From the NCBI GenBank assembly GCA_947591575.1, contig CANQDI010000004.1:1-35980 (forward strand): a stretch of DNA of 35,980 nt. Reading direction: 5' to 3'. The notes beneath the pieces are model-generated. The model searched no databases. It was not told where the DNA came from and saw only the letters and a program-made list of their open reading frames with translations. Positions within the stretch are counted from its first letter, which is position 1, and each line of letters begins with the position of its first letter. The translations under genes and the position numbers were made by a program. Positions 1 to 35,980 of this stretch are shown here, piece by piece. Source of the DNA: an uncultured Bacilli bacterium. GTDB taxonomy: Bacteria; Bacillota_I; Bacilli_A; RF39; UBA660.

Positions 1-864
1 GGTGGAGAATTTCTTGCGATTTCCTTTGTATCTTCTAAAGATGATGTTTTAGAGATCAAAAATTTATTAAAGAAATTTGGACGAGAAGATCTAGAAATTA
101 TTTGTAAAATCGAAAGCCAATTAGGAATTGACAATCTAGAAGAAATTTTGGAAGTTTCTTCAGGAATTATGATCGCAAGGGGAGATCTTGGTACAGAGGT
201 GCAAAGTGAAATGCTTCCTATTATTCAAAAGAAGATGATTGCAACTTGTAGGAAAATGGGAAAAATTTGTATTGTTGCAACTGAAATGCTAGAGACAATG
301 ATGGAAAATTATCGTCCAAAACGGGCTGAAACGAGTGATATTGCCAATGCAGTATTAGATGGAACGGATGCTGTTATGTTATCCGGAGAAACGACGATTG
401 GAAAGCATCCGATCGAAACAGTTAAAGCGATGGCTCGTATTTGTGAAGTCACAGAAAACTATGCCCACTTTGATTATGTAAAAAATCAGCAACATCTCGA
501 TAAAATATCTGACGCCATTGCTACCAATGTTGTAGAAAGTGCAAATCTTTTAAATGCTAAACTTATCTGTGCTGCAACAATGAGTGGTTATACCGCTAAG
601 CGAATTAGTAATTTGAAACCCAATGCACCTATTCTAGCACTTTCTCCTTCTGCTAAAGTGGGAAGACAACTAGCACTCCATTGGGGTGTCTACGCCTTAG
701 AATTACCCCTTTTAGACTCGACAGATGAAGTGTTGACAACAAGTGTTACAAAGGCCAAAGAATTTATGAAATTACAACAAAAAGATTTAATTGTATTAAC
801 CGGTGGTTTCCCAACCAATACAGAAAAAAATGCAACCAATCTTATGAAAATTGAGGAAATTTAA
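1..864 (+). CDS. pyk: Pyruvate kinase, C-terminal part (5' end outside window)
   Basis: Pyruvate kinase transfers phosphate from phosphoenolpyruvate to ADP in the last step of glycolysis. The frame is open from base 1, so only the last 287 residues are visible; family members are about 470-480 residues, so roughly the first 185 are missing. The visible part starts in the TIM barrel and contains the active-site signature IICKIESQLGI followed by GIMIARGDLGTEV, then MLETMM and the GTDAVMLSGET block. The C-terminal allosteric domain follows and ends about where short pyruvate kinases end, so there is no extra PEP-utiliser domain like that of Bacillus subtilis. It converges on gmk and shares a short hairpin with it. 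Confidence 0.97.
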   Translation, partial: GGEFLAISFVSSKDDVLEIKNLLKKFGREDLEIICKIESQLGIDNLEEILEVSSGIMIARGDLGTEVQSEMLPIIQKKMIATCRKMGKICIVATEMLETMMENYRPKRAETSDIANAVLDGTDAVMLSGETTIGKHPIETVKAMARICEVTENYAHFDYVKNQQHLDKISDAIATNVVESANLLNAKLICAATMSGYTAKRISNLKPNAPILALSPSAKVGRQLALHWGVYALELPLLDSTDEVLTTSVTKAKEFMKLQQKDLIVLTGGFPTNTEKNATNLMKIEEI

Positions 865-888
865 AAAGCTTTTTAAAAAGCTTTTTTT
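863..888. terminator. Small hairpin between convergent pyk and gmk
   Basis: A 7-bp inverted repeat AAAAAGC / GCTTTTT (863-869 and 880-886) with a 10-nt AT loop is followed by T's on the plus strand. The stem has only two G-C pairs, so it is weak. Its end abuts the gmk stop codon (887-889), so it could serve both genes. Confidence 0.4.
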
Positions 889-1570
889 AAGTTATCTTAT
901 CTTTAATATCAATATTGGGAAATTCTTTTTGAGAAAGTAATTTCTCATGAATGTCTTCCTCTTTTGTATCTAAGAGTACTTCTTCAATTCGATCTACCCT
1001 TAAACGTTCCGCAGTCAAAATGGCATCTATTTTATGTGCAGCTTTTTCAATTTGATCATTTACAATAACATAGTTGTACTTACTGACCTCATTAATTTCT
1101 TCATAAGCTCTTTGAAATCGTTTCTCAATTTTTTCACGGTCTTCTGTGTTTCGACCTTCTAAGCGTTTTCTTAATTCTTTCATACTAGGCGGTAAGATAA
1201 AAATGAAAATCGTTTCTTTTAAAATATCTTTGATTTTTAAAGCTCCTTGTATTTCTATTTCTAATAAGACATCAGATCCTTGATTCAGTTTTTCTTTAAT
1301 GGGATCTTTGGGAGTCCCATAATAATTTCCAGCATATTCAGCATATTCTAAAAAAGCCTCTTTTTGTATTTGTTCTTCAAATTCTTTTCTTGATAAAAAG
1401 TAATACGTAGTCCCTGGGATATCTCCTTTTCTTGAAGGGCGGCTTGTCGCAGAAACCGAAAGCCATGCATGAGGATGTGTTTTTAAAAACTCTTGAATAA
1501 TGGTTCCTTTTCCACATCCTGAAGGTCCTGATATGACAACTAACATTCCTTGTTTTTTAGTTCGAATCAT
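887..1570 (-). CDS. gmk: Guanylate kinase
   Basis: Guanylate kinase phosphorylates GMP to GDP with ATP in purine nucleotide synthesis and salvage. The P-loop GPSGCGKGT is near residues 15-23, followed by the GMP-binding region with TSRPSRKGDIPGTTYYF, and FLEYAEYAGNYYGTP. It is 227 residues, about 20 longer than the usual 205; the extra is an acidic/lysine-rich tail. Its ATG overlaps the tmcAL stop (ATGA, 1567-1570), so the two are co-transcribed and translationally coupled. The ribosome binding site GGAAG lies 7 nt upstream of the start, inside tmcAL. The omega-subunit gene rpoZ, which often follows gmk in Bacilli, is not here. Confidence 0.97.
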   Translation of the reverse strand: MIRTKKQGMLVVISGPSGCGKGTIIQEFLKTHPHAWLSVSATSRPSRKGDIPGTTYYFLSRKEFEEQIQKEAFLEYAEYAGNYYGTPKDPIKEKLNQGSDVLLEIEIQGALKIKDILKETIFIFILPPSMKELRKRLEGRNTEDREKIEKRFQRAYEEINEVSKYNYVIVNDQIEKAAHKIDAILTAERLRVDRIEEVLLDTKEEDIHEKLLSQKEFPNIDIKDKIT

Positions 1571-2724
1571 TTATCTTCTTCCTTTCTAATAGGAGCCATT
1601 TGAAATTCCTTTTGTAACATCTTGTATCCTTTTTCGTAGGAGAATGAAAGTGCATAGATAGAAGTTGCCTTACATTCTAATTGTAACCATTCTTGATATT
1701 CCTTTTTAAATTTACTGATGATGGGAATTGGACAATCTTTTTTCATTTTATTTAAATATTTTTGTCCTCTTTTTGAAAAACCTAAAAGACGTAAATAATG
1801 AGGAGTATCGTATTTTCGTGCTTCTTCTTTTGTAAAACCAACTAGAATATGAAGGAGCATTCTAGATAAATAATTATAAGTATGATTTTTGGTATGAATC
1901 AAGTGAATAAGTTCATCATAACAGCTGCAAGTAACAATTTGTTTCTTGAGTTTTTTTGCCATTCCTTTATCTACACCCAAATAAGCCTCCAAATTTTTAC
2001 TTGAAAGAATTTTGTATCGCAAGTATGGAAAATAATCATCTTGCAAAGTAGCATGATCTTGGAGTGCTTTATAAACAGATTCTTCAATGTATCCCTTTAA
2101 AGATACATTTTTTCTAATTGCTTCTCGTATACTACTTGCACTTTCATATGAAATCGTAATATCTTTTTCATGATAGTTTTTTTCTCTTTGAATTGGTAGC
2201 AATTGAAATGAGGCATTTAGATGTTTCATGGCCTTTAAATAACTTATCGCAAGAAGATCATTTGGTAGAGTAAATTTTCGATGAGTTAATTCTTCCAAAG
2301 ATTTTGAAAGTGCTGTAGGATAATTATTTCCCATTCGAAGAAACACTTGCACTAAATTATTGAAATTTTCATTTTCTTCTGCATCTACAAGAGCTTTTAA
2401 TCCTTCTATATCACAAGATTCTGTTCCAAATGCTAAAACGTCTATTTTCATCATTTTAAGAAGATAAATAGCACCTGTAGCAAAAATATCAGCTCCCTGT
2501 GTTGCAAAAGGGAAGGGGAGTTCGATGACAATATCTACCCCATGATTTAAAGCAATTTGAGTTTTTGTCCATTTGTCTAAAACAGAAGGAATTCCTCGTT
2601 GACAAAAGTGTCCACTTAAAACCATAACAATAGTAGAATTAGGATAAACTTCCTTTATTTTATTCAAAAATTTTTGATGACCATTATGGAAAGGATTTAA
2701 TTCTGCAACTACACCAATTGTCAT
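1567..2724 (-). CDS. tmcAL: tRNA(Met) cytidine acetate ligase (YlbM family)
   Basis: TmcAL makes N4-acetylcytidine at the wobble base of elongator tRNA-Met using acetate and ATP. The N-terminus shows the nucleotidyltransferase fold: GVVAELNPFHNGH carries the HxGH-type ATP motif, followed by VMVLSGHFCQRG, LDKWTK and VIELPFPFATQGAD, all typical of this family. The length of 385 residues is normal. A GTG three codons upstream (2733) would also open the frame, but it lies inside the Shine-Dalgarno sequence AAGGAAG, which sits 8 nt before the ATG at 2724; the ATG is therefore chosen. It is the first gene of a tmcAL-gmk operon, divergent from xerD. Confidence 0.95.
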   Translation of the reverse strand: MTIGVVAELNPFHNGHQKFLNKIKEVYPNSTIVMVLSGHFCQRGIPSVLDKWTKTQIALNHGVDIVIELPFPFATQGADIFATGAIYLLKMMKIDVLAFGTESCDIEGLKALVDAEENENFNNLVQVFLRMGNNYPTALSKSLEELTHRKFTLPNDLLAISYLKAMKHLNASFQLLPIQREKNYHEKDITISYESASSIREAIRKNVSLKGYIEESVYKALQDHATLQDDYFPYLRYKILSSKNLEAYLGVDKGMAKKLKKQIVTCSCYDELIHLIHTKNHTYNYLSRMLLHILVGFTKEEARKYDTPHYLRLLGFSKRGQKYLNKMKKDCPIPIISKFKKEYQEWLQLECKATSIYALSFSYEKGYKMLQKEFQMAPIRKEEDK

Positions 2725-2751
2725 ATGAATCACTTCCTTTTTAGTAGTCCT

Positions 2752-2779
2752 ATTTTAACATACAATTTCAATTTGTAAA
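2752..2779 (-). promoter_or_regulatory. Promoter of tmcAL-gmk
   Basis: On the minus strand TTTACA (2779-2774) and TAAAAT (2757-2752) are separated by 16 bp, with TG one base before the -10 (extended -10). The -35 box overlaps the -35 box of the divergent xerD promoter almost completely. Confidence 0.55.
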
Positions 2780-2801
2780 AGAGGCAAAATTCTTTTATAA
2801 T
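2773..2801 (+). promoter_or_regulatory. Promoter of xerD-deoB
   Basis: TTGTAA (2773-2778), 17-bp spacer, TATAAT (2796-2801). Transcription should begin near 2808, on or just before the ribosome binding site, giving a leader of only about 10 nt. Confidence 0.6.
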
Positions 2802-2818
2802 ATAGATAGGTGAAAAGA

Positions 2819-3739
2819 ATGAAGTTAGAGGATGCTATTTCTGATTTTATCAGTGCTTGTAATTATGAAAAAGGTCTTTCTTTAAATACACAAAGAACAT
2901 ATAAATATACTTTAGAAAAATATCAAATCTTTTTAAATACCACCTATCAAGTTCAGGATGTTAAACAAATCAAAGAAGAGATGATTCAAGCATATTTGAA
3001 GTATTCTTTTGAACATGGTGCGAAAGATGATACTGTAGCGCATAAATTAACTGTCATTAAAAATTTTCATAAATATCTTTTAAAAGAAAAAATCGTTACC
3101 TCTGATGTTGCTTGTTTTTTAGAACGACCTAAAACAAGAAAGCAATTACCAAAAAGTTTATCTCTTGATGAAGTAGATAGACTACTAGACATTTCCTTAG
3201 AAACACCATTTGACTATCGAAATAAAGCTATGTTAGAATTGATATATGCCACAGGTCTTCGTATTTCTGAGGCAATTTGTTTGACGGTGTATGACCTTGA
3301 TTTTGTCAATTGTGTGATTAGAGTAAAAGGAAAAGGAAATAAAGAAAGAATGGTTCCCTTAGGCGAATATGCTATCTATTATTTAAAAGCATATTTAAAT
3401 GTAAGAGGAGAACTATTGAGAAATGAAAAAACAGACTTTTTATTTTTAAATCGTTTAGGACAAGGTATTTCAAGACAGGGATTTTTTAAAATCCTAAAGC
3501 AACTTTTAAAAGAAAAAGGATTACGAAACGATATTTCTCCTCATACATTGCGGCATAGTTTTGCGACACATTTATTGGCTAGAGGTGCTGATCTTAGAAG
3601 TATTCAAATGCTTTTAGGTCATGCTGATATTGAGACGACAAAAATTTATACACATGTAAGCCAAGAAGCTATTATAAAAGCTTATCACAATTATCATCCA
3701 AGAGATAAAGTAGACAAGAAAGAAGGAAGTAAAAAATGA
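2819..3739 (+). CDS. xerD: Tyrosine recombinase XerD
   Basis: A site-specific tyrosine recombinase, expected to resolve chromosome dimers at dif. The N-terminal SAM-like core-binding domain covers residues 1-100 and the catalytic domain about 110-295. The catalytic set is visible: Arg in ATGLRISEA, Lys in VKGKGNKERMVPLG, His-x-x-Arg in HTLRHSFATHLL, His in LLGHADIETT and the Tyr nucleophile in TKIYTHV. The length of 306 residues is normal. The ATG at 2819 follows AGGTGA with a 6-nt spacing; an in-frame GTG at 2810 is part of that ribosome binding site. It overlaps deoB by four bases (ATGA). The xerD-deoB order is also known from Bacillus, which supports XerD over phage integrase. Confidence 0.93.
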   Translation: MKLEDAISDFISACNYEKGLSLNTQRTYKYTLEKYQIFLNTTYQVQDVKQIKEEMIQAYLKYSFEHGAKDDTVAHKLTVIKNFHKYLLKEKIVTSDVACFLERPKTRKQLPKSLSLDEVDRLLDISLETPFDYRNKAMLELIYATGLRISEAICLTVYDLDFVNCVIRVKGKGNKERMVPLGEYAIYYLKAYLNVRGELLRNEKTDFLFLNRLGQGISRQGFFKILKQLLKEKGLRNDISPHTLRHSFATHLLARGADLRSIQMLLGHADIETTKIYTHVSQEAIIKAYHNYHPRDKVDKKEGSKK

Positions 3740-4905
3740 GATTTAAACGTATTTTCTTAATGGTACTCGATTCATTAGGAGTAGGGGAAGCTAATGATGC
3801 TGCCCTTTATCAAGATAATGGTGCCAATACGTTAGGACATATTAAAGAAAAATGTGATTTATTTATTCCTAATTTAAAGAAAATTGGTTTTTTAAATACC
3901 TTAAATATGGATGAAAATAAGGAAGTAGATGCCTATTATACCATTGCAAGACCCAATAATGCTGGAAAAGATACTTTAGCAGGACACTATGAAATGATGG
4001 GAATTACTTCTAACATCCCATTTAAAACATTTAATGAAAATGGGTTCCCCATTGAATTAATCGATGCAATTGAAAAAATTACAGGAAGAAGAGTAATTGG
4101 AAATCGTTCTTCTAATGATAATGAAATCATCAATGAATTAGGTGAAAGACAATTGAATTATGGTTCTTTAATCGTCTATACTTCAGCAGATTCAGATCTT
4201 CAAATTGCTGCTCATGAAGACATTGTATCACCAGAACAACTTTATCAATATTGTGAGAAAATTAGAGCACTAACCGTGCGTGAAGATTGGTTAGTTGGAA
4301 GAGTAATTGCAAGACCTTTTACGGGGACTGTTGGAAAATTTCGTTTAAATAATAGTGGAAGAAAAGACTATCCGGTAAAACCTCCCAAAAAAACGGTTTT
4401 AGATGAGCTAAATGAAAATCATTATAACGTAATTGCAATAGGAAAAATTAATGATATTTTTGATGGACAGGGCATTAATAAATGCATGAAAGCAAGTAAT
4501 AATATGGATGCAATTAACAAACTTACGAACGTCATTGAAAAAAAATTTACAGGTCTTTGCATGGTAAATCTCTGTGATTTTGATAGTCTTTATGGTCATA
4601 GTAGAGATGTAGAAGGTTATGCAAAAGCGATTGAAGAATTAGACGTTGAAATTCCATTATTACTGAATAAACTAGAATTAGATGATTTACTCATTATTAC
4701 AGCTGATCATGGAAATGATCCTACATTTAAAGGATGCGATCATACAAGAGAAAATGTTCCTATCATTTTTTACAGCCGCAATTTTAAACAGCCTGGACGG
4801 TTGCCTATTCAAAGCACTTTAGCAAATATTGGAGCTACTATTGCTGATAACTTTGAATTAACACCTTTAGAGATTGGTTCAAGTATTTTAGATGAATTAA
4901 TATAA
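3736..4905 (+). CDS. deoB: Phosphopentomutase
   Basis: Interconverts (deoxy)ribose-1-phosphate and -5-phosphate during nucleoside breakdown, using two Mn ions. The alkaline-phosphatase-like fold motifs are present: the N-terminal metal-binding MVLDSLGVGEANDA, the phosphorylated Thr in GKDTLAGHYEMMG, DFDSLYGHSRD and the C-terminal TADHGNDPTFKGCDHTREN. The length of 389 residues is standard. It starts within the xerD stop, so the two genes are translationally coupled. The purine nucleoside phosphorylase that often follows in Bacilli is missing here; the operon ends in a hairpin. Confidence 0.97.
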   Translation: MRFKRIFLMVLDSLGVGEANDAALYQDNGANTLGHIKEKCDLFIPNLKKIGFLNTLNMDENKEVDAYYTIARPNNAGKDTLAGHYEMMGITSNIPFKTFNENGFPIELIDAIEKITGRRVIGNRSSNDNEIINELGERQLNYGSLIVYTSADSDLQIAAHEDIVSPEQLYQYCEKIRALTVREDWLVGRVIARPFTGTVGKFRLNNSGRKDYPVKPPKKTVLDELNENHYNVIAIGKINDIFDGQGINKCMKASNNMDAINKLTNVIEKKFTGLCMVNLCDFDSLYGHSRDVEGYAKAIEELDVEIPLLLNKLELDDLLIITADHGNDPTFKGCDHTRENVPIIFYSRNFKQPGRLPIQSTLANIGATIADNFELTPLEIGSSILDELI

Positions 4906-4928
4906 AGAGTAGGGGAGAAAGTAGACAA

Positions 4929-4954
4929 AAGAGAATAGGATTATCTATTCTCTT
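4929..4954. terminator. Bidirectional terminator, deoB / Asn-rich gene
   Basis: Stem GAGAATAG / CTATTCTC (4931-4938 and 4945-4952), extendable by two A-T pairs, with a 6-nt loop. T-rich DNA follows on both strands. The stop codon of the minus-strand Asn-rich gene (4941-4943) lies in the loop. Confidence 0.55.
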
Positions 4955-5135
4955 CTTGATTTCTGTTTTCATCAAAATTTCTATTTGATTCATTTTCAAA
5001 TTGAGAATTGCTTGGGCAATTTTGATTTTGATTAAATCGATTTTCATTATTTTGACGATTCTCATTAGAACGATTATTATTATTGTTATTGTTATTGTTA
5101 TTATAATTGTTCTTTTGGTTATTATTTTGTTTCAT
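4941..5135 (-). CDS. Small Asn/Gln-rich protein, possible spore protein
   Basis: A 64-residue, highly hydrophilic protein, nearly half asparagine, including a run of ten Asn after a Tyr. It has no hydrophobic segment, and a C-terminal part rich in Asn, Gln, Glu and Arg. The ribosome binding site AGAGGAG sits 9 nt before the ATG at 5135, and a terminator directly follows, which argues that the frame is real although its composition is of low complexity. I do not recognise a family. Gamma-type small acid-soluble spore proteins and some coat proteins have similar composition, and a sporulation-type -10 (CATACT, 5163-5158) with an upstream GTATATT is present, so a spore role is possible but unproven. 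Confidence 0.5.
   Translation of the reverse strand: MKQNNNQKNNYNNNNNNNNNNRSNENRQNNENRFNQNQNCPSNSQFENESNRNFDENRNQEENR
5073..5102 (-). repeat. Trinucleotide repeat encoding ten Asn codons
   Basis: Ten consecutive Asn codons (on the plus strand ATT/GTT triplets) inside the small Asn-rich gene. Slippage by whole triplets would change only the Asn count and keep the frame. Confidence 0.8.
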
Positions 5136-5928
5136 CCTTTTCAACTCCTCTCTAATTAGTATGGATGGAGTAAGAAAGAATATACCTATATCATTTACTT
5201 ATTTTTTTTAAGAACTCCCCTATTTCAAATGCTAGAAGAGAAGAAGTATTATTGTTTTCCTACCTTTATATTATTTATAAATCGTTATTTAACGAATATA
5301 CATCCATTTTTTTACAATGAATGATAGGAGAATTTATATCTGTAACAAGAGAATTTTTTTATCATTTTTAAAATAAAATATGAATAATAAAAATGATCTT
5401 AGGAATTAAGAAAGAATTGCGAAAGATAGAGTTTTTATTGTCTCAAAAGAAATAAGGTTCAACTTTGTATAATAAGTATTATGTTAACTTATAAAAAATA
5501 TCTGCATTATGACTTCTCCATCTTATGACATCTAGAACAAATATAACTATTGAATAATAATGTTATGATTTTACTACTACTTGTAGTAAAATAGTCTGTT
5601 CATTCTTTCTCAAAATATACAATAAATCCGAATATTCAAAACTATTGTCACTTCCTATAAAAAGAAATTCTTCATATATTCATTTTTTATTTCATTATCT
5701 ATGACTATAAATAAAACTATTTAAAATGTGAAAATATTCTTTTTGTATTTCTTCTTTTATTTATGATAATTATCTTTTTTTTTGATATTTTCTAAATTGA
5801 TAAATATATACACAACTTTTTCTTTTTTATTTGATGAAATGAAAAGAGATGCATTTTTATTTATTTCTTTCTCTTCTGCCCTCTTCTATTTATTTACACT
5901 TTTTTACATAGTAAGAAAAGGTGATTGA
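5136..5928. other. AT-rich gap of about 790 bp without a convincing gene
   Basis: No open frame with a ribosome binding site was found on either strand; the best candidate, 19 codons from an ATG in the 5320s, has none. The stretch holds a possible sporulation-type promoter near its left end, a dyad ATAATA-AG-TATTAT in the 5480s, and a perfect 10-bp inverted repeat at 5568-5592. It is by far the longest non-coding stretch here, in a window where most gaps are under 100 bp. An untranslated RNA or a decayed gene could lie here; neither can be shown from sequence alone. Confidence 0.5.
5568..5592. repeat. Perfect 10-bp inverted repeat in the large gap
   Basis: ATTTTACTAC (5568-5577), loop TACTT, GTAGTAAAAT (5583-5592). 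A second, overlapping dyad TACTAC-TT-GTAGTA is centred 1.5 bp away. It is followed by mixed sequence rather than a T-run, so it looks more like an operator or RNA hairpin than a terminator. Confidence 0.5.
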
Positions 5929-5941
5929 TTACACCTTTCTT
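5913..5941 (-). terminator. Hairpin at the end of the XRE regulator gene
   Basis: AAGAAAAGGTG (5913-5923) pairs with CACCTTTCTT (5932-5941) with one bulged base. On the minus strand the stem spans the last codons and the stop and is followed by TTTTCTT-type sequence. Confidence 0.45.
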
Positions 5942-6696
5942 GATTGAATTTCTGCGATTTTTTCTAAAACTTCTTTTGCATTATTTTCATTAATTTCTGT
6001 ATATCCAAGTTCTCTTAGAGCTTGAACTTTAGCTGTATTTAATTCTTGTGTTCTACTTAGTTTTTCTTCATTTTTGATTTCAATATCTCTTACAAAACGT
6101 TTATGGGTTTCTGCAATTTTACTTTTGGAAGCACCACCATTATTATAAAGAGTCATTGCTGAAAACATAATACTTTCAAATATGAATTGTTTATCTTTAT
6201 TAAAAGCAAATTCCATTGGAGGTGTAAAACTAAGTGACTTAGACATATATGCTAAGATATAACGCAATTCTTCTAATGAATCCATGGACTGTAAAAAATG
6301 ATAAAGATAACAATATGTATTATAAGTAGTTTTGGTTTTATCTTCTTGTAATTTTTCTTTTAAAAGATTAATAATATCAGAGAGAATTTCTTGCTCTTTT
6401 TTGTTAAATCCTTTAAGATCTGCGATAACTTCCTTACTTGAAGTATCACGGACACCTTCATTGAGTTTATTTTCCACTTCGATAATGTAATTACCATCTA
6501 CTTTAATGGTTCCAAAAACCTCTTCATTTTCTATATTTAATAAACTTAATAATTTGGTTGCCTTTTCCTTTGGCCATTCATTTAAGGTAGGTAATGCTAG
6601 ATAATTATATAACATTTGTCTTGACACACCTAAGTATTTTGCAAGTCTTACTTTCGAAATACCTAACTTCAAAAGTAATTCATTTAACTGTTTCAT
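5929..6696 (-). CDS. XRE-type helix-turn-helix protein
   Basis: A 255-residue cytoplasmic protein. Residues 1-35 form a Cro/C1-type helix-turn-helix (LAKYLGVSRQMLYNYL; recognition helix SRQMLYNYL). The remainder is a long, mostly helical and charged region with KEQEILSDIINLLKEKL near residues 97-113, and I do not recognise it. It has its own promoter although mnmA lies only 73 bp upstream on the same strand, and a GTCAA-N8-TTGAC dyad overlaps the -35, which suggests self-regulation. The ATG at 6696 has AGGAGG 10 nt upstream. The target is unknown. A chromosomal or phage-derived regulator are both possible, but no other phage genes are nearby. Confidence 0.85.
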   Translation of the reverse strand: MKQLNELLLKLGISKVRLAKYLGVSRQMLYNYLALPTLNEWPKEKATKLLSLLNIENEEVFGTIKVDGNYIIEVENKLNEGVRDTSSKEVIADLKGFNKKEQEILSDIINLLKEKLQEDKTKTTYNTYCYLYHFLQSMDSLEELRYILAYMSKSLSFTPPMEFAFNKDKQFIFESIMFSAMTLYNNGGASKSKIAETHKRFVRDIEIKNEEKLSRTQELNTAKVQALRELGYTEINENNAKEVLEKIAEIQSRKV

Positions 6697-6718
6697 TTCT
6701 TTCTACCCTCCTAATATC

Positions 6719-6747
6719 ATTTTATAGAGGTTTCTGTAAATAGTCAA
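6719..6747 (-). promoter_or_regulatory. Promoter of the XRE gene
   Basis: Minus strand TTGACT (6747-6742), 17-bp spacer, TAAAAT (6724-6719). An inverted repeat GTCAA (6743-6747)-N8-TTGAC (6756-6760) covers the -35 box and is a candidate operator. Confidence 0.65.
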
Positions 6748-6768
6748 GACATTTGTTGACAAATTACT

Positions 6769-7875
6769 TTACAATAAATACCAAAGCTTTTTATTTTCTT
6801 TTTGCACCTCTTCGATGATTCCACCACCAAGACAACGTTCATTTAAATAAAATACACAAGCTTGTCCTGGTGTAATTGCTTTTCCATTTTGGTATCTTAC
6901 AAGAAGTGTCCCATCTTCTTGATATGTGATGGTAACAGGATGATCTTGATCACGATAACGAAATTTTGCCATACAGGAAGTAGGACGCTCTTCGCCATTC
7001 CAATTCATCGTAGAAACGATACAAGCATCTGAATAGAGATACGGATTATCATCCCCTTCTGCTACATATAAAATATTTTCTTTTATATTTTTTCCGACAG
7101 TAAACAGCCGTTTTTGAGTGCCTCCAATATCAAGACCTCTCCTCTGCCCTATTGTGTAATACATAAGACCAATATGTTGTCCAATATCTTCATTGGTATC
7201 AATATTGATGATTCTTCCCTTTTTAGAAGGTAAATAATTTTTTAAAAATTCCTTAAAGTGCCTTTCACCAATAAAACAAATACCTGTCGAATCTTTTTTA
7301 GTAGCAGTAATGAGTCCATATTTTGTAGCAATTTCACGCACATCTTTTTTTAAAATATCCCCTAATGGAAAAAGAATATTTTCAAATTGTTCATGAGAAA
7401 CTTGGGAAAGAAAATAGGTTTGGTCCTTATCTGCATCAAGAGGACGCATCAAAAGTCCATCAGTTAGTTTTGCATAATGTCCAGTTGCTACAAAATCTCC
7501 TCCTAATTTTTTGGCTTCTTTTAAAAAGAAATCAAATTTGATATATTTATTACAAAAAATATCAGGATTAGGAGTTCTTCCTTTCTTTAATTCTTCTAAA
7601 AAATAAGTAAACACATAATCCCAATATTCTTTAATAAAATCAACTCGATGAAGAGGAATATGTAATTTTTCACAAACTTTTTTGGCATCATTATAATCTT
7701 CTTCTTGTGGACATATAGGATGATTTAAATTAGGATTTCCTAAAATATCATGATTGATAGAACTATCCCAATTGCGCATAAAAAGTCCTTCTACTTGATA
7801 ACCTTGTTCTTTTAATAAAATAGCTGCAACGGAAGAATCAACACCACCCGACATGCCAACAATTACTTTTTTCAT
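6769..7875 (-). CDS. mnmA: tRNA-specific 2-thiouridylase MnmA
   Basis: Thiolates U34 of Lys, Glu and Gln tRNAs using ATP and persulfide sulfur. The PP-loop GMSGGVDSSVAA is at residues 8-19. The catalytic cysteines lie in NPDIFCNKYIKF and in TGICFIGERHF, and YTIGQRRGLDIGG and PGQACVFY are typical of the central and C-terminal domains. The length of 368 residues is normal. A -10 box lies 16 nt upstream of the start, so the gene probably has its own transcript. The cysteine desulfurase that often neighbours mnmA is not seen here. Confidence 0.97.
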   Translation of the reverse strand: MKKVIVGMSGGVDSSVAAILLKEQGYQVEGLFMRNWDSSINHDILGNPNLNHPICPQEEDYNDAKKVCEKLHIPLHRVDFIKEYWDYVFTYFLEELKKGRTPNPDIFCNKYIKFDFFLKEAKKLGGDFVATGHYAKLTDGLLMRPLDADKDQTYFLSQVSHEQFENILFPLGDILKKDVREIATKYGLITATKKDSTGICFIGERHFKEFLKNYLPSKKGRIINIDTNEDIGQHIGLMYYTIGQRRGLDIGGTQKRLFTVGKNIKENILYVAEGDDNPYLYSDACIVSTMNWNGEERPTSCMAKFRYRDQDHPVTITYQEDGTLLVRYQNGKAITPGQACVFYLNERCLGGGIIEEVQKENKKLWYLL

Positions 7876-7890
7876 ACTACCACCACATTT

Positions 7891-7919
7891 ATTATAACTT
7901 GTTTTCCCTCGTTTGAAAA
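7891..7919 (-). promoter_or_regulatory. Probable promoter of mnmA
   Basis: Minus strand TTTTCA (7919-7914), 17-bp spacer, TATAAT (7896-7891). The -10 is perfect and the -35 matches four of six. Confidence 0.5.
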
Positions 7920-7934
7920 TAGATATGATCTCTC

Positions 7935-8543
7935 TTAAAGTTTTTCTTTTTCCAATATTTTTTGATATTGCCTCATCGTTTTTTCTGAATACACTGGAAG
8001 ATGTTCCTGTTCTTGGTATCTTCCAATTTCAAATAACAAATTTGTGTGATTGGGTGTTGGATTTTCTTCTTCTAAAAGTGCTAAATACTGAAGAATTAAT
8101 CCTTTTTCTTGTTTTAAAATAGGCTTTTTCACATTTCTTACTACATCTTGATAAAAAGAATACGTTTTTACATCATCTTCTCGATAAGTATTTATAACTT
8201 CAGGACTAAATAGTTGATAATACAAATTTTTTTCCCATTTAAATCCATCGGTTGTGTCATAAACAAAACCATCTTTTTCAACCCAACTGTGATTTGGATA
8301 CTGATCATTTTTAGGAATACAGTTAACATTACCATGTACTAACGTGAAATGATCCATTCCAGTAGAAATGAGAACAGACATTGGATAACAATTTTCAGCA
8401 CAGCATGGATGTGAAAGAATCAAAATGAGTATAGGAATACCATATGCTTCCTTTTTTCGCAAATTTTCTAGTAATTGAGGTTCATAAGGAAGGATTTTCT
8501 TTTGTTTGATCAAATTTTGGTAATCTTCCTTTGTTAATTCCAT
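7935..8543 (-). CDS. Transglutaminase-like (Cys-His-Asp) protein, unknown function
   Basis: A 202-residue protein without signal peptide or membrane segment. I do not recognise a named family, but the order of motifs fits the transglutaminase/papain-like fold: a Cys at the start of a helix in CCAENCYPMSVLI, then DHFTLVHGNV, His in NHSWVEKDG and Asp in YDTTDGFKW. Such folds include proteases, amidases and cross-linking enzymes, so the reaction cannot be told. The ATG at 8543 is chosen because AGGGTG lies 8 nt before it, and because a perfect promoter occupies the 60 bp that a longer TTG-started frame would use. It lies between spoIIM and mnmA. Confidence 0.8.
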   Translation of the reverse strand: MELTKEDYQNLIKQKKILPYEPQLLENLRKKEAYGIPILILILSHPCCAENCYPMSVLISTGMDHFTLVHGNVNCIPKNDQYPNHSWVEKDGFVYDTTDGFKWEKNLYYQLFSPEVINTYREDDVKTYSFYQDVVRNVKKPILKQEKGLILQYLALLEEENPTPNHTNLLFEIGRYQEQEHLPVYSEKTMRQYQKILEKEKL

Positions 8544-8574
8544 TTCATAAACACCCTTTTCAAAATCAGATATT

Positions 8575-8603
8575 ATTATATGAATTTTTCCTATTTTTGT
8601 CAA
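8575..8603 (-). promoter_or_regulatory. Perfect-consensus promoter of the transglutaminase-like gene
   Basis: Minus strand TTGACA (8603-8598), 17-bp spacer, TATAAT (8580-8575): twelve of twelve consensus bases with optimal spacing. The -35 overlaps the spoIIM stop codon (8600-8602). It implies a leader of about 25 nt to the ATG at 8543. Confidence 0.85.
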
Positions 8604-9220
8604 ACCAATCGAAGTAACATAGGTGTAAGAAAAACTTCAAGCAGGGAAAGAAAACAATTGCCAAGTAAAACAAGACCTAATACTTGTACATAACGTTTCA
8701 TTGCTCTTTTCAATGAAATTTCTTTTTTTAAGAATAAAATAGCAGCTAATTTTTCAGCAAATCGAAGAGCATAAAAGCAAAGAAATATCGATAAAAAAAG
8801 ACCTAATACTTGATGTGGGAATACATAAAAAATAGCTTTTAAAATGCCTTTCCATTGATAGGTAATACAGATAGATGTAAAACTAAATCCCATGAGAAAT
8901 CCTTTAAAAAAGTCAAAAAATAAAATGATGGGAATACCAATAATTGAAATACCAAGTAACCAAATGAAAAACCCAGGTAATACTTGATTTTTTAAACTTT
9001 GAAAGAAGGCAGAGAAATAATCTAAATCATCATTCTTGACGCCTTCAAAAAAGTGGTATAGACTTTCACTAATAATTTGTTTATCGTCTTTGGATAAAAT
9101 TATGGCAAAAACGACTCCTAAAATCATTCCTGCAGCCATTAAAATGAATAAGAAGAGATATTTTCTTTTCTGTGCTAAAATAGAATCTTTTATCGTTTTT
9201 GTATTTTTTTTCATATTCAT
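8600..9220 (-). CDS. spoIIM: Stage II sporulation protein M
   Basis: In Bacillus SpoIIM is part of the SpoIID-SpoIIM-SpoIIP machine that drives engulfment of the forespore by peptidoglycan turnover. The 206-residue protein has about five membrane segments: near residues 20-43, a long pair around 80-120, and further ones at about 130-155 and 180-205. The family core QVLPGFFIWLLGISIIGIP and the FFKGFLMGF segment are clear. The ATG at 9220 is chosen because AGGTGA lies 5 nt upstream; an in-frame GTG at 9229 is part of that site. CATAAGGTA at 9246-9238 resembles a sporulation sigma -10, but no matching -35 is convincing. SpoIID and SpoIIP are not in the window. Confidence 0.9.
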   Translation of the reverse strand: MNMKKNTKTIKDSILAQKRKYLFLFILMAAGMILGVVFAIILSKDDKQIISESLYHFFEGVKNDDLDYFSAFFQSLKNQVLPGFFIWLLGISIIGIPIILFFDFFKGFLMGFSFTSICITYQWKGILKAIFYVFPHQVLGLFLSIFLCFYALRFAEKLAAILFLKKEISLKRAMKRYVQVLGLVLLGNCFLSLLEVFLTPMLLRLV

Positions 9221-9277
9221 TGTTCTCACCTCTACCCTACCTTATGAAGGAAGAGATGAAAATAGAAAGAGATTTAT

Positions 9278-9306
9278 TTTACAAATTTCGATTTCAATTG
9301 TATAAT
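9278..9306 (+). promoter_or_regulatory. Promoter of the 30-residue membrane peptide
   Basis: TTTACA (9278-9283), 17-bp spacer, TATAAT (9301-9306), ending 18 bp before the start codon of the small gene at 9324. Confidence 0.7.
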
Positions 9307-9323
9307 GTAAAAGAGGTGAAAAC

Positions 9324-9416
9324 ATGAATCAAAAGGTTGTAAAAGTCGTATCTATTCTAATGCTAATTGCGATGTTGGCAAGTGTCTTTAGTATTGTTGT
9401 AAGTGTTTTCTTTTAA
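9324..9416 (+). CDS. 30-residue single-span membrane peptide
   Basis: The frame reads MNQKVVKVVSILMLIAMLAS and continues with ten hydrophobic residues ending VFF. After a short Lys-containing N-terminus, residues 8-30 form one membrane helix. Support for a real gene is strong despite its size: a good promoter, then AGAGGTG 6 nt before the ATG, then a TAA stop 4 bp from the convergent neighbour. It resembles very short single-span proteins grouped as DUF4044 in Firmicutes, but I cannot confirm membership. Such peptides often bind and tune a larger membrane protein; nothing here shows the partner. Confidence 0.75.
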   Translation: MNQKVVKVVSILMLIAMLASVFSIVVSVFF

Positions 9417-9420
9417 AAAT

Positions 9421-9726
9421 TTATGATCGATCAACATATCCTTCTACTTCTGGAATTATTTGATTTAAATAAGCGTTTTCTCCATGATATCGTTTCAAAA
9501 TATCGTGGAGTCTTTTTTTGTCGTTTCCAAGATACAAAATAAGAAGTCCTGAAATGCGAGATGCTAATTCTTGGTACACTTGCATCATATCGTTAGAATC
9601 AATCTTATATTTTTTGGCTAAAACAGCAAGTGTTGTATCTTTAAATAAATAATTAATATAAGCTGTTACGATTTCTTCAATTTTTTTATTTTTTTGATGA
9701 ATTTGTACTTTTGTCCATACTTTCAT
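9421..9726 (-). CDS. Small helical protein, possibly SpoIIID-like regulator
   Basis: A 101-residue soluble protein. Residues 15-55 (IEEIVTAYINYLFKDTTLAV, then LAKKYKIDSNDMMQVYQEL) look like a helix-turn-helix preceded by a helix, and a charged helical tail with KKRLHDILKRYHGENAYL follows. The order and spacing recall SpoIIID, a mother-cell transcription factor of about 90 residues, but its conserved VSKSTVHKD recognition helix is not matched. The neighbours spoIIM and spoIVB make a sporulation role plausible. The ATG at 9726 is preceded by GGAGG at 7-8 nt; a TTG at 9741 overlaps that site. A TATAAT box sits at 9759-9754. The function is uncertain. Confidence 0.75.
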   Translation of the reverse strand: MKVWTKVQIHQKNKKIEEIVTAYINYLFKDTTLAVLAKKYKIDSNDMMQVYQELASRISGLLILYLGNDKKRLHDILKRYHGENAYLNQIIPEVEGYVDRS

Positions 9727-9839
9727 AATATATTCCTCCAAACATTGTCATTTATTATAACCATTTTTCAAATTTTTAAAAGACTGTTTTACATCTTTTT
9801 CCTTTTTTATTTCATTTTCCAAATATTTTCACACATTGA

Positions 9840-9855
9840 TTTCTAAATTTAGAAA
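9840..9855. promoter_or_regulatory. 16-bp perfect palindrome upstream of spoIVB
   Basis: TTTCTAAATTTAGAAA is an exact palindrome located 39-54 bp before the chosen spoIVB start. It lies between a TTGATT and a TACTAT (9857-9862) that would be a weak promoter with a short 15-bp spacer. It is a candidate operator. Confidence 0.5.
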
Positions 9856-9893
9856 ATACTATGAATGTAGCTAAAGAAAGGAGGAAATTTTTT

Positions 9894-10883
9894 TTGAAAT
9901 TTAAAAATGTAATACTTGGCATCATATTATCACTTTTTATTAGCATGCCACTAAATACATTTGCTTATTCAAAAAACTTAATTCCCGGTGGAGAAACCAT
10001 AGGTATTGAAGTCAATTCAAATGGTGTTTTAATTGTAGGTTTTTATAAAGTAAATGATACATATCCAGCGAAAGACGCTGGATTCTCAGTGGGTGATATA
10101 ATTTTAAAAATTAATCAACAAGAAATTAATAGTATTGAACAAATGGTAACTGTAGTCAGTCAAAGTGAAGACAAAAAAATAGATGTTACAATTTCACGAG
10201 ATCATAAAGAAGATACCCTTTCTTTTGAACTAATGCAAGATGAAAAAGGAATCTTAAAAACTGGACTCTATGTAAAAGATAATATTACTGGTCTTGGTAC
10301 ATTAACTTATATTGACCCAGAAACCCGAAAATTTGGTGCATTAGGACATGAAATACTAGAAAAAACAACTGCCAAAAAATTTGAAATAAAGGAAGGAAAG
10401 ATTTTTGAAGCAGAAGTAACAGGGATAACCAAAAGTGCAACAGGACATCCTGGTGAAAAAAATGCAATCTATAACAAAGAAAATGTATTTGGAACGATCA
10501 ATAAGAATATAGAGTCTGGTATATTTGGAACCTATAATACAACTCTCCCAGAAGATGAACCATTGGAAGTAGCTACACCCAATGAAGTAAAAACTGGAGA
10601 AGCAACGATTAAAACGGTTACCACAGACGATACAGTAAAAAATTATAAAATTCAAATTTTAAAAGTGAATCCGGAAGATGAGATGAAAAATATTTTATTT
10701 GAAGTTACCGATCCAACTTTACTAGAAGAAACAGGCGGAATTGTCCAAGGCATGAGTGGTTCACCTATTATTCAAAATCATAAAATCATTGGAGCCGTTA
10801 CTCATGTTATTGTCAGTGATGCTAAAAAAGGTTATGGAATATTTATTACAAAAATGTTAGAGGATAGTGAAAAAAGTGAGTAA
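9894..10883 (+). CDS. spoIVB: SpoIVB serine peptidase (sporulation signalling)
   Basis: In Bacillus SpoIVB is secreted from the forespore into the intermembrane space and cleaves SpoIVFA, which releases SpoIVFB to activate sigma-K. The chosen TTG start follows AAAGGAGG by 9 nt; an ATG at 9861 lacks any ribosome binding site and lies inside the region expected to be leader. This start gives 329 residues beginning with a membrane/signal segment (about 4-23), then a PDZ domain (about 40-115) and the S55 peptidase domain. The catalytic triad is visible as His152 in FGALGHEI, Asp273 in EVTDPTL and Ser288 in GMSGSP; the 15-residue Asp-Ser spacing matches Bacillus. recN and spo0A, its usual neighbours, are absent. 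Confidence 0.93.
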   Translation: MKFKNVILGIILSLFISMPLNTFAYSKNLIPGGETIGIEVNSNGVLIVGFYKVNDTYPAKDAGFSVGDIILKINQQEINSIEQMVTVVSQSEDKKIDVTISRDHKEDTLSFELMQDEKGILKTGLYVKDNITGLGTLTYIDPETRKFGALGHEILEKTTAKKFEIKEGKIFEAEVTGITKSATGHPGEKNAIYNKENVFGTINKNIESGIFGTYNTTLPEDEPLEVATPNEVKTGEATIKTVTTDDTVKNYKIQILKVNPEDEMKNILFEVTDPTLLEETGGIVQGMSGSPIIQNHKIIGAVTHVIVSDAKKGYGIFITKMLEDSEKSE

Positions 10884-10886
10884 CAA

Positions 10887-10926
10887 AAAAACACTACAGG
10901 GACTTATTCTTCCTTGTGGTGTTTTT
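10887..10926. terminator. Bidirectional terminator after spoIVB
   Basis: AAAAACACTACAGG (10887-10900) pairs with CCTTGTGGTGTTTTT (10912-10926), with one G-T pair and one bulge, and runs of T on both strands. It separates spoIVB from the convergent membrane protein gene. Confidence 0.75.
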
Positions 10927-10931
10927 GATTT

Positions 10932-11489
10932 TTATGGTTTTAATGGAGCAAATTTTAAGTGATTTGCAACAACAACTTCCATAACTGTATTTTGAATTTT
11001 TTGATAGTCTTTTTGATTTCCCATTTGTACCCAATCAGAATTTAATCGATCATATTTTTCTGTTGAAATATAGGGCTTTATTTCGATCATAGCAATTTGA
11101 TAACTGTGTTTTACTGTTAAGGCAAAAGTAATGAAATAAAATTGTATAATCAATAAAGCGATGCAAAAACTAGAATAAATAACCATAAATAGCTTTATTC
11201 CTTTTTTAGGCCACTTCCTGTGCGAAAAAGAAATGCCTGCTTTTCGAAATAAAGAAAAGAGGATAAAAAAGACAATCGATCCTACAATGATTCCTAAACA
11301 GATTGATAATAGAAAATGAATGAGTGCTGTGTCATCTATATAAGATGCTAAATAATATCGATAATCACTAAGAAAATGCATGATGGTAGTTCCACCATAT
11401 TGTAAGTACTTTATTATGATTTTTATCAATTCATATAAAAAAGTTGCCAGTACTCCACATAAAATACTGTTTCTGATTTCCTTTTTCAT
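10932..11489 (-). CDS. Integral membrane protein of unknown function
   Basis: A 185-residue protein with about three to four membrane helices (near residues 8-28, 58-82 and 100-124) and a soluble C-terminal tail of about 55 residues (KYDRLNSDWVQMGNQKDYQK). No recognised motif. A GAGGG ribosome binding site precedes the ATG at 11489, and it starts 30 bp after xseB, so it is probably the last gene of the nusB-xseA-xseB transcript. Its role is unknown. Confidence 0.8.
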   Translation of the reverse strand: MKKEIRNSILCGVLATFLYELIKIIIKYLQYGGTTIMHFLSDYRYYLASYIDDTALIHFLLSICLGIIVGSIVFFILFSLFRKAGISFSHRKWPKKGIKLFMVIYSSFCIALLIIQFYFITFALTVKHSYQIAMIEIKPYISTEKYDRLNSDWVQMGNQKDYQKIQNTVMEVVVANHLKFAPLKP

Positions 11490-11518
11490 TTTCCCTCTTC
11501 TTTCATGATGATAACCTT

Positions 11519-11743
11519 TTATTCATCTATATCAAAATCTTCTTCTGTTCCATCTTCTTTCACGATTTTTGATAACATAGTCTCTGCTTTTTTTAATCTT
11601 TCATCACAAATTTTTGCAAGTTTCATTGCTTTATTAAAATCGTCAATTGCATGATCAAGTGGTACTTCGCCACTTTCTAATTTTTTTACGATATCTTCTA
11701 ATTCTTCCAAATTTTCTTCAAAAGTTTTTTCTTCTTTTTCCAT
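11519..11743 (-). CDS. xseB: Exodeoxyribonuclease VII small subunit
   Basis: Small subunit of exonuclease VII, which degrades single-stranded DNA from both ends and binds several copies per XseA. The 74-residue protein shows the family core FEENLEELEDIVKKLESGEV followed by LDHAIDDFNKAMKLAKICDERLKKAE, a helical hairpin. It has AGGAGG before the ATG at 11743 and starts 8 bp after the xseA stop, so it is co-expressed with the large subunit. Confidence 0.96.
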   Translation of the reverse strand: MEKEEKTFEENLEELEDIVKKLESGEVPLDHAIDDFNKAMKLAKICDERLKKAETMLSKIVKEDGTEEDFDIDE

Positions 11744-11751
11744 AATTCCTC

Positions 11752-13008
11752 CTAGATTACCTTGGCATGTAATTTGCCATCTTGCAATTCTAATGTAATT
11801 TGATCATCTGTTTTAATATTTTGAATGGAAGTAATGACTTGATCTTCTTTTTTTAGAATTGCATATCCTCTTTTTAAAGTATGCAAGGGATTTAATAGTT
11901 CCAATTTTTCTAAAAGTAATTGATACTTTTGTTCCTTCTTTTTTAAAATAAAAGTAGGTTCTTTCAAAATCCTTGTCGTTAAAATAAGGTCATATTGATG
12001 TTTTTTTAAATCAAATTGTGTTTGCATAGCTTTAACAAGTTTTTCATAGATTAAATCAAATCTCTGTTCTTTTACTTGGTATAAACGAAGCGGTTCTTTA
12101 AAAATCGGTCTTGATAAAATTTGTTCCAATGCTTGTTTTTGATAATTTAATTTAGTTAACATTGCTTTCTTTAAGCGAATGCTTAATTGATATAAATAAT
12201 TTCTTACATCTTTTTGATTAGGAACTGCAAGTTCAGCAGCACCCGTAGGTGTCGGTGCTCTTAAGTCTGCCACAAAGTCTGCAATCGTATAGTCAATTTC
12301 ATGACCTACTGCACTAATTACAGGAATAGAGCAATTATAAATAGCACGAGCTACATTTTCCTCATTAAAAGCCCAAAGGTCTTCAATACTTCCTCCGCCT
12401 CTTCCAACAATTAAAACATCTAAATCATACTTTTCTGCTCTTTCTATTTGAAGAACAATATCTCTACTTGCTTCTTCTCCTTGTACCAATGAAGGAAATA
12501 ATAGTACTTCTGCAAGGGGAAATCGTCTTTGAATAGTCGACATAATATCTCGAATAGCAGCACCCGTAGGAGCCGTAATAACACCAATTCGTTTTGGAAT
12601 ACGAGGAATTTTTTTCTTATGTTCTTCACGAAAAAGTCCTTCCTCTTGGAGCTTTTTTTTCAATTGTTCAAAAGCAACATATAAATTACCAATTCCATCT
12701 TCTTGCATGGTATTTACATAAATTTGGTATGCACCATTTGCTTCATATACATTGACTTTTCCTGTTACCAGTACTTTCATTCCATCTTGAGGTGTAAATT
12801 TGACTCGAGTTGTATTGGAAGCAAACATAATGGCACTAATTCGAGCATTTTCATCTTTTAATGTGAAATAAAAGTGTCCTCTTGTATGTGCTTTAAAATT
12901 TGAAATTTCTCCACGTAAATACACTTCCTGCAAATTCTCATCTTGGTCAATACGATATTTAATATAACGATTTAGTTCACTAACACTGATATACTGTTCT
13001 TTCATCAT
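11752..13008 (-). CDS. xseA: Exodeoxyribonuclease VII large subunit
   Basis: Catalytic subunit of exonuclease VII. The N-terminal OB-fold DNA-binding domain covers residues 5-100 (HFYFTLKDENARISAIMF). The catalytic domain has APTGAAIRDI, VGRGGGSIEDLWAFNEE and the GHEIDYTIADFVADLRAPTP block. A coiled-coil C-terminus and the terminal LKRGYAIL motif follow. The length of 418 residues is slightly shorter than average but complete. Two ATG codons in a row (13008, 13005) are possible starts; the ribosome binding site GAAGGG overlaps the end of nusB. Confidence 0.97.
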   Translation of the reverse strand: MMKEQYISVSELNRYIKYRIDQDENLQEVYLRGEISNFKAHTRGHFYFTLKDENARISAIMFASNTTRVKFTPQDGMKVLVTGKVNVYEANGAYQIYVNTMQEDGIGNLYVAFEQLKKKLQEEGLFREEHKKKIPRIPKRIGVITAPTGAAIRDIMSTIQRRFPLAEVLLFPSLVQGEEASRDIVLQIERAEKYDLDVLIVGRGGGSIEDLWAFNEENVARAIYNCSIPVISAVGHEIDYTIADFVADLRAPTPTGAAELAVPNQKDVRNYLYQLSIRLKKAMLTKLNYQKQALEQILSRPIFKEPLRLYQVKEQRFDLIYEKLVKAMQTQFDLKKHQYDLILTTRILKEPTFILKKKEQKYQLLLEKLELLNPLHTLKRGYAILKKEDQVITSIQNIKTDDQITLELQDGKLHAKVI

Positions 13009-13010
13009 TT

Positions 13011-13409
13011 TTACCCTTCACTATGATAAATAGCATCTAAAACTCCATTCATCATTTTCGTTACTTTTTCATCACTATAAGACTTTGATAATTCAACTGC
13101 TTCGTTGATGGCAACAATACTAGGTGTATCTGTATACTTTAGTTCATAAATTCCCAAAGAAAGAATGACTTGATCTACTTTAGAAAGACGTTTCATTTCC
13201 CAATCTACCAAGTATTGATTGGCTAGAGTCTCAATTTCCTTTTGATGTTCAAGTACACCTAAAACACAAGAATTTACAAAGTCGTTTTCTACTTCTATCT
13301 CTTCTTTTATGATTGATTCTACATTATAATCTGTATTACTTTCTTCGAAAATAAATATTTGATAAAGAATATTCATAATATGTTTGCGAAGTTCACTTCT
13401 GTTTTTCAT
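13011..13409 (-). CDS. nusB: Transcription antitermination factor NusB
   Basis: NusB binds boxA RNA with NusE (ribosomal protein S10) to prevent early termination of rRNA transcription. The 132-residue all-helical protein carries the family signatures RKHIMNILYQ near the N-terminus and VDQVILSLGIYELKYTDTPS with AINEAVELSKSYSDEKVTKMM-type sequence toward the C-terminus. A weak extended -10 promoter (TGATATGAT) lies between mutS and nusB, so the nusB-xseA-xseB transcript may begin here. Its ribosome binding site is GGTG. Confidence 0.96.
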   Translation of the reverse strand: MKNRSELRKHIMNILYQIFIFEESNTDYNVESIIKEEIEVENDFVNSCVLGVLEHQKEIETLANQYLVDWEMKRLSKVDQVILSLGIYELKYTDTPSIVAINEAVELSKSYSDEKVTKMMNGVLDAIYHSEG

Positions 13410-13459
13410 ATTTTCACCAGCCTAATCATATCAAATTTTTTTATAGATTGAAAGAAAAA

Positions 13460-16027
13460 CTATTCTTTTTTCTGATTCGTTTCTTGTTTCAAGTCTTCTT
13501 TTAATTGATAAAGAGCATTTAATGCTTCAATAGGAGTCATAGAAAGAGGATTCATTTCACTTAATTTTTCGCGGATAAGGTCTTTTTCTTGTTTAACTTC
13601 CTCTTCTTCTAATGAAAAAAGGCTTGTCTGCGTAAAAACTCGTTCTCTATTTTCTTGTGTTTCATAAATCGATAAAATTTCTTTGGCTCTTGTAATAAGT
13701 GACGTTGGCAACAAAGCAAGAGAGGCTACATGAATGCCATAACTTTTGTCGACAGCGCCTTTTTTCACTTTATGTAAAAAGATGATTTTTCCTTCTTCTT
13801 CCTGAGCGGATACATGAACATTCTTAAGATGAGGAAGCGTATCCTCTAATTCTGTTAATTCATGATAATGTGTAGAAAAAAGTGTTTTGCAGTGAACTTG
13901 ATCATGAATGTACTCTAAAATCGCTTGTGCAAGGCTCATACCATCGTAAGTAGCAGTACCTCTTCCTAATTCATCAAAAAGAATTAAACTTTTTTCAGTA
14001 GCCTCCTGTAAAGCCTCATTTGCTTCTTTCATTTCAACCATAAATGTAGACTCACCACTTACTAAATCATCACTTGCACCAATTCGTGTAAATATTTTAT
14101 CAAAAATAGGCATCGTACACGAAGTACAAGGAACAAAAGACCCCATTTGGGCTAAGATAACTGTAATAGCAAGTTGTCTCATATACGTCGATTTTCCTGC
14201 CATATTTGGCCCAGTTATTAAAAGAATATCCGTATTTTTATCCATTAGAATATCATTTTCAACGTACTTTTCTTTCATAACTCTTTCGACAACTGGGTGC
14301 CTACTTCCAACTAAATGTAATTCTTTTTCTTCCGTAAGGATAGGTCTTACAAAGTGATAATCATCAGCAATTTGAGAAAAAGCTTGAAGCATATCTACTT
14401 CTGCCAAAACTTTGGCAGTTTTTTGTAAAGCACCAATATAACCTTTTACTTCTTCTCGAATTTCCATAAATAATTGATACTCTAATTGAATAATTTTTTC
14501 TTCGGCACCTAGAATAATATTTTCTTTTTCTTTTAAAAGAGGCGTTACAAATCGTTCGCAATTTGATAATGTTTGTCTTCTCTCATAACCAAATTCCTCT
14601 TTAATTTGCCCTATTTGTCCTTTGCTTACCTCAATATAATATCCGAAAATCTTGTTATATCCAACTTTTAAAGTACGAATACCCGTTCTATCTTTTTCTT
14701 CTTGTTCAAATTGTAACAAAAACTCTTTTGAACCACTTTTGATGCTACGTAAGTTGTCTAATTCTTCATGATAACCATTTTTTATTAATGATCCTTCTTT
14801 CACAGAAACAGGGGCATCTTCGTTGATTGATTTTTCTAAAAGGAGATAAAGGTCTTCGAATGTATCAATGGTTTTATCGTAGTGAAGTTCTGTCAAAATA
14901 CTTTGAATCGTAGGAAGAACTTTTAACGATGATTTTAACTGTAATAGATCTCTCGCATTCAAATTTCCATAAGCTATACGTCCACCTAAACGTTCCAAAT
15001 CATAAACTCGATCTAATGCTTCCCGTAAATCATCGCGTAAGATAAACTGTACACGTAAAGTATCTACAAAATCATAACGACGTTCAATTTCCTTTCGATT
15101 GGTAAGCGGACTTTCAATGGATTGCTTTAAAAATCTACTTCCCATTGCTGTTTTATTTTTATCAAGAAACCAAAGTAAACTATTTTGTCGCTCTCGTGTT
15201 CGCATCGTTTCTGTCAATTCTAAATTGCGCATCGTATTACCGTTTAATAATAAATGGTCACTTTCCTTCACCATCGTAACTTCTTGGAGATGAGATAGAT
15301 CTCCTTTCTTTGTATCTAAAAGATAATGGAGCAAGTGACGAATTCCTGTTACCATGCGAATATCCTTAATATTCTGATAAATTTTCTGATAATCTTCTTC
15401 TTGATAAAGCGTATCGACAATGGTAACCATTAATTGGTAGACTTCTCTTAACTGAAGTAGTAGGGAACGATCAAACTTATCATTTACAATGACTTCTTGC
15501 AAACCTAAACGATTGATTTCCCGTAATAATTTCCCTTCATCCGAGTCAATAAGAAGACAATAAAACTCTCCTGTTGAAATATCTGCATATGATAGTACAT
15601 AACAGTATTCAAAATCATAGATACTAGCAATAAAATTGTTTTCTTTTGCATCGATTGTACGATCTAGTCTCGTTCCTTTAGTCACTACTTGAATAACATC
15701 CCGTTTTACCATATCTTTTGTCATTTTAGGATCTTCTAGCTGTTCACAGATTGCTACTTTATATCCTTTTTCAATTAATTTATCCAAATAACTACTATAA
15801 GCTTTAAAAGGTATTCCACACATAGGTACTCGTTCATCAAGTCCTGCTTGCTTTCCGGTAAGAGCAAGCTCTAATTCCCGAGATGCAATTATCGCATCTT
15901 CAAAAAACATTTCATAAAAGTCCCCTAATCTAAAAAAAACAATGCTATCTTCATATTGCGCTTTAATATCCATATATTGTCTCATCATAGGACTCAGTTT
16001 TGAAAGATCTACTTCACTTCGTTTCAT
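13460..16027 (-). CDS. mutS: DNA mismatch repair protein MutS
   Basis: MutS recognises mispaired bases and starts repair. The mismatch-binding Phe-x-Glu motif is in RLGDFYEMFFEDA (residue ~38-40). Connector, lever and clamp domains follow. The ATPase has Walker A ITGPNMAGKSTYMRQ near 610-625, Walker B ILFDELGRGT and the STHYHEL switch. The length of 855 residues is full for MutS1. The ribosome binding site (GAAGTGATG) is weak. mutL, often the next gene, is not downstream here: nusB follows after 50 bp. Confidence 0.98.
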   Translation of the reverse strand: MKRSEVDLSKLSPMMRQYMDIKAQYEDSIVFFRLGDFYEMFFEDAIIASRELELALTGKQAGLDERVPMCGIPFKAYSSYLDKLIEKGYKVAICEQLEDPKMTKDMVKRDVIQVVTKGTRLDRTIDAKENNFIASIYDFEYCYVLSYADISTGEFYCLLIDSDEGKLLREINRLGLQEVIVNDKFDRSLLLQLREVYQLMVTIVDTLYQEEDYQKIYQNIKDIRMVTGIRHLLHYLLDTKKGDLSHLQEVTMVKESDHLLLNGNTMRNLELTETMRTRERQNSLLWFLDKNKTAMGSRFLKQSIESPLTNRKEIERRYDFVDTLRVQFILRDDLREALDRVYDLERLGGRIAYGNLNARDLLQLKSSLKVLPTIQSILTELHYDKTIDTFEDLYLLLEKSINEDAPVSVKEGSLIKNGYHEELDNLRSIKSGSKEFLLQFEQEEKDRTGIRTLKVGYNKIFGYYIEVSKGQIGQIKEEFGYERRQTLSNCERFVTPLLKEKENIILGAEEKIIQLEYQLFMEIREEVKGYIGALQKTAKVLAEVDMLQAFSQIADDYHFVRPILTEEKELHLVGSRHPVVERVMKEKYVENDILMDKNTDILLITGPNMAGKSTYMRQLAITVILAQMGSFVPCTSCTMPIFDKIFTRIGASDDLVSGESTFMVEMKEANEALQEATEKSLILFDELGRGTATYDGMSLAQAILEYIHDQVHCKTLFSTHYHELTELEDTLPHLKNVHVSAQEEEGKIIFLHKVKKGAVDKSYGIHVASLALLPTSLITRAKEILSIYETQENRERVFTQTSLFSLEEEEVKQEKDLIREKLSEMNPLSMTPIEALNALYQLKEDLKQETNQKKE

Positions 16028-16087
16028 ATTGTTTCATCACTTCACTTCTACTTTTTTATTGTATTAAAAATCAAAATTTTGTGCAAG

Positions 16088-16116
16088 AAAAAAAAGGATT
16101 TTTCTAGATTTCCTTT
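16088..16116 (-). terminator. Terminator of ylbL
   Basis: On the minus strand AAAGGA (16116-16111) pairs with TCCTTT (16098-16093), followed by a run of T's (plus-strand A's 16088-16095). The ylbL stop codon (16104-16106) lies in the loop. Confidence 0.5.
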
Positions 16117-17114
16117 AGTTTTTGAACGGCCTCTTGAAAAGTACTTACTGCGATCAATTGAATTGAATAATTTCTTTTTGCCACTTCCTTTTTACAATCC
16201 TCATAATTTTTTCCTTTAGGAACAATAAAAAACGTTGCTTTTGCCTTCACTGCACCTCTTAGTTTGTAAAGAACCCCACCTATTTCTCCGACAGTTCCAT
16301 CTTCATTCAACGTACCCGTTCCTACAATTTTTTCTCCTTTAGTCAAATCTTCTTTAGTAAGACGATTATAGATAGCAAGTGCAGTAATGAGACCTCCAGA
16401 AGGACCACTTTCTACTGATTTAAAATGAATATCAATAGGAGGGTCTGTCTCTAATTCTTTTATTTCTTTGATAGATAAACCTGTGATCTTTGTATTTTCA
16501 CTCAAAAAAACTTTTACATTTACTTCTTTTTCATGATGATTTCTTTGAATGGTAAGACGAATAGAATCGCCTACTGCCATACTTTGAACTATATTTTGAT
16601 ACATACTAAGTGAAGTCATTTCCATTCCATTTACTTTTAATATTTGATCTCCTACTTCTAAAGGTGCTTTCTTTTTATCTTGAACGTATAAAACATAGAA
16701 ATGCTTCTTTTGGACGCGAATTTTCTTTCCTGCCTCTTGATAAGCCAAGGTAACAGCATTCTGATTAGCTTCCTCTAGTGAAATTTGATTTCGAAAAGCA
16801 ATATCTTTTTCTGTATCATCAGAAGAAAGCGTATATTCTTCTTTTTTTACAACTTCCCAGTCCGAGCAAAATTGAGCTACGAGCATTGTTGCTAACGTCC
16901 CTCTCCACTCACTCACATAAGCTAGATTAAAACTTCCCTCTTCTTTTGTCCCTTTTTCTACATCAATTCTTTTTTGAACCGGAATAATTCCTCCACCCGT
17001 ATAAATATAATATGGAAGAGGAAACGTTAAGAAAAGAAAAAGGAGAAGAAAACACAACAAGAAGACACGATTTTCTTTGATCCATTGTTTTCCTTTTACT
17101 ATCCATTTTTTCAA
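16104..17114 (-). CDS. ylbL: PDZ / Lon-type membrane serine protease (YlbL family)
   Basis: A membrane-anchored extracellular protease related to Bacillus YlbL and streptococcal SepM. One membrane segment (about 18-38) is followed by a PDZ domain (about 135-205, APLEVGDQILKVNGMEM) and a Lon-like S16 domain. The Ser/Lys dyad is visible as Ser239 in ESGPSGGLI and Lys284 in GEIGGVLYKLRGA. Both candidate starts are TTG; the one at 17114 is chosen because AAGG lies 8 nt upstream, while the one at 17120 would be too close at 3 nt. The length of 336 residues is normal. It diverges from ylbJ; in Bacillus the same two genes lie in one cluster. Confidence 0.92.
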   Translation of the reverse strand: MKKWIVKGKQWIKENRVFLLCFLLLFLFLTFPLPYYIYTGGGIIPVQKRIDVEKGTKEEGSFNLAYVSEWRGTLATMLVAQFCSDWEVVKKEEYTLSSDDTEKDIAFRNQISLEEANQNAVTLAYQEAGKKIRVQKKHFYVLYVQDKKKAPLEVGDQILKVNGMEMTSLSMYQNIVQSMAVGDSIRLTIQRNHHEKEVNVKVFLSENTKITGLSIKEIKELETDPPIDIHFKSVESGPSGGLITALAIYNRLTKEDLTKGEKIVGTGTLNEDGTVGEIGGVLYKLRGAVKAKATFFIVPKGKNYEDCKKEVAKRNYSIQLIAVSTFQEAVQKLKEI

Positions 17115-17145
17115 AAACAAAACCTTCTTTCTTCACTCCTATTTT

Positions 17146-17154
17146 ATTATAACA
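17146..17154 (-). promoter_or_regulatory. Extended -10 promoter of ylbL
   Basis: Minus strand TGTTATAAT (17154-17146), a perfect extended -10. The -35 region (about TCATAA at 17 bp) is poor. It lies 31 bp before the ylbL start, between the divergent ylbL and ylbJ genes. Confidence 0.5.
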
Positions 17155-17169
17155 AAAGGAATTCTATTT

Positions 17170-18129
17170 ATGAAAAAGAAACTCTTTTATTTGACAGTTT
17201 TATCCAGCATATTATTTTGCTTATTTTTGATGCTATTTCAGCCTACCCTGACCATTTCTATTGCAAAAGAAGCACTTACTCTATGGAGAGAACGCTTATT
17301 CCCTTCTCTTTTTCCATTTCTTGTTCTTGGTGAAATACTAATATTACTAGGAGTAGCTCATTATCTTTCTTCCTTTTTTCAAAAACCATTTTCTTTTCTC
17401 TTTAAAACAAGTGGTGCTGCTTCTTTTTTGCTATTAATGAGTATGATTTCTGGTTTTCCAAGTGGTCCAAAATATATTGTTAGTTTATACCAAAAAAAAG
17501 AATTCAATCACGAAGAAGCAGGTAGACTCCTTCAAGTTGCCCACTTTTCGAATCCACTTTTCATTTTAGGAACGGTTTTCCTTACCCTAAAGAATCAAAA
17601 AATAACTTATTTTATTCTTTTTGCTCATTATCTTTCTAATTTTTGTATTCTTTTTTTAACACGTCCAAAAGAAACAAGAAACAAAAAAAGAAATCCTTCC
17701 TTCAAGGAAGTCTTTTTGAAGCAAACAGAAAATATATCAGATTTAGGACTTGGCCTATTAAATGCAGTTCAAAGTGGCATTCATACGATGCTATTTATGC
17801 TAGGATCAATTACTTTTTTTATGCTTTTTGCCACTTTTTTAGGAAAAATGATCCCCTTTCTTTCGCTTCGAATCATCTTCACAGGAATTTGTGATTTAAC
17901 AAGTGGCATCTTTCTTTTGGATACACCAGCTCTATCCTTATTTATCAAAGGTTTACTTGCTACTTCTTTTTTAAGTTTTGGTAGTTTTTCCGTTCATCTT
18001 CAAGTATTTAATGTCTTAAAAAATACAGATCTTTCTTTTTCTACTTTTTTGAAAGGAAGATGGAAAGCAACGCTTGTTTCAGGAATTTTATTTACTTTAC
18101 TTTGTATACTGAATGGGGGATGTTATTAA
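17170..18129 (+). CDS. ylbJ: Sporulation integral membrane protein YlbJ
   Basis: A multi-span membrane protein required for spore cortex formation in Bacillus, where ylbJ is expressed in the mother cell. The 319-residue protein has about eight hydrophobic segments. Family features are LWRERLFPSLFPFLVLGEIL, MISGFPSGPKYI and AHFSNPLFILGTVF, the latter two resembling paired re-entrant loops of transporters. It is shorter than the Bacillus protein (about 400). The ATG at 17170 follows AAAGGA by about 9 nt; a longer reading from 17077 would run antisense through the start of ylbL and has no ribosome binding site. Its last 33 bp overlap the convergent pilin gene. Confidence 0.88.
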   Translation: MKKKLFYLTVLSSILFCLFLMLFQPTLTISIAKEALTLWRERLFPSLFPFLVLGEILILLGVAHYLSSFFQKPFSFLFKTSGAASFLLLMSMISGFPSGPKYIVSLYQKKEFNHEEAGRLLQVAHFSNPLFILGTVFLTLKNQKITYFILFAHYLSNFCILFLTRPKETRNKKRNPSFKEVFLKQTENISDLGLGLLNAVQSGIHTMLFMLGSITFFMLFATFLGKMIPFLSLRIIFTGICDLTSGIFLLDTPALSLFIKGLLATSFLSFGSFSVHLQVFNVLKNTDLSFSTFLKGRWKATLVSGILFTLLCILNGGCY

Positions 18130-18603
18130 GATACGCTTATCTGTATCAAAATTCGGATGTTTCAAGATAATTTCGATTGAAAGAAACTGAGCCCCAACAT
18201 TTCCAATCGTTTGGAACTTATACCGATCAATTGTTAAATCAGCAATATTAGGAATGGGATAGTTTATTTCTTCATCCTTGATTCCATAGCGAATAGATTG
18301 TTCGTTTTCATCATCTTTCAAAACAATGAGGCGAGCTGTTTCGCTTGTACCATCTTTTTCCTCAAAAGTAAAGTTTACTTGATTGCCACTGATTGTAACA
18401 GAAGCTAATTTTCGTTTGATAAGGTCATCCTGAATCGTTTTTGTTAGCGTATTTATATAGGACTGAATCGTTGCTTCATAGGCAGCAATTTGTTCTTGGT
18501 TTCGATAGTTTAAGATCACATCAAAAAGACCAATCGCAATGGCAGAAACAATAATAAAAGAGACCAACAATTCAATAGACGTAAATCCATTTTTCTTTCT
18601 CAT
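18097..18603 (-). CDS. Type IV pilin-like protein (minor pseudopilin)
   Basis: A 168-residue protein with a class III prepilin leader: a short basic start (MRKKN), the cleavage site before Phe in GFTSIELLVSFII with Glu at +5, and then a hydrophobic helix. The rest is a beta-rich globular part (FTFEEKDGTSETARLIVLKD). It resembles ComGD/ComGF- or GspH-type minor pilins, but I cannot assign the subfamily. Its start overlaps the stop of the upstream pilin gene (ATGA), and its 3' end overlaps ylbJ on the other strand. Confidence 0.85.
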   Translation of the reverse strand: MRKKNGFTSIELLVSFIIVSAIAIGLFDVILNYRNQEQIAAYEATIQSYINTLTKTIQDDLIKRKLASVTISGNQVNFTFEEKDGTSETARLIVLKDDENEQSIRYGIKDEEINYPIPNIADLTIDRYKFQTIGNVGAQFLSIEIILKHPNFDTDKRILITSPIQYTK

Positions 18604-19109
18604 TTTCTCACCTCAATGGTTCCATAATAACTGGCTTCTTCCACTTCAATATTTTTCATTTCTACAATGACACGATAAACCCCTGGTTGATTCTGTTCAA
18701 AAGAAATCGTTTCTAAATAATCTTTTAGTTCTCGGGTAAAACGGCTATCATCCTTAATATAGTTTTTAAAGGTTGTAATATCGTAGTCTGTAAGATAAAT
18801 CTTTTGAATATGATTAATAGCTTTAAAGTTTTCACAAAAATGAGAATCTGTATAATAACCACAATCTGTCACATCAAAATATCCATGAATGAATGTAAAA
18901 ATTTCAGGTTGCCCTTTATCCAAGATCATTTTACGAGCCCAATGCGCAACATACTTGGAAGAAACTGAATCATAGTAGGCTCTTCGCTCATATTCCGCCA
19001 CAACTGGAAAAAGATTGGTATAAAGAAGTGTTAAAAGAGTCATCATAAAAACACTGACAATTAAAGTTTCTACTAGGACAAATCCCTTCGTATTTTTGAT
19101 CACTTTCAT
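18600..19109 (-). CDS. Type IV pilin-like protein (minor pseudopilin)
   Basis: A 169-residue protein with the prepilin signature GFVLVETLIVSVFMMTLL, Glu at +5 after the Gly-Phe cleavage site, and a hydrophobic helix to about residue 32. The globular part has two cysteines (VTDCGYYTDSHFCENF) spaced for a disulfide bond. It is the first gene of a two-gene operon divergent from the assembly ATPase. It most resembles minor pilins with a long loop; no major pilin gene is visible here. Confidence 0.83.
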   Translation of the reverse strand: MKVIKNTKGFVLVETLIVSVFMMTLLTLLYTNLFPVVAEYERRAYYDSVSSKYVAHWARKMILDKGQPEIFTFIHGYFDVTDCGYYTDSHFCENFKAINHIQKIYLTDYDITTFKNYIKDDSRFTRELKDYLETISFEQNQPGVYRVIVEMKNIEVEEASYYGTIEVRK

Positions 19110-19121
19110 AAAACTCCCCTC

Positions 19122-19150
19122 TTGTCTATCTTCTAGAAATATTATATAAT
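19122..19150 (+). promoter_or_regulatory. Promoter of the type IV pilus ATPase gene
   Basis: TTGTCT (19122-19127), 17-bp spacer, TATAAT (19145-19150). The -10 is within the palindrome ATTATATAAT (19141-19150), which gives a TATAAT on the minus strand too, so the divergent pilin genes may use the mirror -10. Confidence 0.6.
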
Positions 19151-19189
19151 AAATTATAGTAAAATACTAGGGTAAAAGGAGGCTCATTT

Positions 19190-20536
19190 ATGGTTACTTA
19201 TGATTTTACAAAAGTACCTGTGATTAAAGTAGTCGATGATATTATTGTACAAGCAGCCAAAATGAATGCCAGCGATATTCACTTTGATCCTAGAGAAGAT
19301 GACCTATTAATTCGTATGAGAATTGATGGTGATTTACGAGATTATACCAGAATTCCAAAAGTTTATGAGCGTAATTTGATTACAAGAGTCAAACTTTTAT
19401 CCAATATGAACATCACAGAAAATCGTCTTCCTCAAGATGGTGCTATTAAAGGGGTCATTGGTGGTTTATCTTTAGATATGCGTGTTTCTACTCTTCCAAC
19501 CAATGAAGGCGAAAAATGCGTTATTCGTATTTTAGACTATTCTAGAAGTTTAGCAGGAATCGAATCATTGGGTTTTAGTAAACCAAATTTTGAAAAATTA
19601 AAGAAAATGATTGCTGTTCCTAATGGAATTATCTTAATTACAGGTGCTACTGGTTCTGGTAAGAGTACAACTGTCTACTCCATTTTACAACAACTTAATA
19701 AAGTCGAAACCAATATCATTACAGTAGAAGACCCTATTGAAATGAATCTTGAAGGATTAAATCAAGTACAAGTAAATAGTGAAATTGGACTTGATTTTGC
19801 TACTGTGTTACGTTCTATTCTTCGTCAAGATCCTAATATCATATTAATTGGTGAAATTCGAGACAGTGAAACTGCGAAAATTGCGGTTCGTGCTTCTATC
19901 ACTGGGCATCTTGTTTTATCTACTATCCATACAAATAACTCCTTAAGTACCATTGAACGTCTTTTGGACATGAATGTAGAACGGTACCTATTATCTACTG
20001 CACTTACTGGTATTATCTCTCAGAGACTTGCAAAAATGCTCTGTCCTCATTGTCGAGAAAAAGTACCTACAGATGCCTATCAAAAAAAAGTATTTAAACT
20101 AGCTTTAGGTATGGATATTAATGAAGTCTATAAAGCTCATGAAGAAGGTTGTAAAGAGTGTACACATGGGTATCGAGGACGAATTGCTATTCAAGAAGTG
20201 CTAGTTATTAATGATGAAATTCGCGATGCTTTAAATGATGAAAAATTGGAACGTGATTATTTAAGAAAAATGGTTTATACAAGTGATGTAATTACTCTAT
20301 TGCAAGATGGTTTAGGAAAAGTATTAGAAGGAGTTACCTCTTTTGATGAAATTTATCGCATTATTGATATAGATGATGATTTAGATGAAATGACAGAAGT
20401 AACCTTAACTCGAAAAGAACTACATGGAAGTAAGAAAAAGATTGCTCCACCACAAATTACGATTCCATCCCTTGACTCCTTTCTTGTTACCACTCCATAT
20501 CCAGGAACGCTACCCAATGAAAAGAAAAAATCTTAA
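19190..20536 (+). CDS. PilB/GspE/ComGA-type assembly ATPase
   Basis: Hexameric ATPase that powers pilus or pseudopilus assembly at the inner face of the membrane. The 448-residue protein begins directly with the N2 domain (MNASDIHFDPRED) and lacks the N1 domain of PilB/GspE, as ComGA does. Visible are Walker A GATGSGKST (152-160), the Asp box ITVEDPIE, Walker B ILIGEIRDSETA (217-228), the His box STIHTNN, and a tetracysteine zinc site at Cys285/288 and 321/324. A basic, Pro-rich tail of about 45 residues follows the usual end. AAAAGGAGG precedes the ATG. The platform protein and prepilin peptidase are not in the window. Confidence 0.94.
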   Translation: MVTYDFTKVPVIKVVDDIIVQAAKMNASDIHFDPREDDLLIRMRIDGDLRDYTRIPKVYERNLITRVKLLSNMNITENRLPQDGAIKGVIGGLSLDMRVSTLPTNEGEKCVIRILDYSRSLAGIESLGFSKPNFEKLKKMIAVPNGIILITGATGSGKSTTVYSILQQLNKVETNIITVEDPIEMNLEGLNQVQVNSEIGLDFATVLRSILRQDPNIILIGEIRDSETAKIAVRASITGHLVLSTIHTNNSLSTIERLLDMNVERYLLSTALTGIISQRLAKMLCPHCREKVPTDAYQKKVFKLALGMDINEVYKAHEEGCKECTHGYRGRIAIQEVLVINDEIRDALNDEKLERDYLRKMVYTSDVITLLQDGLGKVLEGVTSFDEIYRIIDIDDDLDEMTEVTLTRKELHGSKKKIAPPQITIPSLDSFLVTTPYPGTLPNEKKKS

Positions 20537-20581
20537 AACGATTATTCAATAGAAAAATAAAAATTTCATTCCAAATAAAAA

Positions 20582-20615
20582 GAGTTATTTCAAAATATTA
20601 ATTTTGAGATAACTC
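20582..20615. terminator. Strong bidirectional terminator
   Basis: A 15-bp stem GAGTTATTTCAAAAT / ATTTTGAGATAACTC (20582-20596 and 20601-20615) with one G-T pair and a 4-nt loop. T-rich runs follow on both strands. The stop of the minus-strand glucosaminidase gene (20598-20600) lies in the loop. Confidence 0.85.
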
Positions 20616-23600
20616 CTTTTCTTTTTTGTCAGAAACATTTAATTCTACTCGATAACGAATATCATCTCGAATAGCAAAGGAATAGTGTTTTCCTTGATCA
20701 TCCCAAGTAACATCATCTAAGCTTCTTAAAAGTAACTCCGTTAATTCCCCAAAGTCGCTGACATTACTCTTTGTTGCAAGATAAATAGCATAGTTTCCAC
20801 TAGGAATATCTTTTAAACTTATTTTGGTGTCAAACCATGCTCGTGTTTTATCAAAGCCATCCTTTAAAGTCGTACCTACTGAATATAATCCTTTGGTACT
20901 ACTTCCTAATTGATAATGATATTTTTGAAAAGTTTTCGTATTTTCAAAGATAATCTCACGTGTAACGGAAGCACCAGGTGAAAGATCCATACCAGTAGAA
21001 TAAGAAGTACCACTAAGATGAAGTAATCCATCTTCAAATGCAAAGGTACGATATTGATTATAAATGTTATAGAGACTATTTGCTGTTTTAGGGGCGATTG
21101 CCTCACTACGAATAATCAATTCTAGTGCTGCACTTCCATCTTGATAATTATTACGAGCTGTAAGTACTTTTTCATCTTGATAAGTGGCTACTTGTGGCCT
21201 CAAAGTTTGATTGGTTACAAGTGTTTTAGCATAGACATGATCAATCGTTGTCACAACGTAAATTCGGTAATCTCCATCTTTTAAGGAACGAATATCAATA
21301 CTACCTTGGAACCATGAATATGTATAATCATATTGATCTTTACTATAAACTGGTCTACTCATTTCTTTTTCATCACGAATTTGTGTCAATTTTTGAGAGG
21401 TAATTTCATGTGTCGTAAGATTTTCAAATTGTAATTCAAAAGTAATGGTTTGATCTTTCGTATGATTGATTCCTTCAATCGCATGATATCCTTTTATCAT
21501 TAATTTACCATCGACTTCTTTCAAAGAATCAAGGAAGAATTTTCCATTCTCTAAAATAGGAGCATCCATGTCTTCTACTACATTTACTTTTATTGTAAGT
21601 GTAGTTGTTTGTTGATATTGATCTTTTACTTCATAAACTACAAAGTACGTACCTGCTACCTTTGTATTGACTGTATTTTTAGAAACGACAATAGAACTTG
21701 TAATATCTCCATCTTCTTTATCTGTTGCACTTACACCTTCTAATGGATTGAAAGAACTATTGATAAGAATGCGCTTATTAGATGCTTGAATTTCAGGTTT
21801 CTGGTTGGCTGTTACTGTTACAGTAATCGTTTTGGTTACTTTTTGGCCACTCCTATCAGTTACTTCATAAGTGACTTGATAATTTCCTGGTACATCAAGA
21901 TTTACCGTACTACTAGCCACTTTGACTTGGCTTGTAATATCTCCATCTTCCGTATCGCTTGCTTTGACGCCTTCCAGTGGATTGAAAGAGGTTCCTTGAA
22001 TCACTGTCTTATCACCTACAGTAATGACAGGAAGTTGATTAGGTACAGTAGATTGTTCTTTGGTAATCAATACTCCTGAATAGGATTGTAACATCCAACC
22101 ATAACGAGCTTGTGTACCAGAAACATCTAAAGGAACTTGGTACCAAAGTTGATTACCTACTACTTTTTCATCTAAGATAGGAATATATGAATTTGTATAT
22201 TGTGTACCAATCATCGTACTTGATTCTGTTGAATCACTCCAAATTTCTGTATACCAGTTATAAGCTGGATTTAAAGTAATCGTTGTTTTTCCATAAGGAA
22301 GCCCAACGAGCTGCAAGTTAGAGGCACTTGCCCACTCTTTTTGGTCTTTACTATAATCAGATGTAATGAGATAAGATACAGCTTGATTATTTTGATCATA
22401 TGCAATTGCATAAACCATGACATAACGATCTTTCAAAAGAGTCTTTCCTGTTTTAGAAGTAAGAGATGCATCATAGTAGTAATTTGTATCATTTGTACTG
22501 ATCGCTACTTTTGGTTTCAATACAGTATCTTCAACTAAAAGATCATATTCATAATTTTGATCTTGATATGCTGTCGTTTCATTTGGAGAAATATATCCAT
22601 TTTTACCTTGATTAATTTTTTGAATATAAGCAGCTGGCACATAGACCGTTCCTTGCCAGTTATAATCACCAGAAGTGATCTCATTATAATTTTCATCAAT
22701 ATTTAAGTCACTTACAATTTGATACCAAGTTGTATTGCCGTCTACTGCAGTTCCTGTTTTTTCTCCTACGATAACAACTGCATCTTCAGCTTCTGGATAT
22801 TGGTATACAAACTTAGCATCCACATTTGCATCTGCTTTTGCATCCACTACACCTTTTGTAACACCTAATTGATAATAATCATAATCCTGTAAGCCCTTTG
22901 CTTTATCAAAAGCATAATAGTGACTTGCCATCTTTTCGCTCCAGAAAGCATCAGAGGCATATTTGACATTCATTCCACTCAGTTTATTTCCAAATTGTGG
23001 TCCAAAATAACGCCAATCACGTGGATGGGCATATCCATAAGTAATCCATTTAGATGCATATCCTAAAATACTAGAAGCAAAACTTGCATACCATTTCGCA
23101 GATTCATTAGGACTACTATCAACAGCATTTAATCCAAAACCATTGTTTTTATTGATTGCTAGATCACTCGTTCCATTGCCTGTTTCATTTCGACTTAAAC
23201 TAAAGGAAAGAAGTGCATTGACACCATATTTTTCTTGAGCATGATAGAAAAATGTTCCTTTTCCATAAAGTCGCGAAGTATTGTTTTCAGCAAGATGTCC
23301 ATAAACATCACCTGTAATTCCTAAAGAAGAACGAATATATTCATCAATATTGACACTAGAGTAATTTGTTTTTGTATGATTAGATAAATACATATAATAG
23401 TTATAATATGGCTGATCTTTGTTCACTGCATGTTGATAAGTTCCTGTTTTATAATCTTTAATCATCGTTGTTAAATCAGTATAGAAGTAATGTCCATCGT
23501 AACTATAGTAAGTTCCCTCATTTAGCATCGTTGGCTTTGGTCCAATCGTGCTGCCACTGGAACCATAATAAGCGTTTTGGATTTTTGCAACATAATTATG

Positions 23601-24158
23601 ACGAATGGATTCACTTGTAACTGTATAGCTACTACTAGATTGAACCCAAGTAATAGGTACTACTTCATAATTGATTTTTTCAATCCATCCAGTTCGATCG
23701 CCTATTTTAACCTGGGCTACCCAAGTATTTTTATTAGATGAGTATGTCGCATCGATTAGGGCACCATCAATTCCACCATAGGCAGAAGCTGCCCACATAT
23801 AGGTAAATGCATAGGTTAAATTAGGATTCGTATAAACATTTGTCATATCTGGAGATACAACTAAATCAAGTAAAGCTACATTCGCATCAATAATGGCTGT
23901 TTTGCCATCTACTTTTGTCATAATGGCAAGATCATCTGCTCCGTTTTGTACCATCCAATTTTTGGCATCATTATACGAACTATGACAACTTGCTGTAATA
24001 ATTTGTCCATCGCGATGAAAAGATGCCACTTCAAAAGTATTACAAAGAGATCGATATTGATAATCAGATGAAGAAAAAGCTTTTGCATCTTGCGGATACA
24101 GTATAAAGCATAAAACTAAGAATGTAACAATACCGAGTGTCCATCTTTTTTTCATCAT
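20598..24158 (-). CDS. Secreted glucosaminidase-like cell-wall protein with Ig-like repeats
   Basis: A 1186-residue exported protein likely to cut or bind the wall. A signal peptide covers residues 1-27 (cut after AKA). Next come a bacterial SH3-like part (about 30-190) and a GH73-type N-acetylglucosaminidase domain (about 230-440: YYSYDGHYFYTDLTTMIKDY, FFYHAQEKYGVNALLSFSL, then NKNNGFGLNAVDSSP and DWRYFGPQFGNKLSGMNVKY), with the probable catalytic Glu at 325 in SRNETGNG. Further SH3-like segments (450-700), two tandem DUF5011-like Ig domains (about 707-864) and an unassigned C-terminal domain follow. There is no LPXTG or GW anchor. Start: AAGGAGG lies 5 nt before ATG 24158 and 8 nt before ATG 24155; either could serve. 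Confidence 0.9.
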   Translation of the reverse strand: MMKKRWTLGIVTFLVLCFILYPQDAKAFSSSDYQYRSLCNTFEVASFHRDGQIITASCHSSYNDAKNWMVQNGADDLAIMTKVDGKTAIIDANVALLDLVVSPDMTNVYTNPNLTYAFTYMWAASAYGGIDGALIDATYSSNKNTWVAQVKIGDRTGWIEKINYEVVPITWVQSSSSYTVTSESIRHNYVAKIQNAYYGSSGSTIGPKPTMLNEGTYYSYDGHYFYTDLTTMIKDYKTGTYQHAVNKDQPYYNYYMYLSNHTKTNYSSVNIDEYIRSSLGITGDVYGHLAENNTSRLYGKGTFFYHAQEKYGVNALLSFSLSRNETGNGTSDLAINKNNGFGLNAVDSSPNESAKWYASFASSILGYASKWITYGYAHPRDWRYFGPQFGNKLSGMNVKYASDAFWSEKMASHYYAFDKAKGLQDYDYYQLGVTKGVVDAKADANVDAKFVYQYPEAEDAVVIVGEKTGTAVDGNTTWYQIVSDLNIDENYNEITSGDYNWQGTVYVPAAYIQKINQGKNGYISPNETTAYQDQNYEYDLLVEDTVLKPKVAISTNDTNYYYDASLTSKTGKTLLKDRYVMVYAIAYDQNNQAVSYLITSDYSKDQKEWASASNLQLVGLPYGKTTITLNPAYNWYTEIWSDSTESSTMIGTQYTNSYIPILDEKVVGNQLWYQVPLDVSGTQARYGWMLQSYSGVLITKEQSTVPNQLPVITVGDKTVIQGTSFNPLEGVKASDTEDGDITSQVKVASSTVNLDVPGNYQVTYEVTDRSGQKVTKTITVTVTANQKPEIQASNKRILINSSFNPLEGVSATDKEDGDITSSIVVSKNTVNTKVAGTYFVVYEVKDQYQQTTTLTIKVNVVEDMDAPILENGKFFLDSLKEVDGKLMIKGYHAIEGINHTKDQTITFELQFENLTTHEITSQKLTQIRDEKEMSRPVYSKDQYDYTYSWFQGSIDIRSLKDGDYRIYVVTTIDHVYAKTLVTNQTLRPQVATYQDEKVLTARNNYQDGSAALELIIRSEAIAPKTANSLYNIYNQYRTFAFEDGLLHLSGTSYSTGMDLSPGASVTREIIFENTKTFQKYHYQLGSSTKGLYSVGTTLKDGFDKTRAWFDTKISLKDIPSGNYAIYLATKSNVSDFGELTELLLRSLDDVTWDDQGKHYSFAIRDDIRYRVELNVSDKKEKELSQN
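21565..22038 (-). repeat. Two tandem DUF5011-like Ig repeats (coding)
   Basis: Two successive domains of about 78 residues share SFNPLEGV-x-A-x-D-x-EDGDITS and a YEV-x-D-x-YQQ/RSGQ-type end. They represent an internal duplication in the secreted wall protein, with boundary near 21805. Confidence 0.8.
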
Positions 24159-24186
24159 CCAATCCTCCTTTTTATTATCTATCACT

Positions 24187-24215
24187 ATTATACAACGAAA
24201 AAAAAGAGAGTTCAA
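24187..24215 (-). promoter_or_regulatory. Promoter of the secreted glucosaminidase gene
   Basis: Minus strand TTGAAC (24215-24210), 17-bp spacer, TATAAT (24192-24187). The -35 box lies partly within the 3' arm of the terminator that ends the upstream polysaccharide operon. Confidence 0.75.
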
Positions 24216-24241
24216 AAGAATCCTAATCTTTTTTCTCTCTT
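24204..24241 (-). terminator. Terminator of the polysaccharide locus
   Basis: Minus strand AAGAGAG (24241-24235) pairs with CTCTCTT (24210-24204), with an inner AAAAGA/TCTTTT helix, followed by a run of eight T's. It lies 25 bp after the gtrA-like stop. Confidence 0.65.
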
Positions 24242-24266
24242 GACAAAAATTGACGATAAAAAGAAA

Positions 24267-24728
24267 TTAATGATGTTTTTCTAAGAAAATCTTTCTGGTT
24301 ATAAAGTTAAATACCATAACAATAATAGTCGCAATTACCTTAGCAAGTAAATAATAAATAGCTATCAGTTTGATGCATAACCACATAATAAAATCATTTA
24401 AAAATAATCCAATTACACTTAATATAATGAAAAGGACAAATTGTCTTTTTTGGTCTTTTTCATGATCCACCTCAAAAACCCATTGAACACTTGCTATATA
24501 ATTGTAGATCACTGAAATACTAAATGAAAGTGTATTCGATAGTACAACAGGAAAATGAAGGAACTCTTTAAAAAGATATAGAAAGACAAAATCAATTATA
24601 GTGGCAATACCACCTACAATGATAAATTTAAAGATTTGAATACATAACTTTTCATGATCTTCTTTTAATGTTATATGAAAAAACTTCAAACACCTTCGAA
24701 CAAATTTAGCTATTTTATCTTGTTTCAT
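24267..24728 (-). CDS. GtrA-like four-span membrane protein
   Basis: A 153-residue protein with four membrane helices after a charged N-terminus (about residue 30 on). The family motif FIIVGGIATIIDFVFLYLF, followed by SNTLSFSISVIYNY and NFITRKIF at the end, identifies GtrA/DUF-type proteins. Members are thought to help translocate or present polyprenyl-phosphate sugars; in mycobacteria the relative Rv3789 is linked to arabinan synthesis. It is last in the tagH-tagG-gtrA transcript. AAGGAGG lies 8 nt before the ATG. Confidence 0.88.
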   Translation of the reverse strand: MKQDKIAKFVRRCLKFFHITLKEDHEKLCIQIFKFIIVGGIATIIDFVFLYLFKEFLHFPVVLSNTLSFSISVIYNYIASVQWVFEVDHEKDQKRQFVLFIILSVIGLFLNDFIMWLCIKLIAIYYLLAKVIATIIVMVFNFITRKIFLEKHH

Positions 24729-24741
24729 CTATAAAACCTCC

Positions 24742-25515
24742 TTAAAACTCCTCTACAAAACTTTTCTCTAATTTCTTGAAGATTTTATATCCACCAATTA
24801 AAGCAACAACACTGATGATACCCCAAATCCATAACATACGAAAGTCTGGCATTTCATGATAATAAAGAATTGCTCGGTAAGCTTCAACTAATTGTGCCAT
24901 TGGATTGAATTGTAATATCCATTGAAACTTTGCCGGTAACATACTTGCTTGATACACAATAGGAGTCCCATAAAAAGCAAGGGTCAAAAAAACACTTACG
25001 AAGTGATCAATATCTCTTACAAATACAGTGAGTGCTGATAAAATAAAAGTAATGGCAAGAGTTAAAACAGCTTGAATAAGGATTAGAAGTGGCATCAAAA
25101 GAAGATGATAAGAAAAACCAACACCACTGACTAAGATAAAAACAAACATAATGACACACGTAATTAAAAAGTTAACTAATTGTGAAAAGGTAATGGAAAT
25201 AGGAATAATTTCTCTTGGAAAATACACTTTTTTTAAAATATTTCCATTGGCAACAACACAACCTGTCCCAGACTGAATAGCGGTAGTAAAAAAATTCCAA
25301 GGAATTAAGGCAACAATCATAAAAATAGTATAGTTTTCAACATTAACCCTTAAGATATATGGAAACACAAATGCATAAACAGCTAACATTAATAGTGGGT
25401 TTAAAAAAGTCCAAAGAATTCCTAACCAAGATCCCTTATATTTTCCTCTTATTTCTTTTTTAATATTATTTTTTAATAGCTCACGATACTGGTATAACTC
25501 ACGAAACACTTTCAT
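24742..25515 (-). CDS. tagG: ABC-2 permease of a polysaccharide/teichoic acid exporter
   Basis: Membrane subunit of an exporter that flips lipid-linked polymers outward. The 257-residue protein has six membrane segments and the family motifs LLKNNIKKEIRGKYKGSWLG near the start, then ILWTFLNPLLML, and NPMAQLVEAYRAILYY near the end. The ATG at 25515 has GGGTGA 4-5 nt upstream; an in-frame GTG at 25527 overlaps the end of tagH. The gene symbol follows the closest known system (TagG/RfbA-type), and the exact substrate is not known. Confidence 0.9.
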   Translation of the reverse strand: MKVFRELYQYRELLKNNIKKEIRGKYKGSWLGILWTFLNPLLMLAVYAFVFPYILRVNVENYTIFMIVALIPWNFFTTAIQSGTGCVVANGNILKKVYFPREIIPISITFSQLVNFLITCVIMFVFILVSGVGFSYHLLLMPLLILIQAVLTLAITFILSALTVFVRDIDHFVSVFLTLAFYGTPIVYQASMLPAKFQWILQFNPMAQLVEAYRAILYYHEMPDFRMLWIWGIISVVALIGGYKIFKKLEKSFVEEF

Positions 25516-25519
25516 TCTA

Positions 25520-26263
25520 TCACCCACAAACTCTCAAGTATTCTTCTAATACTTCATCAACAGCACCATCTTTTCGAATTTCTCCTTGATATAACCAAAC
25601 AGCGCGATCACAGAATTTTTTTACCTGATCCATACTATGGGTTACAATCACAATGGTTTTGCCTGCTTTTTTTAATTCCATTAATTTATCAAAGCATTTT
25701 TCTTGAAAATGTTGATCTCCAACTGCTAAAATTTCATCAATAAGCAAGATTTCTGCCTGCACATTGATCGCTACAGAAAATGCAAGACGCATATACATAC
25801 CAGATGAATATGTTCTAACAGGATTATCTATAAATTCTCCTAGTTCTGAAAAAGCAATAATCTCATCAATTTTAGCATCGATTTCCTTCTTTGTGAGTCC
25901 AAAGATAGATGCATTAAAATAAATATTTTCTCTACCTGTAAAATCATCATGAAATCCAGCACCTAGTTCTAGTAAAGAGGTTAATTTCCCATGTGTTGTA
26001 ATTTTTCCTTTATTTGGATAGATAATTTTTGTCATTAATTTTAATAATGTTGATTTTCCACTTCCATTGGTTCCAATTAAAGCAATACTTTCCCCTTTAT
26101 GAATCGTTAAATTAATGTCTTTTAACACCGTTAGTATATCATTTTTTGCTCGACTACTTTTTGAGAAAAAAAGGATTTTTTCTTTTAATGTATTCGCCTT
26201 ATCGTAATATAATTTAAACGTCTTAGTTACATTTGTAACTTTAATTGCGATATTTTTCTCCAC
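25520..26263 (-). CDS. tagH: ABC ATPase of a polysaccharide/teichoic acid exporter
   Basis: ATPase partner of the permease directly downstream. Walker A is GTNGSGKST, the signature YSSGMYMRL, Walker B ILLIDEILAVGD and the switch His in VTHSMDQV. The N-terminal TFKLYYDKANTLKEKI is typical of TagH/Wzt-type ATPases. It is 247 residues and lacks the C-terminal extension that in TagH or Wzt recognises modified chain ends. The GTG at 26263 is chosen because AGAGGT lies 6 nt upstream; an ATG at 26281 has no ribosome binding site. Confidence 0.92.
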   Translation of the reverse strand: MEKNIAIKVTNVTKTFKLYYDKANTLKEKILFFSKSSRAKNDILTVLKDINLTIHKGESIALIGTNGSGKSTLLKLMTKIIYPNKGKITTHGKLTSLLELGAGFHDDFTGRENIYFNASIFGLTKKEIDAKIDEIIAFSELGEFIDNPVRTYSSGMYMRLAFSVAINVQAEILLIDEILAVGDQHFQEKCFDKLMELKKAGKTIVIVTHSMDQVKKFCDRAVWLYQGEIRKDGAVDEVLEEYLRVCG

Positions 26264-26307
26264 AGCAATACCTCTTTTCATAAAATATAGGTGTTTTCTA
26301 TAGTATC

Positions 26308-26336
26308 ATTATAATCTAATGAATCATTTTTTTCAA
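26308..26336 (-). promoter_or_regulatory. Promoter of tagH-tagG-gtrA
   Basis: Minus strand TTGAAA (26336-26331), 17-bp spacer, TATAAT (26313-26308). It is flanked by a 9-bp inverted repeat AGTATCATT (26302-26310) / AATGATACT (26357-26365) whose first arm overlaps the -10. Confidence 0.75.
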
Positions 26337-26366
26337 CTGAATGGTCTCGCTATATAAATGATACTT

Positions 26367-27359
26367 CTATTTCTTTGGTTTTTCTTCCAATATTTTTTTG
26401 ATTTCTTTTGTCACAACTTTATATCCCTTTTCTGATAAATGAAGTCCATCGGTTGTATAAGATAAATCTAGATTTTTATTTTCATCCATTAATACAGAAT
26501 ACATATCCAAATATTGATAATGATTCTTGGTACTTTTTTGCTTTAACATTTTATTGATATTTCTAATTCGTTTATTATCTCGCTCTCCCACCATCCAATC
26601 AATTACAACATCATTATCTGTTGTCGCATTTACGGGATAAATTGATTCAACATAGATAAGAGCATTGGGCCTATTTTGGTAAATTTTATTGGTAATCGTG
26701 ACAATATCATTGACGATTTCTTTATCGGTTCGATGAGATAAATCATTCGTACCTACTAAAAGAAAAACTTTTGTAGGATTATAATCATATACTCTCTTTT
26801 TTAGGTCACTTATTATGCTATAGGCTGTATTACCAGAAACACCACTATTGACAGTAGGAAGATTACCATAATATGAATCGAGTTGATAAAATTCTGTAAT
26901 ACTATCCCCCAAAAAGACATAATTTTCTACCTTTTGATCCATTGGTTTTGCATCTATCTCTTTTGTAAAAATGAAAAAAAGAAATAGAAAAAGTAAGACA
27001 ATAAAGAGTGTAAAACTAAATACTTTTATAAAATTACTTTTCTTTTTTCGTTTTTGCTCTTGCTTGATCTCTTTTACAATCGTATCTATATTTTTGGTAA
27101 TAACAACTTGTTTATTGGCAGCAATCTTTTGATCAATTCGATCCTGACTATGATAGACAATAATATTTTTTTTCTGAGCTAATAGATAATATATTTTTTC
27201 CTTATTATAGTCAGTAATAACAAGACGACTTTTCTTACTATTTTTCCTTGTGTAAAGTTCTTCGCCTTCTAAACAAAAAAATTTACTATTTTTTATCTTT
27301 GACGATATTTTTTTAATGAGTTCCTTACTCTCTTCATTTTTCATAGAAATTAAGATCAT
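26367..27359 (-). CDS. Membrane-anchored SGNH hydrolase/acyltransferase
   Basis: Probably adds or removes O-acyl groups on a cell-surface glycan. Residues 1-108 form a cytoplasmic, basic region that I do not recognise (contains LVITDYNKEKIYYLLAQKKN). One membrane helix (110-131) follows, then an extracellular SGNH domain with Ser153 in FLGDSITEF, block III GTND at 203-206 and the Asp304/His307 pair in TDGLHLSEKGY. It is 31 bp downstream of an acyltransferase-3 gene, and such pairs work together in O-acetylation (OatA has both parts in one protein). The N-terminal cytoplasmic domain is unusual for this family. Confidence 0.88.
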   Translation of the reverse strand: MILISMKNEESKELIKKISSKIKNSKFFCLEGEELYTRKNSKKSRLVITDYNKEKIYYLLAQKKNIIVYHSQDRIDQKIAANKQVVITKNIDTIVKEIKQEQKRKKKSNFIKVFSFTLFIVLLFLFLFFIFTKEIDAKPMDQKVENYVFLGDSITEFYQLDSYYGNLPTVNSGVSGNTAYSIISDLKKRVYDYNPTKVFLLVGTNDLSHRTDKEIVNDIVTITNKIYQNRPNALIYVESIYPVNATTDNDVVIDWMVGERDNKRIRNINKMLKQKSTKNHYQYLDMYSVLMDENKNLDLSYTTDGLHLSEKGYKVVTKEIKKILEEKPKK

Positions 27360-27389
27360 GATATCACTTCTTTCAAGTTCTCTTACATA

Positions 27390-28451
27390 TTATAACTCTT
27401 TTTTTATTTTTATTGCAGAAAAATTTATTTTTTGAATCCATGGAATGATTTTTTTCGTAAAAAAGGTATAACTACGTTCTAAAAGGATAGCACCAATCGT
27501 AGTCATAAAAAGATTCATAAAAAGACAAATTCCAAATTTCATAACATCGTTTTCAAATGAAAGATACGGTAAAATAAAATATAAAAGGGATGCAGATATG
27601 CCTTGCATAAAATAAAAGTAAATCGCATTTTTTCCAATATAATTCAGTTTATTTTCTTTTTGAATTTTTAAATGGCGAAAGAGATACCAATAAAGAATAA
27701 GAGATGGTAAAGACACAAATAAATATGGAAAAGATGGTGGAAATTTTGTAGTTTGAAAAGCAGTAATATCAAGGTGTAAAGAAGAAAAAACAAGACAAAG
27801 TAAACTGACTGCAATAAGCTCTAATAGAATAAGCTGCTTCTTATTTTTTAAAGAATAGTAGTGAGCTAAATAACCCAATATAAAAAGAATAGAATAAAAA
27901 GATAAATAAGTATCAAAAAACAAAAACGTTGCTCCTGAAAAAGATTGATAAGCAAAAATAAGAAAAAGGATTTCTAGAACTATTTTTAAATACTTTAAAA
28001 CATTTTCTTTTCCGAAATACTGAATTGTACAAATCGTAATGGAACAAAAAATAGAGACTTTCATATACATGATAATATACCAAATAGAACCACTTACTAC
28101 ATTTAAAGCATTTGAGTTAGGAAAAGAATAAAAGAACCAAGAAAAAAAATCTAAAAAATGAAAATCTGATCGAAAAAAGACAAGAATGATCAGGGTATAA
28201 AAAAGAAGAAAGAAACACCATTTTTTCCAAATGGTCCATAGTCCTTTAAGTGATTTGATAACAGAATTGCTATAATGAAAGGATATTCCTGAAATAAAGA
28301 TAAATAAAGGAACATCTATCAATAAAGTCAAATTTATAAACCAGCTAGGTAGATAAGTTTCTCCAGACCAAAAAGCTGTATGGATTACAACAATCCATAA
28401 AGCTGCAATGGCTCTTAAAAAATCAATTGTATAATTTCTTGTTTTTTGCAT
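27390..28451 (-). CDS. Acyltransferase-3 family membrane protein
   Basis: A 353-residue protein with about ten membrane helices. The N-terminus shows the family signature IDFLRAIAALWIVVIHTAFW, with the likely catalytic His22, and LTLLIDVPLFIFISGISF follows, as in OatA/WecH-type transferases that move acyl groups across the membrane. It lacks a fused SGNH domain; the gene immediately downstream encodes one. The ribosome binding site is weak (GAGAG about 12 nt away). It lies 42 bp after the HAD gene and is probably in the same transcript. Confidence 0.9.
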   Translation of the reverse strand: MQKTRNYTIDFLRAIAALWIVVIHTAFWSGETYLPSWFINLTLLIDVPLFIFISGISFHYSNSVIKSLKGLWTIWKKWCFFLLFYTLIILVFFRSDFHFLDFFSWFFYSFPNSNALNVVSGSIWYIIMYMKVSIFCSITICTIQYFGKENVLKYLKIVLEILFLIFAYQSFSGATFLFFDTYLSFYSILFILGYLAHYYSLKNKKQLILLELIAVSLLCLVFSSLHLDITAFQTTKFPPSFPYLFVSLPSLILYWYLFRHLKIQKENKLNYIGKNAIYFYFMQGISASLLYFILPYLSFENDVMKFGICLFMNLFMTTIGAILLERSYTFFTKKIIPWIQKINFSAIKIKKEL

Positions 28452-28493
28452 ATAATGATCAGTCTCTCTTTCTAATTTTTGTATGTTCCTTCT

Positions 28494-29069
28494 TTATTTT
28501 AAATCATCTTTCCTTACTTTTTGAATGGTACCTTTTTTTACAAGGTAAGCTTCTTTTGCATAAACAAACATAGGCCGATCAGCCTGAATAGAATCTGAAT
28601 AAAATTTTTGAATCGTTCCTTTTGGATATTTTTCCTCATATCTTCTTACTTTTTCAACATCATGACAATTAAGAGAATTCAATTTCCCTGTCTTTTTATC
28701 TACTTTGGTTGCAATGACTTCTACTTTTAATTTTTTCTCTAGAGGTTTTAAAAGAAACTCTGGAGATGCTGAAATAATCAAATCTGTTTTCTCTTTTTGT
28801 TCTAAATACCAAGGTGCAATTTTCTTTTCATGCTCATTCCAAAACGCTTTCACATCATCATCAATATGATCCATTTTTTTTAAAAAAGAGAAAAATTTTT
28901 CTTTTAAATACGTTTTATTTTTTATTCGAAACAAATAAAGCACCACGCCAAAAATTTGAATGGGTAAACACAAGAGTACTTTTTTATTTCGCATCAAACA
29001 AAAACGATAAAAATCAACACTAGAATCTCCATTATAAATAGTTCCATCAAAATCATAAACATTGATCAT
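28494..29069 (-). CDS. HAD-family phosphatase, likely acts on polyprenyl-phospho-sugar
   Basis: A 191-residue HAD phosphatase: motif I YDFDGTIY with nucleophile Asp6 and Asp8, motif II ISASPEF, a Lys region, and motif III/IV FYSDSIQADRPM. A hydrophobic stretch lies in the cap (LLCLPIQIFGVVLYLF), which could associate with the membrane. Its ATG overlaps the UbiA stop (ATGA). This pairing is the reason to suggest that it removes the 5-phosphate from polyprenyl-phospho-ribose-5-phosphate. HAD domains fused or adjacent to this UbiA type are known, but the substrate here is inference. Confidence 0.85.
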   Translation of the reverse strand: MINVYDFDGTIYNGDSSVDFYRFCLMRNKKVLLCLPIQIFGVVLYLFRIKNKTYLKEKFFSFLKKMDHIDDDVKAFWNEHEKKIAPWYLEQKEKTDLIISASPEFLLKPLEKKLKVEVIATKVDKKTGKLNSLNCHDVEKVRRYEEKYPKGTIQKFYSDSIQADRPMFVYAKEAYLVKKGTIQKVRKDDLK

Positions 29070-29938
29070 AATAAATATAACAATCCTCCCAATACAACAA
29101 TATATAGGAGTCCTGCAAAAATGAGTTTTTTATCTGATAGAATTACTTCAATAGGATCTCCATGAGAATTTCCTTCAATATCGAGACTATATAACTGTAA
29201 AATAATCATCAGTAAAGGAATTGTCCAAAATAAGTAATCATGACCAATTCTTGCAACTGTTACAGGATCAACACACCATAATGTATAAGAGACAATGGCA
29301 AGTGATAAAGAGACATACATATTTTTGTCTAAGAAATCTTGATTATAAAATTTTAACACTTTTCGACCGACTTCTCCATTTTTAATGATCTCATTTCTTC
29401 TTTTTCCAAAACCCAAATAGAATGAACCAAAAATAATCATAAGATAAAGATATTTAGAAACATCAATTTGTGTAACAACGCCACCATACATGACTCGAAG
29501 CACAAAACCAATTACGATGGTAACAACATCCATAATAGGAATATGTTTTAACCATTTGCTATATAGAACGTTCATCAATAAATAAGTGAGTGGAATTACA
29601 AAGACAAAAATATTATGACTTTCTATATAAAGTAAATACATGCATATGATAAGACAGAAAGCAATCAAAAACGTGACAAAATAAGCTTGTTCCTTTGAAA
29701 TAACACCCGCTGCAAGTGGACGTTTCTTTTTGACTGGATGAAGTTTATCTTTTTCTATATCATTAATATCATTTAGTACATAAACGATACTGGATGTAAA
29801 AGAGAAAACAAAGAAAGCAAGTATAGCGGTAAAAATATAGGATCCATCAAAAAGATGAATACTAAAGAAGATAGGAAGAAAAATAATACCATTTTTGAGC
29901 CAATGTTTTATTCGAATAAGTTGAAGATATTTACTCAT
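29066..29938 (-). CDS. UbiA-family polyprenyl-phosphate phosphoribosyltransferase
   Basis: An integral membrane prenyltransferase of 290 residues with eight to nine helices. The first metal motif, from Asn56, is NDINDIEKDKLHPVKKKRP, i.e. NDxxDxxxDxxHPxKxxRPxAxG. Together with IRIKHWLKN near the start and FGKRRNEI plus FYNQDFLD later, this is the signature of decaprenyl-phosphate phosphoribose synthases such as Rv3806c rather than of quinone UbiA or heme CyoE. The expected reaction is polyprenyl phosphate plus PRPP giving polyprenyl-phospho-ribose-5-phosphate. GGAGG precedes the ATG. It overlaps the upstream glycosyltransferase by 8 bp. Confidence 0.92.
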   Translation of the reverse strand: MSKYLQLIRIKHWLKNGIIFLPIFFSIHLFDGSYIFTAILAFFVFSFTSSIVYVLNDINDIEKDKLHPVKKKRPLAAGVISKEQAYFVTFLIAFCLIICMYLLYIESHNIFVFVIPLTYLLMNVLYSKWLKHIPIMDVVTIVIGFVLRVMYGGVVTQIDVSKYLYLMIIFGSFYLGFGKRRNEIIKNGEVGRKVLKFYNQDFLDKNMYVSLSLAIVSYTLWCVDPVTVARIGHDYLFWTIPLLMIILQLYSLDIEGNSHGDPIEVILSDKKLIFAGLLYIVVLGGLLYLL

Positions 29939-31661
29939 TGATTTCTACCTCCAATCGCCATGAATACATATATCGCATTTTTTCTTGATCAATTTGATCT
30001 ACCACTTGATAGTGAATATTGTGATCATTTAACGTGTAATAATAACCGTATAAATCTGATGTTGATATTTTTAATTTTACATTATCCATATTAGATAATT
30101 CTACTAAATCATCATTAATTTCTTTGAATGTCACTATCTGTTTTGAACTAGCATAAAGAAATATTCCTACATTCATACATAAGATCAAAACCGTTATCCA
30201 AATGCATCCTCGTAACCATTTATTCTTATGAATAGTTTGAAGAACATATCCTCCAAGCAAAATAGCACCTACTGGAAGTAGATAAAACTGTGGTACATAC
30301 CTAGCCCACCAAGATTCTTTCAATAATATCATACTAAGTAAAATAGAAAGAATAGGTAATATTACATAAAAGCAAGATTTCTTTTTCTTTTTGATAAACA
30401 TTACAAAAGCGATTCCAAAGGTAATAATGCTAGCTAATAACCCTAAAGCAAATAATGGACCAAATCCCCCTATTCTAATATCAGGTACATTTAACTCATC
30501 TATTTCAGAACGATATACTTTAAATGGAAGTTTTAAAATAGGTGCTTTATCATAATATGTTACATTTTTTGTTCTAGAAAAAAGAGAAATCATCCATTTT
30601 TCAATAGCTGTTTTATTTTCAAAAGATTTTGGTTGCATCGTAGTAATAATATCTACTTTACCCTCTCCCATTAAAGGATATAAAGGATTATGATGATCTA
30701 CCAAATTTTTGATATAACTATTAGAACCAACTATTAATATGGCTATGAGGAAAGTAAAAATGAAATGGAATGTAATATTTCTAAAGCGTAATGGAAAATC
30801 TTTTTCTTTGCGATACTTCCAAAACCAGTAAAAATAAAAAATAGCTGCAATAACTCCAGAACACATTAATCCTGTAAATTTAAGATTCGAAAAAATAGTA
30901 CAACATGCAATCATCATAAGCCAAAGAAATGGATTCTGTTTTTTCATTGGATTCACTAAAAACAATAAGAAAAGTTCTATTCCAAAGAAAATACCCATGA
31001 TACCATCCACATAGTAAGAAAAAATCTGAGAAAGAACTACTGGATTGAATACAATGAGAGAAGATACTAAAATGCTCCATTTCTTATCAATTATTTTTCT
31101 TAAACAATAATAACTTATTATCCATAGCATCAGAGAAAAAATAAAGGTAATACATTTACCACTTTCGATGTTTCCTGTCATATTATAAATTGTCGCAGCA
31201 AGAATCCAGGTGGCTTTTGGATAATGTTCAATCCATAAATCAATGTTTGTATCCTCTGCGATTGGAATGACATTTTTATTTTTCTCCTGAAATGATCTAC
31301 TATCTTCATAAAGAGGATTCCAACCATTTTTGATAAATGCAATCGCCGTTTTATGATAAGAATTCCCATCACATGTTATATCAAATGTCTTGTTATACAG
31401 AAAAGGTAAGACTAATAATAAAAATAGGAAACCAAATAAAATGTATTTTTGATGAGGATTAGATTTTCCTTTCTTCAAGTAAACGATGATAGGAAGAACG
31501 ATACTGATGATTTGAATCAATGTAAAACAGTTTTTTGTTAAATTTAAAAATTGAAAGATTGTATAAAGTAGTAAAACCGATAAAAAATATCCAGATAACA
31601 TTACTACTAAATACATAGATTCATTTCTTTTTGGTAATGTCATAGTTTTTTCATTTTTCAT
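29931..31661 (-). CDS. GT-C membrane glycosyltransferase
   Basis: A 576-residue protein with about eleven to thirteen membrane helices. It has the GT-C architecture: an Asp in the first large external loop (FDITCDGNSYHKTAIAFIKN) after the first helices, further loops with ESWWARYVPQF, and a short soluble C-terminal part. Enzymes of this type (ArnT, Emb and related) use polyprenyl-phosphate sugars as donors outside the membrane, which fits the UbiA and HAD genes that follow. AAAGGA precedes the ATG. The sugar and acceptor are unknown. Confidence 0.82.
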   Translation of the reverse strand: MKNEKTMTLPKRNESMYLVVMLSGYFLSVLLLYTIFQFLNLTKNCFTLIQIISIVLPIIVYLKKGKSNPHQKYILFGFLFLLLVLPFLYNKTFDITCDGNSYHKTAIAFIKNGWNPLYEDSRSFQEKNKNVIPIAEDTNIDLWIEHYPKATWILAATIYNMTGNIESGKCITFIFSLMLWIISYYCLRKIIDKKWSILVSSLIVFNPVVLSQIFSYYVDGIMGIFFGIELFLLFLVNPMKKQNPFLWLMMIACCTIFSNLKFTGLMCSGVIAAIFYFYWFWKYRKEKDFPLRFRNITFHFIFTFLIAILIVGSNSYIKNLVDHHNPLYPLMGEGKVDIITTMQPKSFENKTAIEKWMISLFSRTKNVTYYDKAPILKLPFKVYRSEIDELNVPDIRIGGFGPLFALGLLASIITFGIAFVMFIKKKKKSCFYVILPILSILLSMILLKESWWARYVPQFYLLPVGAILLGGYVLQTIHKNKWLRGCIWITVLILCMNVGIFLYASSKQIVTFKEINDDLVELSNMDNVKLKISTSDLYGYYYTLNDHNIHYQVVDQIDQEKMRYMYSWRLEVEINE

Positions 31662-31700
31662 AAGTAATTCCTTTCTTTTCGAATGTATTCCCTGATCATT

Positions 31701-32651
31701 TTAATTCCAAAAAAAATGATAGAAAAGGCAATATAATTTTGATAATCCTTTATTTTTTTCAATATTTCTTTGTAAAAAACTCCTTGATTCATAATATTTG
31801 TTCTTTTTATAATCAGGAATTTCTTTTTTCATATAAGAAAATGCTTCATCGATAAATTTCATTGCTATTTTTGGGTCTTTTTGATTTCTCTGTTGAATTG
31901 TATAATTTGTAATCATTCTAATCGTTAATTTATCAAGATCCTCTTTTAAATAGGATTCTTTTTTCCATTTCTTACGGATGAGATCAATGATTCTTAAAAT
32001 ATCAAAAATGCGTTCATCACGAATAGTTGTTTCACTGTTTTGATGCATCACATAATTGATGAGGGGCTTCTCTACTTTTCCGACCTTTTTCGCATATAAC
32101 AGACTATCTACCACAAAAGGGGCATCCTCATATTTTAAATCTTCTATAAATCGAATATGATGCTTAGAAAGAAGAGTACTCTTATATAACTTATTCCAAG
32201 GAGATAAATTAACACTTTTTAATAGAGTTGGCATCTTTTTTAAAGTAGTATTTTTAAAAGAAGGCAATTTTTCTATTTTTGATAAACCATTTTGAATTTG
32301 ATAATAATCACAAAGAACTAAATCTAAGTCTTCTTGTTCTGCTTTTTGGTAGAGCACTTCACAAGCATCTTCTTCCAAATAATCATCACTATCTAAGAAC
32401 ATGATATACTTTCCAGTTGCCTTTTGAATTCCAAAATTTCTTGTTTTTCCAATTCCTTGATTTTTATTTCGAAAATACTTGATTCGATGATCCTTATATT
32501 TTAGAATTTTTTTTTCAGTATCATCGGTTGAACCATCGTTTATCAATATAAACTCCAACTCTTTTTTTGTTTGAGTAAGAAGAGATGTTAGACACCGATC
32601 AATATATTTTTCAGCATTATAAATCGGTACAATAATACTCATATCAGGCAT
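31701..32651 (-). CDS. Family 2 glycosyltransferase
   Basis: A 316-residue cytoplasmic GT-A transferase. The N-terminus SIIVPIYNAEKYIDRCLTSL, then NDGSTDDTE, NFGIQKATGKYIMFLDSDDYLE and the later KYEDAPF region are the canonical GT2 parts, with DSDD as the DxD-like metal/sugar nucleotide site. It has AGAGGTGA 4-6 nt before the ATG. It follows a related but clearly distinct GT2 gene by 21 bp; both probably build repeat units on a lipid carrier. Confidence 0.9.
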   Translation of the reverse strand: MPDMSIIVPIYNAEKYIDRCLTSLLTQTKKELEFILINDGSTDDTEKKILKYKDHRIKYFRNKNQGIGKTRNFGIQKATGKYIMFLDSDDYLEEDACEVLYQKAEQEDLDLVLCDYYQIQNGLSKIEKLPSFKNTTLKKMPTLLKSVNLSPWNKLYKSTLLSKHHIRFIEDLKYEDAPFVVDSLLYAKKVGKVEKPLINYVMHQNSETTIRDERIFDILRIIDLIRKKWKKESYLKEDLDKLTIRMITNYTIQQRNQKDPKIAMKFIDEAFSYMKKEIPDYKKNKYYESRSFLQRNIEKNKGLSKLYCLFYHFFWN

Positions 32652-32672
32652 TTTCTCACCTCTTCGCTACAT

Positions 32673-33593
32673 TTATCTTATCTTAAATCGATTAAAAAGT
32701 CTAGGACTTATTTCTAAGAGTATTTTCTTGATTTTTCTTTGAAATGTATCGGTTAAAAGATCATCATATACTTTCTTTTTCTTGATTCTTTTTAGATATA
32801 ATTGATAATCTTTTTTATTTAATTCACAAATTTTTAGTATCATACTATTTGCAATAAAACTTTTGAAAATTGTAGTATCAACATCTACTTTTTCAATCTC
32901 TTTTTTTAAAAATAAATAATGATGATAAAAATCGTTCACTTTCTTTTTTGTAAAGCGATCTTCATGATTATTCATAATACTACCACTTCGGCGATAATAG
33001 TTATAACCGATATAAGAAATGGAATGTACTTTTTTGGCTTTTATAATAACAAGAGGAATCAATCCAAAATCTTCATGAACTGTATGCGCTTGAAAAGCAA
33101 ATTTTTCTTGTTGATAATATTTTCTTCGATACGTATAACACCAAGCATTTTCAACAAAATGATATTTTGATAATAACGAAAAAGCATCTTCCCCATTCTT
33201 ATTGAAAAAAGGAATTTCTTCATATTTCGTTACTTCTCCTTGATCCGTAACTGTCTGGACTTGAAAACGAACAAGATCTGGTTGATCCGAAATATTTTTT
33301 GCTAAATTCTTCAGTAAATCTTTTTCAATAAAGTCATCGCTATCAACAAAAACGAGATATTCGCCTTTTGCTTTTTCAACCCCAATGTTTCTAGCAACAC
33401 TTACTCCCTCATGTTTTTGATGAATTACTTTGAAAGGATATTTTTTCACAAAATCCATACTATGATCTGTAGAGCCATCATCAACAATGATCACTTCATA
33501 ATCTTGATAAGTTTGTTTCATAATACTTTGTAAGGTTCTATCAATATAGTCTTCTACATTATATACTGGAATAATAATACTAAACTTTGGCAT
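32673..33593 (-). CDS. Family 2 glycosyltransferase
   Basis: A 306-residue GT-A transferase with SIIIPVYNVEDYIDRTLQSI, VDDGSTDHS, ARNIGVEKAKGEYLVFVDSDDFIE and VHEDFGLIPLVI. The start codon overlaps the upstream stop (TAATG) and the ribosome binding site GAGGTGG lies in the last codons of the fusion gene, so the two are translationally coupled. Substrates are unknown; it is a paralogue of the next gene, suggesting an old duplication. Confidence 0.92.
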   Translation of the reverse strand: MPKFSIIIPVYNVEDYIDRTLQSIMKQTYQDYEVIIVDDGSTDHSMDFVKKYPFKVIHQKHEGVSVARNIGVEKAKGEYLVFVDSDDFIEKDLLKNLAKNISDQPDLVRFQVQTVTDQGEVTKYEEIPFFNKNGEDAFSLLSKYHFVENAWCYTYRRKYYQQEKFAFQAHTVHEDFGLIPLVIIKAKKVHSISYIGYNYYRRSGSIMNNHEDRFTKKKVNDFYHHYLFLKKEIEKVDVDTTIFKSFIANSMILKICELNKKDYQLYLKRIKKKKVYDDLLTDTFQRKIKKILLEISPRLFNRFKIR

Positions 33594-35902
33594 TAAACCA
33601 CCTCGTCAAATAGATTTTCAAACTGTTTTCTTTTTTGCTTTTGAATTTTTTCAAAATCTATTTTTTTGCTTCTTGGCTTCTCTTTGAGAATTTCTTTGAC
33701 TTCTTCCACCATTTTCTTTTCATCTTTTGAAATAATATCGGCGTAGTCTTTTCCCATTTGAAAAAATTCATCAGAAACATCAATCGTTGTAATAATCCTT
33801 TTTTCTAAAAGAATTGCTTCTAAATAAATGACAGGAAAACCTTCATAATCAGAAGTTAAAAGAATATAATCAGCCATTTTCATATAAGGATAAGGATTCA
33901 TTTGCTTTCCTAAAAAATATACTTTTTTTTCTAGTTTTTCTCGAGCAACAAGATCTTTATACATTTTCTCATCTTTTCCTGTTCCCACAATCCATAGCTT
34001 TGTATTTAAAATATTTTGAACAAGATAAATGGCTCTTTTTAATTTTTTGGAGGAATCATCTAATCGACCTACAAAAACAAATAAAGTTTCTTTAGGCTTT
34101 GTAAGCGAAATCGGTTCCAGACTTTTTTTCTTAATTTCTTCAATTGGAATAAAATTGTTGATGACTTTTATTTTTCCTTCTAAGGAAGGATATATTTTTC
34201 GAAAAGATGCAGCTGATTCATTAGAGACAAACAAAATATGACGGTACTCTTTTATATGTCTTTGATCAAAGAATTCTCTAAATTTTTCTTTAGATGGATA
34301 AACATATCGATAGTCACTGTGAACATAAAAAGCATTGTTAGAAGAAGCCACTTGCGCAATCTTATTTGAACTAAATGAATAAGTTGTATAACAACAACTA
34401 AAATCATAACAATGATAGTAAAAAAGAGTAAAAAAGAACTTTCGCATACAATTGATTATTTTTCGAATAAAAACATTAGAGTGATTACTTACTTTCAATT
34501 CTTTTATCAAAACATCTGGCTTTATTTTTTTTAATAGAGGTCCTTTTGCTTCTTCTAACATACATGTTACTTCATATTTTTTAGTATCAATGTTATTTAA
34601 CAGATTTACTTGTGAATTTTCAATACCTCCAATTTCCATATTCACGCCCGCGAATAATAGTGATTTCTTCTTTCTCTTTGCAAGAGAGAGAATAATGATA
34701 CAAGCAATAAGAGATACAGAAGGAGCCGTGATAATATGCCCTGTAAAAAAAGATAAGAACAAGATAAAGGCAAACGATAAGAGTAACATATATCTTTCAT
34801 AATGATGTTTTCCGTTTTGTTTTAATACATTCATGATTACAAAGGAAAAAACACCAAAAAACAAGATAAATCCTACAAGTCCATGATGAAAATAAATATC
34901 AAAGTAGTCTATTTCTACTAATTTTGTTGCTTTCTTTTGATGAAAATAACCTATTCCAAAGAGTTGTTGGTAAAAAGGTGCTTGTTGATATAATTTTTTT
35001 TCTTTATAAAAAAAGGAAAAACGTTGACTAAAAATAAAATGATCTATTAATTTTTGGTCTTCAAATACTTCAGTAATATTCTGTATTTTTAAGTAATCAA
35101 GATGTGTTTGAATGTTCTTATAAAAGTTTGTCTTTGGTAAAAGAAAAGAAAAACCAATCGATAGTATAATGAGAAGTGAAAAAGAAAGAGCCACTACTTT
35201 ATATCGTTTTTTCTTCATACAATCAATCCAAAAGTAAAGAATTGTAAACCCTATCGTTATCAATAAAGTTAAAAGAGGTGTTTTGGTTCCTATTGTTAAG
35301 ATGACAACTATATACATGATAGCTACAACAACGGATATGAAAAAAAACTTCTTATCGTAAAATAGAAGAAACATTATAGGTGTCATGAGAGAGATAATCC
35401 CACTAATTTCATTCGCGGAGTGAAAGAAACCTAATGTTCCTGCTTTAGTAATTTCATATGATTGATACCCAATATGAAATAATGAAGGTACAAAAATAAA
35501 GAACAAATACATCAATAAAGTAGAAAATAAGACCATCTTACTTATTCGAATTGAATCTTTTAGATAATAGAAAGATATTAATAAAATTGGAAAATAAAAT
35601 GTTTTTACAAGGCCTTGAAGTTCTTGAAAAAGAAAAACATTTTTTTGGTATAAAAATAACCCTAAAAGATAAAAAATGCTATAGCAACCAAACAAAAGGT
35701 AAAAAATCAATGCTTTCTTTTGATGAAATACAAATGGTGTTACTATCATGATAAATGCTAAAAATAATACTCTTACAATGATACCAAATGTGATATTAAT
35801 ATTCCATATATGAATACTGATTCCTGTAATTAAATCAATGATTGGTTGAGCTAAAATAAAAATAGATAAGATCATATTAATATTTTTCTTTATAAAATCC
35901 AT
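33593..35902 (-). CDS. Polymerase/ligase-like membrane protein fused to GT4 glycosyltransferase
   Basis: A 769-residue two-part protein. Residues 1 to about 408 contain ten to twelve membrane helices and O-antigen ligase/Wzy-type features (FFHSANEISGIISLMTPI, GTKTPLLTLLIT, LFGIGYFHQ, DIYFHHGLVGFILF). A basic linker near 410-415 (AKRKKKS) leads to a GT-B fold glycosyltransferase of family 4 (GVNMEIGGIENSQVNLLNNI; VFVGRLDDSSKKLKRAI; DYEGFPVIYLEAI with the E-x7-E-like motif). No stop or frame break lies between them. The ATG at 35902 has AGGA 5 nt upstream; a GTG at 35914 is in the ribosome binding site. It is the first gene of the locus seen here. Confidence 0.9.
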   Translation of the reverse strand: MDFIKKNINMILSIFILAQPIIDLITGISIHIWNINITFGIIVRVLFLAFIMIVTPFVFHQKKALIFYLLFGCYSIFYLLGLFLYQKNVFLFQELQGLVKTFYFPILLISFYYLKDSIRISKMVLFSTLLMYLFFIFVPSLFHIGYQSYEITKAGTLGFFHSANEISGIISLMTPIMFLLFYDKKFFFISVVVAIMYIVVILTIGTKTPLLTLLITIGFTILYFWIDCMKKKRYKVVALSFSLLIILSIGFSFLLPKTNFYKNIQTHLDYLKIQNITEVFEDQKLIDHFIFSQRFSFFYKEKKLYQQAPFYQQLFGIGYFHQKKATKLVEIDYFDIYFHHGLVGFILFFGVFSFVIMNVLKQNGKHHYERYMLLLSFAFILFLSFFTGHIITAPSVSLIACIIILSLAKRKKKSLLFAGVNMEIGGIENSQVNLLNNIDTKKYEVTCMLEEAKGPLLKKIKPDVLIKELKVSNHSNVFIRKIINCMRKFFFTLFYYHCYDFSCCYTTYSFSSNKIAQVASSNNAFYVHSDYRYVYPSKEKFREFFDQRHIKEYRHILFVSNESAASFRKIYPSLEGKIKVINNFIPIEEIKKKSLEPISLTKPKETLFVFVGRLDDSSKKLKRAIYLVQNILNTKLWIVGTGKDEKMYKDLVAREKLEKKVYFLGKQMNPYPYMKMADYILLTSDYEGFPVIYLEAILLEKRIITTIDVSDEFFQMGKDYADIISKDEKKMVEEVKEILKEKPRSKKIDFEKIQKQKRKQFENLFDEVV

Positions 35903-35940
35903 ACCGTTCCTCACACTTCTATTATTTTCTTCTTATGACC

Positions 35941-35969
35941 ATTATAACACGTATCCTATTGAATAAAAA
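35941..35969 (-). promoter_or_regulatory. Promoter of the polysaccharide locus
   Basis: Minus strand extended -10 TGTTATAAT (TATAAT at 35946-35941) with a weak -35 TTTTTA (35969-35964) at 17 bp. It precedes the fusion gene by about 39 bp. Because the locus starts here with a promoter, the genes upstream may be a separate unit. Confidence 0.6.
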
Positions 35970-35980
35970 GCATTAAAAAG

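Follow-up and report, generated by a model that had tools for sequence, protein, structure and literature searches.

Background

Among the closest described relatives of the locus considered here is the pentofuranose three-component system of Citrobacter youngae O1/O2 (Kelly et al. 2024, PMC11127046), and the same work reports candidate systems in gram-positive bacteria as well. The stretch of DNA analysed here (35,980 nucleotides, hereafter the window) likewise encodes a UbiA-family phosphoribosyltransferase (PPPRS), a HAD phosphatase and a GT-C enzyme that would decorate an ABC-exported polysaccharide. Unlike in C. youngae, the PPPRS and HAD proteins are encoded by separate genes, the flippase is GtrA-type rather than MATE-type, no epimerase is recognised in the block and the exporter ATPase has no room for a carbohydrate-binding domain; the host also carries LCP genes, and the block an O-antigen-ligase-like domain. 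The mycobacterial arabinan pathway (Rv3806c, Rv3789, DprE1/E2, Emb/Aft) shares a homologous phosphoribosyltransferase, a small flippase and GT-C transferases with the window, but the latter has no ALO-domain oxidase and its phosphatase is of the HAD rather than the Rv3807c type. An initial annotation of the window regarded ABC export and polymerisation outside the cell as normally alternative routes; in lactococci, an ABC-exported chain is already known to occur together with one polymerised outside (PMC10821137). Their rhamnan and polysaccharide pellicle resemble our locus in bringing both chains and GtrA/GT-C decoration together in one wall polymer, and differ from it in that the block has neither rhamnose genes nor a dedicated Wzx and would use a pentose rather than a hexose donor. 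Finally, WadA (PMC10920833) also joins a ligase-like membrane domain to a soluble glycosyltransferase, of family GT25 where ours is GT4.

Most parts of the locus are known; what is unusual is that a chain-joining enzyme is fused to a glycosyltransferase and lies next to an ABC pump, and that no dedicated flippase was found. We read the locus as a horizontally exchanged wall-glycopolymer cassette with ABC export, external joining, and pentofuranose and acyl decoration, a reading to which we assign a probability of roughly two in three.

The block and its relatives

Eleven genes occupy positions 24267-35902, all on the minus strand. The initial annotation gave their functions, single strand and coordinates correctly and counted ten. 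In order of the block they are:

33593-35902, minus strand: O-antigen-ligase/Wzy-like membrane domain with C-terminal GT4 glycosyltransferase (the fusion), first gene of the block
32673-33593, minus strand: GT2 glycosyltransferase a (GT2a; PF00535, E 6.3e-36)
31701-32651, minus strand: GT2 glycosyltransferase b (GT2b; PF00535, E 6.3e-40)
29931-31661, minus strand: GT-C fold glycosyltransferase, candidate pentofuranosyltransferase, 576 aa (predicted fold)
29066-29938, minus strand: UbiA-type polyprenyl-phosphate phosphoribosyltransferase (PPPRS/DPPRS; PF01040, 8j8j match)
28494-29069, minus strand: HAD phosphatase, candidate 5'-phosphoribose phosphatase (PRP; PF12710, E 2.9e-14)
27390-28451, minus strand: AT3 membrane acyltransferase (PF01757, E 1.2e-16)
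26367-27359, minus strand: SGNH (GDSL-type) esterase/acyltransferase (PF13472, E 5e-20)
25520-26281, minus strand: ABC exporter ATPase, TagH/Wzt-like, 253 aa (PF00005, E 1.8e-21)
24742-25527, minus strand: ABC exporter permease, TagG/Wzm-like (PF01061, E 1.5e-19)
24267-24728, minus strand: GtrA-type flippase, candidate carrier of lipid-linked pentose (PF04138, E 8.2e-26)

The host belongs to the class Bacilli, has a small genome and is represented by an assembly that is 95.9% complete. Since the window spans an entire contig, ending at position 35980, the region upstream of the block was read in relatives instead of in the host genome. The comparison of gene order that the initial annotation had proposed recovered the block set in other metagenome-assembled genomes more than chance would allow: among the first 12 of 80 loci listed, eight carry the fusion and five carry it with a complete exporter pair (six with the cut ATPase of L071). 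Where the fusion starts the block, the upstream neighbour, identified in four loci, is a divergent PASTA-protein gene (L065, L066, L068, L071), in the place where a Wzx flippase and capsule set had been envisaged as evidence against the annotation. This neighbour was considered as an LCP ligase and rejected, for it has PASTA repeats and no LCP domain by Pfam (L065, L068, L071), and its single significant BLAST match to the true LCP protein is a PASTA stretch. GT2a follows the fusion directly in L065, L068 and L071, and a PNPT gene adjoins GT2a in L069 and, judged by a near-identical N-terminus, in G067.

The fusion might instead derive from a separate Wzx/Wzy-type capsule pathway of the host and lie beside the exporter unit by chance. 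A PF02397 sugar transferase encoded apart from the block (contig C67) suggests that the host makes a second polysaccharide, and it counts against our preferred explanation; moreover, in congeners G001-G003 a stand-alone homologue is encoded apart from the exporter, next to a Pfam-confirmed LCP gene in G003 and to a look-alike in G001 and G002. Against such an origin, which we consider improbable, fusion and exporter share a cassette in L065, L068, L069, L072 and L073, and also in G027, where the exporter belongs to a different clade. The absence of sugar-nucleotide genes from the block likewise counts against the cassette reading. No dTDP-rhamnose genes lie within the block; Rml-like genes, recognised by the N-terminus only, occur near the exporter of congener G005.

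A predicted pentofuranose arm

The UbiA protein matches the mycobacterial decaprenyl-phosphate phosphoribosyltransferase 8j8j (E 1.5e-35) over residues 5-285 of 290 (281 residues), and scores 221.6 bits against NCBIfam PRK12324, below the cut-off of 234. Its ND..D...D and R..E motifs, whose residues Kelly et al. 2024 (PMC11127046) altered by mutation, are intact, and N56, D57, D60 and D64 together with R180 and E183 are invariant in five sequences. Its distribution counts against our explanation: outside the window genome, matches to UbiA occur in only five out of 59 relatives, one being a fragment of 51 residues, and the congeners lack an intact copy. The HAD protein bears a DxD motif close to its N-terminus, and a HAD ORF lies less than 3 kb from UbiA in 47 of 78 loci (the 80 listed minus two without a called UbiA ORF).

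Sequence or profile searches of the HAD and GT-C proteins against solved structures returned chance matches only, and Pfam gave the GT-C protein just a Wzy_C match below cut-off. Its AF2 model (pLDDT 83.7) was more informative: VIA-align ranks 1-46 are all GT-C transferases or complexes with GT-C-like chains (among which we take STT3 and PIG-U to be such chains), including Pmt4 (Z 15.9, rmsd 4.3, 360 aligned), ArnT (Z 15.0, rmsd 5.2, 382 aligned) and AftD (Z 12.9, rmsd 4.5, 341 aligned), before an unrelated protein appears at rank 47 with Z 6.8. D94 and D98 are invariant in 12 sequences. Identity to solved enzymes is only 6-14%, which weighs against the preferred explanation; its modelled fold assigns the 576-aa protein to the GT-C enzymes.

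The window holds a UbiA protein with the N-D-D-D and R/E motifs, a HAD phosphatase, a candidate GtrA flippase and a predicted GT-C fold, which together are predicted to form the three-component system that Kelly et al. 2024 described. This assignment is backed by gene fusions in relatives. Four of six long HAD proteins are HAD-GtrA fusions by Pfam (L048, L050, L079, L128), all adjoining UbiA, the other two, both in L065, having the HAD domain only; HAD and GT-C share a single ORF in L049, L067, L068 and L100, of which L067 and L068 are near-copies. The HAD-GtrA fusions suggest that GtrA-type proteins can flip lipid-linked pentose, and a Pfam scan of the eleven block proteins found no MATE-type protein. 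A further point against the preferred explanation is that the window GtrA may be a general flippase resident in the host and not one specific to pentose, since it is 70% identical to the GtrA of congener G002, which adjoins a glucosaminidase gene. The initial annotation's acylated, pentofuranose-bearing wall polymer holds up, an acylated, pentofuranose-bearing, ABC-exported surface polymer being the best reading. The annotation recognised no described system in it, which is not supported for the whole: the pentose arm corresponds to the system of Kelly et al. 2024 (PMC11127046), and the pairing of ABC export with polymerisation outside is found in lactococci.

The transferred sugar is predicted to be ribofuranose because no DprE1-type oxidase was found: a search for ALO-domain proteins was empty in the window genome and positive in Corynebacterium glutamicum. 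Arabinofuranose is made less likely by that empty search, and an unrelated epimerase could exist. As to the acceptor, the pentose arm might instead modify a protein at the cell surface, for example a pilin, in line with a proposal made for the type IV pilin of Pseudomonas (PMC11127046); the same contig encodes a protein with a weak N_methyl match (18097-18603; 18.3 bits against a cut-off of 21.2) and an ATPase resembling PilB by eye (19190-20536). The pentose genes lie within the exporter block rather than beside these genes, however, and accompany the exporter in other genomes too, making a pilin acceptor highly improbable.

The exporter travels with the block

Among NCBIfam models, those for teichoic-acid export ATPase and Wzt score best with the ATPase, none of them reaching its cut-off, and at 253 aa the protein is too short to leave room for a C-terminal carbohydrate-binding domain. 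The permease is the sole PF01061 match in the window genome at a threshold of E 0.001, and six genomes of the genus have one match each. By MutS, the window is 78-85% identical to five congeners and 46-69% to ten genomes of G060-G070 (G063 gave no match), whereas its exporter is 61-63% identical to those of congeners and 75-82% to those of seven block genomes. In the trees, MutS places the window with the five congeners and the exporter places it with the block-bearing genomes, with support of 100/99 and 100/100. In the MutS search, 22 of 23 genomes gave a match, G063 being the exception, and the tree comprises 19 of them plus the window, leaving out G008, G012 and the fragmentary G071; the exporter tree comprises 17 genomes plus the window, a complete exporter pair not being in hand for G061, G065, G066 and G070.

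The block is best explained as a horizontally exchanged cassette, and the conflict between the two trees makes the exporter part of the unit. The same conflict leads us to reject the exporter as an unrelated neighbouring unit, the other finding that the initial annotation had named as telling against it. As a side observation, the G062 and G063 exporters are almost the same, yet MutS of G062 shares only 46% identity with that of the window; the 8.6-kb G062 contig may be misbinned.

Chain joining and the missing flippase

The fusion matches PF13425 (E 3.4e-45) and Glycos_transf_1 (E 2.6e-18), and its AF2 model (pLDDT 78.2) has, by our reading, 12 transmembrane helices in the membrane domain. 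Its mechanical ORF opens at GTG 35914; by eye, the ATG at 35902 chosen by the initial annotation seems the better start, as an AGGA-like ribosome site lies just 5' of it and most aligned relatives begin nearby. Residue numbers are counted from the GTG. The GT4 half resembles HepE (Z 29.2, rmsd 3.5, 336 aligned) and takes all rows of the fold search, which therefore says nothing on the ligase likeness of the membrane half; a profile search of that half against solved structures gave one chance match and no ligase structure, an absence that is not evidence in itself. Arg298, Glu334 and Asp336 are invariant across 16 aligned homologues, the latter two just ahead of the helix that follows a long loop (alignment and AF2 model). 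Judged by alignment, these residues would fit clan GT-C1 polymerases, which use Glu/Asp, better than ligases with their His. The membrane domain most likely joins glycan to glycan as a Wzy-type polymerase, the least certain step of our scheme.

Were the fusion a bimodular WadA-like ligase, its GT4 domain would complete an acceptor to which the membrane domain transfers the ABC-exported chain. WadA is a described fusion of O-antigen ligase and GT25 (PMC10920833), and ABC export with a ligase is the ordinary O-antigen arrangement (PMC11127046); set against these precedents, the genome encodes two LCP proteins, the usual wall ligases, and Glu334 and Asp336, invariant in 16/16 homologues, look polymerase-like rather than like a ligase His. 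The chance of such a ligase seems small.

No PF01943 Wzx is encoded in the window, as the initial annotation had said, and across the whole genome the family is matched on just two contigs, C24 and C3. Two PF01943 proteins, one SpoVB-like and one MurJ-like, occur in each of the window genome, G063, G064 and G067. The C24 gene, at the left end of its contig, was considered as the missing upstream Wzx, with C24 as a possible continuation of the window; its protein resembles SpoVB, and the genes probably orthologous to it in G063, G064 and G067 are on contigs that lack the block, so its identity as a dedicated Wzx was dropped. The block holds no dedicated Wzx either, although divergent flippases could escape detection in an assembly 95.9% complete. 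PF01943 coverage is incomplete (a flippase-like 407-aa protein of G030 matched no family), and an ad hoc flippase profile, made from seven proteins of which two lack a Pfam match, reached at least 60 bits in two of 78 UbiA loci, L107 and L108, being too mixed to prove absence elsewhere.

These counts bear on a two-chain hybrid as in lactococci, in which the ABC exporter would handle one chain while a second unit, flipped by a Wzx-type protein encoded elsewhere and polymerised by the O-antigen-ligase-like domain, is joined to it outside. Lactococcus sets the precedent (PMC10821137); a G027 cluster has the same fusion, GT2a and GT2b together with an ABC pair and a PF01943 protein, and in G026 a fusion of the same kind is accompanied by a PNPT, by a PF01943 protein and by another flippase-like protein, no ABC pair being recognised in the 19 kb covered. 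The block, however, offers only three cytoplasmic GT domains (Pfam) for two chains, and the window genome, G063, G064 and G067 have only the SpoVB-like and MurJ-like PF01943 proteins, a count that is not decisive because the family misses proteins such as that of G030. We regard the hybrid as possible, if on balance doubtful. The specific alternative that the ABC exporter replaces Wzx, delivering undecaprenyl-diphosphate-linked oligosaccharide units, which the GT fused to the Wzy-like domain would help to complete, to that domain for polymerisation outside before pentofuranose and acyl decoration, is tentative and rather unlikely. A Wzy-like polymerase would be fed either by the ABC exporter or else by a housekeeping or undetected flippase.

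Proposed assembly and implications

For the cassette reading, a TagO-type enzyme encoded elsewhere would prime undecaprenyl phosphate (the genome has two LCP and two PNPT genes), GT2a, GT2b and the GT4 domain would add sugars in the cytoplasm, and the TagGH/Wzm-Wzt-type exporter, judged by its family, would move the lipid-linked glycan out, where the O-antigen-ligase-like domain would link glycan to glycan. In the decorating arm, UbiA would convert PRPP to polyprenyl-P-ribose-5-P, the HAD enzyme would strip its 5'-phosphate, GtrA would flip the lipid-linked pentose and the GT-C enzyme would transfer ribofuranose onto the polymer. AT3 and the SGNH protein, which has a hydrophobic segment ahead of its catalytic domain, would acylate the polymer, and an LCP protein would attach it to peptidoglycan.

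The analysis places a predicted pentofuranose three-component system within an exchangeable cassette for a wall polymer in uncultured Bacilli with small genomes. An ABC exporter feeding a Wzy-like domain would, if true, represent a third route of wall-polymer assembly (TagGH/Wzm-Wzt plus Wzy), and the cassette is a compact gene set for asking if a Wzy-type polymerase can receive its substrate from an ABC exporter. A promoter scan gave 93 matches against a shuffled mean of 93.1, so no promoter is claimed. By eye only, an extended -10-like sequence, TGTTATAAT, lies immediately 5' of the fusion gene.

Organisation of the block and its predicted product

The genome around the window comprises 950,836 bases in 73 contigs (95.9% complete), and the window spans all 35,980 bases of contig C4. 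Transcription of the block runs from 35902 down to 24267 through eleven ORFs, all on the minus strand; the initial annotation had described a minus-strand glycopolymer block of ten genes, and while the functions that it named stand, its count does not. Overlaps of 1-8 bases join several adjacent genes; the widest intergenic gap, 85 bases, lies 5' of the ATPase gene.

Genes of the block, with Pfam assignments
Gene 1, minus strand: O-antigen-ligase-like domain (PF13425) fused to GT4
Genes 2 and 3, minus strand: two GT2 enzymes
Gene 4, minus strand: 576-aa protein, nothing above family cut-off
Gene 5, minus strand: UbiA
Gene 6, minus strand: HAD
Genes 7 and 8, minus strand: AT3, then SGNH
Genes 9 and 10, minus strand: ABC ATPase, then ABC-2 permease
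Gene 11, minus strand: GtrA

The best-supported reading of the product is an acylated wall polymer that would be exported by the ABC transporter, attached by LCP proteins and decorated with pentofuranose by a three-component system. The window's genome encodes two LCP proteins, two PNPT proteins (one in an MraY-like setting by eye) and one PF02397 sugar transferase. In a relative's locus (L069), GT2a is immediately preceded by a PNPT gene, and in genome G067 by the gene for a protein with a near-identical N-terminus; these LCP and PNPT genes, with the pairing of PNPT and GT2a in relatives, fit a polymer that is primed, exported and LCP-attached at the wall.

Recurrence and probable exchange of the cassette

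Comparison of gene order among relatives, which the initial annotation had proposed, revealed that the block recurs in other genomes in varying order, the exporter preceding the fusion gene in L069 and L072. Of 59 relatives of the window's genome, five have a match to the UbiA protein (one of them a 51-residue fragment), G027 alone has a full-length fusion (45% identity), and G011 and G026 have more distant ones (25-27%). The fragment, at 4226-4378 of L059 (contig C9 of congener G002), lies between ORFs, which would fit a loss of the pentose arm there. Scanning 84,980 species genomes with a UbiA alignment identified at least 223 relatives and returned 80 loci; among the first 12 listed (L065-L076), eight hold the fusion, seven a complete exporter pair and five both, or six counting L071 with its cut ATPase. 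L066 and L076 stop short of the exporter, L067, L070 and L074 start past the fusion, and L075 has neither.

Every one of the six genomes compared within the genus has a single ABC2_membrane match, and the exporter shares a contig with mutS in the window and in four of its five congeners. Within the stretches compared, three of the five congener exporter loci have SGNH in common and three a glucosaminidase edge gene, and their glycosyltransferases differ from those of the block. MutS places the window with its five congeners (support 100/99, 78-85% identity), whereas in the exporter tree seven block genomes are its partners (support 100/100), their exporters being 75-82% identical to its own, against 61-63% for those of the congeners. 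This conflict makes it most likely that cassette and exporter were exchanged between genera together. The same conflict occurs on 25-29 kb contigs of G064 and G067 (MutS 54-55%, exporter 75%); the placement of G062, one of the seven, may stem from misbinning. That the exporter belongs to an unrelated neighbouring unit, an alternative raised earlier, is at odds with its grouping with block genomes.

A candidate pentose pathway

By sequence, the block UbiA protein is related to phosphoribosyltransferases: residues 5-285 of its 290 align with the solved decaprenyl-phosphate phosphoribosyltransferase 8j8j (E 1.5e-35), and it scores 221.6 bits against the closest NCBIfam model, slightly below the cut-off of 234. 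N56, D57, D60, D64, R180 and E183, invariant in an alignment of five homologues, align with residues that Kelly et al. (PMC11127046) describe mutating. Among loci listed with a UbiA ORF, 47 of 78 have a HAD ORF within 3 kb, and 19 have a protein that matches a narrow GT-C profile. Four of the six long HAD proteins scanned with Pfam are fused to GtrA:

L048, 6942-7910: HAD-GtrA fusion adjoining UbiA
L050, 3452-4543: HAD-GtrA fusion adjoining UbiA
L079, 4774-5757: HAD-GtrA fusion adjoining UbiA
L128, 5304-6260: HAD-GtrA fusion adjoining UbiA

These provide gene-fusion evidence for a putative GtrA-type pentose flippase. Both long HAD proteins of L065 have HAD alone by Pfam; they lie in tandem at 9790-13973 (695 and 681 aa), and some 500 extra residues in each match no Pfam family. 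Single ORFs in L049, L067, L068 and L100 hold HAD and GT-C, L067 and L068 being near-copies. Both kinds of fusion link UbiA, HAD, GtrA and GT-C in one pathway. In the Citrobacter pathway as described by Kelly et al. (PMC11127046), PPPRS, a HAD-type phosphatase, a flippase and a GT-C enzyme act on an ABC-exported polysaccharide, and candidates are also reported in gram-positive bacteria; the Citrobacter flippase is MATE, whereas the block candidate is GtrA. A search of the window's genome for ALO-domain proteins found none, which makes ribofuranose the likelier product. The window GtrA shares 70% identity with the GtrA of congener G002 and may therefore be a resident, shared flippase; CflA is described as such in Lactococcus (PMC8035078).

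The 576-aa protein is, by its predicted fold, a GT-C enzyme. Its AlphaFold2 model (pLDDT 83.7) has ArnT, ALG12, Pmt4 and AftA as top Foldseek matches (E < 0.001 for two of the four). In VIA-align, rows 1-46 are all GT-C transferases or complexes with GT-C-like chains, as we take STT3 and PIG-U to be, and the first unrelated structure ranks 47th (Z 6.8); matches include Pmt4 (Z 15.9, rmsd 4.3, 360 aligned), ArnT (15.0, 5.2, 382), AftD (12.9, 4.5, 341) and EmbB (10.5, 4.8, 368). Aspartates D94 and D98 are invariant across 12 aligned homologues.

The fusion protein and the flippase question

In the model of the fusion, 12 transmembrane helices can be counted, a long loop separating helices 9 and 10, and a soluble GT4 domain follows. 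Numbered from a GTG start, Arg298, Glu334 and Asp336 are invariant across 16 homologues drawn from genomes with the block, from congeners and from the family. In clan GT-C1, most inverting polymerases are reported to have Glu or Asp at the position of the ligase His (PMC10920833), and the invariant Glu334 and Asp336 therefore lean the membrane domain towards a polymerase. The ABC exporter may supply the units that the domain polymerises, or the domain may work on a second chain, as described in lactococci (PMC10821137); it may also act as a ligase. Related proteins are joined to GT4 in G026 and G011; in the G026 cluster, a PF01943 protein, a weaker flippase-like protein and a PNPT are also present. 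At 4131-6329 of L093, a 732-aa protein represents another type of polymerase-GT fusion, with an O-antigen-ligase-like domain joined to a WecG/TagA-type GT. In congeners G003, G002 and G001 (L053, L054, L055), an unfused, divergent O-antigen-ligase-like gene adjoins an LCP gene (by Pfam in L053, a look-alike gene in L054 and L055); on contig C5 of the window genome an LCP gene has kept the equivalent setting, and no ligase-like gene was found beside it.

The initial annotation had also proposed to look for a Wzx flippase upstream. None was found upstream of the fusion in L065, L066, L068 or L071, where the upstream gene instead encodes, divergently, a membrane protein with PASTA repeats (by Pfam in three loci, by alignment in L066); a divergent ORF also lies upstream in L073 and L076. 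PF01943 has two proteins in the window's genome and at least one in each of 14 others: one in G071, exactly two in G030, G063, G064, G067 and G070, and more in the rest. The pairs of G063, G064 and G067 are likely orthologues (41-50% identity) of the two in the window's genome, one SpoVB-like and one MurJ-like; of the G070 pair, one matched the MurJ-like protein and the second (472 aa) no reference. In G060, G063, G064 and G067, whose block contigs were recognised by length and overlap, no PF01943 protein shares a contig with the block. The window's genome, G063, G064 and G067 thus show no dedicated Wzx of this family. However, the model misses some flippase-like proteins, a PF01943 protein of G027 shares a cluster with fusion and exporter, and other block genomes have more members (G060 has four).

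The MurJ-like gene on contig C3 (L046) adjoins a stretch (504-7007) encoding a 1523-aa FtsK/SpoIIIE-like protein and small helical proteins, which by eye resembles a type VII secretion cluster. In the window itself, outside the block, 18097-20536 encodes a protein with a weak N_methyl (pilin-type) match and an opposite-strand ATPase resembling PilB/GspE by eye, and 9861-10883 encodes a SpoIVB peptidase (PF05580), in a genome of less than 1 Mb.

Follow-up and report, generated by a model that had tools for sequence, protein, structure and literature searches.

The locus and its surroundings

The window analyzed here, a stretch of 35,980 nucleotides from the genome of an uncultured Bacilli bacterium of the order RF39, contains three genes on the minus strand with overlapping reading frames. 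They encode a membrane glycosyltransferase of the GT-C fold (31661..29931, 576 aa), a UbiA-superfamily protein (29938..29066, 290 aa) and a phosphatase of the HAD-IB type (29069..28494, 191 aa). The GT-C and UbiA genes overlap by 8 nt, and the UbiA and HAD genes by 4 nt, so that the ORF coordinates confirm the overlapping trio pointed out in a preliminary description of this DNA. Based on the evidence presented below, we predict that the UbiA protein is a polyprenyl-phosphate phosphoribosyltransferase similar to decaprenyl-phosphate phosphoribosyltransferase (DPPR synthase), that the HAD protein removes the 5-phosphate from polyprenyl-P-ribose-5-P, and that the GT-C protein transfers a lipid-linked pentofuranose outside the cell.

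The trio is embedded in a polysaccharide locus, also on the minus strand. On one side are two GT2 glycosyltransferases (31701..32651, PF00535, 137.3 bits; 32673..33593, PF00535, 124.3 bits) and a single ORF in which an O-antigen-ligase-like membrane domain is fused to a GT4 glycosyltransferase (33593..35914; PF13425, 155.2 bits, and PF00534, 66.6 bits). On the other side follow an acyltransferase-3 membrane protein possibly involved in glycan O-acetylation (27390..28451; PF01757, 61.2 bits), an SGNH/GDSL hydrolase domain protein that may transfer or remove O-acetyl groups (26367..27359; PF13472, 73.2 bits) and the two components of an ABC exporter. The latter are a Wzt/TagH-like ATPase of the polysaccharide or teichoic acid exporter type (25520..26281; PF00005), for which the best NCBIfam matches are TagH-type models at scores below their cut-offs, and a Wzm/TagG-like ABC-2 permease (24742..25527; PF01061) with a weak match to the galactan permease model NF050109. 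A GtrA-family protein (24728..24267; PF04138, 90.9 bits) is encoded 3.8 kb downstream of the trio. ABC ATPase homologues are also found within five genes of the UbiA gene in 21 related loci.

Housekeeping genes resembling mutS, gmk and deoB are present on the same contig, which is thus chromosomal. A promoter scan yielded 74 sites compared to 73.6 in shuffled sequences, and transcript boundaries can therefore not be set. The UbiA gene is present in 14 of 145 genomes of the family and was not found in the one congener examined; this patchy distribution points to a cassette that has been gained and lost.

The UbiA-superfamily protein

Both sequence patterns attributed to the UbiA protein in the preliminary description are present exactly, namely NDxxDxxxDxxHPxKxxRPxAxG (N56-D57-xx-D60-xxx-D64-xx-H67-P-x-K70-xx-R73-P-x-A-x-G) and FGKRRNE, beginning at F177. 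All 14 homologues compared from the same family share N56, D57, D60, D64, H67, K70, R73, P74, G178, K179, R180 and E183 without variation. The protein matches the Pfam UbiA model PF01040 with 62.6 bits. In the profile search that had been proposed as a check, the top NCBIfam models were those of DPPR synthases (NF008977, 221.6 bits, and a second model, 182.3 bits), followed by a model of HAD-UbiA fusion proteins (158 bits). Models of other UbiA families, comprising quinone, heme and geranylgeranylglycerol-phosphate (GGGP) enzymes, scored 52.4, 36.8, 33.3 and 29.0 bits against cut-offs of at least 180 bits. Although NF008977 is the best-scoring family, the protein falls 12 bits short of its curated cut-off of 234 bits, and automatic NCBI naming through this model would consequently fail.

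The top sequence match in the PDB is the DPPR synthase Rv3806c of Mycobacterium tuberculosis (PDB 8j8j), which aligns over the full length of the protein (residues 5-285, E=1.5e-35) with 30% identity. A profile search of the PDB gave Rv3806c at 4e-51 and the runner-up UbiA enzyme at 1.5e-12. Structural work on Rv3806c (PMC10994848) has identified its contact residues for PRPP and lipid phosphate, and 11 of these 13 are identical in our alignment with the window protein. The remaining two are conservative replacements, Q135 to N123 and Y157 to F145, both of which also occur in other DPPR-like proteins. Four of the contact residues, K28, Y70, K87 and K191, occur throughout the DPPR-like proteins compared here, but not in UbiA, MenA and CyoE of E. 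coli. As the most discriminating evidence available from sequence, the retention of these four residues favors phosphoribosyl over prenyl transfer. In a phylogenetic tree with long branches, the window protein is positioned among the DPPR-like proteins and apart from E. coli UbiA, MenA and CyoE (support 95/97). The protein is thus most likely a DPPR synthase-like polyprenyl-phosphate phosphoribosyltransferase, as predicted from its sequence.

The HAD and GT-C proteins and a candidate flippase

The HAD protein matches PF12710 with 54.3 bits, and its catalytic residues D6, D8, S102, K140, D159 and D164 are all present and invariant in 28 homologues. An AlphaFold model (pLDDT 96.4) resembles an unannotated HAD protein of Bordetella and SerB-type phosphatases in a fold search, and among NCBIfam models there is a weak match to phosphatidylglycerophosphatase C (26 bits). 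We compared 94 loci, including the window, in which 63 HAD domains of the window type are located near UbiA genes. In 54 of these 63 cases the HAD domain adjoins UbiA, 49 times directly downstream and five times directly upstream, in Bacilli, Clostridia and Saccharibacteria. These numbers count loci and not independent events, since some contigs occur twice among the 94 (for example, L023 and L102).

A profile of the window-type HAD did not match the HAD part of the Vibrio and Salipiger HAD-UbiA fusion proteins even at E=10. Homology between the window HAD and the proteobacterial fusion domains is thus not supported, and the activity demonstrated for the Citrobacter phosphatase cannot be carried over to the window protein on this basis. 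By sequence comparison, the window protein appears to represent a separate HAD lineage recruited for the same step, just as the unrelated PAP2 phosphatase serves it in actinobacteria.

The GT-C protein had no match in a Pfam search, and a profile of it found no match among PDB sequences, so that only the comparison of folds was informative. A Foldseek search with an AlphaFold model built from 26 homologues (pLDDT 90.6) identified ArnT (5ezm; E 4.2e-4, probability 1.00) as well as ALG12, AftA, Pmt4 and AftB, with moderate fold agreement (TM 0.42; scores near 0.4 overall). Among solved structures, ArnT is also nearest to ORF12, a ribofuranosyltransferase of demonstrated activity (PMC11127046). 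D94, D98, N100, Y102 and K104, located in a loop after the third helix, are invariant, which marks this loop as a candidate catalytic loop.

Gene fusions in relatives connect these proteins further. HAD-GtrA fusions are encoded by 13 related ORFs, including ones from Clostridium puniceum and Desulfosporosinus; in three loci (L021, L024 and L026) the HAD and GtrA domains both score above the Pfam cut-offs. HAD-GT-C fusions, in which the GT-C part is homologous to that of the window, are encoded in L023/L102, L034, L035 and L059. These fusions tie the phosphatase, a flippase-family protein and the transferase to the UbiA gene. Together with the recurrent adjacency to UbiA, they support the functions that had been put forward earlier for the HAD protein, as remover of the 5-phosphate, and for the GT-C protein, as user of the lipid-linked sugar.

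The only other GtrA gene of the genome lies on a different contig (C21) among GT2 genes of its own, and on the Lactococcus cremoris plasmid pF27D genes for a membrane protein, a UbiA homologue (WP_306726729.1), HAD and GtrA are arranged consecutively. Given also the HAD-GtrA fusions and the presence of GtrA in the locus, there are good grounds to consider the window GtrA protein a candidate flippase for polyprenyl-P-ribofuranose. Spirochaetal and proteobacterial relatives encode a small EamA/SMR protein beside UbiA instead of GtrA, as does Citrobacter youngae.

Proposed pathway, pentose and donor

From the protein families, the conservation of catalytic residues, the gene overlaps, the adjacency and fusions recurring in relatives and the lack of a detectable DprE1, we infer substrates, sugar, lipid, flippase role and acceptor as follows. 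The operon probably constitutes a lipid-linked pentofuranose glycosylation system in which UbiA, HAD, flippase and GT-C proteins act in turn. The UbiA enzyme would load ribose onto a membrane lipid, which is probably undecaprenyl rather than decaprenyl as in mycobacteria, to give polyprenyl-P-ribose-5-P. Removal of the 5-phosphate by the HAD phosphatase would yield polyprenyl-P-ribofuranose. A flippase would be needed to move this lipid outward, and the GtrA protein is the most likely candidate for this role. On the outer side of the membrane, the GT-C protein would then place ribofuranose on a glycan. As acceptor, the best candidate is the polymer of the window locus itself, which is probably synthesized by the neighboring GT2 and GT4 enzymes and leaves the cell through the ABC transporter. 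The most likely product is thus polyprenyl-P-ribofuranose that decorates an exported polysaccharide.

Which pentose is finally transferred depends on epimerization. The absence of DprE1 and DprE2 from the window, stated in the preliminary description, was confirmed. A genome-wide search for DprE1 (PF01565), as had been suggested there, identified only MurB (305 aa, encoded beside MurG), and all 11 PF01565 matches in the 14 UbiA-positive genomes are of MurB size. For DprE2, this suggestion was followed by reading the locus only: there is no DprE2-type SDR in the window, and neither an SDR nor an epimerase gene appears in the ORF list for the region from 24 to 36 kb. Arabinose is unlikely because no DprE1 was found in the genome, and an arabinose donor pathway was rejected on these grounds for this genome and for its UbiA-positive relatives. 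Ribofuranose, at which the product had been suggested to stop, is the simplest product and is favored here. Xylofuranose formed through a distant epimerase is less likely.

A second question concerns the sugar donor. In the genome, which is 95.9% complete, searches with PF13793, TIGR01251 and a profile made from relatives detected no PRPP synthetase, and a search with PF00156 detected no type I phosphoribosyltransferase; PRPP is accordingly a presumed donor. Across the family, prs is present in 62 of 145 genomes, in 7/14 UbiA-positive and 55/131 UbiA-negative ones (Fisher p=0.58), and in one further UbiA-positive genome (G009) it is cut at a contig end. The predicted co-occurrence of PRPP synthetase and UbiA across the family was thus not borne out. 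A gap in the assembly, a different route to PRPP or a different donor may account for this. Many auxotrophies are known from RF39, an order of gut Bacilli with reduced genomes (PMC6784871), and we infer that the present genome is of this type. We regard it as quite unlikely that in this reduced-genome lineage the UbiA phosphoribosyltransferase operates in cells devoid of PRPP synthetase and of PF00156 enzymes, taking its ribose from some other donor or from PRPP that is imported or made otherwise.

Among the alternatives to transfer of ribofuranose, the strongest is that the pathway is the same except that the lipid-linked ribose is epimerized before transfer, leading to arabinofuranose or xylofuranose. 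Precedents exist in the FAD-oxidoreductase and SDR genes that follow the UbiA gene in Salipiger and Flammeovirgaceae, and in the single epimerase ORF13 that leads to xylofuranose in C. youngae O2, as described in PMC11127046. With MurB as the sole PF01565 protein and no epimerase gene around the trio, we consider this rather unlikely for the window. Less probable still is a UbiA enzyme that in this lineage retains its fold and active site while drawing on a different sugar donor, because the cell makes no PRPP. This would accommodate the missing PRPP synthetase and PF00156 enzymes and the independence of prs and UbiA in the family, and mycobacterial 5-methylthioxylose is a lipid-linked pentose formed without PRPP, as mentioned in PMC11127046. 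However, the contacts of Rv3806c to pyrophosphate, ribose and 5-phosphate are all kept or conservatively replaced (Q135N, Y157F), a HAD phosphatase beside UbiA implies a phosphorylated sugar, and a single gene may be missing from a metagenome-assembled genome in 73 contigs.

The remaining alternatives each question one protein. The similarities of the HAD protein to phosphatidylglycerophosphatase C and, by fold, to SerB structures would agree with a housekeeping lipid or serine phosphatase that is located here by chance. Such a coincidence is highly improbable in view of its adjacency to UbiA in three bacterial groups, the same gene order on the Lactococcus plasmid and the fusions to GtrA and GT-C. 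Superfamily membership would agree with a conventional prenyltransferase function of the UbiA protein in quinone, heme or archaeal-lipid synthesis, but scores of no more than 52 bits for those families compared to 221.6 bits for DPPR synthase, together with the presence of K28, Y70, K87 and K191, reduce the probability of this reading to almost nil; we consider these functions ruled out by profile scores and residue tests.

Relation to known systems and significance

In 2024, a Citrobacter system with a UbiA-type synthase plus HAD domain, a flippase and a GT-C protein acting in an equal order of steps was biochemically demonstrated (PMC11127046). The C. youngae O1/O2 components are ORF15 (PPPRS with a PRP domain), ORF14 (flippase) and ORF12 (GT136), and Gram-positive candidates, Bacillus included, were already reported. 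The window operon belongs to these published three-component pentofuranose systems. It shares with C. youngae a UbiA-type phosphoribosyltransferase, a HAD phosphatase, a GT-C protein and an ABC-transporter-dependent polysaccharide locus, and the ribose version of C. youngae also lacks DprE1/E2. By contrast, the HAD of the window is encoded by a stand-alone gene of another HAD lineage, its flippase candidate is a GtrA protein and not an SMR/EamA-like protein, there is no Gram-negative outer membrane, and the glycan would be a Gram-positive one. The GT-C protein is likened to the GT136 protein ORF12 through their common resemblance to ArnT.

The mycobacterial DPA pathway comprises Rv3806c, Rv3807c, DprE1/E2, Rv3789 and Emb/Aft. 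The window system resembles it in the DPPR synthase homologue with a conserved PRPP site, the use of the lipid-linked sugar by GT-C proteins and a GtrA-family accessory protein, Rv3789 being a GtrA homologue (PMC7389260). It differs in that HAD replaces the PAP2 phosphatase, DprE1 is missing and there is one GT-C protein. Because DprE1 was searched for and is absent, the window system does not constitute a DPA pathway, although it parallels one as far as DPR. The GtrA/GtrB/GtrX systems and Gram-positive C55-P-hexose systems of the GtcA/YfhO type (PMC7389260) combine, as predicted for the window, a lipid-P-sugar, a GtrA-family flippase and an extracytoplasmic GT-C protein, but their donor synthases are GT2 proteins, whereas that of the window is of the UbiA type. 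The window genome has its separate GT2 and GtrA locus on contig C21.

In conclusion, we describe an example from Firmicutes of a probable lipid-linked pentofuranose glycosylation system, in a gut bacterium with a tiny genome and with relatives in Clostridium, Desulfosporosinus and on a dairy Lactococcus plasmid. Through the naturally occurring HAD-GtrA and HAD-GT-C fusions, a protein of the GtrA family becomes linked to a pentofuranose donor, a connection of interest for the disputed function of Rv3789 in mycobacteria. Thanks to the Lactococcus plasmid, the pathway could be studied in a host that is safe and can be cultivated.

HAD fusions in relatives of the UbiA locus

In 13 ORFs adjoining UbiA in related genomes, the HAD phosphatase and the candidate flippase GtrA are naturally fused in one protein, as at L021:6442-7410, L024:3452-4543 and L026:8051-9001. 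The papers retrieved make no mention of natural HAD-GtrA fusions beside UbiA. At L023:10647-12959, and likewise in L034, L035 and L059, a single ORF combines HAD with a protein homologous to the window GT-C.

PRPP supply

Neither a PRPP synthetase nor a PF00156 phosphoribosyltransferase was found in the window's own genome, and prs was detected in only 62 of the 145 family genomes.

Cassettes on plasmid and phage-labelled records

The mobilizable dairy plasmid pF27D of Lactococcus cremoris carries, within a capsule-type locus, a cassette of membrane protein, UbiA, HAD and GtrA; the window GT-C profile did not match this membrane protein. UbiA, HAD and an epimerase-like gene are consecutive in MT837543.1, an unverified 6.6-kb 'Bacteriophage sp.' record whose DNA could be bacterial rather than phage.

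Other genes of the window

At 18097..20536, pseudopilin-like ORFs adjoining a T2SSE-type ATPase gene (PF00437, 402 bits) are perhaps competence-related. By eye, an HTH protein of ~255 aa (5929..6696) resembles the gene immediately downstream of UbiA in L058 and L064. A 1205-aa glucosaminidase with bacterial Ig-like domains (20598..24215) adjoins the glycan locus, in which one ORF (33593..35914) combines an O-antigen-ligase-like membrane domain with a GT4 glycosyltransferase; homologues of this fusion are present in UbiA neighbourhoods of relatives.
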